Virus record (IMG/VR): IMGVR_UViG_3300044974_001280
Span: 1 to 64,000 of that record
Length of the DNA: 64,000 nt
DNA from: a virus
Strand: one strand, 5' to 3'
Under the pieces are notes generated by a model. That model saw nothing but the letters and a program-made list of their open reading frames with translations, did no database searches and was not told the origin of the DNA. Both the position numbers and the translations under genes were made by a program. This document shows, one piece after another, positions 1 to 64,000 of the stretch. How positions within the stretch are numbered: position 1 is the first letter of the stretch; each line of letters opens with the position of its first letter.

Positions 1-640
1 GGTTCGTCCGGAACCTCTGGTTCGAGTGGATCAAGTGGATCTTCCGGATCTTCGGGTTCTTCTGGATCCTCGGGCTCTTCGGGTTCATCTGGAACTAGAG
101 GGACTTCTGGAACCTCTGGTTCGAGTGGATCAAGTGGATCTTCTGGATCTTCGGGTTCCTCCGGAACAAGAGGAACTTCTGGAACCTCTGGTTCAAGTGG
201 CTCTTCTGGATCATCAGGCTCGTCTGGATCTTCGGGTTCTTCTGGAACATCCGGCTCGAGTGGTTCTTCTGGATCAAGTGGATCTTCGGGATCATCAGGG
301 TCTTCTGGTTCTTCTGGATCGTCAGGTTCTTCAGGAACCTCTGGTTCGAGTGGATCAAGTGGATCATCAGGATCCTCTGGCTCTTCTGGATCTTCGGGCT
401 CTTCAGGTTCATCTGGAACTAGAGGGACTTCTGGAACCTCTGGCTCTTCAGGATCTTCAGGCTCTTCAGGATCATCTGGCTCTTCAGGTTCCTCAGGATC
501 TTCAGGTTCCTCTGGAACTAGAGGGACTTCTGGAACCTCTGGCTCTTCAGGTTCATCTGGCTCTTCAGGGTCTTCAGGCTCTTCAGGTTCATCAGGAACC
601 TCTGGCTCCTCTGGAACCTCTGGTTCATCAGGAACCTCTG
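1..640 (+). repeat. Gly-Ser-Ser collagen-like triplet repeat
   Basis: This is a degenerate 9-base repeat encoding Gly-X-Y triplets, mostly GSS with interspersed GTS and GTR. Codon use varies among the Ser and Gly codons, so the amino acid pattern is conserved more strictly than the DNA. Phage fibres commonly carry collagen-like triple-helical shafts; here X and Y are Ser/Thr rather than Pro, giving a dense array of possible O-glycosylation sites. Confidence 0.85.
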
Positions 641-3600
641 GTGAATCTTTAACTATCAACGATAACATAGATAATTATGTTTTAACAGCAACGGGTTTAA
701 CTAATGTAATTCAAGGAGAATCCTTGTTAACATTTGATGGTTCACTACCATCTCCCTTTTTGAACGTAAATGGTGTACACGTTGGCCCAGGTGGTGGTAA
801 TTGTTCAACTAATATCGCTATTGGTGAGTGTTCTCTCTCAAGTAACACTACAGGAATTAAAAATGTTGCCGTCGGATTTGGAAGCCTTTATTCGAGTTCT
901 TTCGGAATTGCCAATGTTGCGGTAGGTTACACTGCCCTCTATAATTTTACATACCCTTCTGATTCTTCGACTGCTTCTTTGGCCGTTGGTTACAAAGCTC
1001 TTTGTTCTTCTACAAATGGTAGAAGTAACACTGCGGTTGGCACCAGATCTATGTTGTCAAATTCAACAGGAGAACGTAATACTGCTTTGGGGTCTGATTC
1101 CCTAATAAGTAACTTAACCGGGTGCTTTAACACAGCCGTAGGTTTTAAAAGTTTGTATAGCAACCTAGGAGGATCTGCTAATATAGCCATTGGTAATCAA
1201 TCTCAATATTCTAACATAAGCGGAAGCTCTAATGTTGCTATTGGCAATTCAGCTTTGTCTTCGAATGCCGGAAATGCTAATGTTGCTATCGGTCAATCCG
1301 CTTTATGCTCGCAGAATTTTGCCTCCGCCTCAAACACCGCCAATGTTGCAGTTGGATATTTTGCCATGGCCTTTAATACAACGGGAAGTGGTAACGTCGC
1401 CTTAGGTACCAGAGCTCTGTTGTGTAATACGACTGGAAATTTTAATACTGCGGTAGGAATCTCTGCTTTAGCAGCAAACAACACTGGTAAATACAACACA
1501 GCCTTGGGCAGATATTCTCTTCGGTGTAATACCTCAGGAAATTTCAATACAGCAGTAGGTTTAAATGCTCTTTTTGCTAACACAACAGGCGCAAGCAACA
1601 CCGCAGTAGGTATCAGTGCTCTTCGATGTAACACAATAGGCACATGCAACACCGCACTAGGTACATCTGCTCTTTATGATAACACAACAGGCTCAGACAA
1701 CACCGCAGTAGGTACAAATTCTCTTCGATTTAACACAACAGGCACAAACAACACCGCAGTAGGTACAAATTCTCTTCGATGTAACACAATAGGTATAAAC
1801 AACATCGCAGTAGGTTCAAGTGCTCTTTGTTTAAACACAACAGGCGTAAACAACACCGCAGTAGGTTATAATGCTCTTCGATGTAACACTTCTGGTTCTA
1901 GCAACACTGCAATAGGGACCAATTCTCTTTTGGTTAATGTAACCGGAAACTCCAACACAGCTCAAGGTTTTTATTCTCTAAGATCCAATACCACAGGGGG
2001 TAATAATACTGCAGTAGGAGCTAGCTCTCTTAGATGTAACATAACAGGAAAATATAACGTAGCAATTGGATCAGGTTCTCTTTGTTGTAATTTAACAACA
2101 AACGGGAGTGTTGCAATAGGTGTAAATGCTCTAAACTTAAACCTAGTTTCTTATAATACCGCCGTAGGTGCTTTTTCACAAAGGTGCACCTCTACAGGTA
2201 CGGAAAATGTTTCTGTAGGATCAAGCACTTTGTTCAATAACACGACTGGTTCAGGTAACACCGCAGTAGGTACAAATTCATTGTGTTCAAATGTATCCGG
2301 TTCAAACAACGTAGCAGTAGGTAGATCTTCTTTATTAACAAATACTACCGGCGGATTTAACACTGCTATTGGATTTGATGCATTAAGAAGTCAGAATTTT
2401 GGTTCAACCTCTACAACTGCCAATGTAGCAGTTGGTTATGGGGCGTTAAAAACAAATTCTACAGGCACAAATAATACAGCTATAGGTACACGTTCGCTGG
2501 AACAAAATGATGCTAATTTTAATACTGCGATAGGTGCATCCGCTCTTCGATGTAACACAACAGGAATACAAAATGTTGCTGTTGGGGCAGGTGTATTGCT
2601 TGTTAACACGGGAGGATGTAATAACTCTGCTGTGGGTTTCTATGCTCTAAGATCAAATACAACAGGAGCCCTTAACACCGCAGTAGGTCAACGTGCTCTT
2701 TATTGTAACACAACAGGCTTAAATAACACCGCAGTAGGTAGCTCTTCTTTATTAACAAATACTACCGGCGGATTTAACACTGCTATTGGATTCCATGCAT
2801 TAAGAAGTCAAAATTTTGGTTCAACCTCTACAACTGCCAATGTAGCAGTTGGTTACAGAGCTTTAACAGTTAATACCACTGGTTGTTGCAATACAGCCTT
2901 AGGTAATAGATCTTTTCAAGCTAATACAATTGGAAACACTAATGTGGCCGTAGGATCTGATAGTTTATTTTCCAGCGTTTCAGCTAACAATAATGTGGCA
3001 GTGGGTATCAATACCCTCCGTAGTAATCTATCGAACGGTAACTTGGTTGCCGTAGGAGCAAATGCCCTTTGTTGTAATTGTGCTGCTAATAATGTGGCCG
3101 TTGGAGCTTTTGCTATGAGATATACCACAACAGGAACAGGGGTAGCTATTGGGTTCCAGGCACTAAGAGATAATGTAACTGGTGCCAATAATGTTGCTAT
3201 CGGTGCTAACGCGATGCGAGATAACAAAGGAGCTAATAATAACGTAGCAGTTGGATATCAAGCTCTCTTTTGCACAACGGGTTCTTCGAACGTTGCACTT
3301 GGCTTTTGTTCTCTAAGAAATAACCAAATCGGGGTCCACAATGTAGGAATAGGCTGCAATGTACAACTTCAAAATATATCAGGAGATAGAAATATAGCTG
3401 TAGGTACACTATCTCTTTCTTGTAATACCACCGGTAACTCGAATGTGGCAATAGGCTATCAATCTTTAAGAAATTCAAACTTCGGTTCCATCTCCACTAC
3501 TGCCAACGTGGCCGTGGGTTACTGCTCATTGGCATGTAATTGTATCGGAAATTCTAATGTAGCAGTTGGAACGAGAACTCTTATTAGCAATCAAACAGGT

Positions 3601-4878
3601 TCTTTTAATACTGCCATTGGGGCAAACGCCCTGAGATCTTTTGCCCCGACCCTCCCTGACACTGTTGGCAACACCGCTGTTGGAGCTTTCGCCTTAGAAA
3701 TCACAACCACAGGAGAAGGAAACGTGGCGGTGGGAAGCAATGCCTTAGATTCGAACGTCGTCGGTAATTTCAATGTGGCCATCGGAACATTCACCTTGTC
3801 CAATCAAAACTTTGATTCTGCCTCCAACACCGCTAATGTGGCGGTGGGTTACAGAGCTTTGGACTCTAATACAACAGGATGCTGGAACACAGCTCTGGGT
3901 ACCCGAGCTCTTGCTTCCAACACAACGGGTTGCGGAAATACGGCGGTGGGTTTAATGTCGCTTTTATGTAACACTTTTGGTAGTTTCAATACTGCCGTTG
4001 GTAATTGTACTTTAATAAGTAACACCACCGGGATTTGGAACACTGCTGTTGGAATGTGTAGTCTCACATGCAACACAACTGGTTGTAACAACACCGCTAT
4101 TGGGGTTGGTGCTCTTTTCTGTAATACAGGAGGGAATAGGAATGTTGCTATCGGTATAAATTCTTTATACTTTAACACTACAGGTTGCGAAAACGTTGCA
4201 GTTGGAAGTTATTCTTTAAAATGTAATAATTCGGGCATTAACAACATTGCAATTGGGATCTCATCTTTATGCCAAAATGAAAATGGTTTCCAAAATATCG
4301 CAATTGGAAACACGTCTCTCTTTTCTAACACAATTGGCTATAGAAATACTGCAGTAGGAAACTTGACATTAGGTTGTAATGTTACTGGTCGAGGTAACAC
4401 AGCAATAGGTCATTCTGCTCTTGGATGTCAAAACACAGACACCACAGGTTCTAACGCCAACGTAGGGGTTGGTTATGGAGCTTTAGAGTGTAATATAACA
4501 GGGAAGTGCAACACAGTAGTAGGCACATTCGCGGGTAGATGTAATCTTGCCTCGGGTAACACTTTTGTGGGCATCATGGCCGGCGCATCTGGCGGCACGG
4601 GCGCTTGCAACACCGCTATTGGAGCATGTGCCATGAGCACTAACTTGACAGGCAGTAGCAACGTAGTGGTAGGATTTAACCAACAAGCATGCAACCGAGT
4701 AGGTGTTTCCATGATTGGAGTGGGTGACACAGCCACCGGTAACAACCAGATGAGATTTGGAAGTACCACAGTAAACAACGGAGAAGTGGTAATGACTCCG
4801 TTATCTGTAGAAGGTTACTGGAAAGTCTTCATAAACGGTACAGAATATTGTTTATTATTACATTCAGGAGGGGTCTAA
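1..4878 (+). CDS. Giant tail fibre / adhesin-like virion protein, 5'-truncated by the window edge
   Basis: The frame is open from base 1 to the TAA at 4876-4878, so the start lies upstream; a TTG at 724 is only an internal codon. Bases 1-640 encode a collagen-like run of Gly-X-Y triplets, almost all GSS or GTS, with a GTRGTS block four times (91, 163, 415, 514). After a short linker come about 1300 residues of a 17-residue repeat of the form NTAVGxxSLxxNTTGxx, resembling YadA-type head or beta-solenoid repeats. Many repeats carry Cys just before the NTTG (LRCNTTG, LYCNTTG). The last ~60 residues are non-repetitive and may form a tip. No chaperone or lectin domain is recognised. The next genes form a glycan island, making this protein a plausible glycosylation target. 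Fibre assignment is inferred from composition and context. Confidence 0.75.
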   Translation, partial: GSSGTSGSSGSSGSSGSSGSSGSSGSSGSSGTRGTSGTSGSSGSSGSSGSSGSSGTRGTSGTSGSSGSSGSSGSSGSSGSSGTSGSSGSSGSSGSSGSSGSSGSSGSSGSSGTSGSSGSSGSSGSSGSSGSSGSSGSSGTRGTSGTSGSSGSSGSSGSSGSSGSSGSSGSSGTRGTSGTSGSSGSSGSSGSSGSSGSSGTSGSSGTSGSSGTSGESLTINDNIDNYVLTATGLTNVIQGESLLTFDGSLPSPFLNVNGVHVGPGGGNCSTNIAIGECSLSSNTTGIKNVAVGFGSLYSSSFGIANVAVGYTALYNFTYPSDSSTASLAVGYKALCSSTNGRSNTAVGTRSMLSNSTGERNTALGSDSLISNLTGCFNTAVGFKSLYSNLGGSANIAIGNQSQYSNISGSSNVAIGNSALSSNAGNANVAIGQSALCSQNFASASNTANVAVGYFAMAFNTTGSGNVALGTRALLCNTTGNFNTAVGISALAANNTGKYNTALGRYSLRCNTSGNFNTAVGLNALFANTTGASNTAVGISALRCNTIGTCNTALGTSALYDNTTGSDNTAVGTNSLRFNTTGTNNTAVGTNSLRCNTIGINNIAVGSSALCLNTTGVNNTAVGYNALRCNTSGSSNTAIGTNSLLVNVTGNSNTAQGFYSLRSNTTGGNNTAVGASSLRCNITGKYNVAIGSGSLCCNLTTNGSVAIGVNALNLNLVSYNTAVGAFSQRCTSTGTENVSVGSSTLFNNTTGSGNTAVGTNSLCSNVSGSNNVAVGRSSLLTNTTGGFNTAIGFDALRSQNFGSTSTTANVAVGYGALKTNSTGTNNTAIGTRSLEQNDANFNTAIGASALRCNTTGIQNVAVGAGVLLVNTGGCNNSAVGFYALRSNTTGALNTAVGQRALYCNTTGLNNTAVGSSSLLTNTTGGFNTAIGFHALRSQNFGSTSTTANVAVGYRALTVNTTGCCNTALGNRSFQANTIGNTNVAVGSDSLFSSVSANNNVAVGINTLRSNLSNGNLVAVGANALCCNCAANNVAVGAFAMRYTTTGTGVAIGFQALRDNVTGANNVAIGANAMRDNKGANNNVAVGYQALFCTTGSSNVALGFCSLRNNQIGVHNVGIGCNVQLQNISGDRNIAVGTLSLSCNTTGNSNVAIGYQSLRNSNFGSISTTANVAVGYCSLACNCIGNSNVAVGTRTLISNQTGSFNTAIGANALRSFAPTLPDTVGNTAVGAFALEITTTGEGNVAVGSNALDSNVVGNFNVAIGTFTLSNQNFDSASNTANVAVGYRALDSNTTGCWNTALGTRALASNTTGCGNTAVGLMSLLCNTFGSFNTAVGNCTLISNTTGIWNTAVGMCSLTCNTTGCNNTAIGVGALFCNTGGNRNVAIGINSLYFNTTGCENVAVGSYSLKCNNSGINNIAIGISSLCQNENGFQNIAIGNTSLFSNTIGYRNTAVGNLTLGCNVTGRGNTAIGHSALGCQNTDTTGSNANVGVGYGALECNITGKCNTVVGTFAGRCNLASGNTFVGIMAGASGGTGACNTAIGACAMSTNLTGSSNVVVGFNQQACNRVGVSMIGVGDTATGNNQMRFGSTTVNNGEVVMTPLSVEGYWKVFINGTEYCLLLHSGGV
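2326..2437 (+). repeat. Segmental direct repeat, copy 1 (copy 2 at 2743-2854)
   Basis: About 110 bases encoding SSLLTNTTGGFNTAIGF and the following expanded unit recur 417 bases downstream with only a few substitutions (for example gatttgatg versus gattccatg). This is far more similar than other units and indicates a recent internal duplication or gene conversion. Confidence 0.85.
2743..2854 (+). repeat. Segmental direct repeat, copy 2
   Basis: This is the second copy of the 110-base block at 2326-2437, offset by 417 bases and in the same reading frame. The interval is a whole number of codons (139), so recombination between copies would remove or add 139 residues without breaking the frame. 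Confidence 0.85.
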
Positions 4879-4942
4879 AAATTAACTTAACAAAATACTT
4901 GAAGTTGAAGGAACACTCTTGATTAATTGAGATAAAAAAAAG

Positions 4943-5599
4943 GTGAAAAAAGTACTCATCGGAACCCCATCCTACGACGGTCGAATTGACACCTGGTTTG
5001 CAGATTCTCTAGTAAGAACTATTAAACAGGCAGACCCCAAACTGATAAACATTCACGCCATTTATCCTTCATATGATTCTCTGGTCCAAAGGGCTAGAAA
5101 CGATCTGGTCAGAATGGCAATGGATGGTGGCTATGACACCCTCTTTTTTATTGATTCCGATGTGGAGTGGGAACCCGAATGGTTTTTTAGATTTTTGGCC
5201 AGACCTGAACCGATCGTGGGAGCAGCCTTGATCAAAAAATCTGATCAAGAGTCCTATACGGTCAAGATCATAAAAAAGAATCTGACCAAATCCGAGGATG
5301 ATGTATTAGTTCAGGTAGATGGTTTAGGAACAGGTTTTCTAAAGGTGGACCGATTTGCCTTGGAAAAACTCTGGTTGATGAGTGAACCTTACGTCCACGA
5401 CGGAGTTCCCAATCGGATGGTTTTTGATTTGAAGATTGTGGATGGTGATTTGATCTCCGAGGATTACGTCATGTGCCACAAATGGCAAAGTTTAGGCTAC
5501 AAAGTGTGGCTGGATCCTAGCATCACCATCAATCACAACGGGGTGAAAAAATATCAAGGCAACTTGTCCTCCTTCCTTCAAAGAAATGGCTATGTTTGA
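4943..5599 (+). CDS. GT-A fold glycosyltransferase
   Basis: This 218-residue protein resembles GT-A (GT2-like) glycosyltransferases. The N-terminus MKKVLIGTPSYDGR is a typical first strand of the nucleotide-binding fold, and FFIDSDVEW at about residues 68-76 supplies the D-x-D metal and nucleotide-sugar motif. The sequence DGLGTGFLKV at about 127-136 fits the acceptor side. Translation starts at a GTG 65 bases after the fibre gene without a clear Shine-Dalgarno sequence. The end overlaps the next glycosyltransferase by 14 bases, implying translational coupling. It probably acts in the cytoplasm on a fibre or glycan acceptor; donor sugar and acceptor cannot be read from sequence. Confidence 0.75.
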   Translation: MKKVLIGTPSYDGRIDTWFADSLVRTIKQADPKLINIHAIYPSYDSLVQRARNDLVRMAMDGGYDTLFFIDSDVEWEPEWFFRFLARPEPIVGAALIKKSDQESYTVKIIKKNLTKSEDDVLVQVDGLGTGFLKVDRFALEKLWLMSEPYVHDGVPNRMVFDLKIVDGDLISEDYVMCHKWQSLGYKVWLDPSITINHNGVKKYQGNLSSFLQRNGYV

Positions 5600-6512
5600 A
5601 AAACCTATGGGTGGCACCGAACTGATGTTCGAAGAATTGAAAAGAAGATTACCTGATTCTGTTTGGGGTAATTACTCCATTTTTAATTATCTTCCCCAAG
5701 CTGATTTTACCAAAAAGACTATTTACTGGAATCAGCTTTCCTGGGATCAACAGGCGGTTCAATTTCTAAAGGATCGGGATCTGGTGGAAAAAATAGATCA
5801 TTTCGTCTTCGTCAGCCACTGGCAGGCGGAGCAATTCAGACAGAGGTACAATATTCCTGGTTATAAGACCCATGTCCTAAAGAATGCCTCTCTCGGAGTG
5901 GAAACCAGACCTGTAGGTCCCCGATCTATCGTCAAATTGTGTTACACTTCCACCCCTTGGAGAGGACTAAATGTTCTTCTGCGAGCCTGGGAAATACTTC
6001 AGCCCCAGAATTGTGAACTCCACGTCTTTTCTTCCTGCCACATTTACGGTCCAGAATTCGGTAAATCTGATGCCCAATACGCAACCTTATACGAAAAGTG
6101 CCGAACCACTCCTGGTATAGTTTATAGGGGCTCTATTCCCAATCCACAGCTAAGAGGGGAGTTACCGAATTTCGATCTGTTGGCCTACCCCTGTACCTTC
6201 GAGGAAACCTCCTGTATCGCCGTCATTGAATCTCTATCCGCCGGTTTAAGGGTTGTTTGTTCCAACCTGGGTGCCCTGCCTGAAACAACAGAGGGCTGGG
6301 CTCGGCTGTACCCTTATCTCATGGATCCCGAAACCCACGCCCGCAGATTTTCAAAAATTCTGAGTTCAGAAATAGAAAAGGTCAGAGACGGCGGTTGGGA
6401 TTCTTCTTTACAAGCTGTCCATTATTCTCGGGGTTGGAGTTGGGACGAGAGAATAAAAGAATGGGTCGATTTTTTTCATCAATTGGCGAATGAACTGGAC
6501 GAAAATTTTTGA
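5586..6512 (+). CDS. GT4-family glycosyltransferase (GT-B fold)
   Basis: This is a 308-residue GT-B glycosyltransferase lacking part of the usual N-terminal domain. VFVSHWQAEQF at about 73-83, the C-terminal domain starting near IVKLCYTSTPWRG, and EETSCIAVIE near 206-215 (the E-x7-E nucleotide-sugar signature of GT4) support the family. It overlaps the upstream GT-A gene by 14 bases and the downstream methyltransferase by 23 bases, so all three are likely one translational unit. A second ATG lies two codons in. At ~310 residues it is shorter than typical ~370-residue GT4 enzymes, as often seen in phages. Confidence 0.8.
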   Translation: MAMFEKPMGGTELMFEELKRRLPDSVWGNYSIFNYLPQADFTKKTIYWNQLSWDQQAVQFLKDRDLVEKIDHFVFVSHWQAEQFRQRYNIPGYKTHVLKNASLGVETRPVGPRSIVKLCYTSTPWRGLNVLLRAWEILQPQNCELHVFSSCHIYGPEFGKSDAQYATLYEKCRTTPGIVYRGSIPNPQLRGELPNFDLLAYPCTFEETSCIAVIESLSAGLRVVCSNLGALPETTEGWARLYPYLMDPETHARRFSKILSSEIEKVRDGGWDSSLQAVHYSRGWSWDERIKEWVDFFHQLANELDENF

Positions 6513-7104
6513 AAAAATTCAACCTCAGACCTTTTTGGACATTGGAGCCAACGAAGGTAATTTTACCTCTACCCTTTTAAAATTTTATCCTGACTGCAAG
6601 TGTCTGATGGTAGAGCCCAACCCAGCTTGCCGTCCCTTCTTAGTTTCGATCGGTCACCCTTTTGAGATCGTTGCTGTTTCTGGCTCTAACGGTAAGGGTC
6701 TTCTTCATGTTGAAAACTCTAACTCTTTGGCAACAGGTGCTTCTTTGTACAAAGAAAACACTCAATTTTATGCCCCAGGAAAATCACACCAGACAGAAGT
6801 TCAATTGATTACCTTGGATTCTTTGAACCCTTTTCCTAACACCGAGATAGATCTCATTAAGATTGACACACAAGGGTCTGAATTGGACATTTTAAAGGGC
6901 GGGAAACTAACGATTCAACGCACAAAATTTCTCTTGCTGGAAGTATCTCTCTTAGAATATAATTTAAATGCTCCTTTGATAGATGAAGTTCTTGATTGGA
7001 CTTCTGCACACAATTTTAACTTATGTGAGATTGTAAATTATCACCGGCTAGCTAATAATCAAATATTTCAGCTAGATGTTTTATTGATGAGATCTAGCAT
7101 CTGA
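6490..7104 (+). CDS. FkbM-family methyltransferase
   Basis: This 204-residue protein has the class I SAM-binding motif FLDIGANEGNFTSTLL near residues 15-30 and the FkbM signature IDLIKIDTQGSELDILKGG near 117-135. FkbM enzymes O-methylate sugars and related hydroxyls. It starts inside the end of the GT4 gene. In this island it most likely caps or modifies the glycan. A fragment of a second methyltransferase-like frame follows at 7116-7286. Confidence 0.82.
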   Translation: MNWTKIFEKIQPQTFLDIGANEGNFTSTLLKFYPDCKCLMVEPNPACRPFLVSIGHPFEIVAVSGSNGKGLLHVENSNSLATGASLYKENTQFYAPGKSHQTEVQLITLDSLNPFPNTEIDLIKIDTQGSELDILKGGKLTIQRTKFLLLEVSLLEYNLNAPLIDEVLDWTSAHNFNLCEIVNYHRLANNQIFQLDVLLMRSSI

Positions 7105-7115
7105 CCTGATATCTT

Positions 7116-7286
7116 GTGATTTACAATTTTAAATATTCCAACTACAATTCAAGGGGAGCAGTAATTGACTATCTAAAAGAAAACAATTTCGGCCGATCTA
7201 TAGACGTTGGAGCTTCCATGAATGGCTGGTCAAAAGATTTCACGACTCATTATGATGTATCCTGGTAAATGATGATTTAGATTAAG
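7116..7286 (+). pseudogene. Possible truncated methyltransferase remnant
   Basis: A 56-codon frame opening with GTG at 7116 encodes a protein containing RSIDVGASMNGWSKDF, which looks like SAM-binding motif I of a methyltransferase and then stops at 7284-7286. No downstream motifs follow, and a late promoter for the next gene begins within 20 bases. I read it as the decayed 5' end of a second methyltransferase gene in the island. A real small gene cannot be excluded. Confidence 0.4.
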
Positions 7287-7304
7287 AAACAATTCTAATT
7301 TTTG

Positions 7305-7312
7305 ATATATAG
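7305..7312 (+). promoter_or_regulatory. Late promoter element (GATATATA)
   Basis: This octamer resembles the T4 late -10 box TATAAATA. It ends 15 bases before the ATG at 7328. It is flanked by a weak imperfect dyad (ATTTTTG and CAAAAT). Confidence 0.6.
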
Positions 7313-7327
7313 TAACAAAATAATCTT

Positions 7328-7684
7328 ATGGCAAATACACTTTTGTTTGGAAAAATAAGTCCTGTTTTGAGTGTACCACAACAAGCAAATCAATTCAGTC
7401 AAAATATCACTTTTTTAACGGCCGATTATATGGCCGCTATCGCTGATCCATATCCTCTCGGAGCGACACAAGTCAACTTTTCTGTCCTATACGGTAACTG
7501 TCAGTTCAATGAATCTAACGAAATTATAGGATTTACGACCCTCTCTAGATCTGGGATCAATCTATCAGGTTCAGTGATCCAAAGCTGGGGTGTTGATGAC
7601 AAGGTTGTTCTAAATGCTATTGCATCTGCTCAAGGAACATCTATAGTTTCGACCCAAATTGGAACAGTGGATTCTTTTTTCTAG
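7328..7684 (+). CDS. Hypothetical small protein with its own late promoter
   Basis: The 118-residue product is unrecognised. It begins MANTLLFGKISPVL and is rich in Ser, Thr, Asn and Gln with alternating hydrophobics, suggesting a soluble beta-rich virion or fibre-associated protein. There is no signal peptide or membrane segment. A GATATATA late promoter element ends 15 bases before the ATG, so it is expressed with structural genes even though it sits inside the glycan island. A fibre accessory or tip protein is possible but unproven. Confidence 0.6.
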   Translation: MANTLLFGKISPVLSVPQQANQFSQNITFLTADYMAAIADPYPLGATQVNFSVLYGNCQFNESNEIIGFTTLSRSGINLSGSVIQSWGVDDKVVLNAIASAQGTSIVSTQIGTVDSFF

Positions 7685-7704
7685 TTTTTTTAAATTTCTG
7701 ACCT

Positions 7705-8526
7705 TTGGTTCAAAAAATCTTTTACAACAGTTCAATGCCCAGAGCAGGGTCTACTCTGATCCAAAATATACTGGGTCAGAATCCTCTTATTTACCCAACT
7801 CCAACCTCTGGTGTTTTCGAGATGCTCGCCGGGGCTAGAACAATTTTCACAGATGGTATAGAATTTAAAGCTCAATCGGAACAGGAAATGCTGGAGGGGT
7901 TTAAAGGATTCTTGAAAGGGGGACTTTATGGATTCTATAACAATATTACAGATAAACCTTACGTGATGGAAAAGTGTCGGGGCTGGAATTCGGAATGGGA
8001 GTTTGTGAATGCCTTCGATCCCAATCCAAAGATGATCTGTATGATTAGGGATATTAGGGCGGTCTATGCTTCTTTAGAAAAGAAATTCAGACAACATCCC
8101 CTTTTGGATCATCATCTAGCCAACTGGGGTAATTTGTCTGGAACTACCACCGATAAAAGGATCCAGGTTTGGTCGACTTCTCCGCCTATTGGTCCTTCCA
8201 TGGATAGAATCTACCAAGTTTTGGTCCAAGGGTTGCACGAAAAAATTCTGTTTGTTAAATTTGAAGATCTCTGTCGGGATCCAGAGTTTCAGATGAAAAG
8301 AATTTATGAATATCTCGATCTTGAATTTTTTCATCATGATTTTTACAACATTCCACAAATAACCAAAGAAGACGACCGGTGGTACGGTATTTTTGGAGAT
8401 CACGTCATTAGAAAGGAATTAAAGCCAGTGAGGGATGATTTCAGAGAAGTTTTAGGAACTAATGCCTGTAAATTAATTGAGGACAGCTATGCCTGGTTTT
8501 TTAACGATTTCGAATATCAAAGATGA
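7705..8526 (+). CDS. Sulfotransferase (PAPS-dependent family)
   Basis: This is a 273-residue sulfotransferase-like protein. MPRAGSTLIQNIL near residues 11-23 matches the 5'-phosphosulfate-binding loop, and MIRDIRAVYASLEKK near 113-127 matches the 3'-phosphate-binding segment. The C-terminal half has the usual KFEDLCRDPEFQMKRIYEYL helix region. A TTG start at 7705 is chosen because the first beta strand (KIFYNSS) precedes the only nearby ATG at 7735. It would transfer sulfate from PAPS to a hydroxyl, probably of a sugar given the neighbours. An APS kinase gene two genes downstream could supply PAPS. Confidence 0.78.
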   Translation: MVQKIFYNSSMPRAGSTLIQNILGQNPLIYPTPTSGVFEMLAGARTIFTDGIEFKAQSEQEMLEGFKGFLKGGLYGFYNNITDKPYVMEKCRGWNSEWEFVNAFDPNPKMICMIRDIRAVYASLEKKFRQHPLLDHHLANWGNLSGTTTDKRIQVWSTSPPIGPSMDRIYQVLVQGLHEKILFVKFEDLCRDPEFQMKRIYEYLDLEFFHHDFYNIPQITKEDDRWYGIFGDHVIRKELKPVRDDFREVLGTNACKLIEDSYAWFFNDFEYQR

Positions 8527-9542
8527 AGGTAGGATATAAAACTTCTTCTGAAATCCAGATCTCTCCCGAGCAAAAAGGAGAGATGAATTTACCCAAAGCG
8601 ACTGCCCGTAATTCAGACACAATAGTATCAATAATCACACAACAACAACAGTCCATGGAACATAAATATTTAGTTTGGCACATCGAAGGAGGTTTGGGTA
8701 AAAATGTTGCGGCTACTTCTCTTCTTTTACCCCTGGTAGAGAGATATCCCGAGAGAAAAATAATTGTGGTGGCTTCTTACCCTGAGGTTTTTTTAAACAA
8801 TCCGAACATCTATCGAGTTTATCGAGTTGGTATGACACCGTATTTTTATGACGATTACATTTTGGGTAAGGACACTTTAGTTTTTCGGCAAGAGCCTTAT
8901 TTTCAAAGCGGGCATATTCTGAAACAGAAACATCTGATTCAAAATTGGGCGGATCTTCTAGGATTAGATCTGGTTCAAAATCCTCTGCCTGATTTGAGAT
9001 TTAATATGGTTCAAAGCCAATTAACGAGCAATTGGAAAAGGGAAAGACCCATCTGTCTTATTCAAACAAACGGAGGACCCTTAGAAAATCAAGCCTACAC
9101 CTATGCCTGGACCCGAGATATTCCTATCGATTGGGCAATCTATCTGGCCAACAAGCTTTCCGACGTGTACCACATCATACAGGTCACTAGACCAGGTTCT
9201 CCTCAAATTCCCGGAGCTGAAGTGATTACTTCTCACTTGACCTCCTCTGATCTTTTTTCGCTCCTCAAAATGTCGGAAAAAAGAATTCTGATCGATTCTT
9301 GTCTCCAGCACGCCGCGGCAGCCTTCGGACTTCATGCTTTTGTTTTTTGGATAGGAACATCACCTGAGAACTTTGGTTACGGCTTGCATACTAACATCAA
9401 AGCCCTCCCACCTACAGGACAAACAAAGATGGTGGACTCTTATCTCTTCGATTATTCTTTTGACGGCGTTCTACACGAATGCCCCTATCAAAACGTGAAT
9501 GATATGTTTGATCCCACCCACTTAGAACAGATCTTTGTATGA
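8523..9542 (+). CDS. GT9-like (heptosyltransferase-type) glycosyltransferase
   Basis: This 339-residue protein carries a GT9-like pattern. YLVWHIEGGLGKNVAATSL near residues 49-67 matches the N-terminal nucleotide-binding loop, and IDSCLQHAAAAFGLHAFVFW near 259-278 matches the C-terminal donor-binding segment of ADP-heptose:LPS heptosyltransferases. The first ~44 residues are low-complexity and atypical. An in-frame ATG at 8655 (MEHKYLVWH) would give a 295-residue protein starting at the conserved strand and may be the true start. The annotated ATG overlaps the sulfotransferase stop. Heptose or another ADP/GDP sugar is the likely donor by family resemblance only. Confidence 0.65.
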   Translation: MKVGYKTSSEIQISPEQKGEMNLPKATARNSDTIVSIITQQQQSMEHKYLVWHIEGGLGKNVAATSLLLPLVERYPERKIIVVASYPEVFLNNPNIYRVYRVGMTPYFYDDYILGKDTLVFRQEPYFQSGHILKQKHLIQNWADLLGLDLVQNPLPDLRFNMVQSQLTSNWKRERPICLIQTNGGPLENQAYTYAWTRDIPIDWAIYLANKLSDVYHIIQVTRPGSPQIPGAEVITSHLTSSDLFSLLKMSEKRILIDSCLQHAAAAFGLHAFVFWIGTSPENFGYGLHTNIKALPPTGQTKMVDSYLFDYSFDGVLHECPYQNVNDMFDPTHLEQIFV

Positions 9543-10000
9543 TCTATTGGTTTACCGGTCAGCCGGGGGCTGGAAAAACAACCCTGGCCAAAGCTTTGAA
9601 GGAGACTTTGGAAATGCAAAACTCGAAAGAGGTAATGCACATTGATGGGGATGATATTCGATCCATCTTTAACAACACAGATTACAGCAGAGCTGGACGA
9701 GAAAAAAACATTCAATTAGCTCAACAGATTTCTCATTTTTTATCTATCAAGGGTCTGGATGTTGTGGTTAGTCTGGTGTCACCTTATTTGGAACAGAGAG
9801 AAGAGTTCAAAAAAAGGATGGGCTCCTCCTTGCAAGAAATTTACGTGCACACAACTGAAATCAGAGGCAGAGAAAAATTCCACGTCGAAGACTACGAAAA
9901 ACCTGAAACTAATTTTATTGAAGTAGATACTACTAATACTTCTATCATCTCAAGTCTAAATCAATTCTATGACCAAAAAATTTTCCCTTTTCATCGGTAG
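9539..10000 (+). CDS. cysC: Adenylylsulfate (APS) kinase, CysC-like
   Basis: This 153-residue P-loop kinase begins MIYWFTGQPGAGKTTLAKAL, with Walker A at residues 7-14. HIDGDDIRSIFN near 34-45 matches the APS-kinase DGDxxR signature, and VVVSLVSPYLEQRE near 75-88 matches the ISPxxxxR-type region. The late FHVEDYEKPETNFIEVDT segment also fits CysC. The enzyme phosphorylates APS to PAPS, the donor for the sulfotransferase at 7705. Length is somewhat below the usual ~200 residues. It overlaps both neighbours, so it is part of one operon. A related but different small-molecule kinase is the main alternative. Confidence 0.75.
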   Translation: MIYWFTGQPGAGKTTLAKALKETLEMQNSKEVMHIDGDDIRSIFNNTDYSRAGREKNIQLAQQISHFLSIKGLDVVVSLVSPYLEQREEFKKRMGSSLQEIYVHTTEIRGREKFHVEDYEKPETNFIEVDTTNTSIISSLNQFYDQKIFPFHR

Positions 10001-10325
10001 GTGGCAGCCTTTACACGAGGGACATAAACATATTTTTAATGAGAGATTAAAATTAGGTAAGAATGTCTGGATAGCTATTCGAGATGTTACGCCCGATGAA
10101 AACCAACCCTGGACTGCTTCAGAAATCAAAGACAATATAGAAAAAATTTACTCTCGGGAAATCTCGGAGGGAAGGATTATTGTTACCATAGTTCCTGATA
10201 TTGAATCTATTAACTATGGTAGAGGAGTAGGCTATGAGATTATAGAACACGTGGTCCCAGCTGAAATTGCTTCTATTTCTGCTACCAGCATCAGAGAACA
10301 GATGAGAAAAGAAGGAACTTTATAG
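9969..10325 (+). CDS. HIGH-motif nucleotidyltransferase (NadM/cytidylyltransferase-like)
   Basis: This 118-residue protein has FIGRWQPLHEGHKHIF near residues 8-23, the G-R-x-Q-P-x-H-x-G-H nucleotide-binding motif of NMN-adenylyltransferase-like and cytidylyltransferase enzymes. SISATSIREQMRK near its C-terminus is the matching ISxTxIR motif. It overlaps the APS kinase by 32 bases. It would transfer AMP or CMP to a phosphorylated substrate. In context it could make APS, a nucleotide-activated sugar such as ADP-heptose, or NAD. The sequence does not decide between these, and it is not a canonical ATP sulfurylase. Confidence 0.65.
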   Translation: MTKKFSLFIGRWQPLHEGHKHIFNERLKLGKNVWIAIRDVTPDENQPWTASEIKDNIEKIYSREISEGRIIVTIVPDIESINYGRGVGYEIIEHVVPAEIASISATSIREQMRKEGTL

Positions 10326-10334
10326 ATATAAAAC

Positions 10335-10607
10335 ATGAACCAAGAATCTAAACTAACACCAGAAGAGTTAGAAAAAATCATCACTCTTAGAGACAGCATT
10401 AGAACCAATGTTGAAAAAATTGGCAAGATGAACATCCAAAAATACTTCCTTCAAAAGGAACTGGATTTTGTCAATGAACAATTGTCTGCCCTTTATGACG
10501 AAAGCATGACCCTGTCAGAGCAGGAAAAGGCATCGATTCAAGAAATTGTTACAAAATACGGCGAGGGTCAATTAGATTTCTCAACAGGAGTTTACTCTAA
10601 GTCATAA
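10335..10607 (+). CDS. Hypothetical small helical protein
   Basis: The 90-residue product starts MNQESKLTPEELEKI and is predicted almost wholly alpha-helical and charged, with a heptad-like pattern (KIGKMNIQKYFLQKELDFV). It lies 9 bases after the nucleotidyltransferase and 2 bases before a glycosyltransferase, hence is cotranscribed with the island. A GATATAAA sequence immediately upstream is a weak late promoter variant. No family is recognised; a small coiled-coil adaptor is possible. Confidence 0.6.
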   Translation: MNQESKLTPEELEKIITLRDSIRTNVEKIGKMNIQKYFLQKELDFVNEQLSALYDESMTLSEQEKASIQEIVTKYGEGQLDFSTGVYSKS

Positions 10608-10609
10608 AG

Positions 10610-11674
10610 ATGACTCCAGTAGAGGTTCTCAGAAGTACCAAAAGGCATCTATTAAAATCCCTGTGGGAAGTTCAAAAGGCACTGGATGAAGCTACCAATT
10701 CACAATTGAGAATTCTTTACGTGGCCCCTCATCTTTCTACAGGAGGTATGCCACAGTACCTATATAAACTCATTGAAATTTTCAATACCCAGGCGGATGT
10801 TTACTGTTTAGAATACAGCAACATCTCTGACGAGTACGTCGTGCAAAGAAACAAAATTCAAAAATTACTAGGCAGCAGATATTACCGGATAGACGATCAC
10901 GAGGACAAGAGTCAGTTTTTGCAAATTCTAGACGAGATCTGTCCAGATGTCATTCATTTTCAAGATTTTGTAGAATTCTTTTTGGATAGGAAAATCTGCG
11001 AACACGTCTATGCCTACAATCGGCCCTGGTACATCATGGAAACCCCTCACTCTTCGGCCAATGTACCGAGTGACAAATATTGGTTACCTGACAAACTAGT
11101 TATGGTCAATCAGTGGATGGCGGATAAATTTTCCGACTGTGGCATTCCGACCGATGTTTTAGAATACCCTATTGAGCATTTTGAAAGAAGAATCTCCCGA
11201 TCAGAAGCCCAAGGAATCCTGGGTTTAGACCCTGGAAAGAAACACGTTATCAATGTCGGTCTTTTCACTCCGGGAAAAAATCAAGGTGAACTGATATCCT
11301 TTGCTAGCCAGATGTTGGATTTGCCCGTTGAGTTTCATTTCATCGGCAACACGGCAGTTAATTTTCAAGAATATTGGCAGCCTCTCGTTTCAAATCTTCC
11401 TGAAAACTGTCGTGTGTGGGGAGAAAGAGGGGACGCCGAAATTTTTTATCAAGCGGCAGATCTGTTTGTTTTTAATTCAACTTGGGAACTGAATCCAATT
11501 GTTATTAAAGAATGTCTTTCTTGGCAACTTCCGATCCTCATGAGACGTCTGACCTCATACGGTGATTTCTACGACACTGATCCCTTAGTAACTTATTTAG
11601 AAGAAGGAACTACAGGCTTGGATTTTGAAACAAATCTTGATAGACTAAAAAATTTAGTGCAGCCAGAATCATGA
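10610..11674 (+). CDS. GT4-family glycosyltransferase (GT-B fold)
   Basis: A 354-residue GT-B enzyme. After a 30-residue helical lead, LRILYVAPHLSTGGMPQYL near residues 33-51 is the N-terminal nucleotide-fold entry with the G-G loop of GT4 enzymes. INVGLFTPGKNQGELI near 204-219 opens the donor domain, and ELNPIVIKE near 293-301 is the E-x7-E donor motif. It starts 2 bases after the preceding small gene and overlaps the heptosyltransferase gene by 4 bases. Acceptor and donor are unknown. Confidence 0.8.
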   Translation: MTPVEVLRSTKRHLLKSLWEVQKALDEATNSQLRILYVAPHLSTGGMPQYLYKLIEIFNTQADVYCLEYSNISDEYVVQRNKIQKLLGSRYYRIDDHEDKSQFLQILDEICPDVIHFQDFVEFFLDRKICEHVYAYNRPWYIMETPHSSANVPSDKYWLPDKLVMVNQWMADKFSDCGIPTDVLEYPIEHFERRISRSEAQGILGLDPGKKHVINVGLFTPGKNQGELISFASQMLDLPVEFHFIGNTAVNFQEYWQPLVSNLPENCRVWGERGDAEIFYQAADLFVFNSTWELNPIVIKECLSWQLPILMRRLTSYGDFYDTDPLVTYLEEGTTGLDFETNLDRLKNLVQPES

Positions 11675-12855
11675 AAAACAGAGGTATCAAAGTTTACACC
11701 GAGGTAATCAGACAGAAAAAATCCAGAGTTCCTGATCAAACGGGTTTTGTATTCACCTTTGATTATGGACCAAAAGTGGTGATGAGTGGTAATAATCCAG
11801 AGCTCAAAAGAACCGTTAAGTTTTGGGACAAAAAAAATTCTAAATACGAGTATATTGGTGAAATACAGCCTGGTCTTTTTACAACTTTGTTTAGAAAATG
11901 GTATACCCCCTGGGTAGCTGAAATTTTTGATGGAGAAGAAAAGATTTGGTCGTATGATTTCGAGGAAAATCTCAAGGGCCAAAAAATTTTAGTATCTATT
12001 GACAGTGCCTCTATAGGAGATACTCTAGCCTGGATGCCTGTTATAGCTAAATTTGGTCAAAAGCACGAAGCTGAACTACTGGTCAGTACTTTTTGGAATC
12101 CTCTTCTATCTAATTTTTTTGAGAGCATTCAATTCGTAAATCCTGGCTATCGTCATCCCTCCATTCACAGCATTTTCGGAATTGGTTGGTACGAGGAGGA
12201 CGATAGATACAAACACCCCAGAGATCCAAGAACCATTTCTCTCCAGCACGTGGCTTCGGATCTTCTAGGGATCGAAGAGACCTCAGAATTGCTGATGCCT
12301 AACATCTCAGCCCAACTGGGATCTCAGCCTCGTCCTATCGAAGAAAAATATGTTTGTATAGCAACTGAATCGACAGCTAACGCAAAACATTGGCACTATC
12401 CTGGAGGATGGCAAGAGATAGTTAATTATTTAAGAGAACTCGGTTACAAGGTTGTAGTAATTCATGAACAAGCCAACAGATTAGAAAATGTAGAGGATCG
12501 CACTGGTTCAATTGATCTTTGGGAAAGAATGGTAATGCTGCATCACGCAGAGTTTTTTATTGGGATAGGGTCTGGAATTTCTTGGTTGTCCTGGGCGGTG
12601 AACGTTCCTGTCGTCATGATCTCTGGATTTTCTCTCCCTTTTTGTGAATTTTCCACCCGAAATTATCGGGTGATAAATCCCCATGTGTGTCACGGATGTT
12701 TCAACGATCCAAGATTTAAATTCGATAAAGGAGACTGGAACTGGTGTCCTAAATTAAAAAACACGGAGAGAATTTTTGAGTGTACGCGTCAGATCACTCC
12801 TGGAATGGTTAAAGAGGCCATTCACAATCTAATTCAAGATATTTCTCAGGGCTAA
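11671..12855 (+). CDS. Autotransporter strand-loop-strand O-heptosyltransferase (TibC/Aah-like)
   Basis: This 394-residue protein matches the BAHT family, which O-glycosylates Ser in beta-solenoid autotransporters. Evidence includes SIDSASIGDTLAWMPVIAKF near residues 110-129, VSTFWNPLLSNFF, ATESTANAKHWHYPGGWQEI near 230-249, and GIGSGISWLSWA near 292-303. A four-Cys cluster (CHGC, then WCP and FEC) near 337-370 resembles the iron finger of TibC. The first ~90 residues form the extra N-terminal beta domain typical of this family. The gene ends the island and overlaps the GT4 gene. The obvious candidate substrate in the window is the repeat fibre at 1-4878. Homologues use ADP-heptose. Confidence 0.82.
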   Translation: MKNRGIKVYTEVIRQKKSRVPDQTGFVFTFDYGPKVVMSGNNPELKRTVKFWDKKNSKYEYIGEIQPGLFTTLFRKWYTPWVAEIFDGEEKIWSYDFEENLKGQKILVSIDSASIGDTLAWMPVIAKFGQKHEAELLVSTFWNPLLSNFFESIQFVNPGYRHPSIHSIFGIGWYEEDDRYKHPRDPRTISLQHVASDLLGIEETSELLMPNISAQLGSQPRPIEEKYVCIATESTANAKHWHYPGGWQEIVNYLRELGYKVVVIHEQANRLENVEDRTGSIDLWERMVMLHHAEFFIGIGSGISWLSWAVNVPVVMISGFSLPFCEFSTRNYRVINPHVCHGCFNDPRFKFDKGDWNWCPKLKNTERIFECTRQITPGMVKEAIHNLIQDISQG

Positions 12856-12866
12856 TAATTTCTAGG

Positions 12867-12874
12867 GATATATA
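12867..12874 (+). promoter_or_regulatory. Late promoter element (GATATATA)
   Basis: This is an exact copy 29 bases before the structural gene at 12904, followed by a leader hairpin. It separates the glycan island from the virion operon. Confidence 0.65.
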
Positions 12875-12875
12875 G

Positions 12876-12901
12876 GAAACGATGCTAAATAAAATCGTTT
12901 C
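12876..12901 (+). promoter_or_regulatory. Leader hairpin before the 12904 gene
   Basis: GAAACGAT (12876-12883) pairs perfectly with ATCGTTTC (12894-12901) around a 10-base AU-rich loop. It lies between the late promoter element and the ATG at 12904, so it would form at the 5' end of the late transcript, two bases before the start codon. It could modulate translation or stabilise the RNA. Confidence 0.45.
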
Positions 12902-12903
12902 TT

Positions 12904-15453
12904 ATGTCCATTGTTCCTCCTAATAAAGCTCCCTTTGAAGGTTTACCTGTCTACAATGGCAATGGCAAACAATTAAACATTACTGACCCCAGATATGCAT
13001 ATCAGGATAATCTCCCTAACACGGAGAAGGTAGTAGATTCTAGTACCAATAACCTTTACAGCACAATCGATGCAGCTACGGCTAGAGCCATTCAGATAGG
13101 ATGTAACGGACACCACGTTGTTTTAGGCAGCGATGGTGTTTATTACTATGCTCCCTGTGCTACTGAAACCTGGTTGGTAGAAAGACTTGAACAATTAGAC
13201 AGTGCTCTCAACTTCACCTATATTGGAAACTATCGGGTTTTAAGCTGGGATGCTCCTTTCTATTATGTCAATTCTTTTGATGGCTGGATCATAGATACGG
13301 CGGGTGCTGTTAATGCCTATCCCATTAACTTGGATACAGTCTCCAATGCACAGATCACCAATGACATTGCTATAGATTTTAGATATTCGGTGGACGGAGA
13401 GACATGGTCCTTGTGGGTACCAGTTGGAACAGCACTGACCGGTTACAATAAATCTTCCACTTCGGGGGAAAAAGCCGAGATTTTTTCCATTCCTCTTAAT
13501 CCAACTAAACCTTTCTATCCAGAATTTAGATTTACTTCGGTGGTGGTAAATCAGGATGGCACTATTGCCTATTCCACCGATCAGCCAATCGATCCCAGTG
13601 TAGTAATAGTTTCTTTTGATCTTGATTTGACATATAATACCAATGTAGTGGATGGACCTGATAAGTTGGTGATCCGCAATCCTGTCCCTCAATGTTCTCC
13701 CGAAAAATCAAATCGGCCAGTTGTTTTTAACGAATGTGGTCCCTTCACTTTTCAGCCCTACAACATTAACAAGGCGATCAATTTGTATCAGGATTTGAGC
13801 TTAATAGTCAACCGGATGTTTGGTTTTGAAACTAATTACTATTCGGTGCAACCACAGTCTAGATCCAAGGACGTTATTCTTAAGGAATGGACTTTATTTG
13901 ATGTGGTAGAGGAAAAATGTGTCAAGGTCATGGTTCCCCAGAATCAGTTCCCAGACAATAAGGTGAACTACGATCCCTTTGGTATTTCTTTTGAAGAGCC
14001 CTTTGAAGTTCATATCGACAAAATTTATTTCGAATCCCTTTTCGGAAGAGGATCCCAGCCCCGAAAGAGGGACATCATTTATTTTCCTTTAACCAATAGG
14101 ATCTATGAAATAAACTCAACCTACCTGTTCAGAGATTTCATGTACTCCCCTGTTTATTTCAAATTGGAACTCAAAAAGTACAACCCAAAATCAAATACTT
14201 ATTTCAGAGATCCTGCCTACAAGGAAGAACTGGATGGTATAGCGATCAACTCCCAAGAGCTTTTCGGTCAAGAAACAACCTCGCAAGAAGAACAGATCAC
14301 AAAACCTCAACAGTACGTCACAACCACCAATGAAAGGGGTATAGATCCAACTCGGGGTTATGTCTATCAGAATTTACCTATCATCAACTACGAATTGAAC
14401 AACAACTGGACCATTATTTTAAACCAGTATTACGACCTGAACGATGCCTTTTTGACGGACAGCAATTTTCAATTCGAACCCAACAAATACCGCAATGCGG
14501 TCAGATACAGAGTTGCTCCAAAACTGGATTCAAACGGAGAAATTGCTTATTCTTCTTGGTTTAGCCTCAAAAATTACGTCAACGAGAATTCATTGACTAA
14601 AAAACCATTCCCCCCGTTGGCAATGGTGAAAGAAGGTGAAACCGAGTCTAGAATAGTTTACAATACCTATCCCTACAAACACGGCTTGAGCGTCTGGAGA
14701 GGATTCGATTCTAACCCGGAGGGCTATGTGGCCATTAAATCTGATGCCAACCACAGTGGAGGATTTATGGTCTCTTCGGTCATAGATCCGTATAAATTTT
14801 CAGTGGTTAATCCCAATACTCCTTTCTCTCAGGGAACAACCCCTCTCAAAATGCAGAAGGCACAGGCCCGAAATTTAATTTCGGCAGATCTCATCAATAG
14901 TATAGGTCAACTAGAGGGTTTTAGGATCGACCTGATCCATTCGGGAGTTCAGGAACCTGGTAACACCAATTTCATTCAAGAAGGGTCGATTCAGATTTAT
15001 CTCAATTCTTTAACCTATAATTCCAAACTCCAATTCGTTCCCCAACTGGGAGACTGGTACGGGGTAGTAGTGAATATTTCTAATAAGTACCAACAAATGT
15101 CTATCAACATTTGGGGCTTATCCTATGATCCCAATAATCCACAAGAACAAACTTCTGAATTAATCCCTCTCCATCAGGATTTTGTGGCTTTAACCCAAAC
15201 CTACACCTTCGATTTACCCAGACAAATAGTAGAAGATGTAGCAAATCCTCTTTATGGCACCAATAATAACAGTTATCGTATTTACACCTCTCCGCTGTTG
15301 TTAAGCAACATCAGAATTTTCAATTCCATGATCGATATAGATAAACAATCGATTGTCCTGAACCAGAATGTGGTCAGAGATTCTCAGTTAGCCCAGATCA
15401 TCGACAACGCCAAACCAACCTTAGCTATTCCTAAAATTTTGAGAAAGGGGTAG
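12904..15453 (+). CDS. Large virion structural protein, neck/baseplate type (contains gp14-like segment)
   Basis: This 849-residue protein has no signal or membrane segment. A central region around residues 340-430, including RKRDIIYFPLTNRIYEIN, resembles the segment of T4-like neck protein gp14 and baseplate proteins that reads D-x-I-Y-F-P near the middle. The rest, rich in Asn, Tyr and Pro, looks beta-structured; a C-terminal domain near 680-800 resembles a concanavalin-like fold by hydrophobic pattern only. It has its own late promoter 29 bases upstream and precedes the terminase genes, where T4 places genes 13-15. Structural role is likely; exact identity is uncertain. Confidence 0.55.
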   Translation: MSIVPPNKAPFEGLPVYNGNGKQLNITDPRYAYQDNLPNTEKVVDSSTNNLYSTIDAATARAIQIGCNGHHVVLGSDGVYYYAPCATETWLVERLEQLDSALNFTYIGNYRVLSWDAPFYYVNSFDGWIIDTAGAVNAYPINLDTVSNAQITNDIAIDFRYSVDGETWSLWVPVGTALTGYNKSSTSGEKAEIFSIPLNPTKPFYPEFRFTSVVVNQDGTIAYSTDQPIDPSVVIVSFDLDLTYNTNVVDGPDKLVIRNPVPQCSPEKSNRPVVFNECGPFTFQPYNINKAINLYQDLSLIVNRMFGFETNYYSVQPQSRSKDVILKEWTLFDVVEEKCVKVMVPQNQFPDNKVNYDPFGISFEEPFEVHIDKIYFESLFGRGSQPRKRDIIYFPLTNRIYEINSTYLFRDFMYSPVYFKLELKKYNPKSNTYFRDPAYKEELDGIAINSQELFGQETTSQEEQITKPQQYVTTTNERGIDPTRGYVYQNLPIINYELNNNWTIILNQYYDLNDAFLTDSNFQFEPNKYRNAVRYRVAPKLDSNGEIAYSSWFSLKNYVNENSLTKKPFPPLAMVKEGETESRIVYNTYPYKHGLSVWRGFDSNPEGYVAIKSDANHSGGFMVSSVIDPYKFSVVNPNTPFSQGTTPLKMQKAQARNLISADLINSIGQLEGFRIDLIHSGVQEPGNTNFIQEGSIQIYLNSLTYNSKLQFVPQLGDWYGVVVNISNKYQQMSINIWGLSYDPNNPQEQTSELIPLHQDFVALTQTYTFDLPRQIVEDVANPLYGTNNNSYRIYTSPLLLSNIRIFNSMIDIDKQSIVLNQNVVRDSQLAQIIDNAKPTLAIPKILRKG

Positions 15454-15459
15454 AGTTTG

Positions 15460-15467
15460 GATATATA
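15460..15467 (+). promoter_or_regulatory. Late promoter element (GATATATA) before the terminase genes
   Basis: This exact copy lies 31 bases before the ATG at 15499. GTTTG (15455-15459) and CAAAC (15473-15477) form a 5-bp inverted repeat around it. Confidence 0.65.
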
Positions 15468-15498
15468 AATTTCAAACCGAGCCTAAAAGTTCTAAGCT

Positions 15499-16401
15499 AT
15501 GCCTAGAAGAAAACCAAAAGTTCCCAAAGAAGTCCAGGAAAAAATTAAGATTTCACTGGATAAAATCCTCCTGGACGAGAATTTGGATCAGAGTGTGGTG
15601 GAGGTGGGAGATCTACCTAGACTTAAAACCACAGGGGTTTTAGATTTTATTGATGTATCACAATCCACAGGAACCGACTCCAGAGATCTAGTGGAATCCA
15701 TGGCCAAATTTCACGTTGATGACAACCTGGTTGACGAGACAAGCTATATTCAGGCTAGAAAAAAACTAGATTCTTCAAATCTGGCTTTAATGATGATGCA
15801 GTTTAAAACTGCCCAACACGCCATCACTAAATTAGTAGAGGAAATAGATTTAGGAAACACCGCACCTAAGATGTTTGAAGTCTTAGCCCATTTGCAGGGA
15901 CAAATCATTCAGATGCCAAAAGATCTCCAGAATTACATTGAAAGATCCGAAAATTCCTACAAGAATTTGAACAAGGATCTGGAGAAAAAAACAACCTCCG
16001 GTTCCATTGATATTCATCAGCCCGGCATGGTGTCTACCCATACCCAGCCTTCTGGATTTCATAACGGTCATTCTCACCAAAATCCGAATTTTGGATCTGG
16101 CCAAGTGTACAGAAATCAAGACTCAAACCAAAATCAGGTTAACTCCCAAGATCAACCCGGAGCCCAACAGGGACAAAACCCTACTGGGAGGGACAACCTG
16201 ATTAAGGTCAGAGGAACTAAAAGTTTAATGGAAGGACTTAGAGACATTATCGGAGCTGAGATACAAGACGTTAACGTTGTGGAAGAACAGAGCGAAACCG
16301 CAGTCGTTAATGCCCGACAAAAAGTAGAATCGGATGGCTTGAAAAGCATTAGTGTGGCTGAAGAAAAAGGATTTGATATTGACGATGAACTTTTTCAATA
16401 A
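15499..16401 (+). CDS. Putative terminase small subunit (gp16-like)
   Basis: This 300-residue protein lies directly before the large terminase with an 8-base gap, as gene 16 does in T4. A helical core near residues 90-165 (LALMMMQFKTAQHAITKL to MPKDLQNYIE) fits the central oligomerisation helices of small terminases. Residues ~170-230 are a Gln/Asn/Pro/Ser linker and the C-terminus is acidic. It is almost twice the length of T4 gp16 because of this linker. Assignment rests mainly on synteny and helix pattern. It would bind the viral DNA and stimulate gp17. Confidence 0.6.
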   Translation: MPRRKPKVPKEVQEKIKISLDKILLDENLDQSVVEVGDLPRLKTTGVLDFIDVSQSTGTDSRDLVESMAKFHVDDNLVDETSYIQARKKLDSSNLALMMMQFKTAQHAITKLVEEIDLGNTAPKMFEVLAHLQGQIIQMPKDLQNYIERSENSYKNLNKDLEKKTTSGSIDIHQPGMVSTHTQPSGFHNGHSHQNPNFGSGQVYRNQDSNQNQVNSQDQPGAQQGQNPTGRDNLIKVRGTKSLMEGLRDIIGAEIQDVNVVEEQSETAVVNARQKVESDGLKSISVAEEKGFDIDDELFQ

Positions 16402-16408
16402 ATCTTAG

Positions 16409-18202
16409 ATGAAAGAACAAGTAGTAGAAAGAGATTCAAATTATTGGAGTACTCAGAAAATTCAAGAACTACTCAGAAAAGGTGAGGAAGAAGGACTGGA
16501 TTATAAATCGGTTGACAACCCCTTTCACGAGGGTGAGACAGATCTTAAAAGAGCCAATCTGCTGTATGAATACACTCCAGAGGAAATAGTTGAAATTCAA
16601 AAGTGCGCCCAGGATTCTGTTTATTTTGCTAAATATTGTCAGGTCATGACTGACGACGGTCTCAGGAACATTGAATTGAGGGACTATCAGAAATCCATTT
16701 TAAGAGAGTATCAAAGACATCGTTTTTCAATTTTACTCGCACCACGTCAGATAGGTAAGAGCGTTACCAGTTCCATGATTTTAGTCTGGTATTTGCTCTT
16801 TAACCACGATAAAAACGCCATGATTTTGGCCAACGTGGGCTCGACTGCAGAAGAATTGATGGATAAAATTAAGGGCATAGTTAAAGGATTGCCTTGGTTT
16901 CTAAAACCGGGCATGGTTGTTAATAATGTCATGTCCATGAAATTCGACAATGGGTGCAGGGCTATAGCTAAAACAACCACTAAAACTTCTGCCATTGGAT
17001 TTACCATCCATTTTCTCTACATGGATGAGTTTGCCCACATTCACCCCAATTTCATTGAATCTTTCTTCAGATCGACCTACCCTACTGTTTCATCTTCTAA
17101 AGTCTCAAGAATTATTATTACTTCTACCCCTAATGGCATGAACAAATTCTATGATTTGTACCAAGGGGCTTTAACGGGGGAAAATTCCTTCAATCCTATA
17201 AGGGTTGATTGGTGGCAAGTACCCGGCAGGGATGAGGACTGGAAAAATCAAGAAATAGCCAATCTGGGCAGTGAAGAACTCTTCAACCAAGAATATGGCA
17301 ATCAATTTCTTAGCTCAACTACTCTTCTTCTCAGCTCGGCAGATTTAAGAAAAATGAAATCTAACGAGGCTGAATACACCTGGAGGGAAATAGATGCTTT
17401 GAGCGATCAGAAATTGAAATACCACAACTTCAGATGGCACCCTAAATTCCAGCTAGGAAGTGATTCTCTAGATGGAAAAAGCTTTGTTATTTCGGTCGAT
17501 TTGGCCTCGGGAAGCAGAGGTGACTACACTGTCGTCAACATCTTTAGGGTTGTACCTCTCCCCAAATCTTACATCGAAGAAATGTATGATTATAGCGATG
17601 AGGCTGATTTTTTCGGGCTTCTTCAGGTTGGCATCCTCAGAGACAATGAGATAGAGATAGAAGATTTTAAGAGAATGCTAGAGGCCTTAATTCTAAAGGT
17701 TTTCGACAGGGAAAGACTTACAGTTATCTTGGAAATGAATTTTAAAGGAGAATTGTTACTGGATAAACTCCTCCTTCACGATGACATTTCTCTGGATATA
17801 TTTTTACACACCAAACACACTGAATCTGCCAGAACTCCTAAGCCTGGTATTAAATACAATGAAAAAAACAAGCTCAAATACTGTGAAAGGTTGAGATACC
17901 TGGCCCGCAATAATAAAATCATCCTGAACGAAAAAAACTGGACCATCCCTGAAATGTTCTCTTTTGGTCTTAATACTACCGGTACTTATTCGAGCCAGTC
18001 AGGTCATGACGATGTGGCTATGTCGGTGGTAAATCTTTCGGGCCTGTTTGAAAGTACAGCTTTCCACGATTTAGTGGGTCAGATTTATGATGAGATAGAC
18101 GAAAATTACAAATCCCTAATCGACAAAAAACTCTCAGCCAAAATGGGGGAATTTGGAAGTAAGGAAAGCGATTTTTATTCTTCTTTCAGCAAGCTTCTTT
18201 AG
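16409..18202 (+). CDS. Terminase large subunit (gp17-like ATPase-nuclease)
   Basis: This 597-residue protein packages DNA through the portal. The ATPase domain has Walker A APRQIGKS at residues 111-118, Walker B FLYMDEFAH at 202-210 and coupling motif STPNG at 239-243. The C-terminal RNase H-like nuclease has VISVDLASGSRGDYTVV near 363-379 (first catalytic Asp), ILEMNFKGELLLDKL, and SGHDDVAMSV near 533-542 (late Asp pair). Length matches T4 gp17 (610). It partners with the small subunit upstream and docks on one of the two portal proteins encoded at 35507 and 37117. Confidence 0.95.
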   Translation: MKEQVVERDSNYWSTQKIQELLRKGEEEGLDYKSVDNPFHEGETDLKRANLLYEYTPEEIVEIQKCAQDSVYFAKYCQVMTDDGLRNIELRDYQKSILREYQRHRFSILLAPRQIGKSVTSSMILVWYLLFNHDKNAMILANVGSTAEELMDKIKGIVKGLPWFLKPGMVVNNVMSMKFDNGCRAIAKTTTKTSAIGFTIHFLYMDEFAHIHPNFIESFFRSTYPTVSSSKVSRIIITSTPNGMNKFYDLYQGALTGENSFNPIRVDWWQVPGRDEDWKNQEIANLGSEELFNQEYGNQFLSSTTLLLSSADLRKMKSNEAEYTWREIDALSDQKLKYHNFRWHPKFQLGSDSLDGKSFVISVDLASGSRGDYTVVNIFRVVPLPKSYIEEMYDYSDEADFFGLLQVGILRDNEIEIEDFKRMLEALILKVFDRERLTVILEMNFKGELLLDKLLLHDDISLDIFLHTKHTESARTPKPGIKYNEKNKLKYCERLRYLARNNKIILNEKNWTIPEMFSFGLNTTGTYSSQSGHDDVAMSVVNLSGLFESTAFHDLVGQIYDEIDENYKSLIDKKLSAKMGEFGSKESDFYSSFSKLL

Positions 18203-18235
18203 AATAAATAATTACAAAATTCCTGTTTTTTTGTG

Positions 18236-18243
18236 GATATATA
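18236..18243 (+). promoter_or_regulatory. Late promoter element (GATATATA) before the sheath gene
   Basis: This exact copy lies 26 bases before the ATG at 18270. GGATAT and ATATCC (18253-18258) form a 6-bp dyad overlapping it. Its position supports the 18270 start over the upstream extension. Confidence 0.7.
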
Positions 18244-18269
18244 AGCTGAAAAATATCCTCTGTAAAATA

Positions 18270-21200
18270 ATGGCAAAGAAAATAAAATTAGATCTCTCTC
18301 AATTCAAAGCTTCTGGTGTTTATACGCTGGAGTTTGATGCCTCCGAAAACGTCATTCTCACCTCCCAAACAATCAGGCTGGTGGTAGGATTTTCTAATAA
18401 AGGACCATTTAATGCTCCTGTTTACATTCCAGACATCACCACTGCTATAGCCATTTTTGGTGATATTGATAAGACTTTAGAAAGTCAAGGTTCTTATTTT
18501 CAAAGATCTATTTTTACTTGTCTGCAAACAGGTCCAGTTTTTGCCTTGAATCTATTAAAGCTAAACAATGATGAAGATAGTCCTACGGCAGATAAGGTAA
18601 ACTATTTTGGCTTTTCTGTTGCAACAGATGAACCTAATGGGGTTTTAACCTCTAGGCTCTATTCATCTTTCTACAATAAAGAAAGATTTTGGTACGCCGA
18701 TGTAGATTATTTCTTGGCAACAATGTCAATTCCTGATCAAGGTAGAATTTTTAATTTAGTGAATCTGGGTCAAGAGCCCATGAGCGTTATCGTCAGAAAA
18801 TCTACTGATGCTAACCCACCTTTACAAGGCTATGATGTTTTTGCCATCGATTGGTACGGAGCTGACAATGTTCCTAGCTACGTTCATCCTTATGACTACA
18901 TTTCAGATTGGTTCATAGATATTATTGCGGTGTCTGGTAACTGGACTGATTATGCATCTTTGTCACAAGACCCCGAATGGGCAGAATATTTTACTAGAAA
19001 TGGATTTGTTAAAAGTAAAATCAACCAATTCTTAAGCCAACAAAACGTTAATATCATTTCACAAACTACGGGCTGTTTGATCGTTGACTTTGTAGATCTG
19101 AATGGTAATAACCAATTCATCCAGACCCTAGTCAATAATAACACTCCTTCAACGGGTCTATTTTGTGCGGTTGACGCAGAAGCTTTGGATTATTTGTGTC
19201 AAAATAGGTTTAAAGTCGATTTAGTCGGTAATTTTTTAATTGATGAACTAACTGGTGACAGAGATCTTGAAGATCCAACTCTGAACTTTTTGAGCTACGA
19301 CCAGCAGCTCGTTCAAGATTACGTTTATACCCAAAATTACATAGGAATTACTGGTGCTGGTGGGGTAACAGGGGGAACAGCCGCTATTGCCTATTCGGGA
19401 TTGAACGTTGGTACTTTGCACAGAATAGATGGCGTAACAGGATCTTATGGTATTCCTGCCTCAGCTCTAGTTCCTTACAGTTCCACAGCTACTTTCGGGG
19501 GTCTACATTACGTTAGAACCAATTCGGGCGTGACGGGGGGTGCAGTTGTGAATGTTTATATTACCAACGGAGGTACCGGTTACACTAGTGCACCAACAGT
19601 CACTTTCTCTGGACCTGGAACTGGTGCTGCTGCCACTGCGGTCATAACTGGAGATGCGGTTTCTAGCATTACTTTAACAGCTAGCGGATCTGGATACACG
19701 TCCGCTCCTTCGGTCACTTTTTCGGGAGGCGGAGGCACGGGAGCGGCCGCTTCTGCAGATATCTTAACAGAACCTTCTTTGACCTCTGCTCAAAAAACTT
19801 TACTGAAAGATTTCTTGACCCCTTCTGCTACCAGTTCGCCTTTCATAGTAGGAACGGTCACTATTCCTGCGGGAGCATCGGGTAATGTCGTAAATCAGTT
19901 CTCTTCAGGGAATTTGGTTAAATTAAAAGTATCAGGTGTAGCTGAAACCTCTGGTGATTTAACTATCACCTTTACCCATCCATTGGACACCGGATTTTAT
20001 TCGGCTCAAGGAATTTCAGTTCAACCTACTTTCTTAACTGCCGGTATTACTGGAAGTTTTGTTAATGCCTTCTATCAGCAATTTGGAGCATCAGATTATT
20101 TAAATATAGATGCAATTGCTTCCGTCACAGGGGCAGCTCAAAGTAATACCCTCGTCGGACAAATTTCAACTAGTTTGTATCAAAATATTCAATACGATGA
20201 AATCCAAGACGGAGATACGGTTTGGTTGAACTCGGAGGGATCTTCTATTTACTACCTCGACACACAGTTAACTGTAGATAGAGATCAATACAACGTGGCT
20301 TACGTCAGGGCATTCGATAATATTGCCAGACAAAACCCTGACGATTTGGTGAATTATCCTCCCTTCGGTTCTGTTTATGCATCAGACAACATTGGAATTG
20401 GTGTTACTGCAGGTAAGACCGATATAGTTTCATCTGTTGCTTCCATAAATCAGTTTTTGGATGTAGTTCCTGGAGCTACAGGGTCCAGATCTAATCCCAA
20501 CACTTTTCTTTTTGCCCCAGATCAGGCGAACGATAAAATTATTTCAGTTGGAGATTTGCTGGTTTCTACTGATTTGGAACTCTGTGAAACTGTGGGGGCC
20601 AACCGACAGTCCAGACTAACCAAGGTCACTTCAGTGGCTCAGACGACAACTTCAGGGATAGTAAGAGTCACATGTTCCAGACCAATCTATTTCTATGCTG
20701 GAGACCCCGTCCAAGTACAAAAATTCAAATCGATCCCTCAATTTACTAGATCCTTCGATTTCATTTATTTACAGGGTTACACTATGAGAGATGCTCAGAG
20801 ACCTAACGGTTCTGATCTAAGGGTCAACGAAATTTTAGATGTCTTATACAACACGAACTTGGCTGCGACTCTTGCCACTAAAGACGTCATTTCATTCCGT
20901 TACATTGTCGATACCTTCAGCGGAACTATTCAGCCTAATTCTAAATTCCAGCTTTCAAAATTGGCAATGATGAGACAAAAAGCTTTGGCCTTCATCAATG
21001 CTCCTTCTATGGCTCAATTCAGAGCCAGTACGGATCCCAGATTTACTAATGCACCAACAGCAACAGATCCATTCCCTCCTTTGGAAGCCAGATATATCGC
21101 AGAGGGTGGAAATCTATCTTTAAATCCCTCCTACACCTTTAGCTTACCAACCCAAGATTTAGGAGCATCGTATGCTGCTTTCTACACTCCTTACATCACG

Positions 21201-21815
21201 GTCAGAGAGAACAACAGAAATCTAAACGTTCCTCCAGCTGCTTACGTTTCGAACAACTTTGTCCGGAAGTTTGCCAACGGAGAACCTTACAACATTATAG
21301 CTGGTCAGAAAAGAGGTACGATCTCAGGAGGTACTATCGTAGGAGTAGAATACGACTTCACCAACGACGATAGGGGCTGGCTAGAACCTTTCGGTCTCAA
21401 TCCAATCATCAAGAAGAGAGGATTCGGGGTCGTTATTTTCGGAAACCAAACCGCTTATCAGGTTGTAAATTCTGCATTTAATCTTGTGCACGTTCGGGAT
21501 TTACTGATCAGTCTTGAAAACGACGTCGAAGAAATTCTCTCTAATTATCTCTTTGACTTCAACGAGGACTCAATTCGTTTAGAGATCAAGACTATCGTTG
21601 ATACCTATTTGGATGGAGTGAGAGCAGGGGGTGGTATTTATGCCTACCAAGTTATTATGGATGCTTCCAATAATCCTCCTTCTATTATCGATCAGAACAT
21701 CGGTATCATCGATGTGATAATCGAGCCAGCAAGGGGTATTCAAAAATTCATTAACAGAATCACAGTCACCCGAACCGGAGGCATAGCTGCAGGAGGTTTC
21801 ATCAACTTTGTGTAA
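18270..21815 (+). CDS. Tail sheath protein (gp18-like) with repeat insertion
   Basis: This 1181-residue contractile sheath protein starts at the ATG at 18270, 26 bases after a late promoter; the longer frame upstream overlaps the terminase end and is not used. The N-terminus (SGVYTLEFDASENVILTSQ, then VVGFSNKGPFNAPVYI) and C-terminus (FINRITVTRTGGIAAGGFIN) are sheath-like, and the gene sits next to terminase and tail tube as in T4. It is much longer than T4 gp18 (659). Extra length includes residues ~430-500, where GYTSAPTVTFSG and a near copy repeat in a Gly/Thr/Ala-rich insert, probably a surface domain. Confidence 0.9.
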   Translation: MAKKIKLDLSQFKASGVYTLEFDASENVILTSQTIRLVVGFSNKGPFNAPVYIPDITTAIAIFGDIDKTLESQGSYFQRSIFTCLQTGPVFALNLLKLNNDEDSPTADKVNYFGFSVATDEPNGVLTSRLYSSFYNKERFWYADVDYFLATMSIPDQGRIFNLVNLGQEPMSVIVRKSTDANPPLQGYDVFAIDWYGADNVPSYVHPYDYISDWFIDIIAVSGNWTDYASLSQDPEWAEYFTRNGFVKSKINQFLSQQNVNIISQTTGCLIVDFVDLNGNNQFIQTLVNNNTPSTGLFCAVDAEALDYLCQNRFKVDLVGNFLIDELTGDRDLEDPTLNFLSYDQQLVQDYVYTQNYIGITGAGGVTGGTAAIAYSGLNVGTLHRIDGVTGSYGIPASALVPYSSTATFGGLHYVRTNSGVTGGAVVNVYITNGGTGYTSAPTVTFSGPGTGAAATAVITGDAVSSITLTASGSGYTSAPSVTFSGGGGTGAAASADILTEPSLTSAQKTLLKDFLTPSATSSPFIVGTVTIPAGASGNVVNQFSSGNLVKLKVSGVAETSGDLTITFTHPLDTGFYSAQGISVQPTFLTAGITGSFVNAFYQQFGASDYLNIDAIASVTGAAQSNTLVGQISTSLYQNIQYDEIQDGDTVWLNSEGSSIYYLDTQLTVDRDQYNVAYVRAFDNIARQNPDDLVNYPPFGSVYASDNIGIGVTAGKTDIVSSVASINQFLDVVPGATGSRSNPNTFLFAPDQANDKIISVGDLLVSTDLELCETVGANRQSRLTKVTSVAQTTTSGIVRVTCSRPIYFYAGDPVQVQKFKSIPQFTRSFDFIYLQGYTMRDAQRPNGSDLRVNEILDVLYNTNLAATLATKDVISFRYIVDTFSGTIQPNSKFQLSKLAMMRQKALAFINAPSMAQFRASTDPRFTNAPTATDPFPPLEARYIAEGGNLSLNPSYTFSLPTQDLGASYAAFYTPYITVRENNRNLNVPPAAYVSNNFVRKFANGEPYNIIAGQKRGTISGGTIVGVEYDFTNDDRGWLEPFGLNPIIKKRGFGVVIFGNQTAYQVVNSAFNLVHVRDLLISLENDVEEILSNYLFDFNEDSIRLEIKTIVDTYLDGVRAGGGIYAYQVIMDASNNPPSIIDQNIGIIDVIIEPARGIQKFINRITVTRTGGIAAGGFINFV
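19567..19760 (+). repeat. Tandem GYTSAP(T/S)VTFSG module inside the sheath gene
   Basis: Two tandem units of about 32 residues each contain GGTGYTSAPTVTFSG and SGSGYTSAPSVTFSG followed by GTGAAA. The units are coded by diverged DNA, so this is an old duplication of a beta-rich surface module. Confidence 0.75.
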
Positions 21816-21819
21816 AAAA

Positions 21820-21827
21820 GATATATA
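21820..21827 (+). promoter_or_regulatory. Late promoter element (GATATATA) before the tail tube gene
   Basis: This exact copy is only 8 bases before the ATG at 21836. With T4-like spacing the transcript would begin at or within a few bases of the start codon. Confidence 0.6.
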
Positions 21828-21835
21828 AATGAATC

Positions 21836-22390
21836 ATGGCAGGTTTACCTCATTTTCAGAATTCTCTGTACTCTATTAACAAATACGAGCCAGTTTATCT
21901 CAACCAATTCGAAGTGGTTGTAATTCCTCCAGCAGCTGTGGCAGGGGGTCAGCTTCTTCTTGAACAAGTTATGAGCGTAACCGGAATGGACGTGGATAAA
22001 AACCCGTCCTTTGTTTTCCAGAAGTACAAGTTTGCCAAAAGAAACTATGCCGGTGGTAAGCCAGATAGTACCGTCTTCGATTTAGGCTTAAGATTCAATG
22101 TCAATTTGAACGATGACAATTCAATGTACACTTTCAAGACTTTAAGACAGTGGACCGATTTGATCTATAATCCTTTGACGGGAGCCATGGGCATTAAATT
22201 AGATTACACAGGCACTATCATCATTTCGATTTTTAATAAAAATGGTGATGTTTTCAGAAGGATTACCTGCCGAGATTGTTTTCCGCTCAAGGCAATCGAC
22301 CCCATGGAACTTGATTACACTAATGGCACAACCTTGTATGAAATCAACATGAATTGGGCAGTTGATTATTGGGAAGATCTTTTCCTCTAA
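21836..22390 (+). CDS. Tail tube protein (gp19-like), copy 1
   Basis: This 184-residue protein matches contractile-tail tube proteins: YEPVYLNQFEVVVIPP near residues 17-32, RQWTDLIYNPLTGAMG near 103-118 and SIFNKNGDVFRRITC near 129-143. It forms the inner tube within the sheath and lies straight after the sheath gene, as in T4. A late promoter element ends only 8 bases before the ATG, so transcripts from it would be almost leaderless. A paralogue follows 15 bases downstream. Confidence 0.9.
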   Translation: MAGLPHFQNSLYSINKYEPVYLNQFEVVVIPPAAVAGGQLLLEQVMSVTGMDVDKNPSFVFQKYKFAKRNYAGGKPDSTVFDLGLRFNVNLNDDNSMYTFKTLRQWTDLIYNPLTGAMGIKLDYTGTIIISIFNKNGDVFRRITCRDCFPLKAIDPMELDYTNGTTLYEINMNWAVDYWEDLFL

Positions 22391-22405
22391 AAAATAAAAT
22401 TCACT

Positions 22406-22987
22406 ATGTCCGGTTTACCACATTTCAATAATTCACTAGCAGCCAGGAACAATTTCGAGCCAGTTTTCTTAAACCAGTTCGAAGTTATCATTACCCCACC
22501 TGCTGCCGTGACTTTAGCAAATGTCAGATTTAACGGGGAGTCTATCATGACACAGCAGGTAAAAAGTATTGGTGGGAGTTTAGCAGTAGACATCCAGCCA
22601 GCCGCGCCGGTGACTCAATACTACAAATTCGCCGAAAGAAGATATGCCGGCGGTGAACCGTCAACTTCGGACGTAGAGTTTACCGTTAATTTCGAGGTGA
22701 ATTTAGATGAGAACAACTCGATGACTATTTACAAAATCCTGCGCCAATGGTCCGATTTGATCTACAATCCTTTGACAGGTGCGATGGGCCTAAAAAGAGA
22801 TTACGTTGGTCAAATGATTGTTTCTATTTTTAACAAACAAGGGGATGTATTCCGACGTCTAACTTTTAATAACTGTTTTTTGGTCAATCCTCTAACTACT
22901 ATGGCCCTTAGCTACGAGACTGGTGACGGCCTTTACGAGCTTGAAACAACCTGGAAGTCTGACTATTGGCAAGATCAGTTTTTATAA
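22406..22987 (+). CDS. Tail tube protein (gp19-like), copy 2
   Basis: This 193-residue paralogue of the preceding tube protein shares LPHFxNSL at the N-terminus, EPVFLNQFEVIITPP, RQWSDLIYNPLTGAMG and SIFNKQGDVFRR. By eye roughly half of aligned positions are identical. The main difference is an extra loop near residues 32-58. The gene has no promoter of its own and follows after 15 bases. It may form a specialised end of the tube (tube initiator or terminator, like T4 gp54 or gp3 in role) or alternate with copy 1. Confidence 0.88.
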   Translation: MSGLPHFNNSLAARNNFEPVFLNQFEVIITPPAAVTLANVRFNGESIMTQQVKSIGGSLAVDIQPAAPVTQYYKFAERRYAGGEPSTSDVEFTVNFEVNLDENNSMTIYKILRQWSDLIYNPLTGAMGLKRDYVGQMIVSIFNKQGDVFRRLTFNNCFLVNPLTTMALSYETGDGLYELETTWKSDYWQDQFL

Positions 22988-23073
22988 GAAACTTTTCTCT
23001 TTTTCTTTCTATGAATTAATATATTGGATCGTTGTGTTTTATAATCGGCTGATTCACAAAAATAATTGCATTC

Positions 23074-24156
23074 ATGGATTTATCAAACTTGTCTCCCGAA
23101 AACATACTTAAACAAAAGGAATTGGCCCACGGGATTGTTTATGATGATCCCATCCCAGAACCACAAAATTCTCCTCAATTAACGGCAGAGGATAAAATTG
23201 ATAGAGAGATCGAATCCATTAAAGTTAAAAAGGAAGAGATTCTGATGGAATCTTCCCTGGTCAAGCAAATCAAAAAAGCTCCCGATAGCAATCCTGCAAT
23301 TCCAGAGAACGGACCACCTCTTCAAACGGGCTGGAAAAACCTACCGGTTTCTATTCTACCTTCTGAAGGTTTTTTCTATCCACCTAATACCCAAATTGCA
23401 ATCAGATCAGCAGAGGTGAAGGAAATACGGCATTTTTCTTCTATTGATGAAAGTGATGTCTTAGATATCAACAGCAAGTTAAATATGATTCTATCGTCTT
23501 GCTCTGTTGTTAAATTTGGAAGTCATGGTGTGGTCTCCTACAAAGAATTGAAACAGGAAGACAGGTTCTTCATAGTTATGGCTATTAGAGATTTGACCTT
23601 CATTAAAGGGGAAAACAGAATCATTTTAAAACCTCAAACTGATTGCGGAGGACAGAAAGATTGTCCATTTTCCCAAGGTGTTGAACTCAGAACCGGTGTT
23701 TTATCCAGATACAAGATTCCTGATAAGCTGATGCAGTATTATTCCCCGGCTGATAGAAAATTCATTTTCCAAATTCCTAAAGTAGGTAAAAAGCTAAGCA
23801 TCACAATTCCCTCTATTGGTGTCATGGAAATATTTTCCAATTACACAAGTCAAAAAATTCAATCTGGGCAGGAGGTAGACGAAAGTTTTATTAAGATAGC
23901 CCCATATATCTACGAAAACTGGAAAGATTTAGACGTCAAGAAAATAGAGCAACTAGAAAAAGAATCTAGCAATTGGTCTAAGGAAGAGTTTTCGGTTTAT
24001 TTTGAAGTAGTTGATCAACTAAAAATTGGAACTAAACTGGAAGTCAGTTTGCCATGTTCAAAATGCGGTGCAGAGGAGGTCACCGCCAGAATCTCCTTTC
24101 CCCGAGGGTTCAGATCTCTTTTCGTTATTTCAGATATCTTTGGAGAACTTCTTTGA
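23074..24156 (+). CDS. Baseplate hub protein, T4 gp26-like, with Cys motifs
   Basis: This 360-residue protein has a disordered N-terminal third (residues 1-85). A conserved baseplate-type domain then starts with LPVSILPSEGFFYPPNTQ near 91-108, typical of the T4 gp26 hub family. Two Cys pairs, CGGQKDC near 190-196 and CSKCG near 326-330, suggest metal binding. It follows the tail tube genes with an 86-base gap and overlaps the next small gene by 17 bases. It probably builds the baseplate hub or acts in its assembly. Confidence 0.65.
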   Translation: MDLSNLSPENILKQKELAHGIVYDDPIPEPQNSPQLTAEDKIDREIESIKVKKEEILMESSLVKQIKKAPDSNPAIPENGPPLQTGWKNLPVSILPSEGFFYPPNTQIAIRSAEVKEIRHFSSIDESDVLDINSKLNMILSSCSVVKFGSHGVVSYKELKQEDRFFIVMAIRDLTFIKGENRIILKPQTDCGGQKDCPFSQGVELRTGVLSRYKIPDKLMQYYSPADRKFIFQIPKVGKKLSITIPSIGVMEIFSNYTSQKIQSGQEVDESFIKIAPYIYENWKDLDVKKIEQLEKESSNWSKEEFSVYFEVVDQLKIGTKLEVSLPCSKCGAEEVTARISFPRGFRSLFVISDIFGELL

Positions 24157-24328
24157 TATTAAATTCAGGCTTTGGAGAGAACACCGTTTGGATCCAGTCT
24201 GGATTGAATCTTTGCCTTATTACGAATATCAAATTTGGTTAGAAAAGTTGAACAAATCCATCGAAAAGGAAAACGCAGATAGAATGAGTGAGTCTGGTCA
24301 AGTCCAAGTTTTCAACTTTACCAAATAA
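24140..24328 (+). CDS. Small protein overlapping the gp26-like gene
   Basis: The frame is open from 24026, but the conserved-looking part starts at FFDIKFRLWREHRLDPVW. A TTG at 24140 gives a 62-residue protein overlapping the upstream gene by 17 bases, the arrangement seen for coupled phage genes. The product is charged, helical and Trp/Tyr-rich (WIESLPYYEYQIWLEKLN). In T4-like phages a baseplate hub assembly gene often follows gene 26, so such a role is plausible. The start is uncertain. Confidence 0.5.
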   Translation: MENFFDIKFRLWREHRLDPVWIESLPYYEYQIWLEKLNKSIEKENADRMSESGQVQVFNFTK

Positions 24329-24340
24329 TTCCTATCCTTT

Positions 24341-24366
24341 TCTTTTAGAATATATAGTCTAAAAGA
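24341..24366 (+). promoter_or_regulatory. Late promoter variant inside a 9-bp inverted repeat
   Basis: TCTTTTAGA (24341-24349) pairs perfectly with TCTAAAAGA (24358-24366) around an 8-base loop ATATATAG. The box reads GAATATATA rather than GATATATA. It lies 10 bases before the tape-measure-like gene at 24377. Confidence 0.6.
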
Positions 24367-24376
24367 GACCTAAATT

Positions 24377-26053
24377 ATGGCAGACGATTCTCAAAAGATC
24401 TTGAAAGAATTATCCAGTTTGTCTTCTAACTTGGATGTTTTGAGTCGAGAGCTGAGACAGAACAACAAACTCTTGTCAGACCAAAAACAGGTTCAAACAA
24501 AAATTCTAGAGGACAAAGCAGACGAAAAAACGGAAGAAAAAGGAGATTCCAAACAACCCTTCGATCAAAAATTTTTCGAAAATTTTGCAAAATCTTTAGC
24601 CGATAATTTTCAGAAAGATCAGGGTAATTTGACCAGCTCTATTACTCAAACCCTAGGCAAAGAACTGTCTGGAATCCTGCAGAAAAAAGAGAACAAGCCT
24701 GCCCAGATCAAGCCTTTACCTGCCGGTGATAAAGAAAATAATCCCATCAATTTTTTATTGAATAGTCTTAAGTCACTCCCTAAAATGCAGGATGGAGGTA
24801 AAGTCACTTCTTCAGGAACTGCCATTGTGGGAGAAAAAGGACCAGAAGTTGTAAACCTGGTCCAAGGTAGTAAAGTCAGTCCTACTTCTAATTCTGGAAG
24901 CTTTGTAAATCAAGGAAACAAAAAATCAGGAGAAGAACTTGGGAAGCTCCTATCAAGTCCAGTCGATGGAAGTATGACCAAAAAAATAGACTACGCCTCA
25001 GAAAATAAAATTCAACCTACTGGGAAAAAAGAAATCACAAAGAACGGATCTACCGTAGCTCAGACATCCCTTTCTTCAATAGAAAGCTCAATCCAAAAAA
25101 ATGGTCCTCCGCCGATCAGAGATGTAGAAAAATTCGAAAATTTCAAAAACGTCTGGGGGATAAAAGTTCCAATGGATGTATTAAATAGTTACAGATACAG
25201 ATTATACCACGAAGATCCAGATTTTTATTCACAATATGATGATGGTAGTGATCTGGATTCAGATACTTTGAGACATTTCAAATACAGTACAGACTATCCT
25301 GAATATCTCCCTAATTCAACGGAACCCGGTCAAATTGATGAGACTTTAAAAAAGGGGATTGAGGATGATCCTGAATTAATGACCCCACAAGATGTGGCTA
25401 AACTAGCAACCCCGGTTAAAACTCCTCCTCCCGCCTCTAATGTTGATATGCAGTCCCCTTCTTCTAGTTCCTCTAAAAAGAAAGAAAAAAAAGGTGCAAA
25501 GGAAACAGTAGAGGGTGAGTTAGAAAGAAAGAGAAGAGATGGAAAAAAATTATCGGAAACTAAATTCGGCAAGACCGTTACTAATTCTGCAAAGTTGATA
25601 GGGGAAGTCGGAAAAGAAGTAGGGAAGAATTTTATCAATAATAAAATAGAATCCTTTACTGGGGTTTCTCCTACTTTTTTGAAAGAGAGGGTCAAAGAAT
25701 TTCAGGAGAGGCAGAAGGGAACTTCGGAGATCTCAAATGAGCAACAGCAGTTAAAAGTCATGGAAAAACCCAGAGTAGAAAATAAGGAGACCCAGCCTAA
25801 TCCTGTCCCTCAACAAGTCGAAAAAAGACAGGAAACAACTTCAGCCCAAACTGAAACAAAAACACCAACTACTTCTATACAATCACCCCAGACACAATCT
25901 CAACCTAAAATTAACGGCGGCCAAGAACCTATGGACTTGACTAAGGATATGAAAGAGTTAAAAGGTTTATTAGCAGGGATCTATAAATCCCTGCAGTCGC
26001 ATTTAGATATTTCATCCAATTCCCCCTATAGACCAAATTCCAATATCATTTAA
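24377..26053 (+). CDS. Tape-measure-like / disordered tail protein
   Basis: This 558-residue protein is low in hydrophobics. Residues 1-50 form a helical coil (ELSSLSSNLDVLSRELRQNN). Residues ~137-170 contain DGGKVTSSGTAIVGEKGPEV, a motif common near the ends of phage tape measure proteins. The middle and C-terminal parts are Pro/Gln/Thr/Lys-rich and likely disordered, ending in a short helix (MDLTKDMKELKGLLAGIYKS). It follows the baseplate genes and has a promoter within a 9-bp inverted repeat just upstream. A tail or baseplate role is inferred from the motif and position. Confidence 0.5.
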   Translation: MADDSQKILKELSSLSSNLDVLSRELRQNNKLLSDQKQVQTKILEDKADEKTEEKGDSKQPFDQKFFENFAKSLADNFQKDQGNLTSSITQTLGKELSGILQKKENKPAQIKPLPAGDKENNPINFLLNSLKSLPKMQDGGKVTSSGTAIVGEKGPEVVNLVQGSKVSPTSNSGSFVNQGNKKSGEELGKLLSSPVDGSMTKKIDYASENKIQPTGKKEITKNGSTVAQTSLSSIESSIQKNGPPPIRDVEKFENFKNVWGIKVPMDVLNSYRYRLYHEDPDFYSQYDDGSDLDSDTLRHFKYSTDYPEYLPNSTEPGQIDETLKKGIEDDPELMTPQDVAKLATPVKTPPPASNVDMQSPSSSSSKKKEKKGAKETVEGELERKRRDGKKLSETKFGKTVTNSAKLIGEVGKEVGKNFINNKIESFTGVSPTFLKERVKEFQERQKGTSEISNEQQQLKVMEKPRVENKETQPNPVPQQVEKRQETTSAQTETKTPTTSIQSPQTQSQPKINGGQEPMDLTKDMKELKGLLAGIYKSLQSHLDISSNSPYRPNSNII

Positions 26054-26092
26054 TTTTTTTTTTTTGAGAGGTTACATACACATCTTGTGATG

Positions 26093-26100
26093 TATATTTG
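26093..26100 (+). promoter_or_regulatory. Bacteroidetes-like -7 box (TATATTTG)
   Basis: TATATTTG fits TAnnTTTG and lies 23 bases before the dCMP deaminase start, after a long T-run at the end of the late operon. The -33 element is not well placed. It is consistent with host-sigma (early/middle) transcription of 26124-29158. Confidence 0.4.
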
Positions 26101-26123
26101 CATCTCTTCCCCAATCAATCCTT

Positions 26124-26732
26124 ATGTCAAAATTTCTCAAAATCGTCGGATTCGATGAAGTCTTTTCCGTCCTCCAAAGTCTACCCACTCAGGTTCCCGA
26201 GCACCCCCTGTTTTCTCATTCCTGGGTAGCTAAATTTAATCCTTTTGAATTGATTTTCTTCAATGATATTAACAGCGAAATCGACGAAACTTTTTATCAC
26301 CCTAAAAATATTAAGAACGATCGGGTATATTTAACTATGGCGGAAGTGTGGTCTAAAAATTCTCATTGTCAAAGAATGAAAGTCGGAGCACTTATAGTTA
26401 AAAATAGATCTATTATCTCAGATGGTTATAATGGATCCCCCTCAGGATTTCCCAATCCCTGTGAAGGCCCAGATAATGTCACTTTGCCATACGTTTTACA
26501 TGCCGAAGCAAACGCCATTACTAAACTAGCAAAAAGCACCCAAAGCTGTGAAGACTCAACTCTTTTTGTAACAGTTTCCCCCTGTTACGATTGCTCCAAA
26601 TTGATAATTCAATCCGGAGTAAAAAGATTGGTTTTTAGAGAACTATATCGCAAAACAGAATCCTTGAGTTTTCTCTATCAAGGAGGACTAGAAATTATTC
26701 GTCTTAAAAATCCAACTCTCCCCAATGATTAA
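26124..26732 (+). CDS. cd: Deoxycytidylate (dCMP) deaminase
   Basis: This 202-residue zinc deaminase carries H-A-E at residues 126-128 (LPYVLHAEANAITKL) and P-C-x-x-C at 153-157 (SPCYDCSK), the catalytic zinc site, plus ISDGYNGSPSGFPNPC near 98-113, typical of dCMP deaminases. It converts dCMP to dUMP for thymidylate synthesis. An unusual ~65-residue N-terminal extension precedes the domain. It starts 23 bases after a Bacteroidetes-like TATATTTG box and overlaps the sigma factor gene by 8 bases, suggesting an early or middle operon distinct from the late genes around it. Confidence 0.9.
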   Translation: MSKFLKIVGFDEVFSVLQSLPTQVPEHPLFSHSWVAKFNPFELIFFNDINSEIDETFYHPKNIKNDRVYLTMAEVWSKNSHCQRMKVGALIVKNRSIISDGYNGSPSGFPNPCEGPDNVTLPYVLHAEANAITKLAKSTQSCEDSTLFVTVSPCYDCSKLIIQSGVKRLVFRELYRKTESLSFLYQGGLEIIRLKNPTLPND

Positions 26733-27336
26733 AGAAAAAAACATTCAGGTTCTGGCCGAAAATTTTATCTCTCAACGCGACAACAAGACCTTTAAAATTC
26801 TCTACGACAGGATCAGACCTGGTGTTTTGAACCACTGTTACACTATTCTAAAAGACCTCGAGCTGGCAGAGGATGCATTTATGAATTCCATGGCCAAAGT
26901 CTGGGAAAAAATTGAACAGTATGATTTATCAAGAGGTAACTTTTCTACCTGGTGCTACAATATAGCTAGAAACGAATCTCTACTTCTACTTAAAAGCAGA
27001 AAAAAATACATTTCCAAATCTTCGGAAGATTTAGAAATAGATTCCACCCAAAACGAGGAGTCAGGGGGTTTTCATGATGTAGAAACAGATCCTTTATGGC
27101 ATTTCTTCTTCCAAAGTCCAAATATTGATGAACTTTATGATCAGATTGTTGATGAAATTAGAGAGCTCCCAATTCTTTACAAGGACATCATGATAGATAG
27201 AGAGATCAATGGCATGAAATACAAAGATATAGCAGACAAATACGACATTAAAAAAAGATCTATTGCCACAAGAATAAGAAGGGCTCGAACCAAAATCAAG
27301 AACAAGATCGAAAAGTTCAACAAAATGAAGAAATAG
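26725..27336 (+). CDS. ECF-like sigma-70 family factor
   Basis: This 203-residue protein has sigma region 2 at about 25-93 (LELAEDAFMNSMAKVWEKI, then GNFSTWCYNIARNESLLLL). Region 4 follows at about 146-195, with ELPILYKDIMIDREINGMKY and a helix-turn-helix through YKDIADKYDIKKRSIATRIR. An acidic linker separates them. This is the ECF layout, without region 3. It would direct host RNA polymerase to a class of phage promoters, and is distinct from the gp55-like factor at 34564. It overlaps the dCMP deaminase gene and precedes 27341 by 4 bases. Confidence 0.85.
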   Translation: MIKEKNIQVLAENFISQRDNKTFKILYDRIRPGVLNHCYTILKDLELAEDAFMNSMAKVWEKIEQYDLSRGNFSTWCYNIARNESLLLLKSRKKYISKSSEDLEIDSTQNEESGGFHDVETDPLWHFFFQSPNIDELYDQIVDEIRELPILYKDIMIDREINGMKYKDIADKYDIKKRSIATRIRRARTKIKNKIEKFNKMKK

Positions 27337-27340
27337 TCCT

Positions 27341-27820
27341 ATGAAACATCTGTCAAAAATTTTTGTAATTTTTAGAATCTTTGGAGTGCTAAAGGATCTG
27401 AAGCTTTATTCAGATTTTCTCACCATAGTAAAGAACGAATCTCTCAACTCTCCCCAGTGGAGCAGACTGAAGCTCAGGAGGGATTGGATCGGAAGAATCT
27501 ATACCGTTGTAAATCTTCCTCCTGAAGTAACAATGTCCAGAGATTTTCCTAGAGAAGCCCGACCAGCTTTTGTATTCGAAGAAATCCGGCCCATCAACGA
27601 ATATCTAACGAAGCTGAATCTCCATGAAATCATTACTCCCCTGTTAAAACCAATTCCTGAAACAAATGATGATTCTTTTCTTATCATCTATTCTTTTGTG
27701 TTCAGAGAATTGAGTTGGTTTTGGCTCATTAGATTCTTCATCGAAATTTTTCTATTTATCTGGCTTTATAACCACCTAGATCAAGTAACCCAAATTTTAA
27801 ACCTTAATGCAATTGGATAA
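27341..27820 (+). CDS. Hypothetical protein with C-terminal membrane segment
   Basis: This is a 159-residue unrecognised protein. Residues 1-115 are basic and soluble-looking (SPQWSRLKLRRDWIGRIY near 37-54). Residues ~127-150 (WLIRFFIEIFLFIWLYN) form a single likely transmembrane helix, giving a tail-anchored topology. The gene sits 4 bases after the sigma factor and overlaps the nuclease gene by 14 bases. A membrane-associated early function is possible. Confidence 0.6.
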   Translation: MKHLSKIFVIFRIFGVLKDLKLYSDFLTIVKNESLNSPQWSRLKLRRDWIGRIYTVVNLPPEVTMSRDFPREARPAFVFEEIRPINEYLTKLNLHEIITPLLKPIPETNDDSFLIIYSFVFRELSWFWLIRFFIEIFLFIWLYNHLDQVTQILNLNAIG

Positions 27821-28601
27821 ACTGAAGGAAGAGTACCAGCAAAAATTAGATTTTTTTAAAGACCCTAATTTCCTATTTGAAGAAAAAGCTCACGTTTATT
27901 CTTACGAAGGTTCTAAATTTGATTCCGTTACAACCTTTTTAAGGAGATTTAAAACCCCATTCGAAAGAAATTATTGGATTCAAAGAAAAGCACAGGAAAG
28001 AGGAGTAGATCCGTCAGTCATAGATGCGGAATGGACCCAACTGGCCACTCACGCCGCTGCTCTTGGTACCAAAGTACATAAATGGATTGAGGATTTTTGG
28101 TCTGGATTGGAACCAGAGTTACCAGAAAACCCAGAAGAATTACAGAGGGTCAATTCTTTCTTAGATCTATACGAGGCCAGATTATCAAAACTAGTTCCCC
28201 TGGAATCTGAATTGAAAATTTTTTCCAAAAAATGGAGATTAGCTGGAACGATAGATCAACCTTTTTTAATGTGGGACGAAAAGTCGGGTAAGCCTCTTTT
28301 TTTGCTTGGAGACTGGAAAACGAACAAGGATTTCAAAGACGATAATCATCCCAAGGGTAGGTACAAGAAATTGCTCCACCCTTTTGTGGATCTTTTTGAA
28401 AATTCTTTGAATGAATATTCTATCCAGATCAGTCTCTATCGTTTGATTTTAGAAGAAGAACTAGGTATAGAAACTCACAGTGGTTTTTTGGTACATCTAG
28501 GACCAGAAGGGTCAAAAATTTATCAAGTTAAGGATCTTAGGGAGAGACTTAAAGTTTACCTGCAACACAACAGAGAAAACATGGATATTTTCGATGTTTG
28601 A
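27807..28601 (+). CDS. PD-(D/E)XK nuclease, RecB/Cas4-like
   Basis: This 264-residue protein has the RecB-family nuclease pattern: ALGTKVHKWIEDFWSG near 90-105 (first catalytic His/Glu helix), WRLAGTIDQPFLM near 144-156 (catalytic Asp), LLGDWKTNKDF near 168-178 (the D-x-K part) and YSIQISLYRLILEEELG near 210-226 (the Q-x3-Y motif). No Cys cluster of Cas4 is seen. It overlaps the preceding gene. Likely functions are DNA end processing in recombination or host DNA degradation. Confidence 0.78.
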   Translation: MQLDKLKEEYQQKLDFFKDPNFLFEEKAHVYSYEGSKFDSVTTFLRRFKTPFERNYWIQRKAQERGVDPSVIDAEWTQLATHAAALGTKVHKWIEDFWSGLEPELPENPEELQRVNSFLDLYEARLSKLVPLESELKIFSKKWRLAGTIDQPFLMWDEKSGKPLFLLGDWKTNKDFKDDNHPKGRYKKLLHPFVDLFENSLNEYSIQISLYRLILEEELGIETHSGFLVHLGPEGSKIYQVKDLRERLKVYLQHNRENMDIFDV

Positions 28602-28645
28602 TTGAAACAAATCCAAACCCAATCGTAAAATAAAAAAAACATAAA

Positions 28646-29158
28646 ATGGCAAAGAAAAAAACAGATACTCTCAAAGGTACCGTTGTCCAATTACAATCTG
28701 AGGATTTAGGAGAAACCATCTTGAATTCCCTTGATCAGGCAAGAATAGAAGCATGTCAAAAAAATCTAGACGAGACAAAAGAAAGAATTTCAAAAAAAGT
28801 CTATGCAGTTAAATTTGATGCTCAGGAGGATTTAAATAGATTTATTGATTTTATTAATAATAAAGCTCAGTGGAAAGAGAAAGAAGCCTTGGGTGTCATT
28901 GAAATCAACAAGGTTTTAGAAAAAGCCCAGCGGGAAGGAATTCAACAAAACGCTCTTTATCTTCAAGCCTTACCTTTAGAAGCCAGCTATTATTTCTTGA
29001 GCAAAATCACGGGTTCTGGTTTGGAGGAAGCTAAAAAATATATTGCTATGCTCAAACCTTTTGACGTAGCACTTAGTTCGGTTAAAGCTGACGCCGTAGA
29101 AATTCAGAATTTAGAGAAAGAATTAGCTGCAGCTCAGCAAGGAATAGAAATCTCCTAG
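28646..29158 (+). CDS. Hypothetical helical protein
   Basis: This 170-residue, mostly alpha-helical protein starts MAKKKTDTLKGTVVQLQ and ends in a coiled-coil-like ELAAAQQG tail. Nothing is recognisable. An intrinsic terminator 24 bases after its stop closes the operon that began at the dCMP deaminase, so it is probably the last gene of this non-structural block. Confidence 0.6.
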   Translation: MAKKKTDTLKGTVVQLQSEDLGETILNSLDQARIEACQKNLDETKERISKKVYAVKFDAQEDLNRFIDFINNKAQWKEKEALGVIEINKVLEKAQREGIQQNALYLQALPLEASYYFLSKITGSGLEEAKKYIAMLKPFDVALSSVKADAVEIQNLEKELAAAQQGIEIS

Positions 29159-29182
29159 ATCAGAGAAATCTATCCTTCGTCG

Positions 29183-29211
29183 AAAGTCCAGTTCCCAACT
29201 GGACTTTTTTT
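29183..29211 (+). terminator. Intrinsic terminator
   Basis: AAAGTCCAGTT (29183-29193) pairs with AACTGGACTTT (29197-29207) around a CCC loop, with a run of seven T from 29205. The late promoter of the next gene starts 15 bases beyond, so this separates the non-structural operon from a late one. Confidence 0.92.
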
Positions 29212-29226
29212 GTGAGAAAAAATGTG

Positions 29227-29234
29227 GATATATA
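29227..29234 (+). promoter_or_regulatory. Late promoter element (GATATATA)
   Basis: This exact copy lies 15 bases after the terminator at 29183-29211 and 20 bases before the ATG at 29255. AAATGT (29220-29225) and ACATTT (29249-29254) flank it as a 6-bp inverted repeat. Confidence 0.7.
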
Positions 29235-29254
29235 AACAAACTAAAAAAACATTT

Positions 29255-29545
29255 ATGATGCAAAAATTAAAAGAACATTCCTGGCTTATCACAATGTGCC
29301 TATTGTTCTTTGTTTTTTTTAAACAATGCGGAGTTTCCTCCACCTTGAAAAAGACAAACAAGAGGCTGGAATATCTGACTGAAGAAGTGTCAAAATTGAA
29401 GGACACCGTTGCCACTAAACAAGATCTAGAAATTGAAGGGCTTAGAGCAGAAAAAAGAATGATCCAATCAACAGATCGAAGAATGATGGATGTGAACAGA
29501 CAGTCTGAAATAGATTCAAAACTCAAAAATTTAGAAAATAGATGA
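29255..29545 (+). CDS. Small membrane protein with coiled coil
   Basis: The frame is open from 29222, but the late promoter GATATATA (29227-29234) lies within that extension, so the start is the ATG at 29255 or 29258. The product (about 96 residues) has one N-terminal transmembrane segment (WLITMCLLFFVFF) followed by a coiled coil (RLEYLTEEVSKLKDTV). The layout recalls Rz/spanin or holin-accessory proteins, but no lysis gene is recognised nearby. It overlaps the next membrane protein gene by 4 bases, so the two probably work together. Confidence 0.6.
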   Translation: MMQKLKEHSWLITMCLLFFVFFKQCGVSSTLKKTNKRLEYLTEEVSKLKDTVATKQDLEIEGLRAEKRMIQSTDRRMMDVNRQSEIDSKLKNLENR

Positions 29546-30339
29546 ACCAATCTTGGGTCCGAGGGTTTATTATCACAACTTTTGTCTCTTTGTACCTAGT
29601 TGTGTCAATCATCTCGACTATACACGTGATAGATTTTTTCAGACTCTCCAACCCTAATTGGCTGGCAGTTTCGTTGGCTATTGCTTTTGAATTGGGAGCA
29701 GCTGCTTCTTTGGCTTCTTTGATTGCCTTGGATAAAATGAACAAAGCCCTGATTTGGTTTCTTTTTATTCTTCTAACTGCCATGCAGATGATGGGAAACA
29801 CCTACTATGCCTTTACCCATTTGAACGACTACCAAGCTTGGGTTGATCTCTTTGGTCTGAATGAAGAGGACGTCCTTTATCAAAAGCGGTTTCTCTCTAT
29901 CATCAGTGGGGCTATCCTCCCCATCGTGGCTTTAGGATTTATCAAATCTCTGGTCGATTATATTCGTCCGTCTGAAATAAACACCATAGAACAAAAAAGC
30001 GATTTATTATTCACCTCCGAAGAAGTTACTCAGGAAAAAGAGGATCCTACACCCCCCATCGAAACAGAGACCGTCGAAGAAGGAGTAGAAGAAAAAGTCG
30101 AGAAAGTTGACGATATTGTCTTCGACGGGGGCGGCTCTATTTTTGGAAACCCCACACCTCCTGAGCCAGAATCAGAATCCCAAGAAGAACCAAAACCAGA
30201 TGAGATTATTGAAGAGGTACCAGAGGCACCAGAACCCGGTGGAGTTACTTTTATAGAAAATTCTCCGACTTCAATTAATTATGCTAAAGCAAAGTCCTCA
30301 CACCAATCGGTCTACATCGATCCTACAAAAATAATCTAA
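29542..30339 (+). CDS. Polytopic membrane protein with acidic tail
   Basis: This 265-residue protein has four predicted transmembrane segments in residues ~8-140 (e.g. GFIITTFVSLYLVVSIIST and LIWFLFILLTAMQMMG). An acidic Glu/Pro/Val-rich region of ~110 residues and a conserved-looking end (SINYAKAKSSHQSVYID) follow. It is translationally coupled to the small membrane protein upstream. Candidate roles are holin-like or membrane-remodelling; no family is recognised. It is expressed from a late promoter. Confidence 0.6.
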   Translation: MNQSWVRGFIITTFVSLYLVVSIISTIHVIDFFRLSNPNWLAVSLAIAFELGAAASLASLIALDKMNKALIWFLFILLTAMQMMGNTYYAFTHLNDYQAWVDLFGLNEEDVLYQKRFLSIISGAILPIVALGFIKSLVDYIRPSEINTIEQKSDLLFTSEEVTQEKEDPTPPIETETVEEGVEEKVEKVDDIVFDGGGSIFGNPTPPEPESESQEEPKPDEIIEEVPEAPEPGGVTFIENSPTSINYAKAKSSHQSVYIDPTKII

Positions 30340-30340
30340 C

Positions 30341-31015
30341 ATGTCTCAAAACTCAATCACCGGCGGAGATCTTGATATTTTTGGTGGTTCTTCTACCAAC
30401 GAATCTCCCCAACCCCTCTTTGGAGAAGGAACTGCTATTTCGGGTTTAGACCCTGGACCTAGTGCTACCTTCGAAACCCGCTATACCTTAATAGCCCTGA
30501 ACCCCAGCGGTCTTGAGAGAGTTAACTTGACATTTTCTGACGTCAATGATCCTAACAACATTCGATTTTATAACACCTCTATGAATGTTGCATGGCAGGA
30601 TGTTACCGAGCAAAAGTTAAATCTAAGCGACTTCTTTTACCCTCTACAAGATTTTTCAGGTTATCAGCAACAGACTTTTGTCATTTCCCCTAATACCTCT
30701 GTTAATTTAGATCAAGGAGATTTCGACACTACCCTTGGGGAGATAGGTCTTTTAATGGCCAGAGCCCAGTTCAATGCTGATGCAGAACCGGAACAACGTC
30801 TTCTATATTGGCAATACGGAGGAGATGACCGTTATATTATGGCAGATTTTATGATGCTAACTGGCCAAGTTAAAAACGGATTTCCTTGGAAGGGCTGGCA
30901 AACAAGTAACAACGTTAGCCAAGAAATAGGCTATACAGGAGCCGCTACTGGTGGATTTATTTTTTCGAATCCGACCGAGTATTCTGTAAAATTAACAATA
31001 TTAACAGCAAGCTAA
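30341..31015 (+). CDS. Virion-associated protein, paralogue of 31015 gene
   Basis: This 224-residue protein is probably beta-rich. Its C-terminus (DFMMLTG, then GW, ATGGFIFSNPTEYSVKLTIL) matches the C-terminal pattern of the next gene, showing an ancient duplication. There is no signal peptide. It starts 1 base after the membrane protein gene's stop, and its own stop overlaps the next ATG. It could be a head decoration or fibre-like protein. Function is unknown. Confidence 0.55.
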   Translation: MSQNSITGGDLDIFGGSSTNESPQPLFGEGTAISGLDPGPSATFETRYTLIALNPSGLERVNLTFSDVNDPNNIRFYNTSMNVAWQDVTEQKLNLSDFFYPLQDFSGYQQQTFVISPNTSVNLDQGDFDTTLGEIGLLMARAQFNADAEPEQRLLYWQYGGDDRYIMADFMMLTGQVKNGFPWKGWQTSNNVSQEIGYTGAATGGFIFSNPTEYSVKLTILTAS

Positions 31016-31557
31016 TGGCAACTAGACCTATCCCTTGTCCTCCTGCAGTTCCTAATGGCTGGGTTTTTTTTAAGGACCAATTTGTGTTAGAACAAGACTA
31101 CCAATACACCACTTTTTTTAATTTCAAAGATTTGGCTTTTGGAGTTGTAGCATATTCCAGGCTTAGAATTAGTTTAAAAAGAGGCAGATCTGTTAAATTA
31201 AGTCAATCCAATATTGGAACTGAAGGTTTTGTTCGATGGATAGCAGTAAAAGTGCAGTATCCAGCTCCTAAGAATCCTATCCTTTATGCATCTCAAACCC
31301 CAATTATTCCAGGTGTTCCAACTCCTACCAATGGCACACCCCAAATTCAGAAATATATCACCTGGACCTATCAGGGTAGAACTTTAAATCTGGGAGATAT
31401 GATGGTGCTTACAGGTAATCCTTTAGGGTCGACTGATTCTGAAGTTACTGGTTGGAACCTGAGTGAGGATGATTTCCTATTTGCTGGAGGCGGAATTACT
31501 TTCACGAATCCTCATTCAGATTTTGATGTCAAACTAGAAATTTTAGTTGCAAAATGA
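31015..31557 (+). CDS. Virion-associated protein, paralogue of 30341 gene
   Basis: This 180-residue protein shares with its neighbour the C-terminal pattern DMMVLTG, GW, GGGITFTNPHSDFDVKLEIL, and differs in the N-terminal half (VPNGWVFFKDQFVLEQDYQY). Its ATG overlaps the upstream stop. A palindromic region with two late-promoter-like boxes follows its stop codon. Function is unknown; late expression suggests a virion role. Confidence 0.55.
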   Translation: MATRPIPCPPAVPNGWVFFKDQFVLEQDYQYTTFFNFKDLAFGVVAYSRLRISLKRGRSVKLSQSNIGTEGFVRWIAVKVQYPAPKNPILYASQTPIIPGVPTPTNGTPQIQKYITWTYQGRTLNLGDMMVLTGNPLGSTDSEVTGWNLSEDDFLFAGGGITFTNPHSDFDVKLEILVAK

Positions 31558-31599
31558 ATATATACTAAACAAATTTTCAAGTTTGTCTTTAGATATATA
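31557..31599 (+). promoter_or_regulatory. Palindromic double late-promoter region
   Basis: GAATATATA overlaps the stop codon at 31555-31557, and an exact GATATATA lies at 31592-31599. Between them CTAAACAAA and an imperfect TTTGTCTTTAG form a dyad, so the two TATATA boxes are symmetric ends of one inverted repeat. The ATG at 31627 is 27 bases downstream. Confidence 0.6.
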
Positions 31600-31626
31600 A
31601 AATGTAAAAAAACAAAATAAATCAAA

Positions 31627-34335
31627 ATGGATTTACTCACACAACTCAAAACCCTCAAAGAAAATTCTCAGAATCCTGAGGTTGTTCTTTTTTGCGAAAA
31701 TAGCATCAGGGAGATACAGCAAGGTAACAGCAACCTAAATGAAACAATGCTGTTTGATCAGGTTCAATCTTTGCAAAACACACAGCAGTCAACGGAGAAA
31801 AATCCTTTGGAAATCATTAGAGAGCAAGAAATGTCAACCTCTAAGAATGCTGCCACTAGAATTCTTGAATCATGGGGTGGTATAGGTTCTAAAACTTTCA
31901 AAAGTGCTGGTAGCTATGTCGATGGTGTTGAGGAGAAAAAACAGGTCTCACATCAGAACATCAATGAGGGCATTTCTTCTTTTGCATCTCAAGACGCAGG
32001 AGTAGCTTCTCTGATGAAATCTCAAGAAGTTCACAATCTTGGAATTTTAGAATCCATTTTGAGCCTTAAGGATGCAGGAATCTTCGAGCATCCTTCTGTT
32101 AAGATCCTGGCAGAAAGATACTATCATTTGTTGAAAGGGAAAAATCTGCCTGAATTTATTATAGCAGAATCTTTTCTTGGAGAACTAGGTAACTTCAACT
32201 GGGATCAGGACGTTAAACGGATGTACGAAGGTATTTCGAATAAAATTTCTAATTTGAGACCTGAAATCGAAGTGGCCAAAGCTTTGTACGCAATCAGTCA
32301 AAATGGAACACCTGATTTTTACTCTCCAGTAACAGAATCTCTGAACAAATGGCTGGTGTCTGAAAACAAATCGATTTCTCTACTTTCTCAAGAGATTTCT
32401 AGATGGCAGTTCAATCCTATTGTTAAAAATCTCCTAAACAATCTTTCTCTGATGGAAAGTACAAGCCGTCAGCTTCATGTTCCTGTTAGTTCTGGTAACA
32501 GTGAAGTGAGTAAAGTTTATTCTCCTGTTTTTGTAGAAGGTGGAAAAACCCTATTTGTTCTGGGCAAAAATGTTTTCGAAGCAACTTCAAATGGAATTTC
32601 AAAGCTCAGACACGGTCAAATAGCTTCTCTGCCAAACCGGTATCTGTCCTTGTTAGAGTCCTATGCTAATTTGAACACCAAGGCTGATGAAAAAGGTCTT
32701 TCGATTTACTTAGGCAAAACCAGAATTCTTTTGGTGGAAGAGAGCGAAAAAACTTCGGTTTACTTCGGTGGTAAGAAATTGAACTTCTCTGACTATAATC
32801 AATTTGCTCGAATTCTGTCGATTGAGATGAGCAAAACTTTGGGTCTCAACGAGAACAAGATCATCAGAGACGTTATCAATATCTATGAGAATTTCAGTAG
32901 CATCGTGGAATTGGATTTCGCCAAAACTATTTCTTCTAAATTGTATGAAGGTGCCGCAGTACATTTGATGAAATGGGACGGTAAGATCTATTTGAACAAG
33001 ATCAACGAGTCAATGAGAGAAGATTCTTTCTATGTTGTGAATGGCAATCAGGCTACATCAATGGTGAAAGAATTCTTGAAATATGATATTTCTGAAGGTC
33101 TCACTCAATTTTTAGATGGTGAGAATAGAGTTAAATCTGTTATGATGAACGATAGAAAAGTTCTGATGGAGAATATAGCTCTAGTTGAAACTCAGATCCA
33201 GAAGATTGAGAACCAGATGTCAAAAAGTCCTTTGTTTGCAAATTCTCAAGAAATGCAAAATGCCAAATACCTCTTAGAAAGAGAGCTTGGAATTCTGAGA
33301 CAGAAATGGTCGGTTGTGAATGAAGAAATTAAGAAAATTGAATCTGCTCCAGATCCAATTCATAACATGAACGAGGACGATGATTTCAATGTGGGGGAAT
33401 ACGTAAAGGTGAAAGAATCAGGCAACACGGGTAAAATCATTTCTATCAACGGTTCATCTGGTTCCTATACTGTCTTAATGGACAACGGCAGAACTGGAGA
33501 ATTTAGATTGGATGAAATCATCAATCTAGACGATGCGCTGGCTGCCGCTGGTGACGAGAACGAAGCCGAAGCAGAAACCCAAGAAGAATTGAAAGAAGGA
33601 ACTCAGCCTTTAGCATCGGCTCCAGGTTCGTCAAAAACGGGTAAATTAGACAAATCTGTTGCTGCCACTATGAGAAAAAGTACCACAAAAGCTCCTGCAG
33701 GTTCTCATCAAAACGAAGCTGGAAAAAAGGACATTGAAGATCTGGATGACGCCAATCTAGAAGAAGCACCAGCAGGTCAAAAACTAACAAAATATAAGGC
33801 TTACAAAAAAGCTGGATATAACCTGGCTGAATCTAAAGGCACAGGTAAATCCACTTCAGCCCCAGAAACCAGTTGGGAATCAGCAAAGGCAAAGGAAATG
33901 AATCTGGCAGTTGCCCCAGGTAAAACAAACTATGACTCCAGTTATTTCTACAAGACAAAAGTCACTCAAGGGGAATCTAAGAATCCCGAAGTGATGAAAA
34001 CGGACCCCAATTTTGCTGCTGCTCCAGGTACTCAAGGAGCTGGTAAAGATCTGAAGTACAGAGTCAGCTCGGAGATGGGTTACAACGTAGATGAAATGGC
34101 GGAGATCGAAAAGACCAATCAAGAGTTGGCAAAAGCCCCTGGTCCTATTGGAACATACGGCAAAAAATTCGGCGCCAGAACCATCCACGGAAAACCAGGT
34201 AAACCCGAGGTCATGAACATCGATCCTAATTTTGCTAATGCCCCAGGAATGAACTCAAAAGGTGAAGTTGATTACGATCTAAATGACGAAATGGGTTACA
34301 ATCTGGACGAAAGCCAGGAGTCAAAAAAAAACTGA
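31627..34335 (+). CDS. Large virion/head-associated protein with KOW-like domain and APG repeats; -1 frameshift at its end
   Basis: This is a 902-residue zero-frame product. Residues 1-575 are mostly helical. Residues ~590-640 (VGEYVKVKESGNTGKI, SYTVLMDNGR) resemble a KOW/SH3-like barrel. Residues ~660-890 hold about seven diverged units with LAxAPG or FAxAPG cores (DPNFAAAPG, NQELAKAPG, DPNFANAPG), two followed by EMGYN(V/L)DE. It ends AAA AAA AAC TGA, a canonical A-AAA-AAC slippery site directly at the stop. The -1 frame continues to 34508 with similar SFAP motifs. It has its own late promoter 27 bases upstream. A head or internal virion role is inferred. Confidence 0.6.
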   Translation: MDLLTQLKTLKENSQNPEVVLFCENSIREIQQGNSNLNETMLFDQVQSLQNTQQSTEKNPLEIIREQEMSTSKNAATRILESWGGIGSKTFKSAGSYVDGVEEKKQVSHQNINEGISSFASQDAGVASLMKSQEVHNLGILESILSLKDAGIFEHPSVKILAERYYHLLKGKNLPEFIIAESFLGELGNFNWDQDVKRMYEGISNKISNLRPEIEVAKALYAISQNGTPDFYSPVTESLNKWLVSENKSISLLSQEISRWQFNPIVKNLLNNLSLMESTSRQLHVPVSSGNSEVSKVYSPVFVEGGKTLFVLGKNVFEATSNGISKLRHGQIASLPNRYLSLLESYANLNTKADEKGLSIYLGKTRILLVEESEKTSVYFGGKKLNFSDYNQFARILSIEMSKTLGLNENKIIRDVINIYENFSSIVELDFAKTISSKLYEGAAVHLMKWDGKIYLNKINESMREDSFYVVNGNQATSMVKEFLKYDISEGLTQFLDGENRVKSVMMNDRKVLMENIALVETQIQKIENQMSKSPLFANSQEMQNAKYLLERELGILRQKWSVVNEEIKKIESAPDPIHNMNEDDDFNVGEYVKVKESGNTGKIISINGSSGSYTVLMDNGRTGEFRLDEIINLDDALAAAGDENEAEAETQEELKEGTQPLASAPGSSKTGKLDKSVAATMRKSTTKAPAGSHQNEAGKKDIEDLDDANLEEAPAGQKLTKYKAYKKAGYNLAESKGTGKSTSAPETSWESAKAKEMNLAVAPGKTNYDSSYFYKTKVTQGESKNPEVMKTDPNFAAAPGTQGAGKDLKYRVSSEMGYNVDEMAEIEKTNQELAKAPGPIGTYGKKFGARTIHGKPGKPEVMNIDPNFANAPGMNSKGEVDYDLNDEMGYNLDESQESKKN

Positions 34336-34508
34336 AAAAAATCCTGAGCCGAGTTTGGTCTTTCGCTCCTTCCAGCCCGGATCAAAACGACAAGCCTAAG
34401 CCTTTTGTGGTAGACTACAAAAAAGGCATGAGCTTTGCCCCCACCGGCAAGAATGAGGGTGAAAACCTCATCTCTGATGAGGATGGTGATTTTTCAGAAA
34501 AAGAATAA
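34332..34508 (+). CDS. -1 frameshift extension of the 31627 gene
   Basis: This is a 58-codon frame, -1 relative to the upstream gene, starting at the CTG read after slippage on A-AAA-AAC (34326-34332) and ending TAA at 34506-34508. It has no good start codon of its own near its beginning. It contains VWSFAPSSPDQ and GMSFAPTGKNEG, echoing the APG-type units of the upstream C-terminus. A programmed -1 frameshift giving a 959-residue product fits best. A decayed frame or initiation at an internal GTG or ATG is the alternative. Confidence 0.6.
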   Translation: MKKILSRVWSFAPSSPDQNDKPKPFVVDYKKGMSFAPTGKNEGENLISDEDGDFSEKE

Positions 34509-34563
34509 ATGGGAACTTTTCTAATTTTAGTTGATATAAAAAAAACAAGATATGTTTTTTTAA

Positions 34564-34923
34564 ATGTCGAAGATCTATGTAACTAATCAAAATCTGATGG
34601 AGGCAATTCTTGAATCTAAAGAGAAGGGAGAATTAACACCAGCAGCCATAGAAATGTTCACTCTGATGATCTCGGGCATTTCTAAAAAAATGTCTTATAA
34701 GGATCCTGATGATAAAGATGATTGTATGGCTTTTGCCATGGAGGATCTTTGCAAATATTGGAATAGATTCGACCCAGAAAAATCCAACAATCCTTTTTCC
34801 TATTACACCCAAATAGCCAAAAATGGGTTTGCAAAAGGCTGGAAAAAAATACATCCCCCCAAATCACCTAAGACTATTCCTTTTTCTCACATCACGGGAG
34901 AAGATAATTCTTATAATGTGTAA
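34564..34923 (+). CDS. Late promoter sigma factor, T4 gp55-like
   Basis: This 119-residue protein aligns in pattern with T4 gp55 over residues ~25-97: MFTLMISGISKKMSYKDP, DDCMAFAMEDLCKYWNRFDP and NPFSYYTQIAKNGFAKGWKK (the sigma region 2-like part that recognises the late TATAAATA box). It is shorter than T4 gp55 (185); the C-terminal sliding-clamp-binding segment of gp55 is not evident. The GATATATA elements before structural genes are its likely targets. It overlaps the gp4-like gene by one base. Confidence 0.75.
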   Translation: MSKIYVTNQNLMEAILESKEKGELTPAAIEMFTLMISGISKKMSYKDPDDKDDCMAFAMEDLCKYWNRFDPEKSNNPFSYYTQIAKNGFAKGWKKIHPPKSPKTIPFSHITGEDNSYNV

Positions 34924-35405
34924 TGACTGATATCAAAAAAATCAAGCCAAATGGCAATTTTAAATCTGGCGTATTTGCCCCTTTAAATCCAGAAAAATAC
35001 ATCGGAGATATCAATAACATCATTTGCAGATCAAGCTGGGAATACAGGTTCTGTAAATACTGTGATTCGAATCCACTGATTTTAAAATGGTCTTCTGAGC
35101 CCCTGCCAATTCCTTACTACAACCCTTTAGATCAGAAAGATCATAAATATCATGTTGACTTTTACATGAGGGTCCAGCAGGAAAACGGGGAACAGCAGGA
35201 ATGGCTTATCGAGGTAAAGCCCCAGAGACAGCACGAAAAACCAGTTTTCGAAGGAAGCAAAACCAACGAAAAATTGAAATCCTACAACGATAAGATGAAA
35301 GTCTGGATCACCAATCAGGCTAAATTTAAAGCGGCAAAAATCTGGGCAGAAGCGAGAGGAATGAAATTTGGAGTAGTAAACGAGAATTTCCTATTTAACA
35401 AGTAA
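34923..35405 (+). CDS. Head completion nuclease, T4 gp4-like
   Basis: This 160-residue protein has the gp4/gp50 pattern: SGVFAPLNPEKYIGD near 15-29, IICRSSWEYRFCKYCDSNP near 33-51, VDFYMRV near 77-83 and EWLIEVKPQRQHEKP near 92-106. This is a TnsA/PD-(D/E)XK-like core with Glu-39, Asp-78 and Glu-x-Lys near 96-98. T4 gp4 finishes filled heads before tail attachment. It is translationally coupled to the gp55-like gene. Confidence 0.8.
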   Translation: MTDIKKIKPNGNFKSGVFAPLNPEKYIGDINNIICRSSWEYRFCKYCDSNPLILKWSSEPLPIPYYNPLDQKDHKYHVDFYMRVQQENGEQQEWLIEVKPQRQHEKPVFEGSKTNEKLKSYNDKMKVWITNQAKFKAAKIWAEARGMKFGVVNENFLFNK

Positions 35406-35440
35406 AAAATACCGACTGGAAAAAGCAATATCATCCAACG

Positions 35441-35448
35441 GATATATA
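35441..35448 (+). promoter_or_regulatory. Late promoter element (GATATATA) before the portal genes
   Basis: This exact copy lies 58 bases before the ATG at 35507. ACCGAC (35411-35416) and GTCGGT (35476-35481) flank it as a GC-rich inverted repeat. A rare strong Shine-Dalgarno follows at about 35488-35496. Confidence 0.65.
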
Positions 35449-35506
35449 CTTGCTGTAAATCGAAATAAAATTCACGTCGGTGGTAAAAAGGAGGAATAGT
35501 TTCTAA

Positions 35507-37111
35507 ATGGCAGGTTTTAGCGAGAATCCAAACACCAATCCAATCTTTCAGAAGATTAGGGATTCGGTTAAAAATCTGAGTAATTTCGGGATCCGATATG
35601 GTGACATGGTTGTCAAAAATTCTCAGGCTATTGGGGCCACTGAAGCTGAATTTTTGAAAAAAGGACCTATTGAGGATGAAACCACCTTCTTTTCTTTAGG
35701 TCGCCAAGACACAACCACCAGGCAGTATATTTCTTATTTTGATAAAGACTATGCGGGAAAAAGAGATTATCTGAGAAAATTCTCTTTGAACCCTGAGATA
35801 GAATACATTTTAGACACTGTCTGTGATGAATCTATTACTTACGATTCTTATAATTTCTTTGCCTATCCAGCTTTTCTGAACCTATCTAATCTTAAAAAGT
35901 CCGTTATCGATCGCATCGATTCGACTTATAAGAAACTGTATGACATGTTCGGTTTCAACGATGACATTTCGGCCTGGCAGTATTTCAGGCAAATGCTGGT
36001 GGATGGATTTATTGCCTTTGAGATTGTCTTTGATGATAGCGGCAGAAACATCATCGGATTTAAAGAGCTAGATGCCACGACCCTCATGCCTTCTGTGGAA
36101 AAACAGAAAGACGGAACTTTTTTGAATGTTTGGTATCAATACCCTAAAGATGAAAGAAAAAGAAGAATGTTGTACGACTCTCAGGTCATCTACATTTCTT
36201 ACGCCAAAGGCAATTCTATTTCTAGAGTTAGCTACACAGAAAGACTGATTAGACCTTACAATGTCTTGAGAATTATCGAATACACCAGAGTTATTTGGTC
36301 GGTCATGAATGCTTCTTTTAGGATGAAGATGACCATTCCGGTGGGATCTAGATCCCAACAGAAAGCAATGCAAACTCTGGGAGAATTGATGTCTATCTAC
36401 AAAGAGGACATCCAGTTTAACGACGAGAGTGGAGAACTTTCTGTTAACGGCCAACCCAAGATTCAGTTCTATAAGAACTATCTAATGCCCAAAGGAGCAG
36501 GAGGCACCCCTTCTATTGAGCCTCTAAACACGGCAGGCCCCAATCTGAATGATCCTGCCCCATTAGCCTATTTTTTCGATAAATTAGTGCAGGAATCAAA
36601 AATTCCTTTTTCCCGGTTTCAGGGGCCTGATGGCGGATCTATTGGAAAATACGCTAATGCTGCCGAAGGTTTAGATAAAGAAGAAATCAGATTCTCTAAA
36701 TTTATTATGAGGCTTAGATCTGTATTTCAGGATATCCTGGTTAAGCCTCTATGGATTCAAATCTGTAAAGATTTTCCCCAACTAGAAAAGGATTACACTT
36801 TTAAATCCCAATTAGGTCTAAGCTATGTTTCAGATAACCCCTTCCGGGTTAACCAGGAGATTGAAACCATTACGAAGAGAAAAGAATTTATAGATTCTCT
36901 TTATACCCTCACCGACGAGGAAGGAAATCCTTTCTTTTCTATCTCATATCTAGTGGAAAACTACATGGGTCTTACTGAGGATGATATAGCTTCTAATAAA
37001 AAAGCCAGAAGTGATAACAAATTAAAATCTGCTGAAGAAGCTGCGGCTGCCAGCGCATCTCCGCCAGCGGGCGAGTCCGAGCCAGAAGTAGCACCAGAAA
37101 CCCCAGTATAA
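35507..37111 (+). CDS. Portal protein (gp20-like), copy 1
   Basis: This 534-residue protein matches T4-like portals in length and motifs: MVVKNSQAIGATEAEF near 34-49, SLNPEIEYILDTVCDE near 94-109, GFKELDATTLMP near 184-195, SYAKGNSISRVSYTERLIRP near 236-255, and MRLRSVFQDILVKPLWIQIC near 401-420. The ring forms the head vertex and DNA channel. It has a late promoter 58 bases upstream and one of the few strong Shine-Dalgarno sequences here (aaaggaggaata). A second portal gene follows after 5 bases. Confidence 0.92.
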   Translation: MAGFSENPNTNPIFQKIRDSVKNLSNFGIRYGDMVVKNSQAIGATEAEFLKKGPIEDETTFFSLGRQDTTTRQYISYFDKDYAGKRDYLRKFSLNPEIEYILDTVCDESITYDSYNFFAYPAFLNLSNLKKSVIDRIDSTYKKLYDMFGFNDDISAWQYFRQMLVDGFIAFEIVFDDSGRNIIGFKELDATTLMPSVEKQKDGTFLNVWYQYPKDERKRRMLYDSQVIYISYAKGNSISRVSYTERLIRPYNVLRIIEYTRVIWSVMNASFRMKMTIPVGSRSQQKAMQTLGELMSIYKEDIQFNDESGELSVNGQPKIQFYKNYLMPKGAGGTPSIEPLNTAGPNLNDPAPLAYFFDKLVQESKIPFSRFQGPDGGSIGKYANAAEGLDKEEIRFSKFIMRLRSVFQDILVKPLWIQICKDFPQLEKDYTFKSQLGLSYVSDNPFRVNQEIETITKRKEFIDSLYTLTDEEGNPFFSISYLVENYMGLTEDDIASNKKARSDNKLKSAEEAAAASASPPAGESEPEVAPETPV

Positions 37112-37116
37112 TAGAC

Positions 37117-38742
37117 ATGGCAGGATTTTTAGATAATGCTCAGGAAAAATCTTTTTTGGGGGTTCTGTACAGAAACCTCGGAAAGATTAGTAAATTCGGG
37201 ATGCAATATGAAGATATGGTTATCCGTAATTCTCAGGCCATTGGTGCTACCGAATCGACCTTTTTTAACAATCAAGGCACTGGTTTTACCGAAAATGATG
37301 CCTTTTTCTGGACTTTAGGTTACCAGGATACCAGAATCAGAAAATACATCGCCTATTTTGATAAGGATTATCTTGGTAAAAGAGAATTCCTTCGCAAATT
37401 TGCTCTCAACGGAGAAATAGATTTCATTCTAGACACCGTTACTGATGATGCGATAAACTACGATGACAAGAATTTTTTCTGCTACCCCAGTTTGGTGAAT
37501 ATTGAGCTGAAAGACAACGTCAGGGAGAGAGTGGAAGAAAATTTTAGAACCTTATATAATCTTTTTGGCTTTCAACAAAGCATTCTGGCTTGGCAGTACT
37601 TCAAGCAGTTTTTGGTTGATGGTTTTTTGGCTTTTGAGATTGTTTATTCTACAGATGGCAAGAAAATAGTTGGATTCAAAGAACTAGACGCCACCTCACT
37701 TCAGCCGGCCACTGAAAAACAGCCCAACGGGGAATTCCAACAAATTTGGATCCAATATCCTCAGGACAACCGAATGACCAGAAAGCTGAAATCGGAACAG
37801 GTTATTTACTTGTCTTACGCCAAGGGCAATGCTGTCTCCAGAGTTAGCTACACAGAAAGGCTCATTCGTTCCTATAACATTTTAAGGGTGATGGAAAATA
37901 CGAGAGTTATTTGGAATGTCATGAATGCATCCTATCGACTGAAGTTCATTATCCCTGTTGGTACTCAATCCATGCAAAAAGGCATGCAGACTCTTGGTCA
38001 ATTGATGTCCCAGTACAAGGAGGAGATCCAGATCAACGACACTTCGGGGGAACTAACGGTCAATGGTGCACCCAGAGTCCAGTTTTATAAAAACTATCTG
38101 TTCCCTGAGAAGGACGGCGAATCTCCTGATATTAGCACACTCAACCCCAGCGGACCGGATTTTAACGTGATGGAAAATGTTGTTTATTTTTACAACAAAT
38201 TGAAGTTGGATTCTAAAATCCCTTACGCCAGGTTTTCAGCCAGATCCGGAACCCCTGCTAATTATCAGATTAGCATAGATCAGTTGGAGAGGGACGAAAT
38301 TCGATATGAAAAATTTGTAACTCGTCTGAGATCTGTTTTCCAGGAGATCCTAGTTAAACCTCTTTATATCCAAATGTGTCTAGATTTTCCTGTTTTGTCA
38401 AAGGATCGTACTTTTAAGGTAAATTTGGGTTTAGATTATGTGAAGGAAAATGTCTTCGAACAAATGATTCAGTTGTCCAACTATTCCAAGAGAGCATCTT
38501 TTATTTCCAGCATGGGTGAGATAAAAATGAAAGTGGGGGAAGAGGAATTACCCTATTTTGACAAAGAATGGCTTATCAAAAGATGGCTGGGTCTTAGTAT
38601 GGATGAATACAGGATGAACGAAAAGTACAAGAAGGAAGAGAAGGAAGAAGCAGATAAATTAAAGAAAGATCAAGAGAAAGAAGGAGAGAAGAAAGGAGAA
38701 GGGGGAGAGGGACAAGCAGAAACACCTAGTTTTACCCTATAA
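37117..38742 (+). CDS. Portal protein (gp20-like), copy 2
   Basis: This 541-residue full-length paralogue of copy 1 has RNSQAIGATESTFF near 38-51, GFKELDATSLQP, SYAKGNAVSRVSYTERLIRS, and TRLRSVFQEILVKPLYIQMC. The fold-defining regions are collinear throughout and neither copy shows frameshifts or missing blocks, so both are likely functional. The C-terminal 40 residues are a Lys/Glu/Gly-rich tail (EKEGEKKGEGGEGQ) unlike copy 1's Ala/Pro tail. It starts 5 bases after copy 1, so the two are co-expressed. Confidence 0.92.
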   Translation: MAGFLDNAQEKSFLGVLYRNLGKISKFGMQYEDMVIRNSQAIGATESTFFNNQGTGFTENDAFFWTLGYQDTRIRKYIAYFDKDYLGKREFLRKFALNGEIDFILDTVTDDAINYDDKNFFCYPSLVNIELKDNVRERVEENFRTLYNLFGFQQSILAWQYFKQFLVDGFLAFEIVYSTDGKKIVGFKELDATSLQPATEKQPNGEFQQIWIQYPQDNRMTRKLKSEQVIYLSYAKGNAVSRVSYTERLIRSYNILRVMENTRVIWNVMNASYRLKFIIPVGTQSMQKGMQTLGQLMSQYKEEIQINDTSGELTVNGAPRVQFYKNYLFPEKDGESPDISTLNPSGPDFNVMENVVYFYNKLKLDSKIPYARFSARSGTPANYQISIDQLERDEIRYEKFVTRLRSVFQEILVKPLYIQMCLDFPVLSKDRTFKVNLGLDYVKENVFEQMIQLSNYSKRASFISSMGEIKMKVGEEELPYFDKEWLIKRWLGLSMDEYRMNEKYKKEEKEEADKLKKDQEKEGEKKGEGGEGQAETPSFTL

Positions 38743-38752
38743 ATTTCAATGA

Positions 38753-39751
38753 ATGAATTTACTAAAATTATTTTCCACCCAAAGGATCTTGGTGGTTGGA
38801 GATTCGATTCTAGATCACTATGTCTATGGTAAAGTTCACCGGGTTTCCCCTGAGGCACCAGTCCCGGTTGTTCTCAAGAACAGAGAAGAGTATTTTCTAG
38901 GAGGAGCGGCAAACGTGGCTCAGAACATCACCGCCTTCGGAGCTAAGTGTACCCTGTTGTCCTTGATAGGGCCCGACGTCGAAAGCAAAATTCTTTTGCA
39001 AAAATGCCTGGATGAAAACATCGAGCCTCTTTTTATTGAAGAAAGAGGAAGACCGACAACCAAAAAAACAAGAGTTTTAGGCAATAGACATCAGATTGTT
39101 AGAATCGATGTGGAAGAATCCAGAGATTTATCTTTGGGCTCCAGTTTAAAAATCATGAAAATTTTCGAAGAACAAATTCAATCCCACGATGGGGTCATTT
39201 TCCAAGATTACGGTAAAGGACTATTTACAAATTCCCTTCTGAATCAGCTTGTTCAGATTTGTCAAAAACACGACAAAAAGATTCTGGTGGATCCTAAAGA
39301 GCCAGATCTTTTTCGCTACCAAGGTGCCTGTTTTATCAAGCCCAATCTGGCAGAGTTCAAAGCCATGTTAAAACTAAAGACCGAGGATGAATTAGAAATC
39401 CATCAAATCTCTGATTATGCCCAACGAGCCCTGGAAGAATTTGATTATAATTTCTTTTTGATCACTCTGTCTGAACGGGGTATTTTATTAGTGGGCAGAG
39501 ACTTTTCCCGACATCTCCCAGGTATCAATGTGGATGTCTCGGATGTGTCAGGAGCAGGAGACACAGTTTCTGCTGTTTTTGGTTTGGGTTTTTTCTCTAG
39601 CCTTAAAAATCCAAAGCCTGGACTGGAGCTACACCACATAGCCGAACTGTCCAATTTGGCTGGATCTCTGGTGTGCAGACACTCTGGAGCGGTTCCTGTT
39701 GATCCTGAAGAATTACAAAAATTATTTGAAAAAAGTTCGTTTTTTTCCTGA
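38753..39751 (+). CDS. hldE: D-glycero-beta-D-manno-heptose-7-phosphate kinase (RfaE1/HldE N-domain)
   Basis: This 332-residue PfkB-family kinase has ILVVGDSILDHYVYGKVHRV near 12-31 and SPEAPVPVV near 32-40, the family-defining start of RfaE/HldE. GGAANVAQNI and the catalytic DVSGAGDTVSAVFGLG near 262-277 complete it. Length covers the kinase domain only; the C-terminal adenylyltransferase half of HldE is absent. It phosphorylates heptose 7-phosphate on the route to ADP-heptose. It sits after the portal genes, far from the glycan island, but fits the two heptosyltransferase-like genes there. Confidence 0.88.
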   Translation: MNLLKLFSTQRILVVGDSILDHYVYGKVHRVSPEAPVPVVLKNREEYFLGGAANVAQNITAFGAKCTLLSLIGPDVESKILLQKCLDENIEPLFIEERGRPTTKKTRVLGNRHQIVRIDVEESRDLSLGSSLKIMKIFEEQIQSHDGVIFQDYGKGLFTNSLLNQLVQICQKHDKKILVDPKEPDLFRYQGACFIKPNLAEFKAMLKLKTEDELEIHQISDYAQRALEEFDYNFFLITLSERGILLVGRDFSRHLPGINVDVSDVSGAGDTVSAVFGLGFFSSLKNPKPGLELHHIAELSNLAGSLVCRHSGAVPVDPEELQKLFEKSSFFS

Positions 39752-39792
39752 ATGGATTTTTTTTCTACGCAGTTTAGTTCTACATTTACATC

Positions 39793-41130
39793 ATGATAAA
39801 CGAACTAAAAATCCTCTCCACCCTTGAATCCCTCACGGGCAACGGGTCCCAAAAAGAGAAGCAAAGACTTCTTTCCGAAAATCTCACCGAAGTAATGTCT
39901 TACTTGCTGGATGTGTGCTTCAATCCATTTGTGACTACTAAGTTACACAAGCTGGATCTACAGCCAACCCCGACAGGGGAATTTCCTGGTTTCGAGACCT
40001 TTAAATCCGTAATGGAAAACTTGAAATCGGCCCCGGCTGCCAACGACAACCTTAGAGGTCAAGCCACATCACTCATCAATTCCCGTCTTTCAGAAGATCC
40101 AATCGAAGACAAACAGCTTCGGGAAATTCTAATGAAGATTTTTACCAAAAGAATGAACTCCGGAATTGGTGCCAAACTCATCAACAAAGCTTTAGGTACA
40201 GAGCTAATTCCGGACCCATCTTTGATGCTGGCCACTGATGATCAAAAGGAAGTTCTGGACTGGGATAAGATCTATTGTGAAGAGAAATATGACGGGGTAA
40301 GAGTAATAGCAGTTGGTGATAAAGATAAGGGATTCCAATTTTACACCAGAGCCTTTAACGAGTTGGATAAAAGCAGACTTTCTTCTATCGAACGGGATTT
40401 GATTCAAATCTTACACAATGCTAATATCGTAGGGGAGATATTTTTTGATGGTGAATTGACAGACCTAAATAGAAAGTCGGTTTCAGGAAAGGTAACACAA
40501 ATTCTGAAGGGCACAGCACCCAAGGATATAGATAAGGAATTCATGTTCAACGTGTTCGACATAGAAAAGGCCTCAGTGCTCAAAATTGGCAATGGAACCA
40601 CCCCCTTTCTCAAAAGAAGAAAAGAACTGGAATTCTTAACTTCCTTTCTGTCCCCTAATTCCCAGGTTAAACTTGCTCGTCAGTGGGTAGTTGATTCAAT
40701 GGAGGAAACCCAAAAGATTTATGGTCTAATCATTTCTATGGGTGGAGAAGGGGTCATTCTAAAACCAGGTAATCACGTGTACGAGTGTAAACGAAGTAGA
40801 AGCTGGGTTAAATTGAAGCAAGTCCAAGATTGTGATTTGGAAATCATCGGTTGGTATCCAGGAGAAGGTAAGAGAGAGGGATTGATCGGGGGTTTCATTT
40901 GTACCGATGCTTCCAGAACTTTACAAGTAAAAATAGGATCTGGATTTACCGATGCCGATTTAAAAACTCTCAGTTCCAATCCAGATCAATTCATTGGTCG
41001 GGTTGCTGCCGTTCAATTCAACGAGCCCATCACAGACAAATTTGGCAATCGGAGCTTATTTCTTCCCCGTTTCATCGAAGTTAGATCCGATAAGAATCAA
41101 GCTGATGATATGTCCCCCTTTTTCAAATAG
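39793..41130 (+). CDS. ATP-dependent DNA ligase (T4 gp30-like)
   Basis: This 445-residue ligase has motif I EEKYDGVRV near 163-171 (adenylated Lys-165), motif III FFDGELTD, motif IV GGEGVILKPG, and motif V WVKLKQVQDCDLEIIGWYPG leading into the OB domain. About 150 residues of an N-terminal helical domain precede the nucleotidyltransferase core, as in T4 ligase (487 residues). It seals nicks in replication and repair. It opens the replication block; no late promoter precedes it. Confidence 0.93.
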   Translation: MINELKILSTLESLTGNGSQKEKQRLLSENLTEVMSYLLDVCFNPFVTTKLHKLDLQPTPTGEFPGFETFKSVMENLKSAPAANDNLRGQATSLINSRLSEDPIEDKQLREILMKIFTKRMNSGIGAKLINKALGTELIPDPSLMLATDDQKEVLDWDKIYCEEKYDGVRVIAVGDKDKGFQFYTRAFNELDKSRLSSIERDLIQILHNANIVGEIFFDGELTDLNRKSVSGKVTQILKGTAPKDIDKEFMFNVFDIEKASVLKIGNGTTPFLKRRKELEFLTSFLSPNSQVKLARQWVVDSMEETQKIYGLIISMGGEGVILKPGNHVYECKRSRSWVKLKQVQDCDLEIIGWYPGEGKREGLIGGFICTDASRTLQVKIGSGFTDADLKTLSSNPDQFIGRVAAVQFNEPITDKFGNRSLFLPRFIEVRSDKNQADDMSPFFK

Positions 41131-41175
41131 GAGGAAACAAATCTTTGACTTTTTTGTAAAAAGACAAAGACAAAT

Positions 41176-42126
41176 ATGGTCAACCAACTTCTTACTGAAA
41201 AGCTCAGGCCCCGGGAGCTAAAACACATGATTCTTCCTGAAAGGATCCGGGTTCTCTTCGAAAATAAACCCTTGAGCCAAAATTTACTTCTGGCGGGTTC
41301 TCCTGGGTGTGGCAAAACAACACTCGCCAAAATTTTAGCTACTGGATCTCCCTATTTGTTCATCAATGTTTCCGACGAAAGCTCTGTTGATGTTATCAGA
41401 ACAAAGATCAACGACTTTTGTTCTACCCTCAGTGTGATGGATGGCAAATCAACCTTTAAAGTTGTCATTCTGGACGAGTTTGATGGAGCATCGGATCAGT
41501 TCTATAAAGCTCTCAGAGGAACCATTGAGAAATTTGCCAAAAACGCCAGATTTGTAGCTACCTGTAATTGGATTACGAAGGTTCCTGATGCTATTCAATC
41601 TAGATTTGAAGTCATTAATTTTGACCCAGTTAACCAGCAGGAAGAAGATCAATTGAAGTCAGAATGGAAAGCCAGAATATCTTTGATCCTCTCCAAATTA
41701 AACATCCAGATTCAGCCCGATGCCTTGGATGTCTTTGAAAGAGACTATTTTCCGGATTTAAGATCTGCCTTGAATAAAATTCAATCTTGGTCTATCGAAG
41801 GAATCTCTGAAGTTGATGCCAAAAAAATCCAGGACACTGCTTTTTCCTATGAAGAGCTCTATCAGTTAATTTGTTCCTCTCAGGATCCGATCAAAAATTA
41901 TCAGTTTGTGATCGGTCAATATTCTGGTAAAGTTGACACAGTCATGCAGGCTCTGGGCAGTGAATTTATCAATTGGTTGATTCGGCATAGACCTGAATTA
42001 TCCAAGACTATCCCCATGATTTTAGTCATGGTGGCAGAACACCAGGCCCAAAGATCATCAGTGATAGATCCTATCGTCTCTCTTTTGGCTCTAATCTTCA
42101 AAATACAGAAACAAATACAAGCCTAA
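41176..42126 (+). CDS. Sliding clamp loader large subunit (gp44-like)
   Basis: This 316-residue AAA+ ATPase has Walker A GSPGCGKTT at residues 41-49, Walker B VVILDEFD at 96-103, sensor 1 FVATCNW at 126-132 and the arginine-finger region QSRFEVI at 141-147. The collar domain follows. This is the RFC/gp44 arrangement, loading the gp45 clamp for the polymerase. Its stop overlaps the next ATG by one base. No gp45 or polymerase is in the window; a candidate small subunit is at 44163. Confidence 0.92.
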   Translation: MVNQLLTEKLRPRELKHMILPERIRVLFENKPLSQNLLLAGSPGCGKTTLAKILATGSPYLFINVSDESSVDVIRTKINDFCSTLSVMDGKSTFKVVILDEFDGASDQFYKALRGTIEKFAKNARFVATCNWITKVPDAIQSRFEVINFDPVNQQEEDQLKSEWKARISLILSKLNIQIQPDALDVFERDYFPDLRSALNKIQSWSIEGISEVDAKKIQDTAFSYEELYQLICSSQDPIKNYQFVIGQYSGKVDTVMQALGSEFINWLIRHRPELSKTIPMILVMVAEHQAQRSSVIDPIVSLLALIFKIQKQIQA

Positions 42127-42431
42127 TGGAATTATTACCAGAAGAAATACGAAAAGGCAGCTACATGTACAGGCTGGTAAAGAGAGGAAAAAAAGCTCTG
42201 TGGTACGAGCAATTTTGTTTGGACTCTGAAAAAATCGTTGCCTGGGAGGTTTTCAAAATAAAAATAGATCCGCCTAAAGAACTTTTTGGAGTTCAGATGG
42301 GGGAAAGGGAGATTTTTCCAGGTAATGAAGATTTTGGCAAATGGGCTTGGGCACCTTTCAATTTCGATATAGCTGCCACTTATTACGAAAGATTAGAACA
42401 AGGTTTGCACCCTAAAGATTGCGAGATTTAA
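42126..42431 (+). CDS. Hypothetical small protein in the replication block
   Basis: The 101-residue product has many Trp, Tyr and Phe residues (WAWAPFNFDIAATYYERLEQG near 77-97) and starts MELLPEEIRKGSYMYRLV. It is overlapped by one base with the clamp loader gene, so it is translated with it. No family is recognised. A small protein partner of the replisome is a reasonable guess from position alone. Confidence 0.65.
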   Translation: MELLPEEIRKGSYMYRLVKRGKKALWYEQFCLDSEKIVAWEVFKIKIDPPKELFGVQMGEREIFPGNEDFGKWAWAPFNFDIAATYYERLEQGLHPKDCEI

Positions 42432-42440
42432 TAAAATTTT

Positions 42441-43019
42441 ATGAGACAGTCCCAGTACGACAAGGAATTTCCTATATACAATTACACCTTTTTCCAAAAA
42501 CCAATCAAGAGGCTGATTATCTGTGGACCCGGTGGATCTGGTAAGGACTATTACCGCTATCATCTACAAAAAAAGGGATTCAAATATTCCATCCCCTGGA
42601 CTTCTAGACCTATCAGGCTTGGGGAAGTGCAAGGAGTAGATTACTTTTTTGTCTCTCCTGAAGAAGCTTCTGCTGCTATTGCCCAGGAATCTTTTTACGA
42701 GTATAATTTTTTTGCTAGCTGGTTTTACGGAACACCTAAAGCCGAATTTTATGCTAGTAATTTATTCATTATGACCCCTTCTGGAATTGCCAAGCTCCAT
42801 CAAAAAGACAGGTCAGAGTCCTTTATTCTGTACTTGGATATAGATCTGGAGGTTCGTCGAGCTAGGATGCAAAATAGAAATGATGCCGATTCCGTGGAGA
42901 GAAGACTTAAAACAGACAGTGAGGATTTTTCAGATTTCGTGAATTTTGATTTGTCAATTACAGATCCCTCCTATAAAATAACTGACGAAATTTGGTCAGA
43001 CCCTTCCTACTATAAATAA
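42441..43019 (+). CDS. gmk: Guanylate-kinase-like nucleotide kinase
   Basis: This 192-residue protein has the P-loop ICGPGGSGKDYY near residues 28-39. The guanylate kinase signature TSRPIRLGEVQGVDYFFVS is near 54-72, with the Arg, Glu and Tyr that bind GMP. FYEYNFFASWFYGTP near 85-99 corresponds to the second substrate loop. It would phosphorylate (d)GMP for DNA synthesis. The P-loop has Asp rather than Ser/Thr after the Lys, an unusual substitution worth noting for activity. Confidence 0.8.
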   Translation: MRQSQYDKEFPIYNYTFFQKPIKRLIICGPGGSGKDYYRYHLQKKGFKYSIPWTSRPIRLGEVQGVDYFFVSPEEASAAIAQESFYEYNFFASWFYGTPKAEFYASNLFIMTPSGIAKLHQKDRSESFILYLDIDLEVRRARMQNRNDADSVERRLKTDSEDFSDFVNFDLSITDPSYKITDEIWSDPSYYK

Positions 43020-43024
43020 AAAAT

Positions 43025-44176
43025 ATGTTAAACGTTCTTATTGATGGACACTATTTGTTCCATAAAACTTTTGGTATTTTCAGTGGTTACGGCACGAAAG
43101 AACCCAATGAAATTCTAGGCCACAAAAACGACAGGGCTATGTTCATCAGAAAGCTGGCAACCGACCTGTGTTCATCTCTGAAACAAATCCCTATTACCGG
43201 GAGAGTGGTGTTTGTTTCTGATTCAAGAAGTTGGAGAAAAGATATTCCAATCGAAGGTGGGGGATACAAATCCAATCGGGTTAAGAGTCCCCAGGTCGAT
43301 TGGAGCATTTTCTTTAATTTAATTAATGAATTTGGTCAACATCTAGAGCAGAAAGGTTTTATTTTTTCAAAAGTGGAGGGAGCAGAGGGAGATGATCTTC
43401 TCTATTTCTGGTCCAAATATTTCAATGAAAAAGGAGAAAATTGTCTCATTGTTTCGGGTGATAAGGACATGGATCAACTTGCACGTTGGACAGAAGATAG
43501 CTGGACAGTCGTTTGGAGTTCTAACTCTAAAAATAACACCTTTAGAGTTCCTCTGGGTTGGGGCTCAGAGTATTTGAACAAAAAGACCGAAATTACGGTT
43601 TTTGATCTAGGTGAATCTATTTCACCAGAAAAGAAAAAAATTCAAGAACTAGTTGGCAAGTGTAACATTGAGGAAATAGATGCCCAGACTTTTGTTTTTT
43701 TAAAAATGATGGAAGGTGATAAGGGTGATGCCGTTCCCAGCGTTTGGGAAGTTAAAAGCCCGGACGGGAAAACCTTCAGAATCACTCCTAAAAAAGCCCA
43801 ACAAATTTTAGACTCAGTCAGAGAATCGGGATGGAGCATTTCAGATTTTCAATTGTTGTTGATGGATGAAGCTTTTCTGGAATGGATTAGCGGGTTTGTT
43901 CTAAGATTCATGAAAGATTTAGATAACGAAACCAACAGACAGAAAGTTGTCGATAATTTTCAAAGAAATTTCTCTTTAATGTGGTTGGATACCTCAGTTA
44001 TTCCAGAGGCTGTTGCAGATAGAGTCACTTCCCAAATTAAAGGGTATTCTATCCTACCCAACTCAAGTGTTCCTTCAGATTGGAAAATTTTGTTGGAAGG
44101 TACAGAGTGGTTGGAAAGTAAAGCTCCTTCTTATTTAGACCCTTTTTCAAATTATCAGTCCAATGGATTTATTTGA
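43025..44176 (+). CDS. RNase H / FEN-like 5'-3' exonuclease (T4 Rnh-like)
   Basis: This 383-residue protein has the FEN/PIN metal-site set: LIDGHYLFHK near 5-14, VSDSRSWRKD near 64-73, VEGAEGDDLLYFWSK near 118-132, LIVSGDKDMDQLA near 141-153 and EGDKGDAVPSV near 230-240. T4 RNase H removes RNA primers and adjacent DNA from lagging-strand fragments. It starts 5 bases after the kinase gene and overlaps the next gene by 14 bases. It is longer than T4 RNase H (305). Confidence 0.9.
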   Translation: MLNVLIDGHYLFHKTFGIFSGYGTKEPNEILGHKNDRAMFIRKLATDLCSSLKQIPITGRVVFVSDSRSWRKDIPIEGGGYKSNRVKSPQVDWSIFFNLINEFGQHLEQKGFIFSKVEGAEGDDLLYFWSKYFNEKGENCLIVSGDKDMDQLARWTEDSWTVVWSSNSKNNTFRVPLGWGSEYLNKKTEITVFDLGESISPEKKKIQELVGKCNIEEIDAQTFVFLKMMEGDKGDAVPSVWEVKSPDGKTFRITPKKAQQILDSVRESGWSISDFQLLLMDEAFLEWISGFVLRFMKDLDNETNRQKVVDNFQRNFSLMWLDTSVIPEAVADRVTSQIKGYSILPNSSVPSDWKILLEGTEWLESKAPSYLDPFSNYQSNGFI

Positions 44177-44588
44177 GCTAGTTAAATCGGTTTTTAAATC
44201 CGACGAAGAGTGGAAAAAGGTGCCAAGAAGTGTGAAGACAAAACATTTTTTCATGGTTAATAGAATTATGTCCATCCAGTTTCCGATTCATGCCCATCTA
44301 TTTAACCACTCCAAGATCGAAATGGTGCCAGTAGTGGATTGGTGGCACGGATTTTTATGCAATGCTTTTAAAAAACCACCCACCTGGATCTATACAACTG
44401 GACCTAAAAAAAATGCGGTTCAGGCAGTAGAGAAAAATCATGACACAGAAGAATTCATTAGAACCAAATACGAATTAAGCTCCAGGGATCTGAAACAGCT
44501 CCAGACCTTTTACCCTGAATCTTACTCCCAGTGGATGGACTCAATCTCTGACCAATTGGGAAGAAATAAAAAACAATCGGATATATAA
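44163..44588 (+). CDS. Hypothetical; possible clamp loader small subunit (gp62-like)
   Basis: The 141-residue product starts MDLFELVKSVFKSDEEWKKV and continues FFMVNRIMSIQFPIHAHLFN. This spacing resembles gp62-type clamp loader small subunits of marine T4-like phages (an F-x-VN-R-x-(L/M)-S pattern followed by short helices). The match is weak and made from memory of the family. The position in the replication block fits. It overlaps the RNase H gene, and a late promoter element overlaps its stop codon. Confidence 0.4.
   Translation: MDLFELVKSVFKSDEEWKKVPRSVKTKHFFMVNRIMSIQFPIHAHLFNHSKIEMVPVVDWWHGFLCNAFKKPPTWIYTTGPKKNAVQAVEKNHDTEEFIRTKYELSSRDLKQLQTFYPESYSQWMDSISDQLGRNKKQSDI
44580..44587 (+). 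promoter_or_regulatory. Late promoter element (GATATATA) over a stop codon
   Basis: This exact copy overlaps the stop of the 44163 gene and lies 11 bases before the ATG at 44599. It is the only exact copy inside the replication block. Confidence 0.6.
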
Positions 44589-44598
44589 ACCAACTATC

Positions 44599-45135
44599 AT
44601 GGAAAAGCAGCACCAAAAAATTGTCAAAACCATTATTAAAAACTTGGATTGGGATTCTATTTCTCGAATTCATGACTCTTTTAAGTATGGGGTAGGACAA
44701 TCTAATCAAGTCTTACCTGGGATGAAGAGAAAAGATTTTTCTCAAGGCATCACCAAAAAAGACATTCAGGACGAGCTCACTGTGGTTCTACAATATGTTA
44801 TCGACAACGATTTTCAAACCTATATTTACGGACCCTGGATAATTTCTTGGTACAATCAGGAATGGGGAGAAAAGATCGTGCAAGAAACAAAGTCAAACGG
44901 AGAAGAAGATATTCAGATAGAAATTGAGGTTGATCAAGATTCCAAACTGGAAGTTGCCTATGCTCCTCAGAGAATTTGTGTCACGATGGACACGGAAATC
45001 TTCAGTGATAGTACAGGTTCAGTGTCCGAGAGTACAACTCTTCAGAAAATGCTCGATAAAGCTATTTCTCAAGAAAAATATGAAATCGCCCAGAAAATTC
45101 AGGAAATCCTGAAATTGACAGAGATAGATTCCTAA
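44599..45135 (+). CDS. Hypothetical protein with UVR-motif-like tail
   Basis: This 178-residue protein is expressed from a late promoter element 11 bases upstream. The middle is acidic. The last ~35 residues, TLQKMLDKAISQEKYEIAQK, resemble the UVR motif (helical hairpin L-x2-ML-x2-AI-x2-E-x-YE-x-A) of UvrB/UvrC and Clp adaptor proteins, a protein-interaction element. The N-terminus (DWDSISRIHDSFKYGVG) is not recognised. DNA-repair or adaptor function is speculative. Confidence 0.5.
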   Translation: MEKQHQKIVKTIIKNLDWDSISRIHDSFKYGVGQSNQVLPGMKRKDFSQGITKKDIQDELTVVLQYVIDNDFQTYIYGPWIISWYNQEWGEKIVQETKSNGEEDIQIEIEVDQDSKLEVAYAPQRICVTMDTEIFSDSTGSVSESTTLQKMLDKAISQEKYEIAQKIQEILKLTEIDS

Positions 45136-45150
45136 AAAAAAGAAAAAAAC

Positions 45151-45633
45151 TTGAAACATATCCTCAGCCTGCATGAATTTTTCGACACAGGAATCTTCGG
45201 AGACACTTACGGCTATGGGGGAGCAAATGGAATTTTTAAGGTTGCCTATAAACCATATAAAGATCTCTCCGTTTCGGTAGGTCCGGATCCCAAAGTTCCC
45301 CGCAACATTCCTGGTTCTAAATTTCAGGTGGGAGACATCGTCATTGGAATGCCGATCGAGGGCAAGAAAAAAGTTGCCGGCATGGTGGTGAAAAATGTGC
45401 TGGCACCAGACCAAAAAAGCTACAAATATTTCGTCCAGGTCCACACTAAAGGGAAAAAAGAACAGAAAGTAATGGAACTGGTTCCTGATTCTGTCGAGTT
45501 TGTAGATATGGGGGACAAGGGACATCGCCAGATTGTTTCTCAGTATAAGTTCAACGATCTACCAGGAGATGTGTACAATTCTAAAACAGTCTACAACAAT
45601 CCTGGTTTGGGGATAGAGGCTGTTGGTTCTTAA
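45151..45633 (+). CDS. Hypothetical protein with capsid-targeting-like N-terminus
   Basis: The 160-residue product starts at TTG 45151 with MKHILSLHEFFDTG, resembling the short amphipathic start of several head-module proteins in this window. A beta-rich core near residues 55-110 (KFQVGDIVIGMPIEGKKKVA) could be an SH3-like barrel. It is read from the same late transcript as 44599. Packaging in the head is a hypothesis based only on the N-terminal motif. Confidence 0.5.
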   Translation: MKHILSLHEFFDTGIFGDTYGYGGANGIFKVAYKPYKDLSVSVGPDPKVPRNIPGSKFQVGDIVIGMPIEGKKKVAGMVVKNVLAPDQKSYKYFVQVHTKGKKEQKVMELVPDSVEFVDMGDKGHRQIVSQYKFNDLPGDVYNSKTVYNNPGLGIEAVGS

Positions 45634-45669
45634 GGGAAACTTTTTGTTCATCTTCCTGTAAAAATTCAG

Positions 45670-46554
45670 ATGATTCTCAGTAAAACAAGACACGGCTTGG
45701 GTGTCGTGTATCGACATTCTAATTCAGGATTGGAACCTCAGGAAGAAGCTTTAAATTTTTTAAATGTGATGCTTCGGAAGGTCTCCCAGAACAATAAGCA
45801 CGGAATTGATGTTACCTGTCTTGAGCTAAAAGAGTCGGATTTTCCCAAATTTTTCTACGACAGAACCTCTGAGTGTGATCCTTTGCAAGAAAGGATTCAC
45901 GAGCTTTCAGGCTTCTTAAAAGCCTCGAACCATCGTCTTTTTTTCTTCCTGTCTTCCTATTACTACTTCGGGAGTCAGTTGACCCAGCCCGTTGAAGACA
46001 CCCGAAAGATTGTGCAAAACATCTACCATTTGCTCGAGGATCTCGGAATTCAATATCCTGCTGTCATTCTGAAGATCGGATCTGCCTATGGGAAAAGAAA
46101 AGAAACGATGGCCAGATTTGTTGAAGAAATAAATTGTTTAGAACCAGAGGTCAGAAAAGTGCTGGCGGTAACAAATGACGATAAACCATCTCTCTTCTCG
46201 GTTACCGATCTGCTGTCCGGGATTTTTTATTCCTCTGGAATTCCCATTTGTTTTCGTACTTTGGCCCACAATTTTAACACCGGAGACTTATCGGTCAGAG
46301 AGGCTCTTTTTCTGAGCTGCTCGACCTGGCAAAAGGGGATTAAACCAATTTTTCTGCATGCAGAAAGTCTCAAAGTTGATCCAAAGGGGTTTCCTTTGAG
46401 TCCCTTGCCTTCCGAGGATTTAAAATACAGAATTCCTGTTTTTGGTTTGGATGTGGATGTTGTGATAGAATGTCCCACCTCTTTTGAGACTGCCGTTAAA
46501 TATCTAGGAGCATATCAGAGTCTTAAACCTTTGGTAATTGATAAAGACTGGTGA
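45670..46554 (+). CDS. UV damage endonuclease, UvsE/UvdE-like
   Basis: This 294-residue TIM-barrel protein of UvdE type has a start RHGLGVVYRH, a central KIGSAYGKRKETMARF near 137-152, KVLAVTNDDKPSLFSVTDLL near 166-185 (metal-ligand Glu/Asp region), and GIPICFRTLAHNFN near 194-207. The conserved His region of UvdE is represented by AHNFN. It incises DNA 5' to UV photoproducts. The family is common in bacteria and fungi but rare in phages. Some ligand positions differ from bacterial UvsE, so activity is not assured. Confidence 0.7.
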   Translation: MILSKTRHGLGVVYRHSNSGLEPQEEALNFLNVMLRKVSQNNKHGIDVTCLELKESDFPKFFYDRTSECDPLQERIHELSGFLKASNHRLFFFLSSYYYFGSQLTQPVEDTRKIVQNIYHLLEDLGIQYPAVILKIGSAYGKRKETMARFVEEINCLEPEVRKVLAVTNDDKPSLFSVTDLLSGIFYSSGIPICFRTLAHNFNTGDLSVREALFLSCSTWQKGIKPIFLHAESLKVDPKGFPLSPLPSEDLKYRIPVFGLDVDVVIECPTSFETAVKYLGAYQSLKPLVIDKDW

Positions 46555-46586
46555 AATTTTATCAGAGCTAGATCAAAAAATTTTCT

Positions 46587-46594
46587 TAAATTTG
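46587..46594 (+). promoter_or_regulatory. Bacteroidetes-like -7 box (TAAATTTG)
   Basis: TAAATTTG fits TAnnTTTG and ends 4 bases before the DNA glycosylase ATG at 46599, which would give a nearly leaderless RNA. Low support without a -33 element. Confidence 0.3.
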
Positions 46595-46598
46595 CTGC

Positions 46599-47402
46599 AT
46601 GCCAGAATTAGCCGAAGTCAGATTGACCTCAGAGTACGTCAGTCAAGTTTCAGATAGAATTGTTTTTCATTCTGTTTGGAAAAATCCAGTTCACAAAGGA
46701 AAAGAAGTAGAAATTAGAACTCCTTTTTCTCTGCGGGCAGAGTCCAGAGGGAAGGAGATGAGACTGACTATTTCTCCAGCCCCCAATTTTTTTTCTGATG
46801 CTACCCAAGAAAAAAAGACCCTCTATTTAATGATGACCATGGGCATGTCCGGTCATTTCAAATGGGCGCCGAAGATCGATGAAATGCCTAAACACACCCA
46901 TTTAAGTTTCAATTCTAACTTGGGAAATCTGTGCTTCGTAGATGTCAGAAGATTTGGCAAGTGGTCTTTTGGATCTTGGAATCCTCAAAGAGGTCCAGAC
47001 CCAACCCAAGAGTTTTTCCTCTTCTCTGAGCATGTGACCAAAAATATGTTCACTAAGGCTTTTCAAAAACCGATTCACGAGGTTCTCATGGACCAGTCCT
47101 ACTTTAACGGAATTGGTAATTATCTTAGGGCTGAGATTTTATACAGAACTGAATGTGACCCCTTTTCTTCGGCTACATTAGCTTTACAGGCTCACCCCGA
47201 AATCCTAACTCTCTGCCGGGATCTCCCTTTGCAGGCCTATGCCTTGGGAGGGGGAAGATTAAAAGACTGGGAGAATCCCGCTGGCGTGCCCGTGCCCGAA
47301 GGATGGAATTCATTCATGCTCTGCTACGGCAACCCGGTCATGTCCAGAATAAAAGATAGAAACGGCAGAACTTTCTGGTACGATCCTAAATGGAACTCTT
47401 AA
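46599..47402 (+). CDS. Fpg/Nei-family DNA glycosylase
   Basis: This 267-residue protein starts MPELAEV, with catalytic Pro-2 and Glu-3. YLMMTMGMSGHFKW near 76-89 matches the Fpg core, and VLMDQSYFNGIGNYLRAEIL near 164-183 is the helix-two-turn-helix. The usual C-terminal four-Cys zinc finger is missing; the terminal hairpin YGNPVMSRIKDRNGRTFWYD, with its Arg, resembles the zincless finger of NEIL1-like enzymes. It excises oxidised bases and nicks the strand. A TAAATTTG box just upstream suggests independent expression. Confidence 0.9.
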   Translation: MPELAEVRLTSEYVSQVSDRIVFHSVWKNPVHKGKEVEIRTPFSLRAESRGKEMRLTISPAPNFFSDATQEKKTLYLMMTMGMSGHFKWAPKIDEMPKHTHLSFNSNLGNLCFVDVRRFGKWSFGSWNPQRGPDPTQEFFLFSEHVTKNMFTKAFQKPIHEVLMDQSYFNGIGNYLRAEILYRTECDPFSSATLALQAHPEILTLCRDLPLQAYALGGGRLKDWENPAGVPVPEGWNSFMLCYGNPVMSRIKDRNGRTFWYDPKWNS

Positions 47403-47417
47403 ATAAAAAATAAAAAA

Positions 47418-48122
47418 ATGATCCCTTCCTACACTCTTGAAAAGCACCTTTACTTCGACGTCGAAACTGCGGGAATTACCCCAGATTTGCAAACTCTTCA
47501 GCAAACAAACCCCAGATTGGCAAAACTCTGGGAAAGAAGGGTCAAATACTACAGATCCTACCCCGAATACGCCCAAGCCACTTCGGATGCTATTTTCTTG
47601 GATAAAGCTGGGCTAGAACCAGAATTTGCCCGGGTTGTCTGTGTTTCTTTTGGTCAGATAGATTCAGATGGAAAAAGTAGATTCGTTTCTTTCTCAGGGG
47701 AAGAAGAGGCAGAAATCCTCGCCAAATCCAAAAAAGTTATTATCAACGCCCAGGGCAAAAACATGAAGCTGGCAGGCCATAATATCAAAGGCTTCGATGT
47801 GCCCTGTCTGTGCAAAAGGATGCTTTTCAACGGAATCAAACCCCCAGCCTTACTTCAGGTTTGGGATAAAAAACCCTGGGACATTCCCTTTTTGGACACC
47901 TCTGAAGTGTTTGCCTTTGGGAGCTGGTCCCAACAGAAATACTTGAGCCTAGATCTATTGGCCTGCTCTTTGGATGTTGTTTCCCCGAAAGAGGATATCG
48001 ATGGCTCACAGGTTCATCGGGTTTTCTGGGAAGAAAAAGATCACGCCAAAATCTCTCAATATTGCGAAAAGGATGTTGAAACTGTCATCAACGTGCTTCA
48101 AAAGGTTGCCCGGTTGGAATAA
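47418..48122 (+). CDS. DEDD-type 3'-5' exonuclease (proofreading-like)
   Basis: This 234-residue RNase H-like exonuclease has Exo I HLYFDVETAG near 10-19 (Asp-14, Glu-16), Exo II AGHNIKGFDVPCL near 117-129 and Exo III YCEKDVETVI near 217-226 with Tyr and Asp (DEDDy type). This set matches family B polymerase proofreading domains and their stand-alone relatives. It lies 15 bases after the glycosylase gene and ends in a terminator. It could supply proofreading in trans if the phage polymerase lacks an exonuclease domain, or act in repair. Confidence 0.78.
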   Translation: MIPSYTLEKHLYFDVETAGITPDLQTLQQTNPRLAKLWERRVKYYRSYPEYAQATSDAIFLDKAGLEPEFARVVCVSFGQIDSDGKSRFVSFSGEEEAEILAKSKKVIINAQGKNMKLAGHNIKGFDVPCLCKRMLFNGIKPPALLQVWDKKPWDIPFLDTSEVFAFGSWSQQKYLSLDLLACSLDVVSPKEDIDGSQVHRVFWEEKDHAKISQYCEKDVETVINVLQKVARLE

Positions 48123-48148
48123 AAAATTTTAATTTAACAGACACTGAG

Positions 48149-48183
48149 ACTGGTTTAGATATATACTCTAAACCAGTTTTTTT
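48149..48183 (+). terminator. Intrinsic terminator with embedded late promoter
   Basis: ACTGGTTTAGA (48149-48159) pairs with TCTAAACCAGT (48167-48177) around a 7-base loop, then T to 48183. It ends the replication/repair transcript. The late promoter element GATATATA (48158-48165) forms the loop and loop-closing bases, and the downstream GTG start is at 48184. Confidence 0.9.
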
Positions 48184-48888
48184 GTGGCCTACATTTCAGA
48201 TTTTGAAAATTTTCTTCTAGTTGAATCCGATTCAACTTCCCAGCCTGTTTTTAACGGGATCTGGGATCCTATGGTAGACGGAAAGGGAAAAAGACACTGG
48301 AGGTTGAATGTGTTAGTCTTATCCAAACTCAAAAAGATAGCAGAGGAGGCTCACGATCACTGCCGGGGGAATTTCCAAACTGAATTAAAGGATGTGGTTC
48401 TACTGTGTCCTGCTAATTTTACGAATTCCGAGGACGATCTGGATCTGGTTCTGCTCGTGGAAAAAAGAGGGAATTTAAAAAAAGGATCCAGATCAGAAAT
48501 GGAAGACCAAATGAACGAACATCTCTCTGACTACGTGGCTGAAAAAAACCCCCGTCTTAGAGGCAAAGAGGTGGAGATAGAAGCTTCTACATCCGATTAC
48601 TTTCCTAAAAGGCTAGGAGTTTATTCACTTTTTGACAACAAGTGGCTCCAATCACCTCCCTCTGATCAGGATTTAGATTTTGTGGGGGTATCAGTCAAAA
48701 AAATTATCGGAGCAATCAAAAAACTAGATTCTTCTTCTTTATCAGAGACCCCCCGAAAAAAAATTCAGAAAATATCCAGACAGATCCAGAGACTCAAAAG
48801 ATCCGGTCCAACTGGCATAGGGTCCTACAATCATCTGTTGTCGGGTGGATATATACACAAAATAATGGATCTCCTTTCCAAAAAATAA
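48184..48888 (+). CDS. Head-module protein with capsid-targeting-like N-terminus
   Basis: This 234-residue product starts with GTG directly after the terminator T-run. Its N-terminus AYISDFENFLLVES matches the amphipathic F-x-x-F motif shared by several genes here and includes an L-V-E potential prohead protease site at residues 12-14. Residues ~75-100 (NSEDDLDLVLLVEKRG) form an acidic beta hairpin that could belong to a nucleotidyltransferase-like fold, but without supporting motifs. It is a putative internal head protein. Confidence 0.55.
   Translation: MAYISDFENFLLVESDSTSQPVFNGIWDPMVDGKGKRHWRLNVLVLSKLKKIAEEAHDHCRGNFQTELKDVVLLCPANFTNSEDDLDLVLLVEKRGNLKKGSRSEMEDQMNEHLSDYVAEKNPRLRGKEVEIEASTSDYFPKRLGVYSLFDNKWLQSPPSDQDLDFVGVSVKKIIGAIKKLDSSSLSETPRKKIQKISRQIQRLKRSGPTGIGSYNHLLSGGYIHKIMDLLSKK
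48848..48855 (+). promoter_or_regulatory. Late promoter element (GATATATA) inside the 48184 gene
   Basis: This exact copy in the 3' end of the preceding coding region lies 40 bases before the ATG at 48896, giving the large internal protein its own late promoter. Confidence 0.55.
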
Positions 48889-48895
48889 TTTTCTT

Positions 48896-51397
48896 ATGTA
48901 CACCATTCTCGACACAAAAAAAATCATCAAGGGCAGTTATGCTGACCCTAAAAAAGAACCTGGTATTTTTCCAATTGTTAATTTACCACTGGACGACGAG
49001 GGCGAGGACATGGAGTTAAACGACTTTCAGTGGGTTGCCCCAACAGATAGATGGTTGGAGTGGTTAAAAGAAAACCCCAGAGATTGGCAAGCCGAGAGCG
49101 AAGATTCTCGATATGAATTCGACTATATTCTGGTTGAATCATATTCAACAGAGGAAGATCCCTACCTATTTCTATTTCAACCTCAAAATTACGACCAGCC
49201 CACATCAGAAAGTTATCTCCAGTCCTTCGATGAGTTTGCCCAGATCTACGAGGAGGAATTGGACGGTGGATCGGAGGAATTAACAGGCAGAGCGGTCAAA
49301 CTTGCCTTTGCCTTAGAGAAATTAAACAAAGAAGGCAAACTGAAAGAGGAGCTCAACCCCAGCGAGCTAGACAAAGCTAAAGAATATGCCATCATTTTCG
49401 ACCCGGTCGACTCCGCCAAGAACGAGGTCATTCCAAGCGGGAGAAACGCAGTCCGATTTAAACTTCTCTCTCAAGATGAAGACACAATTTCAGTTGGTAA
49501 AATAGATTATTCCCTGTTGACCGACGAAGACCTGCCCGACAATATGACAGCTGAAGAGCAGAGTGAGTGGATGAAAGGGTTACTTGATGAGGCAGGAGAC
49601 ATAGGAAAGGCAGGGATCTGGGGTTTAACTGCCTATGGTGTAGCAACAACTGTAGGTGGAACAGTCGGTACCTATCTTAGTTATAAGGGTATTCAGAAGT
49701 GGATGCGAAGAGGAACTACAACACCTCCTCCAGGTGGTACCCCTCCAGCCGGTCCTGGTTTAGTATCCAGAATTGGAACCTGGCTCAGCGGACGTAGAGC
49801 CTGGCTTAGCGGAACACGAGCAGCCTCAGGACTAAGATCACTTCACGTTGCGGCAGCTGGAATTCCAAGACTTGGCTCTTTATTTGGAGGAGCCGCATCC
49901 GCTGCTGCCGGAGGGTCAGCTGCAGTTGGAGCCGGTATAGCTGCTGGTGTTTTAGCAATAGTTTCAGCTGCCCAACAAGTTTATAATTGGTCGTCTACCA
50001 ATCAAGCTCCCACATACAGTAAACTGAAATCTTTCGCCAAAGATTCTTTCGTTCCTAGAAACACTCCTGCCGGTGGTTTAATTACTGTGTGTTGGACCGC
50101 AGACGGAGGGAAAGGTTTTTGGGGAAATATAACAAATATCTTCAAAGACGATACTAGAACAACCATGAATCTAATGAAGCTGGCAAACACGGATAAAAAA
50201 GCTGTTTTTCTCCTTCTCTCTGTCAACTCTGAACAAATCCAAAAAGAGAGGAACCAGTACGATGCTATTCTTTTTTCTTTCGATCTAGATTCTGCTTTTG
50301 AACACGGATATTTGGATAACGACGATTTAGAATTCCAAATCATTAGGATCAAACCTCTCAGTGATTTCTCGACCCCGACCTCGTTTGTCGCCTACTGTGA
50401 ATGGTCGGAACTAAAATCAGCTTTTGATTCGGCTCCAGATAGTCCGTTTGTTGTTCCGGCAGATGCTCCTGACAGCTATGTCTTTAATTATCAGCAAGGA
50501 GATCAGAGAGCCAATATACAAGGTTCTCTTCTATCAGCTGAAACCATAGCTTCTCAACGTAGTTTGTTTGAGAGTGATTCGGCAGATCTTTCGGATGTTG
50601 TCTTTATTAGTAACACCTCGGTTCTGGAAGGCAACAAGGCTTTAGGCTTCAATGAATTCTGGAGATCTAACTCTATCTCTCTGTTCGAAGAAGACAAAAA
50701 TTCAGCAGATGAGAGCAAAAAAGATTCTAAATCGGTTCAATTAGGAATCTCGAAAGATTCGGATTATTCACAAACCGAAATCATAGTGTACGAGGTCAGT
50801 AGTAACGAATTTGCCAACCCCAATGCCAGCGGAAACCCTCCAGAAGTTAACTACTTTATAGTAGACAAAAGAAGCTTATCAGCCACTGATGGCCAATCTG
50901 TGAAAGTTGAATCGTCGGCAGGAAAAAGATTCCAGGATGCTAAATACGGTTTAGCAATTTATAAAGAAGAGACCGAAGACACAAAACAGAAAAAAGGGGA
51001 AGGAGATGAAGAAGATGAGGAATCTTTAGCCCCAATTCCACCAACAGATGGCAAAAAAGACACAGGTTCATTACTCACCTCTCCTGATGATGTTTCAATC
51101 AAGGATAGAAGAAGAAGAACTGTTATTAAAGACAAACCAACCAATAGGGAGGAAGATGTCAATATTATAGATGATATTCTTACAAACGATGATAAAAAGT
51201 CTTTAGGTATTCAGGATTGGAAAACCCTCACAAAAATAGTTCTAGTTAAAGATAAAGAAGGTTATCCAGAAAAAGTCATTCTGAAAAATCAAACCCAAGG
51301 CAGAGATAGAACTAGAAGAATTAAGAGAGGTGAATCAGGATTTGAAACCGCTGTTAAGATAGCTGATAAGGTTAAAAGTTCAATCAAATACAAATAA
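48896..51397 (+). CDS. Large internal virion protein with Gly/Ala hydrophobic centre
   Basis: This is an 833-residue unrecognised protein. Residues 1-235 are acidic. Residues ~240-355 contain hydrophobic Gly/Ala-rich stretches (IWGLTAYGVATTVGGTVGTY and GAGIAAGVLAIVSAAQQVY) around a Pro/Gly/Arg linker, which could insert in membranes. The C-terminal half is mixed alpha/beta and ends in Lys/Arg-rich segments with KOW-like VLVKDKEGYPEKVIL. A segment LQSFDEFAQIYEEEL near 107-121 resembles the capsid-targeting motif. A late promoter lies in the end of the preceding gene. An ejected or internal head protein is a reasonable hypothesis. Confidence 0.5.
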   Translation: MYTILDTKKIIKGSYADPKKEPGIFPIVNLPLDDEGEDMELNDFQWVAPTDRWLEWLKENPRDWQAESEDSRYEFDYILVESYSTEEDPYLFLFQPQNYDQPTSESYLQSFDEFAQIYEEELDGGSEELTGRAVKLAFALEKLNKEGKLKEELNPSELDKAKEYAIIFDPVDSAKNEVIPSGRNAVRFKLLSQDEDTISVGKIDYSLLTDEDLPDNMTAEEQSEWMKGLLDEAGDIGKAGIWGLTAYGVATTVGGTVGTYLSYKGIQKWMRRGTTTPPPGGTPPAGPGLVSRIGTWLSGRRAWLSGTRAASGLRSLHVAAAGIPRLGSLFGGAASAAAGGSAAVGAGIAAGVLAIVSAAQQVYNWSSTNQAPTYSKLKSFAKDSFVPRNTPAGGLITVCWTADGGKGFWGNITNIFKDDTRTTMNLMKLANTDKKAVFLLLSVNSEQIQKERNQYDAILFSFDLDSAFEHGYLDNDDLEFQIIRIKPLSDFSTPTSFVAYCEWSELKSAFDSAPDSPFVVPADAPDSYVFNYQQGDQRANIQGSLLSAETIASQRSLFESDSADLSDVVFISNTSVLEGNKALGFNEFWRSNSISLFEEDKNSADESKKDSKSVQLGISKDSDYSQTEIIVYEVSSNEFANPNASGNPPEVNYFIVDKRSLSATDGQSVKVESSAGKRFQDAKYGLAIYKEETEDTKQKKGEGDEEDEESLAPIPPTDGKKDTGSLLTSPDDVSIKDRRRRTVIKDKPTNREEDVNIIDDILTNDDKKSLGIQDWKTLTKIVLVKDKEGYPEKVILKNQTQGRDRTRRIKRGESGFETAVKIADKVKSSIKYK

Positions 51398-51422
51398 TCT
51401 CAAAAATTTAAAATTTCAGAAA

Positions 51423-51445
51423 TTAGAATAGATATATAATTCTAA
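51423..51445 (+). promoter_or_regulatory. Late promoter element in a 7-bp inverted repeat before the protease-scaffold gene
   Basis: TTAGAAT (51423-51429) and ATTCTAA (51439-51445) are perfect inverted repeats on either side of GATATATA (51431-51438). The ATG at 51463 is 24 bases beyond the promoter box. Confidence 0.7.
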
Positions 51446-51462
51446 ATAAAAAATAACAGCCC

Positions 51463-53493
51463 ATGAGTCTAGGTCCTTTTGGAGAAGATATGGTTTTCAT
51501 TCTGGAAAAACAGAATCACCATGTTAATGTTTCGAAACAGAAAGTAGATGGGGACAATGTTTACACATTGAAAGGAATTGCTGCTCAATTTGGTAAAGAA
51601 AACAACAACAATAGAATCTACGAAGAAGCAGAATATCTACCCCATCTTGACTACTTGAACGAGAAAATCAAACAAAAAAGATTGGTTGGTGAACTAGATC
51701 ACCCCGAGAAATTTGATGTCTCTCTCAGAAACATTTCACACATCATCGAAAATCTCGAGTATGATAAAAACGGTCGGGTACTGAACATTAAAGTCAAGTT
51801 GCTTGATACTCCCGCAGGTCAGATTGCCAAGAAGCTGGTTGATGCCGGTGTTCCTCTTTCTATTTCTTCAAGAGCTGCTGGTAATGTGGGTCCGGATAAA
51901 AAGGTTCAGATCAAAAAGATCTTCACTTACGACCTAGTCGCAGATCCTGGTTTTCAAGACGCCCAATTAGAAAGAGTCTATGAAAGCGCGGGCTTTTCTT
52001 TTTCGGAATTCGCCGACAAGACTAAAAATTCCATTGTGAGCCATTTAGAGTGTATCAATGAATCTTTGGGTCTAAAAAATAACGATTCAGTAAAGATATA
52101 TAGAGTCGAAAATAACGAAGAATTCGAAAAAATATTCACAACAGAAAAAAATAACATCGATATTATGGAGTCACAAAAAAGAGAATTCGTTACGGCCGAA
52201 GAGCTCAACAAATATTCTATTTTTCTGAAAAAGAAAATGGAGGAAATGGAAATGCAAATTCAGGAGATGAAGAGCAGTTCACCACAGTCAAGCAATGCAT
52301 CTGAAAATGCTCAGCTGTTGGAGAGAATTGACCGTCTAGAAGAATATTCCGAATATCTAGCCGAAAATTTAGAGGATGCTATCAAATACGGCGAATATTT
52401 GGCTGAAAATTTGGACGACTCCATCAATTACAGCAAGTATCTGGCCGAGAGCCTGGATAAATCGATCTCTTACTCGAAGTATTTGGCCGAGAATGTAGAC
52501 AACTCTATTTCTTATTCAGAATACGTAGCAGAGAATGTGGATAGAACCATCAACTACTCGAAATATTTGGCAGAAAAGATCGACGATGGTATTCAGTACA
52601 GCGAGTATGTGGCTGAAAACCTAGGTAACAGTATTGCCTACTCTGAATATCTGGCCGAAAACGTCGACAGAGGAATTGCCTACTCTGAATATCTGGCCGA
52701 GAAGGTTGATAGGAACATTTCGTACTCTGAATATCTGGCCGAGTATATCGATAAAGACATCGCCTACTCTGAATATCTAGGAGAAAAAATAGATCAAGGT
52801 ATTTCTTACTCTGAATATCTGGCTGAAAAACTAGATCAGGGTATCTCTTATTCGGAATATCTGGCTGAAAATGTGAACAGGACTATCTCTTACTCTGAAT
52901 ACATTGCAGAAAAATTAAACGGCACAATTGAATTTGGTGAGGCACTATCAGAAAAAGTTGGTTATCCAACCCATCTGAATTCCAGAGCCAGATCAGAAGC
53001 AAATCTTGCCGCTAAAACTGAATTATTTGAATCAGGATTTGCCGGGGATTATAATAACCTCGGAAGTCAAATCGATTCATTAATCGAATCGGTCCAAACC
53101 CAAAAGACCGAATTAACCCGGGCCCAACTGGTTGGAAGGCCCTCTGCCCACACTCCAAAGGCAGAAGAGATGCTCAACGAGAATCAATCAGCCACCATTT
53201 CCTCCTCAGGTCATAAATTTATCGACGAAATGCCGGAAAATTATGCTCCAATTTGGGAATCTCTCAACGAAGGACAGAAGCAATCTATTATTGCTCAGTC
53301 CGCTTTCTATCGATTGGAGACACCTTATCAGATCAACAATTTCTGGTCTACTCGTAACTTGAGGAAAGAAACGGTGACTATGCAGAGACTCGATGAGAAT
53401 CAACAAACCCATGCTCTTCCCCAGTCGACGACTCGTGCTTATGGAAGTGATTACCTAAACTGGGTAGCTCAATCACTGGAGAAAAGATTCTAA
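51463..53493 (+). CDS. Prohead protease (gp21-like) fused to repeat-based scaffold
   Basis: This is a 676-residue protein. Residues ~30-165 are a gp21/S78-type prohead protease: GIAAQFGKENNNNRIYEEAE, VGELDHPEKF (catalytic His) and PLSISSRAAGNV (catalytic Ser). A coiled-coil linker follows. From residue 295 to 490 there are fourteen 14-residue repeats, consensus YSEYLAENVDxGIS, with a decayed fifteenth. The C-terminal ~150 residues are conserved-looking (SGHKFIDEMPENYAPIWESL). Each repeat has an (L/I/V)-x-E triad, the T4 prohead protease cleavage type. T4 encodes protease and scaffold (gp22) separately. The capsid gene follows after 26 bases. Confidence 0.85.
   Translation: MSLGPFGEDMVFILEKQNHHVNVSKQKVDGDNVYTLKGIAAQFGKENNNNRIYEEAEYLPHLDYLNEKIKQKRLVGELDHPEKFDVSLRNISHIIENLEYDKNGRVLNIKVKLLDTPAGQIAKKLVDAGVPLSISSRAAGNVGPDKKVQIKKIFTYDLVADPGFQDAQLERVYESAGFSFSEFADKTKNSIVSHLECINESLGLKNNDSVKIYRVENNEEFEKIFTTEKNNIDIMESQKREFVTAEELNKYSIFLKKKMEEMEMQIQEMKSSSPQSSNASENAQLLERIDRLEEYSEYLAENLEDAIKYGEYLAENLDDSINYSKYLAESLDKSISYSKYLAENVDNSISYSEYVAENVDRTINYSKYLAEKIDDGIQYSEYVAENLGNSIAYSEYLAENVDRGIAYSEYLAEKVDRNISYSEYLAEYIDKDIAYSEYLGEKIDQGISYSEYLAEKLDQGISYSEYLAENVNRTISYSEYIAEKLNGTIEFGEALSEKVGYPTHLNSRARSEANLAAKTELFESGFAGDYNNLGSQIDSLIESVQTQKTELTRAQLVGRPSAHTPKAEEMLNENQSATISSSGHKFIDEMPENYAPIWESLNEGQKQSIIAQSAFYRLETPYQINNFWSTRNLRKETVTMQRLDENQQTHALPQSTTRAYGSDYLNWVAQSLEKRF
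52095..52102 (+). promoter_or_regulatory. Internal late-promoter-like GATATATA inside the protease-scaffold gene
   Basis: This exact copy of the late element lies 62 bases before an in-frame ATG at 52165 (residue 235, MESQKREFVTAEELNKY). That position follows the protease domain and precedes the coiled coil and repeats. It could drive a scaffold-only product of about 442 residues. Chance occurrence in AT-rich coding DNA is possible. Confidence 0.45.
52345..52932 (+). repeat. Fourteen tandem 42-bp (14-residue) scaffold repeats
   Basis: The units encode YSEYLAExxDxxIx. Fourteen residues equals two heptads, consistent with a continuous helical or coiled-coil rod. DNA identity between units is moderate, highest in units 7-13 (gaatatctggccga recurs). 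Confidence 0.95.
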
Positions 53494-53519
53494 AAAAAAA
53501 CAAAAAAAACAATAAAAAA

Positions 53520-55241
53520 ATGAAACTAATTAACGAAGCCGAGATTTTTGATACCTGGGCACCTATTATTGAACAAAAAGCTGGTATCACTGATCCCTCA
53601 AAACAAACTTGGTTGGCAAAATATTGCCACTACCACTCCCTCAACGAGTCTGCCGGTGCATATCAGTCGTTGAATGTCGTCAACGGTATGGGTGCCGTTA
53701 CACCTCCTACCTTCCCAGCAGCAACAGCAGCCGGTTCTCTTGGCGGTCTAACTCCTAACCAAGGATTCTACAGCCAGTCTTGGCAAGGATCTGGCGATAA
53801 GTTCCCTTCACTTCTTCCTTTGGCTATTCAGGTAGCTGCGAAGACTGTAGGTTTCGACATCGTTCCAGTTATTCCAATGTCCGGTCCTTCTGGCGTTTTG
53901 TCCTACCTTGACTATGTGTATGCCGGTGGTAAGATCAGCCCGCAAAACGCCGGAACTACAGCTGCCGAGGCTTTGGCAAATGCTCCTACAATGATCAAAT
54001 TGCAAATCACTACCCAGACGAACATGTCTTTACTAGAGGTAGGACCAAATACACCAGGTACAGATTATTACATCTCCAACGCCAGTGCTTCAGCTACTGA
54101 ATACATCACTGCTAGGTTTGTAGGCTACTCTAGAATTGATGGATTTCCAATTTTTGAAATCACAGCAATGACCGCAGGTGAAACTGTTGCCTCCGTTCTT
54201 AGCGGAGGTGCTTTCATTGGTACTACAATTGCCGGAGATGAAGTTGGTAGTACCACAGCTACTGCTTCTCTGGTTAAGGCTCTAGAGGATCACATTCAGG
54301 GTTTCTCTGGTGCAGGTTTTTATGACGATCAGAATTGGCAAGGTCCCTTCACCGATGGCACACAGACTTACAATCCGATGCTAAGAAGTGTAGGTGAAGA
54401 AAACTACTACAATTTGATGGGTCTAACGACTTTCACTAAGTTCGTAGAAGCCGACACCTTCCAGGTAGCCGCTTCCGTTACCACGGAGCAAATCCAGGAT
54501 CTCAACAAGCAATTCGGAATCGATGTTATCTCAATGATCGAAAACGCATTGGTGAATGAGGTTTCTCAGGCTATCAACAAGCACATCTTGTCAAGGGCAT
54601 TTGCTTTAGGATGGTCTAACACCTATGCTTTCTTCCAAACAGAAGCACAGAATTTGAACTTGAGCCTAGTATTGGGTGGTGCAACAGGAACTACCCTTGC
54701 CTATGTTACTAAAACTGACGGAACCCAATCAATGTCTATCCCAGCCGGGCCTGCTAATGGAGGTTACGAGAATTTGTCAACTCTACAGAGAAGGCTTTTC
54801 TCCCGGATCTTGGCAGCTGCCAACATGGTAGCTAACAGAGGTAGAAGAGGTCCTGCTAACTTCATTGTTACCAACGCTAATTTGGCTTCGGCAATGCAGG
54901 ACATCAGCCAATTCACTTTCGCTCCTTTCACTAACACCTTGACTCAGAACAATGGTACTCTGTATCCAGTAGGTTCTTTGGCAGGTATGACTGTCTACGT
55001 CGATCAAAACATGAGATTCTCCGATAACCGTATCCTAGTCGGTAGAAAAGGTGGAGACGACGAGCCAGGTCTAAAATTCATGCCTTACATGATGGCTGAA
55101 TCTATCCAGACTATCTCCGAGGGAACTATGTCTCCTAAAATCGCGGTCAAGTCTCGTTACGCTCTAGTAGAAGCTGGTTTCCACCCAGAAACCATGTATG
55201 CTACTTTCTTCGTACAAGTTCCGGTTGGAGGTATCAACTAA
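53520..55241 (+). CDS. Major capsid protein (gp23-like)
   Basis: This 573-residue protein matches T4-like gp23. The N-terminal arm MKLINEAEIFDTWAPIIEQ resembles the T4 gp23 start, and GDKFPSLLPLAIQVAAKTVG then FDIVPVIPMSGPSG open the HK97-type core. The C-terminal ALVEAGFHPETMYATFFVQV is also typical. A likely maturation site is HSLNE/SAGAY after residue 43 (L-x-E type), comparable to T4 cleavage after residue 65. Codon use and richer GC near the middle are as expected for a highly expressed gene. A strong terminator follows. Confidence 0.95.
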   Translation: MKLINEAEIFDTWAPIIEQKAGITDPSKQTWLAKYCHYHSLNESAGAYQSLNVVNGMGAVTPPTFPAATAAGSLGGLTPNQGFYSQSWQGSGDKFPSLLPLAIQVAAKTVGFDIVPVIPMSGPSGVLSYLDYVYAGGKISPQNAGTTAAEALANAPTMIKLQITTQTNMSLLEVGPNTPGTDYYISNASASATEYITARFVGYSRIDGFPIFEITAMTAGETVASVLSGGAFIGTTIAGDEVGSTTATASLVKALEDHIQGFSGAGFYDDQNWQGPFTDGTQTYNPMLRSVGEENYYNLMGLTTFTKFVEADTFQVAASVTTEQIQDLNKQFGIDVISMIENALVNEVSQAINKHILSRAFALGWSNTYAFFQTEAQNLNLSLVLGGATGTTLAYVTKTDGTQSMSIPAGPANGGYENLSTLQRRLFSRILAAANMVANRGRRGPANFIVTNANLASAMQDISQFTFAPFTNTLTQNNGTLYPVGSLAGMTVYVDQNMRFSDNRILVGRKGGDDEPGLKFMPYMMAESIQTISEGTMSPKIAVKSRYALVEAGFHPETMYATFFVQVPVGGIN

Positions 55242-55264
55242 TCCATCGGATCAAATACGTCAAC

Positions 55265-55299
55265 AAAAATCCCAGTGTTTTTCACTGGGATTTTTTTTT
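55265..55299 (+). terminator. Intrinsic terminator after the capsid gene
   Basis: AAAAATCCCAGTG (55265-55277) pairs perfectly with CACTGGGATTTTT (55283-55295) around a T5 loop, with the T-run continuing to 55299. It isolates the capsid transcript from the following late promoter at 55332. Confidence 0.93.
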
Positions 55300-55331
55300 G
55301 CAGTATTGTCTTGGATTATATTCGATGGAAG

Positions 55332-55339
55332 GATATATA
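55332..55339 (+). promoter_or_regulatory. Late promoter element (GATATATA) after the capsid terminator
   Basis: This exact copy lies 33 bases after the capsid terminator and 20 bases before the ATG at 55360. It starts the transcript of the coiled-coil head proteins. Confidence 0.68.
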
Positions 55340-55359
55340 CTTAGAAAATAATAAAGGGT

Positions 55360-56052
55360 ATGTCATACATTTTAGATTTTGAATCTTATGATTCTGGAAG
55401 AAAAAAATCTGAGGACACTCTGGATGAAAAATCTCTACTAGCTCTAGAATCCTGGATTGAAGACCTGAACGAATCTCGACTACTGGACGAAATAAAAAAC
55501 AGATTTTCCAAACTGTTGGGCGGTTTTTCTAATATCAATGCAATAGACGAAATTAGAAAAGGTATGCTGAAACTGAAAAAAGAAATTCTGGAGAAAAAAT
55601 ACGAAACCCAAGAAGAGATCTCAGATTTAGAATTAAAACTTGAGCAACTAGAGCAGAAGAAAACTAAAACATCTACCGATAAAACAGCTATTGAGGCAGT
55701 CGAAAAAGAAATTATAGCCAAAAAAGAAGAGTATAGAGCTTTCTTAAAAAGTCAAAACGACAGAATGCAGAAAGGCAAAGAACTGCTCCAGAAAACAATA
55801 AGCAAAAAAGACCGGCTCAAGAGGTACTTAGAATCTGTCGAGACTGATGATAAATTAGAAATCTCTGAGTATGAGTACGAGCTGGCCAAAAAACACTCGG
55901 CCGATGCGGCTGAAATCTCTAAATTAAAGAATCGAATAGATAAGGCAAAAAAAGATGCCAAAGATCTATTAAGCTCTTTAAGAAAAAAGCCCAGTCCGGG
56001 CGCAAGAGGTTCAACAAACTCGTCAAGCTCTGGTTGGGGATTTTTTCCTTGA
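55360..56052 (+). CDS. Coiled-coil head-associated protein (paralogue of 56104)
   Basis: This 230-residue protein starts MSYILDFESYDSG, the capsid-targeting-like motif. It then has several L-x-E triads (LALE, DLNE, LLDE) within residues 20-45. The rest is a long Lys/Glu coiled coil (residues ~65-205) and ends in a Ser/Gly tail with GWGFF. The segment IKNRFSKLLGGFSNINAID matches LKWFSNTFGGDKNKID of the next gene, indicating duplication. It is a probable internal head protein by analogy with T4 IP proteins. Confidence 0.55.
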   Translation: MSYILDFESYDSGRKKSEDTLDEKSLLALESWIEDLNESRLLDEIKNRFSKLLGGFSNINAIDEIRKGMLKLKKEILEKKYETQEEISDLELKLEQLEQKKTKTSTDKTAIEAVEKEIIAKKEEYRAFLKSQNDRMQKGKELLQKTISKKDRLKRYLESVETDDKLEISEYEYELAKKHSADAAEISKLKNRIDKAKKDAKDLLSSLRKKPSPGARGSTNSSSSGWGFFP

Positions 56053-56103
56053 GAATCTAGGTAATATAATTCCTTAAAATCAAACACAAATTAGTTAAAA
56101 GTT

Positions 56104-57048
56104 ATGTTGTACACATTCGAACAATGGGATCAAAACCTAAAACATAAAACCGGATCGGTCGAAGAGAGTGTTTCCCTTCAGGGGATTCTGAAGTGGTTTT
56201 CAAACACTTTTGGCGGGGACAAAAATAAAATCGATCTGCTCATTTCGGATCTCCAGGAGATAGAATACAAATTTGCCGAAGAATGGAATGAGATTCAGGT
56301 GGATATCGACGAACTAGAAGTACAGAAAGCTCAGATCAAAAACGACCCAGCCGAAATTAGAAAACTAGAAAGGTTAATCGAAAGAAACGATAGATTGTTG
56401 GATGCCTTAACCAAAAAGAAAAGAACTGCAATCTCAGAAATAGAAAGCAAAATAGAAAAAATAACCGACAAGAAACCAAAATTGGTTTCTTATTGGAATT
56501 TGCAGAAAACCAAAGCCGAGGCAGAAATAGCAGAAAATTTGTATCAATTGGCTAAAAAATTATCCAGGGAAGAAGTAGCAGAAGAACTTTACTCCAAGTA
56601 CAAAGAAGCTTCTCTCAGGGCAAAAAAGAAAGACGAGGAATTTAAAAGAAAATTTGGAAACCTAAAAATGCCATCAGGCCTAAAAACAAGAGTACCTAAA
56701 GAAGACAAAGAAACCTCTAAAAGAACTTCAGTGCCGGCAGAAATCTCCCACAAGTACACTGCGGAGTTTGAAGAATCGATGGATTTTCCTCCCCTCGAGT
56801 TCGATCGTTATGTTAAGGGACTAGATAAGAAGGTAGTTCAGCAGCTCAAGAAATATTTAATTGAGCAAAGGAATGAAAGGTATGTCTTGATCGATAGTAG
56901 AGAAGCCAAAGTCAGCGAGATGAAAAAAACTATGAGTGCCGTAGAGGCCAAAGAAATCCAAGCCAGATTCATAGAATTCAGGAAATCTACCATGGAGCAG
57001 ATCCGTCAGCTTCGCACAAAAATAACTATTTGCAATAGATATGATTAA
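56104..57048 (+). CDS. Coiled-coil head-associated protein (paralogue of 55360)
   Basis: This 314-residue protein starts MLYTFEQWDQNLKHKTG, again an aromatic-rich amphipathic start. It shares with the preceding gene the FSNTFGGDKNKID-type segment and the ENLYQLAKKLS helix, and is largely coiled coil (residues 40-190). A C-terminal helical domain (residues ~215-310) is absent from its paralogue. It overlaps the next small gene by 8 bases. It is a putative internal head protein; no enzyme motif is seen. Confidence 0.55.
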   Translation: MLYTFEQWDQNLKHKTGSVEESVSLQGILKWFSNTFGGDKNKIDLLISDLQEIEYKFAEEWNEIQVDIDELEVQKAQIKNDPAEIRKLERLIERNDRLLDALTKKKRTAISEIESKIEKITDKKPKLVSYWNLQKTKAEAEIAENLYQLAKKLSREEVAEELYSKYKEASLRAKKKDEEFKRKFGNLKMPSGLKTRVPKEDKETSKRTSVPAEISHKYTAEFEESMDFPPLEFDRYVKGLDKKVVQQLKKYLIEQRNERYVLIDSREAKVSEMKKTMSAVEAKEIQARFIEFRKSTMEQIRQLRTKITICNRYD

Positions 57049-57301
57049 AAAATTTGACTCCTTTAGACTGAACGAGGATGTGAACAAGGACCTCTCTACA
57101 GCTAAAAAGCTTGTTAACGATCAGATGGATCTGATTCGTCAGGAGATTAGCAATGAAAAATCGCAGGAGGATCCACTCCAAAAGATCGGCAGTATTAAGA
57201 AGCAAGCCACGCTATATGCAGCCTTGCCTGCTCTGTTGAATAAACTAGCTGCTGCCATGGATGCAAAACAAAAATCAGGAGATAAAACAAACGTCTATTA
57301 A
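57041..57301 (+). CDS. Small putative internal head protein
   Basis: The 86-residue product starts MIKKFDSFRLNEDVNKD. MIKKFxxFR is identical in pattern to the start of the 62258 gene, and L-N-E at residues 10-12 is a potential prohead protease site, just as T4 internal proteins are cut after their short targeting peptide. The remainder is helical and Lys/Gln-rich, ending in GDKTNVY. It is coupled to the preceding gene by an 8-base overlap. Confidence 0.6.
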   Translation: MIKKFDSFRLNEDVNKDLSTAKKLVNDQMDLIRQEISNEKSQEDPLQKIGSIKKQATLYAALPALLNKLAAAMDAKQKSGDKTNVY

Positions 57302-57302
57302 T

Positions 57303-59771
57303 ATGAACAATTATTTCAGGAGTAACCCAGTAGCACATCAATTTCTTATCAGTACTCTGAATTTAAACGAGAATGCCTCGGTCGACAATTTGTTGAAGAA
57401 AACCACAGAGGCAGCTTTGGACACTTTCAAAAAGATCGTTTTTGATTTAACCACCAAAGAGAACAGAAACCCAGATAAATTTAGGAGTATGCTCAATGAG
57501 GTTGGGTCTGCCAAAGGGGTTAGAGGAATGATCGCCAAGATGAAAGATTTCGCAGAAGAAGCTGATATTTCTGATTCAAAATTAGCCCAGGTAAAGCAGA
57601 TCTATCTGGATGCCTTGGGACAAGTGGGAGAGGCTTTAAAAAGATTGGTTGAGATAGATGGTAAAATGGGAGCCATGATTTTGGATCACTATCGGCTCAT
57701 GGCAAAGAGACTTATCTCGGCCATGGATGATATTGCCTCTGCCTATTCTAAGAAGATTCTTCTAACTGAAAATTTTAGGACTGCCCTGAATTTGCCCCTT
57801 AACGAATCAGAAAACGTTGGGTTCCACGGGAGGATCAACAAGCTGAAGAAAAAGTTGGTTAATCTTATTTCAGATGCACAGGGAAAAGATGCCAAAAACG
57901 GATATGGCAGAGACTGGCAAAGGCTTTTCTCTGGGATCCACCAAAAACTCGAGGCCCTGATCAGCGATAAATCAGTTGTCTCCGAGCGGGAAAAGAAAAG
58001 TTTGCTAGAGATAGAAAAGCAGTCCGATAATTTAGCGGAAGAATATTACAACTACAAGATTAAGGCGGCTGAATTGACGATGAAGAAAATTATTGATGAT
58101 GATGAATTAGTAACCAAGTTTTCCGATGTAACTGATCTGTTGACCAAATCTTTAGATCTTATAGCCAAGGCTAACGTGCAAGAAGTTCTGATCGACCAGA
58201 AAATCAGAGAGGAATTGGAAGAGGTTGAAAACAAGATCGTGCAGAAGGTTTTTCCCGTCCGCCCGGGAGCGAAAGATTCTGATCTGAAGTTCAAAAAATC
58301 AGGTCTCATCTCTGCTGTGCAAAAGGCCTTAATGTCTGCATTTCCCTCTGTCAAAAAACTGCTTTCTGACCACGAGAAAGACAGTGGCACTTTTGGTCCG
58401 GCTACATCCCTGGCTATCAAATCCATCCAGACCTCATTGGGTAACAAAAATGCTAATGGTGACCTGGATAAACCCCTGCTGGATCTGATCTTGACTATGG
58501 AACAGGTAGCCGACGTGGACAAGAAAAAGATTTCAGCCGCTCTTAAATCGCTCAAAAGCTCCTATGCCATGTCAGAATCAAGAGTCCTGCAGATGTCCGA
58601 TTTCTCCAGACTTTCCGAGGCGGTTTATATCGATGATGATGACTTGCAAAAAGAAATCGAAAGAGGTCAGGAGGAACTGAAGAAATCTGGGTCTGGAAGT
58701 CTTTCTCATCTAGCCTCGGACGAAACGACGGGTGCGGATACAGCTCTGGCCAAGAAGCTGGCCAAATTACTGAGAGGAGGTGGTTTTAATAAAAACGCCG
58801 AAGAAGAGGATTTTTTAAAAGACGATGGCACCTTTAAGAATTCTTACCCCACCCGTTTTATCGAGTCTTGGCTCCAGTGCCTTTCTGCCACCAAAGAATC
58901 CAAAGACAAGCCTGGTTTCTTCTGGATCCAAGGACCTGATGAAAAAATTGGAGCACTATATTCAACCAAAAGAATTGCAGGAAACGTTAAAAAACCCTAT
59001 AACTGGGCCAAATGGAAAGAGATTTCAGGTGATGATTCTCAGGAAGAGAGAGAAAGGTTTGCCCGTTGGTATACCTCCTATTTCTCAGGTTTCGGGGGAC
59101 TCATGGACAAACAGAGATTGAATGTTGCCTCAGAGATTCTAACCTACTACGGAGATCCAAAAAACAGTACTGAGGCACCTGAAAATCTTCAATCTGAATT
59201 TAAAGACTACTGCTCAGTTTACGATGGTCTGAAAGATGTTCTGAGAAGCGGCAGAACTTCAAGGGACTCAGAACCCTATCAGTATTTTGCCCAAGGCTTG
59301 TTGACGAAAGAGACCATGAAGAAAATCTCTGAAGCTGTTTCTAAATTTTCTCAGTTGGACAAATCGGATCCAGATTTGACTTTTTATGATTTTATGATCT
59401 TAACAGTGTGTGTGTTTTTAACGGCTTCCTGTGTTGCCTGGGACGAGTCTAATAGAAAGTGGGCTCCTGCCTTTTCTATTTTGACCGACGGTGCACTATC
59501 TGATTCGGTTGTTAACAGAATCCTAGACGACCAGATTCACGATGCAGATCCCAGCGCACCCGTTCCTCAGATGTCAAAAGAATCTGGAGCCATGGTTATC
59601 AGCAAGGGCTACGATGGAAAAATCAAGACCATTTTCAAACAGAACTACAACAGAGCCCAAAAAGTATTAGAACCCCTGGTACAAAGACACGCGGACCGGA
59701 TGAACTATGTTGACAAAGACGATATAGAAAATTTCGATCGAGAAAATGTGTATGTAATTCCGAATTCTTAA
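57303..59771 (+). CDS. Large putative head-packaged protein with peptidoglycan-binding-like segment
   Basis: The ATG at 57303 is preferred over the ATG at 57261, which lies inside the preceding gene. The 822-residue protein starts MNNYFRSNPVAHQFLI, with LNLNE near residues 18-22 as a potential cleavage site. Residues 30-300 are helical. Residues ~330-395, including VKKLL, GTFGPATSLAIKSIQTSLG and DLDKPLLDLIL, resemble a PG_binding_1-type domain. The C-terminal ~350 residues are soluble alpha-helical with Trp-rich parts. No catalytic muramidase motif is recognised. It could be ejected to act at the cell wall. Confidence 0.5.
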   Translation: MNNYFRSNPVAHQFLISTLNLNENASVDNLLKKTTEAALDTFKKIVFDLTTKENRNPDKFRSMLNEVGSAKGVRGMIAKMKDFAEEADISDSKLAQVKQIYLDALGQVGEALKRLVEIDGKMGAMILDHYRLMAKRLISAMDDIASAYSKKILLTENFRTALNLPLNESENVGFHGRINKLKKKLVNLISDAQGKDAKNGYGRDWQRLFSGIHQKLEALISDKSVVSEREKKSLLEIEKQSDNLAEEYYNYKIKAAELTMKKIIDDDELVTKFSDVTDLLTKSLDLIAKANVQEVLIDQKIREELEEVENKIVQKVFPVRPGAKDSDLKFKKSGLISAVQKALMSAFPSVKKLLSDHEKDSGTFGPATSLAIKSIQTSLGNKNANGDLDKPLLDLILTMEQVADVDKKKISAALKSLKSSYAMSESRVLQMSDFSRLSEAVYIDDDDLQKEIERGQEELKKSGSGSLSHLASDETTGADTALAKKLAKLLRGGGFNKNAEEEDFLKDDGTFKNSYPTRFIESWLQCLSATKESKDKPGFFWIQGPDEKIGALYSTKRIAGNVKKPYNWAKWKEISGDDSQEERERFARWYTSYFSGFGGLMDKQRLNVASEILTYYGDPKNSTEAPENLQSEFKDYCSVYDGLKDVLRSGRTSRDSEPYQYFAQGLLTKETMKKISEAVSKFSQLDKSDPDLTFYDFMILTVCVFLTASCVAWDESNRKWAPAFSILTDGALSDSVVNRILDDQIHDADPSAPVPQMSKESGAMVISKGYDGKIKTIFKQNYNRAQKVLEPLVQRHADRMNYVDKDDIENFDRENVYVIPNS

Positions 59772-59803
59772 TTGCAAAAGGACTTAGTTTGAATTTTTAT
59801 TCT

Positions 59804-59811
59804 TATATTTG
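59804..59811 (+). promoter_or_regulatory. Bacteroidetes-like -7 box (TATATTTG)
   Basis: TATATTTG fits the TAnnTTTG -7 consensus of Bacteroidetes primary sigma promoters and lies 22 bases before the lipoprotein ATG at 59834. No well-spaced -33 TTTG is found (the nearest is too close), so support is partial. Confidence 0.4.
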
Positions 59812-59833
59812 GGTTCTTTATAAACCCATAATT

Positions 59834-60199
59834 ATGAATAGAAATTGGTTTTCTATTTTTTTAGCTGTGACAATTTCTTGCACAGCCGATCCTCAGCCCA
59901 TTCAAACAGAAATTCGCCCTGTCGACAAAACTGTTTATTTTCAGGATAAAATGCTCCAGACTGCCAGAATTTTAGAAAAGTCTGGCATCGATTTCAAATC
60001 TTCAGGAAAACTTCTTCATGCCCTGTATTTGTACAAAGAAAGGTACGGCACCATCGAGTTTGAAAAATTTCACGCCCAACTTCAGCAGGCAAACGGGTGG
60101 GGCAAGGCTAAAATTCTCAAAAAGAATCGAAAATTTGTCAGGATTGCAAAAGAAGTGAATCTAGACCTGACCAAGTTAGATTACATTAAATCCTTGTAA
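59834..60199 (+). CDS. Predicted small lipoprotein
   Basis: The frame is open from 59789, but the ATG at 59834 gives MNRNWFSIFLAVTISCTADP, a short lipoprotein signal peptide with lipobox V-T-I-S-C and modified Cys at residue 16. The 121-residue product is otherwise basic and helical (ILKKNRKFVRIAKEVNLDL). A TATATTTG box 22 bases upstream supports this start and host-type expression. Phage-encoded lipoproteins often block superinfection or aid lysis. Function here is unknown. Confidence 0.65.
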   Translation: MNRNWFSIFLAVTISCTADPQPIQTEIRPVDKTVYFQDKMLQTARILEKSGIDFKSSGKLLHALYLYKERYGTIEFEKFHAQLQQANGWGKAKILKKNRKFVRIAKEVNLDLTKLDYIKSL

Positions 60200-60226
60200 A
60201 GGGGAAATTATTTCCCCTCTTGTTTC
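60200..60226 (+). terminator. Possible terminator / hairpin
   Basis: AGGGGAAA (60200-60207) pairs with TTTCCCCT (60211-60218) around TTA, immediately overlapping the lipoprotein stop region. The following cttgtttct is only moderately T-rich, so termination may be weak. Confidence 0.5.
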
Positions 60227-60247
60227 TATAAAACAGAAACATCCGCG

Positions 60248-60790
60248 GTGATTAAAATTTTCGAAGGAGCTAGAAATTCAGGGAAAACATATCTGTCCTC
60301 TGAATTTTCTAAAATGTCCAACCTCCCCCTCTTTAAATTCCAATTCTCAGATTGGTTTGGCCTGCTGAATCTGACCGATCAAGATCCCAAGACCCACTAT
60401 TTTGCCCTGGGCAAAGAGCTCATGCTGCTCCAGACCAACAAAGAAGGTCTTTTAGCTGATTTAATCCTAGATAGAGGATTTTTAACTGTTTTTACCTGGG
60501 CTATTCTCAGTAGCAGAACCACTGAAGAAAATGCCATGACCCAATTTGATCTGCTTCAAACCATGGGTCTTCTAACCAATCTGCAGATCTTCCTGGTTGT
60601 TGGTAAAAATCCTAGTCAAGACCCCAGGAATAAGGACCACTGGGATTTCAGAGACGGCCAAGACGACGAGGCCAGAATCCTACTGAAGCTCTTGTCTCAC
60701 CTGAAAAAAATTGCTCCTCAGGTTCCCGTAATTGAGATCCAGAATGATTTTAGCCCTCGTACTCTTGCCCAATTAAGACAAAATTTTTAA
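60248..60790 (+). CDS. P-loop (deoxy)nucleotide kinase-like protein
   Basis: This 180-residue protein starts with GTG and has Walker A FEGARNSGKTYLS near residues 5-17 and LILDRGFLTVFTWAILSSR near 72-90, the D-R-x-(F/W) region of thymidylate and deoxynucleoside kinases. No complete LID signature is visible. It probably phosphorylates a nucleoside or nucleotide; the exact substrate is unclear. It ends 1 base before the asparagine synthetase gene. Confidence 0.6.
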   Translation: MIKIFEGARNSGKTYLSSEFSKMSNLPLFKFQFSDWFGLLNLTDQDPKTHYFALGKELMLLQTNKEGLLADLILDRGFLTVFTWAILSSRTTEENAMTQFDLLQTMGLLTNLQIFLVVGKNPSQDPRNKDHWDFRDGQDDEARILLKLLSHLKKIAPQVPVIEIQNDFSPRTLAQLRQNF

Positions 60791-60791
60791 T

Positions 60792-62195
60792 ATGTGTGGA
60801 ATTTTACTTTCCTTATCCGGGACCGACTCTGTTTTGAATAGCATCTCCCATCGGGGAATAGAAAGGAACACCCTAGAAAGAGATGGTGTTTTTTTAACCC
60901 ACCATCGTCTGCCCATTCAGACAGAGGCAGGAGACGGCTGGAAGCAACCTCTAGAAATTTCTCCTGGCATTTTCTTGATGTACAACGGAGAGATCTTTAA
61001 CTATGATAAATCTCTTTACACCTCTGATATTGATTATCTGTCCCGCCTTTTTGGGACTTGGACGGGAGGGGATTTTCAGATGTTCTGTGCAATTTTTCTA
61101 GCCCGTATTCAGAACTGGGATGGTTTTTGGTCCGTAGTCATCTACGATTCAAAGCAGAAGAATGTTATTTGCTTTACTGACCCTTTGGGTAAAAAATGTT
61201 TGTATAAGAACGAGGACGGGGAATTGTCTTCTGAAATTAAGTCCCTGGTGACCGAGTTTTCTCCACTTGATGTTTCCTATTTAAGTTCGGTAAAGAAATT
61301 TGGTTACGTGCCAAACGGTGACACTCCTTACCGAAATGTGAAGAGGCTGCTTCCCAACACAATCTATTCTTATTCTCTTCAGAGTCCTGATTTTGTCACA
61401 GTCTTTCCTCACTATTACAGATTTTTGAATTTTCCTCTTGCTGAATTATCTAATGCCTCCTACGATGAGCACATGGAGTGGTTATGGAACAAACTTTTCG
61501 AATCCGTTCAGAACAGACTTCTGTCTAAAAATTATCCTATTTCTCTCCTGGTGTCAGGGGGTTTAGATTCTTCTATCATAGCTGGTATTTTATCCGAATT
61601 AAAAGCTAGTACTACCTGGTTTAGTATCGAAAACGGAGAAAGAGAATACGTGGATCTTCTCTCCAAACATCTGGGACAAGAGGTTGTGTTTTTGGACTAC
61701 GAGGTTCAAAACGAAAAAAACGCCGAAATTTACGCCAGATGGAACGAGGGCCCGGTCGATCTAGGCTCGGTTATTCCCCAATATTATTTGTTCGAGTCCA
61801 TTAAGAAATTTGGTCAGCATCGGATAGTTCTGAGCGGGGATGGAGCAGATGAACTGTTTGGAGGTTATTCTCGCATTTTGGATTACGATTCCCAACAATC
61901 AGATGTCTTTCAAGAACTGTCTTTTTATCATTTACCCAGATTGGATAAACTCTCTATGGCTCACACTCTAGAACTGAGAAACCCTTTTTTGCACCTCGAT
62001 CTAGTCAGATTTGCCTTGTATCTGCCTTTGGAATGGAGAACAGGCAAAAAAATTCTTAAAGACACTTTTGGTCCTTTGCTCCCTTCTGCAATAATCGATA
62101 GACCCAAGGAGGCCCTTAAAAATCCTTTAATCAAACAGGATAAAATCAAATACAGACTCTGGGTAGCGGATCTCTTTGAAAACAATCATATTTAA
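60792..62195 (+). CDS. asnB: Asparagine synthetase, glutamine-hydrolysing (AsnB-like)
   Basis: This 467-residue protein has Cys-2 as N-terminal nucleophile (MCGILLSLSG) and the glutaminase loop ISPGIFLMYNGEIFNYD near 57-73. The ATP-pyrophosphatase domain has SLLVSGGLDSSIIAGIL near 250-266 (the SGGxDS loop) and LSGDGADELFGGYSRI near 345-360. It makes Asn or another amide from Asp and Gln. It is shorter than bacterial AsnB (~550). Related amidotransferases modify surface sugars or peptides, so a glycan role is an alternative to amino acid supply. Confidence 0.88.
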   Translation: MCGILLSLSGTDSVLNSISHRGIERNTLERDGVFLTHHRLPIQTEAGDGWKQPLEISPGIFLMYNGEIFNYDKSLYTSDIDYLSRLFGTWTGGDFQMFCAIFLARIQNWDGFWSVVIYDSKQKNVICFTDPLGKKCLYKNEDGELSSEIKSLVTEFSPLDVSYLSSVKKFGYVPNGDTPYRNVKRLLPNTIYSYSLQSPDFVTVFPHYYRFLNFPLAELSNASYDEHMEWLWNKLFESVQNRLLSKNYPISLLVSGGLDSSIIAGILSELKASTTWFSIENGEREYVDLLSKHLGQEVVFLDYEVQNEKNAEIYARWNEGPVDLGSVIPQYYLFESIKKFGQHRIVLSGDGADELFGGYSRILDYDSQQSDVFQELSFYHLPRLDKLSMAHTLELRNPFLHLDLVRFALYLPLEWRTGKKILKDTFGPLLPSAIIDRPKEALKNPLIKQDKIKYRLWVADLFENNHI

Positions 62196-62254
62196 AATCT
62201 TTTGGAGATATATAAGTCAGATGTTGCATCTACCTTATAAAAAACCAAAAGATT
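62196..62254 (+). promoter_or_regulatory. Late promoter within a 10-bp inverted repeat
   Basis: AATCTTTTGG (62196-62205) and CCAAAAGATT (62245-62254) are perfect inverted repeats flanking 39 bases that contain GATATATA (62207-62214) and an inner AGATG/CATCT hairpin. The right arm ends 3 bases before the ATG at 62258. Confidence 0.65.
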
Positions 62255-62257
62255 GTT

Positions 62258-63001
62258 ATGATTAAAAAGTTTTCTGAATTTAGAAATAGGGTCACACCAG
62301 GTCCCGATGACCAACCTGAACTCAATGAAGGAATAGGAGATTGGCTAGGTCAAACCTTTGGCAGTATTTGGGGAGGAGCCAAGGATCTATTGACCAAAAA
62401 AATAACAGCTCATCTGCTCAGTAAACTTGGTATCGAGGAGAATAGCATTTTCGCAGAGCTGGTGAGCAAATTCGTTCAGCAAATCCCAATCAGTGACTAT
62501 TACGGTATTTTGTTCAATTCTAAACTGAACGCCAAATACTTGGCTCCCAAAATGGCTGAAGCGGCAATGGAATTTATTTCAGGCCAGGGTTACGATGGTA
62601 TAGCTCAGTCTTTAGGTTTTAATCGTGATGGATTAATATACCAATTATTAAGGGAGACCTTCACTAACGAGGCAGCTAAATTGAATTTTAAAAAGAATTT
62701 AGAAAATTTCTTCCTATCGGTGTTTCAAGGATTTCCATCCACTAGTGCGACTGAATTTGAAAAAAGTTTGACTAGTTCTGAAAAATCCGCCTTAACGAGG
62801 CCTCTTCTTCAAACAGCCAAAGATAAAGGAATAAAGATGGATAAATCTGCTAGGGGAGAAGGAAATATTCTGACTAATTTCCTTACTAACATGCAGAATG
62901 CTAACCAGGCTAACTCTGCCCAAATTGCATCTTCCTCAACCACTTACAATCAAGGTCTAACTGCTCAGCAGTATGAAGATTTAATAAAATTCAGATCTTA
63001 A
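62258..63001 (+). CDS. Putative internal head protein
   Basis: This 247-residue protein starts MIKKFSEFRNRVTPG, sharing MIKKFxxFR with the 57041 gene. L-N-E at residues 22-24 (QPELNEGIGDWLG) is a potential prohead protease site. After it comes GDWLGQTFGSIWGGAKDLL, an amphipathic helix resembling the LKWFSNTFGG segment of the 56104 product, and a helical domain to residue ~170, then a Gln/Asn/Ser tail. It is expressed from its own late promoter. It is probably packaged with DNA; no enzyme motif is seen. Confidence 0.58.
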   Translation: MIKKFSEFRNRVTPGPDDQPELNEGIGDWLGQTFGSIWGGAKDLLTKKITAHLLSKLGIEENSIFAELVSKFVQQIPISDYYGILFNSKLNAKYLAPKMAEAAMEFISGQGYDGIAQSLGFNRDGLIYQLLRETFTNEAAKLNFKKNLENFFLSVFQGFPSTSATEFEKSLTSSEKSALTRPLLQTAKDKGIKMDKSARGEGNILTNFLTNMQNANQANSAQIASSSTTYNQGLTAQQYEDLIKFRS

Positions 63002-63019
63002 AAATATAACCCCGAATTT

Positions 63020-63376
63020 ATGAACATTAACGACGTTGCCCAAAGAGAAATTTTAGATTTCAAACAGTTCAGAGGAAAGGTAATGGATGACACCTACAAA
63101 CCTTTCGATCCTCAGAATCAGAAGGACTCTTATTCTAGAACAGGACTGCACCCCATCAAAAGGGAACCTGCTTATGATTTCGTAGGGTACGCGGACGCCA
63201 TCTTTTCTCCTGACAAGGCTGGTATTGGCCTGCCTGGTTACAACGCAGGACAAAGCAGACAGTACATCAACGCTATCGGTGGTCCTGGTCTGGCACAAAC
63301 CCCTGCTACTAACGAGTCTGAAAATCAGGAAATTGACGAACCTATAATTTTAGGTCTCAGAGATTTTAGAGGCTAG
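63020..63376 (+). CDS. Small putative virion protein with N- and C-terminal motif copies
   Basis: This 118-residue protein starts MNINDVAQREILDFKQFRG and ends PIILGLRDFRG: the IL-x(2)-(Q/D)FRG motif appears near both ends and resembles the amphipathic capsid-targeting-like motif of its neighbours. The middle is Pro/Tyr/Gly-rich (YDFVGYADAIFSPDKAGIGL) and probably extended. It lies 18 bases after the 62258 gene and is co-transcribed with it. Confidence 0.5.
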   Translation: MNINDVAQREILDFKQFRGKVMDDTYKPFDPQNQKDSYSRTGLHPIKREPAYDFVGYADAIFSPDKAGIGLPGYNAGQSRQYINAIGGPGLAQTPATNESENQEIDEPIILGLRDFRG

Positions 63377-63423
63377 GTTTGATTCAAGCCCGAAATTTTT
63401 TTTCATTCTGACGTAAGACGAGC

Positions 63424-64000
63424 ATGGAAAAAATTAGACTCGTTCACATTCTGACTGAATTAGATCACACAAGAGAAATAGCATCCGTAAATTCTCTATC
63501 GGTCTTGCCGAGTGTGGGAATAGAATACATTCAACAGGTAAATCAAAGATACACTGGTGACGATTGGAAGTTAGTTAAAGCTTTATCTCAAAATGAACAT
63601 ACCCGACACGGAGCAGGACATTATGGGGCTTTTCAATCTTTCAAGAAAGCCATTTTGGAAAATTTCACTCCTGATCTGGACGCCTTGATATTATGTGAGT
63701 GTGACTGCGTGCTTGAAGTATCCCCCGAGGCTTTCTTGATTAACGTTAAAAGAGGTTTAGAATTTTGTCAAACACACCAACTAAATTATTTTTCTTTGGG
63801 TGGGAGGTTTGCTTTAGGACATCTTCAATCTCCTATTTTAGAAACAGATCCCAGGTTCGAAGATTTTTACGTCACTAATAAAATTATTCTGGCCCATTGT
63901 ATAGTCTTAACCCCAATAGGCCGAGAATTTTATTTGAATGTACTGCAGGGAGATTCTTGGGACAGTCCAGATCTATGGTTTTTTGAAATCAATTGGAAGC
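63424..64000 (+). CDS. GT-A-like glycosyltransferase, 3'-truncated by the window edge
   Basis: The frame is open from the ATG at 63424 to the end of the window (192 codons). It begins MEKIRLVHILTELDHTREI, includes HTRHGAGHYGAFQSFKKAIL near 60-79 and DLDALILCECDCVLEVSPE near 85-103. This spacing fits GT-A enzymes in which a nucleotide-binding strand ends in an acidic D-x-D-like motif (here E-C-D). The rest continues outside the window. It may start a second glycan cluster, or be the true neighbour of the fibre region if the genome is circularly permuted. Confidence 0.6.
   Translation, partial: MEKIRLVHILTELDHTREIASVNSLSVLPSVGIEYIQQVNQRYTGDDWKLVKALSQNEHTRHGAGHYGAFQSFKKAILENFTPDLDALILCECDCVLEVSPEAFLINVKRGLEFCQTHQLNYFSLGGRFALGHLQSPILETDPRFEDFYVTNKIILAHCIVLTPIGREFYLNVLQGDSWDSPDLWFFEINWK

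What the first reader, a model, noticed from the sequence alone, without database searches (positions are those of the whole stretch)
35507..38742. Two complete portal genes in tandem
Both copies are full length, collinear and retain all recognisable portal motifs, but have different C-terminal tails. A portal is a single ring at one vertex, so two genes imply a hetero-oligomeric ring, alternative portals, or a specialised second vertex. I am not aware of this in well-studied T4-like phages.
Basis: partly seen in the sequence, partly recalled or inferred. Interest (0 to 1): 0.75.

Follow-up and report, generated by a model that had tools for sequence, protein, structure and literature searches.

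The report
Paired portal and tail-tube genes
A large group of uncultured phages carries two different copies of the gene for the ring through which DNA enters and leaves the head, and also two copies of the gene for what is probably the tail tube, which suggests that their DNA channel is built from two kinds of subunit instead of one.

Summary
Window 35507-37111 (A) and 37117-38742 (B) are two intact T4-type portal genes in tandem (52% identical; both over the PF07230 cut-off). This is an old, fixed trait and not a quirk of one assembly. In related viral contigs the A-then-B pair was found in 230 of 250 loci examined. All other loci are contig ends (10), one broken copy (4) or a single-portal sister clade (6). 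A wider sample of that sister clade is single (84 of 85 loci; the 85th is one broken gene). The trees place one duplication after the split from the sister clade, with both copies under similar, strong purifying selection. These are the only two close paralogue pairs among 60 window genes. Two tube genes go with two portals (26 of 26 genomes covering the locus), and one with one (17 of 17). A and B differ most in DNA-contact loops; the tunnel loop is more basic in B in 92 of 92 pairs. My best explanation is a heteromeric DNA conduit: an A/B portal ring, probably (AB)6, and a mixed tube. Stoichiometry and co-assembly are inferred. I found no report of this.

The parts
35507..37111 (+). portal gene A (534 aa), T4 gp20 family
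   Evidence: PF07230 E 3.2e-62; phrog_213 portal; T4 gp20 chains by phmmer and Foldseek E 1.9e-17
37117..38742 (+). portal gene B (541 aa), T4 gp20 family, 5 nt after A
   Evidence: PF07230 E 3.3e-60; phrog_213; T4 gp20 chains by phmmer and Foldseek E 1.2e-17
21836..22390 (+). probable tail-tube gene T1 (184 aa), directly after the sheath gene
   Evidence: phrog_45 tail tube E 1.7e-12; weak match to T4 gp54 E 0.002; no PF06841 match
22406..22987 (+). probable tail-tube gene T2 (193 aa), 52% identical to T1
   Evidence: phrog_45 tail tube E 1.1e-9; BLASTP to T1
18153..21815 (+). tail sheath gene (single), neighbour of the tube pair
   Evidence: phrog_34521 tail sheath E 2e-120
34564..34923 (+). 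late sigma factor gene (gp55-like), conserved neighbour of the portal locus
   Evidence: phrog_234; same place in sister clade
34923..35405 (+). head completion/closure gene (gp4-like), conserved neighbour
   Evidence: phrog_218; same place in sister clade
51463..53493 (+). head maturation protease gene (single); in the single-portal sister clade it follows the portal directly
   Evidence: phrog_207
53520..55241 (+). major capsid gene (single)
   Evidence: PF07068 one match in the 230,445-base record

Best explanation
A single ancestor of this phage group tandemly duplicated two genes whose products line the DNA path: the portal (a ring of 12 at the head vertex in T4) and the probable tail tube (stacked rings of 6 in T4, recalled). 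Both copies of each have been kept ever since. The most likely mechanism is that A and B are co-translated from adjacent cistrons and assemble together in one heteromeric portal ring, most simply six alternating A/B pairs. T1 and T2 would likewise build a mixed tube. Alternation turns a 12-fold ring into a true 6-fold one, matching the tail, and lets two different sets of DNA-contacting loops (basic tunnel loops from B, near-neutral or acidic ones from A) face the DNA. Shown: two intact, anciently duplicated, co-conserved, divergently specialised portals; the parallel tube pair; the map positions. Inferred: co-assembly, alternation, 6:6 ratio, and that T1/T2 are the main tail-tube proteins.
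For: Obligate pairing: 230 of 250 viral loci are A-then-B; the rest are 10 contig ends, 4 with one broken copy, 6 single-portal sister loci. The genes lie -1 to 23 nt apart in 91 distinct pairs, compatible with coupled, near-equal translation. Old and symmetric: A clade 100/99, B clade 97/91, A+B 100/99 against single-copy portals; identity to the single-copy sister is equal for both (0.432/0.438 and 0.433/0.447), dN/dS medians 0.041 and 0.048. Same event class in the tube: only the portal and tube pairs show up in an all-against-all BLAST of 60 window genes, both 52%; two tubes in 26 of 26 dual-portal genomes covering the locus, one in 17 of 17 single-portal records with a tube. Same orthologous sites, one gene in the sister and two here. 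A/B differences concentrate in loops that touch DNA in T4 (mean separation 0.293 vs 0.139); tunnel-loop charge A below B in 92 of 92 pairs, sister portals like A. Sun et al. 2015 (PMC4493910, read in part) infer that T4 tunnel loops contact those of neighbouring subunits and help set the 12-mer.
Against: No structural, proteomic or interaction data were found for any member. The stem helix stays alike (0.776 A-B identity) but this would hold for two homomeric rings too. The clip, which carries the main-chain inter-subunit contacts in T4, is not enriched for A/B-specific columns (10 of 60 top columns, 9.3 expected). Reciprocal loss of residues conserved in single-copy portals is symmetric but small: 3 sites lost only in A, 2 only in B, of 205. 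The link of portal and tube doubling is phylogenetically one coincidence on one branch, however many genomes carry it. The tunnel-charge contrast was picked after looking at nine segments.
Confidence: 0.55

Rival explanations
1. One paralogue remains the portal and the other has become something else that keeps the portal fold: an assembly initiator, a second stacked ring, a plug or a neck/core piece. The tube pair would then be tube plus baseplate-proximal or terminal ring.
For: Paralogues of tube proteins that form only the first layer are known in contractile injection systems (recalled, not from a call). T1 has a weak match to T4 gp54, the baseplate-tube junction protein (E 0.002). A PTm1 homologue is annotated 'baseplate subunit'.
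Against: Both portals keep all domains, equal rates and equal distance to single-copy portals; a repurposed copy would be expected to diverge asymmetrically. Both keep the stem and clip needed for the DNA channel.
Confidence: 0.22
2. Two separate homomeric portals: alternative rings for two virion forms, or a second specialised vertex on one capsid.
For: Two complete genes; the tube is doubled too, so two complete conduits (A with T1, B with T2) could exist. B's tunnel loop is more basic in 92 of 92 pairs.
Against: The copies sit -1 to 23 nt apart in one transcription direction, so they are probably made together and, at about 50% identity, would have to avoid mixing. One major capsid gene in the record; one large terminase and one sheath gene were seen in the window.
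Confidence: 0.15
3. Redundant duplicate kept for dose or by neutral drift, with no distinct role.
For: Both copies keep the family fold and many conserved columns (91 of 205 columns conserved in single-copy portals are kept in both).
Against: The pair has survived across contigs whose A proteins are only about 53-57% identical, with no intact single-copy reversion seen. Fixed differences at channel positions: at T4 T349, A has Pro in 92 of 92 and B Thr, Val or Ser; at T4 N358, A has Asp in 91 of 92 and B Val or Ile in 92 of 92.
Confidence: 0.04
4. Assembly artefact or pseudogene pair.
For: Two contigs carry one broken copy: an in-frame stop in A (L071/L151) and a split B (L123/L226).
Against: 91 distinct intact DNA pairs among fetched viral contigs; dN/dS near 0.04-0.05 for both.
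Confidence: 0.01

Closest known systems
T4 gp20 portal (PF07230, homododecamer; PDB 3ja7, 6uzc, 9mkb)
   Same: Fold and domain order by sequence and Foldseek
   Different: One gene and one homomeric ring in T4; here two paralogues per genome, diverged at the DNA-contact loops
Portal of the single-portal sister clade (LR756500, 462 kb; L113-L118; L423-L501)
   Same: Same locus (sigma - gp4-like - portal), about 42-47% identity to A and B in the comparisons made
   Different: One portal (84 of 85 loci; the other is one broken gene) and one tube gene
T4 gp19 / gp54 tube-fold proteins
   Same: Gene directly after the sheath, as gp19 in T4; short single-domain size; phrog_45 tail tube
   Different: Two tandem copies; PF06841 does not match; the only solved-structure hit at E 0.01 is weak and to gp54
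Homomeric rings that became heteromeric after duplication (V-ATPase proteolipid ring, proteasome, CCT; recalled; general survey of fates in PMC7480870, outline and abstract seen)
   Same: Ring protein duplicated and both copies kept
   Different: Those are cellular; here co-assembly is not shown, and two ring proteins of one conduit were doubled

Membership tests
T4-like portal (PF07230) | Whole-protein score over the curated cut-off, most of the model covered | tested here: met
   A 211.1 bits, B 204.5 bits, cut-off 22.9; model 7-430 and 9-433 of 433
T4-like portal (PF07230) | Portal fold (wing, stem, clip, tunnel loop, crown) | tested here: met
   Foldseek best hits are T4 gp20 for both, but models are low confidence (mean pLDDT 59.0 and 59.4); domain map by alignment
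T4-like portal (PF07230) | Dodecameric ring at one vertex | not testable with these tools
   needs purified protein or virions
Heteromeric ring by gene duplication | Both paralogues conserved together with matched histories | tested here: met
Heteromeric ring by gene duplication | Both paralogues in one complex | not testable with these tools
   no virion data
Heteromeric ring by gene duplication | Paralogue-specific changes enriched at subunit interfaces | tested here: inconclusive
   enriched in tunnel loop and in the DNA-contact loops taken together; not in the clip as a whole; no interface map available
T4 gp19 tail tube (PF06841) | Match to the Pfam family | tested here: not met
   no match for T1 or T2; none in the 230,445-base record at E 0.1, whereas T4 gives two
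Tail tube (PHROG 45) by PHROGs and position | Profile match and place directly after the sheath gene | tested here: met

The most novel reading that the evidence does not exclude
These phages have a heteromeric DNA conduit: an alternating A/B portal ring joined to a tail tube also built from two kinds of subunit, fixed in one ancestor and kept across a diverse group. This would be the first natural hetero-oligomeric portal that I know of.
Probability: 0.5. Interest if true: 0.87.

Novelty: new variant of a known kind. Interest (0 to 1): 0.74.

Why it matters
Portals are treated as homomeric 12-mers in a 5-fold vertex. A natural two-subunit portal would give a ring with real 6-fold or lower symmetry and two distinguishable sets of DNA-contact loops, so the roles of individual loops and the symmetry mismatch could be tested by changing one subunit type at a time. 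The parallel doubling of the tube gene offers a case of two successive rings of one machine gaining complexity in the same lineage, with a single-copy sister clade as the natural control.

Tried and rejected
Assembly artefact or pseudogene: rejected. Duplication limited to this window: rejected. Joint duplication of one tube-portal block: not supported; tube and portal lie about 12.5 kb apart here, about 44 kb apart in LR756500 and not adjacent in the single-portal contig G008. Third portal or second major capsid gene in the record: none found. Late promoter (TATAAATA) before A but not B: no signal, 1 and 0 of 90. A host link through bacterial genomes: 32 stretches matched a pattern in genome contigs but none encoded a relative. 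Predicted models of A and B were of low confidence, so no structural mapping was based on them. The idea of many reciprocal residue losses did not hold up: only 3 and 2 sites of 205. The neighbour after the tube (23074-24156) showed no similarity to the ORF after the tube in L299 or L422 but did to ORFs downstream of the tube in L502 and L505.

Full report
In the window, A (35507-37111) and B (37117-38742) are intact T4-type portal genes in tandem, 5 nt apart, 52% identical over 503 residues. Both exceed the Portal_T4 cut-off many times over and both find T4 gp20 in the PDB by sequence. AlphaFold2 models of both are of low confidence (mean pLDDT 59.0 and 59.4), but their best Foldseek hits are T4 gp20 chains. 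The record is a virus contig of 230,445 bases with exactly these two portal matches and one major capsid match.

The pair is a fixed trait of a large group. I scanned IMG/VR with B, with A, and with two alignments and with the single portal of LR756500. Of 250 loci classified (contigs may repeat among loci), 230 have A then B, 3 have B only, 7 have A only, 2 have a split A, 2 have a split B, and 6 have a single portal of the sister clade. All ten one-copy loci end within or close to the missing gene (coordinates). The split A (L071/L151, in-frame stop) and split B (L123/L226) are one contig each. There are 190 complete pairs, 91 of them distinct in DNA, from 1 overlapping base to 23 nt between the genes. 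Divergent members have A proteins only 53-57% identical to the window's and still keep both genes.

The single-portal relatives are the control. A scan ranked by likeness to the sister clade gave loci L423-L501; with L113-L118 these make 85, of which 84 have one portal ORF and one, L487, has its single portal split near the C-terminus. In 54 of the 85 there is room for a second gene on both sides. In named phage records, 2072 match B and 1163 match A; only LR756501 and LR756503 list two places (the listings show the best rows, and the totals are two places above the number of records). The second place in LR756501 is a 58-position fragment; LR756503 was not examined separately, but has the same length and coordinates. 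This tblastn survey could miss a very divergent second portal.

Trees agree on one duplication. With 42 A/B rows and 19 single-copy rows, A is one clade (100/99), B is one clade (97/91), and A+B is separated from all single-copy portals (100/99). Earlier trees gave A 100/99 and B 100/100 for 33 close pairs, and A 99 with B unresolved for 42 pairs in a quick search. Some outgroup branches are long. The copies evolve alike: mean identity to LR756500 is 0.432 for A and 0.438 for B, to L115 0.433 and 0.447; pairwise identities of A and B across genomes correlate at 0.986; NG86 dN/dS medians are 0.041 (25 comparisons) and 0.048 (41), with synonymous sites close to saturation (median dS about 1.8), so the ratio is rough.

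The tube gene is doubled too. An all-against-all comparison of 60 window genes gave only two BLAST-level paralogue pairs: 21836-22390 with 22406-22987 (52.3%) and A with B (52.5%); phmmer added one weak pair, 55360-56052 with 56104-57048. The small pair matches PHROG 45 'tail tube' and lies directly after the sheath gene, as gp19 does in T4. It does not match PF06841, and T1's only solved-structure match at E 0.01 is T4 gp54 (E 0.002), so I call it a probable tail tube. In dual-portal genomes: the window's record has two, of 10 dual-portal contigs, 9 have two and one (G012) is cut at the tube, of 20 contigs, 16 have two (in G015 the first is cut to 14 codons) and 4 have none because the contig ends before the locus (judged). 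That is 26 of 26 genomes that reach both genes. In single-portal records: 7 of 8 and 10 of 18 have one tube, none has two, and the rest have no match (G014 was in both calls). Named phages: 31 records, 31 places. A scan for T1 gave 80 loci, 78 with both genes and 2 ending within or just after T1. The 41 distinct pairs (from these and the genome-search loci) lie 10-18 nt apart. The tube tree has the same shape as the portal tree: single-copy rows on one side (94/88), T1 one clade with modest support (82/68; 88/88 in the smaller tree), T2 unresolved.

The loci are orthologous. In the sister clade the order is late sigma, gp4-like, a 190-residue protein, portal, protease, major capsid. In the dual group it is late sigma, gp4-like, (190-200-residue protein), portal A, portal B, then ligase and clamp-loader genes, with a kinase gene first in the window and L017. 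Sheath, tube, a 155-residue protein, then a homologue of 23074-24156 in the sister corresponds to sheath, T1, T2, 23074-24156 here.

What differs between A and B? I mapped both onto T4 gp20 domains from Sun et al. 2015 (PMC4493910; outline, the first part of Results and the DNA section read). Stem helix 1 is most alike; tunnel loop, crown and stem 2 least. Columns that separate A from B score higher in the three DNA-contact loops named in that paper than elsewhere (0.293 against 0.139; Mann-Whitney p 2.8e-5; 9 of 521 circular shifts reach the value). The channel loop on its own is not significant (p 0.16) and the clip domain as a whole is not enriched. Tunnel-loop net charge is lower in A than B in 92 of 92 pairs: A -2 to +1, B +2 or +3, and 82 single-copy portals -1 to +1. 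At the T4 T349 position A has Pro in 92 of 92, B has Thr in 71 of 92, single-copy Thr in 78 of 82; at T4 N358, A has Asp in 91 of 92, B Val or Ile in 92 of 92, single-copy Asp in 82 of 82. Yet a full count of columns conserved in single-copy portals finds few one-sided losses: 3 in A only, 2 in B only, 27 in both, 91 kept in both, of 205. These patterns come from one ancestral event and the tunnel charge was singled out among nine segments, so they describe the divergence and do not prove its cause.

Mechanism. Symmetric retention, tight spacing and no intact single-copy reversion favour the two proteins working together in one structure over separate uses. In T4 the authors infer that tunnel loops contact those of neighbouring subunits and help to set the 12-mer, so a fixed charge difference between A and B loops is what an alternating ring could use. 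A mixed tube from T1 and T2 would be the same change one step further down the channel. Steps shown: intact pairs, one old duplication each, co-occurrence, constraint, loop divergence. Steps inferred: co-assembly, alternation, stoichiometry, tube identity, and any causal link between the two duplications, which is one coincidence on one branch.

Literature. Ten full-text searches were made; nine sought portal or tube duplication and one the general heteromeric-ring theme. From the listings and the passages opened none describes two portal genes in one phage; the library holds open-licence papers only. PMC12619734 (passages and one section read) lists a portal family in 25 genomes of a lineage of large aquatic phages without mention of copies; whether that lineage includes this group was not tested. 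[quoted passage not shown]

Noticed in passing
window 38753-39751: A kinase gene close to D-glycero-beta-D-manno-heptose-7-phosphate kinase (TIGR02198 303 bits, below its cut-off of 345; PfkB E 1.2e-30) follows portal B directly.
   Followed up: partly
window 30341-31015 and 31015-31557: Two adjacent small proteins of unknown family share a weakly similar C-terminal part (24% over 168 residues, E 3e-4 for the single comparison).
   Followed up: partly
window 55360-56052 and 56104-57048: A third, weak tandem paralogue pair just after the major capsid gene (phmmer E 3.2e-6); no Pfam or PHROG match.
   Followed up: no
window 35405-35507: A 190-200-residue gene lies between the gp4-like gene and the portal in L017, L156, L203 and sister-clade loci but is missing here, where only about 100 bases separate them.
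   Followed up: no
L071/L151 and L123/L226: One contig has an in-frame stop at codon 201 of A, another a split B; either sequencing errors or real broken copies.
   Followed up: no
L088 (MK250023, Lak-B4): The portal reads through 9 TAG codons, as expected for a phage that recodes TAG.
   Followed up: no
LR756501, 15166-15351 -: A 58-position fragment matching the C-terminal part of the portal family, far from the full portal gene.
   Followed up: no
window 18153-21815: The sheath gene encodes 1220 residues; only the last ~400 match sheath families, with a stretch around 449-593 matching domains of other virion and tail proteins.
   Followed up: no

Follow-up and report, generated by a model that had tools for sequence, protein, structure and literature searches.

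A T4-type prohead protease fused to a repeat-rich scaffold region, with a putative scaffold gene nested in frame

Protease and scaffold genes in described systems

T4 proheads contain about 100 copies of the protease gp21 and 576 copies of the scaffold gp22 (PMC5694885), and gp21 cleaves after the motif L/I-x-E (PMC9026906). Genes 21 and 22 are separate in T4, P-HM1, 121Q and Paride. In T4, GTTATAAATA holds the gene 21 stop codon as well as a perfect late promoter, TATAAATA, about 30 nt before gene 22, and TATAAATA likewise lies between genes 21 and 22 of P-HM1 and 121Q. As at the locus described here, the T4 prohead protease gene contains a second start, that of the short form gp21s (T4 record; PMC9026906); it lies near the N-terminus and gives a shorter protease, whereas the internal start reported below would give free scaffold.

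Nested protease/scaffold genes are already known in lambda, Mu and the herpesviruses, in the last with an internal promoter; for T4-type protease genes, the open-access literature searched yielded no description of either a nested gene or an internal promoter. The lambda protease C is of the S49 rather than the S77 type. In lambda C/Nu3 and in Mu, as here, the scaffold is begun in frame inside the protease gene: an in-frame scaffold start has been described in Mu and a putative one in PaMx73 (PMC4378225), and lambda C and Nu3 are mentioned as overlapping in PMC8508860 (its ref 43). In what they say of these genes, the lambda and Mu papers describe internal translation starts only and no internal promoter, whereas here a promoter-like element is present too. 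The herpesvirus pair UL26/UL26.5 shares with our locus the in-frame overlap, the identical 3' ends and a release site between protease and scaffold, and UL26.5 is credited in PMC4498786 (its refs 5, 6) with its own promoter inside the outer UL26 ORF. A predicted-fold search related the assemblin fold to that of the protease here; the herpesviruses differ in cellular setting, in cleavage specificity and in having an unrelated scaffold, and the element at our locus is a phage late-promoter-like site.

The fusion gene, its protease domain and its relatives

The analysed window, a stretch of 64,000 nt, belongs to a 230-kb IMG/VR record (IMGVR_UViG_3300044974_001280). It contains an ORF whose translation carries GELDHP (His80) and SISSRA (Ser135) and which ends shortly before a capsid gene (the arrow marks predicted cuts here and below):

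51463–53493, + strand: full-length protease-scaffold fusion, 676 aa (ORF list and translation), a single open frame in 68 non-redundant relatives
51490–51972, + strand: gp21/S77-type prohead protease domain, residues 10–170 (Pfam, PHROG, alignment with T4 gp21, fold match to 5jbl)
51700–51702, + strand: His80
51865–51867, + strand: Ser135
52054–52065, + strand: INE↓S, predicted protease cleavage (release) site at the protease/scaffold junction; 67 of 68 relatives have [VILMS]NE[SAQ] here
53520–55241, + strand: gp23-type major capsid protein (Pfam Gp23, 2e-39), without an element of its own in the promoter survey; predicted cleavage at ...SLNE↓SAG, with the LNE conserved

By sequence comparison, the first 226 residues are a head maturation protease of the T4 gp21/Peptidase S77 type. 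Residues 35–143 matched Pfam Peptidase_S77 (PF03420, E 4e-8, 33.5 bits with a curated cut-off of 27) and residues 12–226 matched phrog_207, head maturation protease (E 1e-37). His80 and Ser135 are unchanged in an alignment with the T4 gp21, 121Q, P-HM1 and Paride proteases and are also invariant among 43 relatives, and the top PDB match of the predicted fold was T4 gp21 (5jbl, E 3e-9), followed by herpesvirus assemblins including pUL26N. The first-pass annotation had read this ORF as a gp21-type protease (GELDHP, SISSRA) continued in frame by fourteen repeats that act as scaffold; ORF, Pfam/PHROG and fold agree with the former, and the repeat region does occupy the place of gp22, in frame with the protease and directly 5' of a gp23-type capsid gene.

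The locus shares with T4 genes 21/22 the protease family and fold, the position before gene 23, an LxE-rich helical scaffold and a late promoter (here a late-promoter-like element) 5' of the scaffold start. It differs in that T4 has two separate genes with the promoter overlapping the gene 21 stop, whereas here the frame is open through the promoter. T4 gp22 also lacks a 14-residue repeat and has no detectable homology to the scaffold region here; hhalign of the repeat region and C-terminus against the T4, 121Q, P-HM1 and Paride gp22 gave probabilities under 2%. From the T4-like order of protease, late promoter, scaffold start and capsid gene, we infer that the fusion may have arisen from a T4-like layout once the frame opened through the promoter.

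The first tblastn matches were the huge phages LR756500–LR756504 and LR745206 (462–735 kb), followed by Lak phages and numerous T4-like phages; a query restricted to the scaffold part matched six huge-phage records only. Two IMG/VR scans gave 86 loci, and the comparison set comprised 68 non-redundant relatives, which share ancestry and so do not provide phylogenetically independent counts. Protease and scaffold form one open frame in all 68. Groups A, B, C and D were defined by sequence resemblance and differ from one another at about 60% of residues; in the protease tree, A, B and D are each a single group and C is not. A fully supported branch parts fused from unfused proteins in this tree, in which some branches are very long. 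The fusion, presented at first as undescribed in T4-like phages, is therefore not peculiar to one phage: besides these relatives, protease and scaffold are fused in the annotated isolates MA9V-2 (1207 aa), pT24 (527 aa) and MaF61 (1404 aa) and in Lak phages, and lambda, Mu and the herpesviruses have protease-scaffold genes too. The fusions of these isolates and of the Lak phages likewise have a gp21-type protease in frame with a long C-terminal region rich in NE sites, but unlike the present one they lack YSEYLAE repeats. In phage pT24 (L099), CATATATAAT occurs at about nt 546 of the fusion gene, in the post-protease linker, and resembles the internal promoter-like element described below; no conserved Met lies close after it.

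An internal start codon and a late-promoter-like element

The linker that follows the protease contains a second set of candidate signals, listed here together with the element before the ORF and the sigma factor gene:

51431–51438, + strand: GATATATA, late-promoter-like, 24 nt 5' of the ATG of the full-length gene
52095–52102, + strand: internal GATATATA, late-promoter-like, within the codons of K-I-Y and 62 nt before the internal ATG; kept in 29/29 group A and D genes
52141–52164, + strand: adenine-rich candidate translation initiation region of the internal start (A at -14/-15, context score, synonymous conservation)
52165–53493, + strand: putative nested in-frame gene for the scaffold alone, 442 aa, from Met235 (ATG 52165); Met in 68/68 relatives within a hypervariable linker
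34564–34923, + strand: gp55-like late sigma factor, likely reader of GATATATA (phrog_234 late sigma factor, 1e-14; phmmer with T4 gp55, 2e-6)

Met235 is unchanged in every relative, although its neighbours vary and the linker between protease and helical scaffold evolves fast, differing in length and sequence from group to group. Linker residues 228–243, which include Met235, are disordered in the AlphaFold2 model (pLDDT under 50). The conserved 'VT' downstream of Met235 mostly lies 4–9 residues away and the conserved Ile-Tyr upstream 11–30 residues away; in contrast with its neighbours, the Met column ranks within the top dozen of the alignment but is not the highest.

The sequence before the internal ATG resembles that of genuine starts. 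Adenine occupies -14 in all 68 relatives and -15 in 96% of them, the stretch from -24 to -10 is A-rich, and the A content of the 24 bases before the ATG is 58%, close to that of the main starts (60%) and above that of other in-frame ATGs (40%). This matches the adenine motif that Bacteroidota starts have at -14 to -11; in Flavobacterium, adenines at these positions promote initiation without Shine-Dalgarno pairing (PMC6847099). No Shine-Dalgarno sequence precedes the internal ATG, and the other genes here likewise lack one. A start-context matrix built from 440 other gene starts in these loci ranked the internal ATG first among the in-frame Mets of its gene in 51 of 68 cases (with about nine others per gene, chance is about 1 in 10), and only 3% of other in-frame Mets scored above its median. 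Over the eight codons before the ATG, the share of pairs with identical synonymous codons was 87% in group A, 57% in B, 89% in C and 85% in D, compared with 50–60% over the whole region, and adenines near the start numbered 13.8 where amino acids and codon usage predict 12.5. RNA structure at the window's internal start was not unusual (z 0.57); across relatives, about 80% of the gene is more structured than this region. The interval from internal promoter to ATG is free of ATG in 24 of 29 genes and free of ATG, GTG and TTG in only 9 of 29, a weak signal. Met235 therefore appears, from its conservation and context, to be an internal start codon with initiation signals.

The window holds 15 copies of the element GATATATA (1.0 expected), all of them on the coding strand, and the 230-kb record holds 47, mostly 4–70 nt 5' of gene starts. 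Because of this placement and enrichment before genes, and because the window encodes a gp55-like sigma factor, GATATATA is very probably a late promoter, the counterpart of T4 TATAAATA. The sigma factor gene is short (119 aa, with the match spanning profile positions 8–110 of 181) and its product may be truncated or minimal. Across 183 kb, GATATATA was found in no other ORF body. Its internal copy lies 59–71 nt 5' of the internal ATG in all 29 genes of the window's two clades (A and D), and the Ile codon within it is ATA in all 29, with ATA making up 22% of Ile codons. As a counterpoint, group C keeps the Ile-Tyr of this place in its protein sequence, as a predicted strand, with codons that vary.

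The canonical internal element is missing from group B and most of group C, where the scaffold would need internal initiation on the long mRNA or a variant element. A possible variant in group B is GGATATATGA, which stands at the place of the internal promoter and in which two rare codons are fixed: AGG (16% of Arg codons) and ATA (17% of Ile codons). Two group C relatives on different tree branches (L057 and L058) carry GATATATA exactly 26 nt 5' of the internal ATG, in unrelated linker residues; these count as independent cases of an internal promoter-like element. In groups A and D the capsid gene begins 8–33 nt past the scaffold. The promoter survey found no element of the capsid gene's own in any of 26 A and D genes and found one in 12 of 14 group B genes, which suggests that the internal promoter of the window's clades probably drives scaffold and capsid protein together.

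Several further features concern head genes. In three group C loci (L055, L058, L059), genes with a capsid-targeting-like N-terminus (MKHVKLFEQF...LNE) lie between the fusion and capsid genes. Many genes have short F..F...LNE/LVE N-termini, several right after GATATATA (examples are at 57041, 125449, 128800, 141865, 161302 and 165306 of the G000 record and at 48184 of the window); these resemble T4 capsid-targeting sequences and suggest a large set of internal head proteins, and a regular-expression search for such N-termini gave a weak enrichment (14.6% versus 10.7%). Two tandem genes of the window, at 35507–37111 and 37117–38742, each match phrog_213, the portal family of T4-type phages (E about 5e-59 for both), an unusual duplication for a dodecameric, single-vertex protein. 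On the minus strand of G000 (147039–149936), three adjacent paralogues have MKHLQSFSLFEARKTS(D/G)LTQKQKTF in common at the N-terminus, and a near-identical sequence, GATATATAAGG(G)CGTG, lies upstream of each. A low-complexity array of 9/18/81-bp units (window 1–641) and a 51-bp tandem repeat (1545–1930) probably encode fibre-type repeat proteins.

Repeats, cleavage motifs and the proposed working of the locus

The scaffold portion of the ORF has two recognizable parts:

52345–52932, + strand: fourteen 14-residue repeats YSEYLAENLDxxIx (repeat chain and conservation), a single long alpha-helix in the AlphaFold2 prediction
53215–53361, + strand: C-terminal helical scaffold domain, residues 585–633, MPENYAPIWESLNEGQKQSI...FWSTRNL, conserved, pLDDT about 85

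The repeat units run consecutively from Tyr295, with a degenerate fifteenth unit after the fourteenth. Sequence comparison indicates that the repeat is real and old, since relatives have about 8–16 units, the DNA copies are only about 75% alike and Glu7 is 97–100% conserved (over 736 units; 100% in group A, 99% in B and D, 97% in C). Glu7 exceeds every other repeat position in conservation in three groups and ties with Tyr4 in the fourth, group B; it is preceded by L/V/I at -2 and A/G/S at -1. Unit number is near-constant within groups (13 in 14 of 17 A genes, 15 in 7 of 10 D genes) and shows no trend with genome size, with about 11–13 units in 635–735-kb phages and 13–14 in the window's group. 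LR756500 (L004) keeps the 14-residue period and has lost many of the Glu. AlphaFold2 predicted long continuous helices at residues 279–398 and 406–498 with modest confidence (pLDDT about 40–70), and P591, W598, F627, W628 and R631 of the C-terminal domain are invariant in the alignment of relatives.

The first-pass annotation had further proposed that the protease digests its own scaffold at a motif in every repeat. [LIV]-[AG]-E is indeed present in all fourteen units and fits the published gp21 motif, although the repeats have one common origin and the fourteen motifs are thus not fourteen independent observations. The strict 14-residue spacing of the motifs is unusual, but their abundance is ordinary for T4-type scaffolds: LxE occurs 23 times in the 442 aa here (8.5 in shuffles), 16 times in the 269 aa of T4 gp22 and 24 times in the 371 aa of 121Q gp22, so that the density equals that of T4 and only the spacing stands out. 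The most conserved repeat residue is the P1 Glu, as self-digestion would predict, and this conservation, together with the L/I-x-E rule, supports the digestion idea more than expected. Against cutting in the repeats, the capsid-gene sites of the clades compared are nearly all LNE, INE or MNE, mostly LNE↓S, INE↓N or MNE. The conserved NE↓S and LNE↓S sites of the fusion and the capsid protein are only consistent with proteolysis after L/I-x-E. The (V/I/L)NE↓S that lies after the protease and ahead of the internal Met resembles a release site, and cutting there and at the LAE motifs of the helical rod is plausible; for the repeats themselves, we lean slightly towards cutting.

Taken as a whole, the locus is most probably the counterpart of T4 genes 21 and 22 joined into one ORF, within which a scaffold gene is nested in frame. 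The late promoter 5' of the ORF would give a long mRNA and few copies of the 676-aa protease-scaffold, while the internal late promoter (52095) and start codon (52165) would give many copies of the 442-aa scaffold alone, from a transcript that probably also feeds the downstream capsid gene. The scaffold portions of both products may assemble together by way of the long helix of repeats and the C-terminal domain, so that the fusion would take protease along into the prohead in small numbers relative to scaffold. After closure of the shell, the protease would free itself at (V/I/L)NE↓S and cut the scaffold at LxE motifs, the ones in the repeats probably among them, and the short peptides would leave the head and make room for DNA. 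Given the numbers of gp21 and gp22 in T4, an obligate one-to-one fusion would be a problem, which nesting would solve.

The original reading of the locus took the fusion product as the whole story and missed the internal promoter and start. That only the full-length protein is made and that its protease digests the repeats to 14-residue peptides, with no nested product, would agree with the continuous frame in all relatives, the conservation of Glu7 and the cleavage rule of T4 gp21. It is nevertheless improbable, as it leaves unexplained the invariant linker Met, its start-like context, the frozen synonymous codons and the embedded promoter-like element, and would force protease and scaffold into a one-to-one ratio as against about 100 to 576 in T4. 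Still less probable is that the internal ATG and promoter are unused relics of an ancestral separate gene 22. Such an ancestral origin is itself likely, given the late promoter between genes 21 and 22 in T4, P-HM1 and 121Q, but unused relics would have decayed, whereas here the Met persists and synonymous sites are constrained despite the divergence between groups, and L057 and L058 carry new promoters at another place.

A closer competitor accepts both the fusion and the nested scaffold but takes the repeats as an uncut rod or ruler, in which Glu7 serves helix packing and cleavage is confined to the NE↓S and LNE sites outside the repeats. The nearly fixed unit number within groups, the one long helix predicted by AlphaFold2, the prevailing capsid-gene sites and the relative that keeps the period while losing many Glu all fit a rod. 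Glu7, however, is at least as conserved as the Tyr positions in every group, which exceeds the usual needs of packing, and T4 gp22 is also helical yet is cut into fragments. We regard an uncut rod as possible but would not bet on it, and still prefer the nested scaffold gene with cutting that probably extends into the repeats.

Scaffold in excess over protease is a common need of tailed phages and herpesviruses, which lambda and Mu meet with a translation start inside the protease gene, the herpesviruses with an inner gene that has a promoter of its own, and T4 with two genes. The present lineage suggests passage between these states: the promoter of T4 gene 22 already overlaps the gene 21 stop, and with an open frame it would simply be translated. 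It is conceivable, if somewhat short of an even chance, that a T4-type lineage including 735-kb huge phages has converged on the UL26/UL26.5 layout, with a late promoter and start embedded in the linker, equal 14-residue cassettes each ending in a site of their own protease, and a head interior cleared as uniform 14-mers. For the huge phages the locus provides a concrete scaffold candidate, and for their annotation it means that a second, abundant head protein may be being overlooked in a whole clade.

Follow-up and report, generated by a model that had tools for sequence, protein, structure and literature searches.

The core and shell of phage T4 take 576 copies of the scaffold protein gp22, 100 of the protease gp21 and 960 of the capsid protein gp23, and the locus described here raises the question of how a scaffold could outnumber a protease when both are encoded in one reading frame. 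The locus lies in the window, by which we mean the whole stretch of 64,000 nucleotides analysed from a 230-kb virus record (Table 1). Comparison of related genes suggests that the head protease gene of a group of large bacterial viruses harbours both an additional late promoter and an additional start codon, and the nested unit that these would form offers an explanation for the excess of scaffold over protease.

The comparison drew on 163 loci carrying the gene, of which 104 had a distinct gene start; 85 of these were also intact at the 5' end and sufficiently long, and together with the window, the 85 loci collapsed into 65 clusters, 60 of them near and 5 far. A further 80 loci, 76 of them usable, contributed 56 non-redundant members outside the near set, from which one near-like locus (L256) was left out of the mid counts, giving 55 mid loci. 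The capsid gene was in view in 57 of the 59 near loci and 52 of the 55 mid loci, and Lak-A1 (L006), which was aligned once, is excluded from all counts.

Table 1. Features of the locus and of the late sigma gene, in window coordinates
Feature	Position	Strand	Basis
gp55-like late sigma factor, 119 aa (putative)	34564..34923	+	PHROG 234, 8.5e-15; Sigma70_r2, 1.3e-4
Upstream late promoter GATATATA of the full-length fusion gene (predicted)	51431..51438	+	Exact motif, 24 nt before ATG 51463
Protease-scaffold fusion gene, 676 aa	51463..53493	+	Peptidase_S77; PHROG 207; fold match to T4 gp21
Internal late promoter GATATATA (predicted)	52095..52102	+	Invariant in 60/60 near homologues
A-rich leader before the internal start	52147..52164	+	AAA AAT codons, excess synonymous conservation
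Nested candidate scaffold frame, 442 aa	52165..53493	+	ATGGA invariant in 60/60 near homologues
14-residue repeats Y-[LVI]-[AG]-E, one long predicted helix	52340..52960	+	14 repeats with the core; AlphaFold2 model
Major capsid protein, gp23-like	53520..55241	+	Pfam Gp23, 2.4e-39; 26 nt behind the scaffold stop

The fusion gene and its predicted products

The N-terminal part of the fusion is, by sequence profile and predicted fold, a prohead protease of the gp21 (S77) type. Pfam Peptidase_S77 covers residues 35-143 (3.8e-8; 33.5 bits against a cut-off of 27), the fusion protein matches the head maturation protease family PHROG 207 at 1.1e-37, and a fold search with the AlphaFold2 model gives T4 gp21 (5jbl) as the top solved match (Z 13.9, rmsd 3.6, 131 residues aligned), with herpesvirus proteases ranking next at Z about 5-7 (7.1 in the next row). 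Fold-search rows that matched the long helix alone (e.g. 9iik_C) were disregarded, since such helices match commonly, and a search of PDB chains with a 42-row sequence profile returned no matches. Residues H80, S135 and S136, which may be catalytic, do not vary across 42 sequences.

Beyond the protease, the AlphaFold2 model predicts a 218-residue helix at residues 279-496 followed by a C-terminal helical domain, at a mean pLDDT of just 56.7. The scaffold part matched none of the named scaffold families in Pfam and PHROG, and the gp22 family is absent among the Pfam and PHROG matches of the C-terminal part up to an E-value of 1. According to a passage in PMC9026906, T4 gp21 cleaves after L/I-x-E; the scaffold part holds 23 of these, whereas shuffled versions average 8.7 and reach 18 at most. 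Nearly every 14-residue repeat contains L-A-E, the T4 gp21 cleavage motif, or a close form of it, so that the scaffold could be cut into short peptides for removal, and the repeat region looks as if it were designed for cutting at every repeat. From its position, its long predicted helix and its L/I-x-E sites we infer that the product of the short frame is the scaffold, which would supply a candidate scaffold for these large phages.

The late octamer and its internal copy

Judged from its distribution, GATATATA is a genuine motif of this phage and a predicted late promoter octamer of T4 type: it differs at two positions from the T4 late octamer TATAAATA, is strand-specific and stands ahead of genes. 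The window holds 15 copies on the plus strand and none on the minus strand (1.03 expected on both strands); 14 of them lie 8-58 nt ahead of a gene start, and the copy at 52095 is the only one deep within a gene. Over the whole record there are 38 forward and 9 reverse copies, while the pattern spelled backwards occurs 9 and 2 times, respectively. The 59 near loci (778,805 bp) contain 290 copies on the plus strand and 1 on the minus strand, a bias that gene direction explains in part, since these loci are mostly late-gene regions; to allow for this, 280 octamers of equal base composition were counted as well, and among them GATATATA has the highest plus-strand count. An ATG opening a long frame follows within about 100 nt in 232 of the 290 plus-strand cases, and all 60 near homologues have one GATATATA 25-36 nt ahead of the start of the fusion gene itself. 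Ahead of the fused gene in the far megaphages (L001-L005) and in the mid group, AATATATA replaces GATATATA, so that the late octamer seems to drift between lineages. A scan of positions 51300-55500 for sigma-70 promoters added nothing (6 found versus 8.9 in shuffles).

A candidate factor for reading the octamer is encoded upstream in the window. The PHROG 234 (late sigma) search also produced matches in 7 of 14 control genomes, and the gp55-like assignment therefore leans in addition on the short length of the gene and on its Sigma70_r2 match, which falls just under the curated cut-off. Directly 3' of this gene and before the portal genes lies a TnsA-like endonuclease domain (1.5e-18; 34923-35405), and the T4-like portal protein gp20 is matched twice, by the tandem genes at 35507-37111 (3.2e-62) and 37117-38742 (3.3e-60).

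The internal copy is conserved in a manner that the protein does not call for. Exactly one GATATATA occurs inside the gene, at identical aligned codons, in all 60 non-redundant near homologues (window included), which share about 46-74% amino-acid identity with the window protein; these counts come from related, non-independent sequences, and the safeguards are the near-saturation of synonymous sites (same-codon use elsewhere in the gene is 0.52, versus 0.45 from codon usage) and a tree of the protease part, which requires at least 8 changes at the first motif codon. Synonymous shuffles of the near genes gave any GATATATA in 7% of trials. The first motif codon is AAG, ATG, AGG, CGG, CAG or GAG, encoding K (46), M (8), R (4), Q (1) or E (1), and its final base is G in 60/60, compared with 12.7% of codons in the near genes overall; the fourth encodes K (36), R (17), N (4) or S (3), always with A as its first base. 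Among 123 columns with an invariant amino acid (M and W excluded) two are invariant in their codon, both of them in the motif (ATA and TAT), and the longest invariant nucleotide runs in this 2-kb gene are GATATATA (8) and ATGGA (5), all others being of 2 or fewer. The 55 mid homologues have no GATATATA at that column, where they encode mostly I-Y or I-F with varying codons.

Selection on the internal motif as DNA, beyond the needs of the protein, is thus strongly supported. Chance or protein constraint, with GATATATA merely mirroring a conserved K-I-Y-K peptide, would fit the fact that I and Y are conserved residues; the flanking residues vary, however, while the bases G and A stay fixed, and the mid homologues largely keep the residues with different codons. 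On these grounds we reject the idea that the protein dictates the motif, and give such a reading virtually no credence.

The second of the invariant runs begins at the internal ATG, which is retained in all 60 near homologues, 62-71 nt past the motif, in a linker that has undergone many changes and indels; of the columns between residues 213 and 243, that of its methionine, M235, is alone in being invariant. The AAA AAT codons before it show a synonymous conservation of 0.98 where 0.53 is expected, and the A fraction over positions -20 to -1 is 0.56, higher than for other in-frame ATGs (0.40) and lower than ahead of either the start of the fusion gene (0.65) or the capsid gene (0.71). It speaks against a nested unit that the internal leader, at 62 nt, is longer than those at the other sites of the window (8-58 nt). 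A methionine found with a loose pattern is present in 50 of the 56 mid and far homologues that lack the exact motif, and the start may accordingly predate the promoter or be partly a feature of the protein.

Because the protein has no need of this conservation at the DNA level, a nested promoter with an internal start is strongly supported. The initial annotation of this DNA had placed an exact GATATATA after the protease domain and an in-frame ATG at 52165, with products of ~77 and ~50 kDa; the octamer indeed lies within the open reading frame on the plus strand, the ATG is codon 235 of that frame, and the predicted masses are 77.2 kDa for the full product of 676 aa and 50.7 kDa for the internal product of 442 aa. 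Its proposal of a nested late promoter and internal start in the protease gene gains support from the conservation across the near homologues.

The capsid gene and the proposed transcription unit

The window contains no GATATATA between 52095 and 55332, and hence none before the major capsid gene. The same holds throughout the near group, where the gap between the scaffold stop and the capsid gene is 16-39 nt (57 loci) and neither GATATATA nor AATATATA occurs within 120 nt of the capsid start in any of 57 loci. A separate exact promoter directly ahead of the capsid gene was accordingly rejected for this group (0/57), the best near-matches having 1-3 mismatches. With the motif missing there in every near locus, the internal promoter probably serves the major capsid gene as well, which in this group has no motif of its own. 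Farther along the window, the predicted proteins at 55360, 57041 and 62258 have similar short N-terminal stretches, such as MIKKF..F, which we take to resemble T4 capsid targeting sequences.

The more distant relatives qualify this picture. The far megaphages L001-L004 carry AATATATA 28-37 nt ahead of the capsid gene, and L005 carries ATATATA; from these five came the idea that internal and capsid promoters exclude one another. A check of the mid loci within 60 nt of the capsid start found 1/52, seemingly contradicting it, and a wider look asked where [GA]ATATATA first occurs going upstream from the capsid gene: in the gap in 21/52, inside the fused gene in 4/52 and upstream of the fused gene in 27/52. 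With the nearest exact motif so often upstream of the fused gene, exclusion is not general for exact motifs, and since L180 and L235 carry both promoters we reduced it to a tendency. A pattern chosen after inspection of the data, GATA[TAC]ATA, is found in the linker before the internal methionine in 9/9 mid loci with a gap below 60 nt and in 6/43 with longer gaps, and across the mid genes it has 16 matches in 7.8 kb of linker and 4 in the remaining 85 kb. With exact GATATATA in its place the counts are 3/9 and 2/43; these 5 of 55 mid genes all carry it in the linker, at codon positions that differ from those of the near group. Both the gap and linker pattern and the exact linker copies fit a promoter that would serve scaffold and capsid together.

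We therefore propose, with a probability of roughly 80%, a gene with two co-terminal products. Late in infection a gp55-like sigma factor would read GATATATA at 51431, giving the full protease-scaffold fusion, and the identical sigma would read the second GATATATA, at 52095 inside the gene, giving a shorter mRNA. Translated from ATG 52165, this mRNA would yield the long-helix repeats and C-terminal domain alone, that is, the scaffold, and it would continue into the major capsid gene 26 nt on; scaffold and capsid protein would thereby be produced together, both in excess over the protease.

Three other readings differ from this proposal in what the internal elements do. If the internal promoter drove the major capsid gene only, the internal ATG being a conserved residue and no short scaffold being made, the motif-free capsid start in 57/57 near loci, the linker motif that accompanies a short scaffold-to-capsid gap in the mid loci, and the retention of the internal methionine in most homologues without the promoter would all be expected; we nevertheless regard this as unlikely, given that only one invariant nucleotide run is longer than ATGGA, which lies in an indel-bearing linker where M235 stands alone among residues 213-243, behind an A-rich, synonymously constrained leader. 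That a short product is made and has another role, for example as an internal head protein or an ejected protein, strikes us as a shade less probable again: the want of a match to named scaffold families and the low confidence of the structural model speak for it, and against it stand the location between protease and major capsid gene, like that of T4 gene 22, the predicted 218-residue helix, and the surplus of L/I-x-E sites (23 versus 8.7 when shuffled), the T4 protease motif of parts that get cut up. Nesting by translation only, in the manner of lambda C/Nu3, would have the internal start used on the full-length mRNA and GATATATA serving as no promoter; it agrees with the fact that mid and far homologues keep the internal methionine while lacking the exact motif, but the octamer also precedes the gene itself in 60/60 and the majority of late genes, confined to one strand, and its internal copy is kept as DNA despite amino-acid change, which leaves this possibility a very small chance of being right.

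Comparison with known systems

T4 genes 21, 22 and 23 have the same order of protease, scaffold and capsid and a protease of the gp21 type, but T4 encodes protease and scaffold in two genes, whereas in this phage they share one frame with the promoter inside. One T4 TATAAATA (L171, 6083-6090), which contains the gene 21 stop codon, lies 35 nt ahead of gene 22, and another late octamer TATAAATA lies inside the end of gene 22, ahead of gene 23; in phage 121Q, TATAAATA is found between separate protease and scaffold genes. The cultured Chryseobacterium phage MA9V-2 and Flavobacterium phage MaF61 have an S77-like protease at the N-terminus of proteins of 1207 and about 1400 aa, and lack GATATATA where protease and scaffold join; in MA9V-2, TATAAATA is found elsewhere inside the gene and 40 nt before the capsid gene.

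The likeness to lambda C/Nu3 drawn in the initial annotation holds for the nested start, though probably not for the promoter. Nu3 lies inside C and is made by an internal start, Nu3 is not known to have a separate promoter of its own, and the protease family of lambda C differs from the S77 type. A passage in PMC8508860 describes protease and scaffold of lambda as encoded by one gene. Among titles, abstract openings and passages of the literature, including those of PMC9723584 and PMC12363816, we recognised no account of a nested promoter or scaffold within a T4-type protease gene.

The closest analogue of the proposed mechanism is the UL26/UL26.5 pair of the herpesviruses (HSV-1 and pseudorabies virus), in which, according to a passage in PMC4498786, the protease gene overlaps an in-frame scaffold gene with a common 3' end. 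The herpesvirus protease fold is related to that of this phage, at Z about 5-7, right after T4 gp21. A paper of 1991 reportedly found UL26.5 to be transcribed as a unit of its own, from a promoter that lies, like its coding sequence, inside UL26 and in the same frame. The two systems differ in that UL26/UL26.5 depends on eukaryotic transcription, whereas the phage would use a late octamer and probably has the capsid gene downstream on the same mRNA.

A broader statement, which we offer tentatively and judge a little more apt to fail than to hold, is that a widespread group of large phages launches a single late scaffold and capsid mRNA from inside the protease gene; that this replaces the capsid promoter and has been re-made at other codons in related lineages; and that the logic of UL26/UL26.5 would thus operate on a homologous protease, with a scaffold cuttable for removal at nearly every repeat. 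What the comparison of sequences does bring forward is a nested second late transcription unit, apparently under strong selection, within the protease genes of many large phages that have not been cultured; the parallel between tailed phages and herpesviruses would thereby take in gene layout as well as the protease fold.
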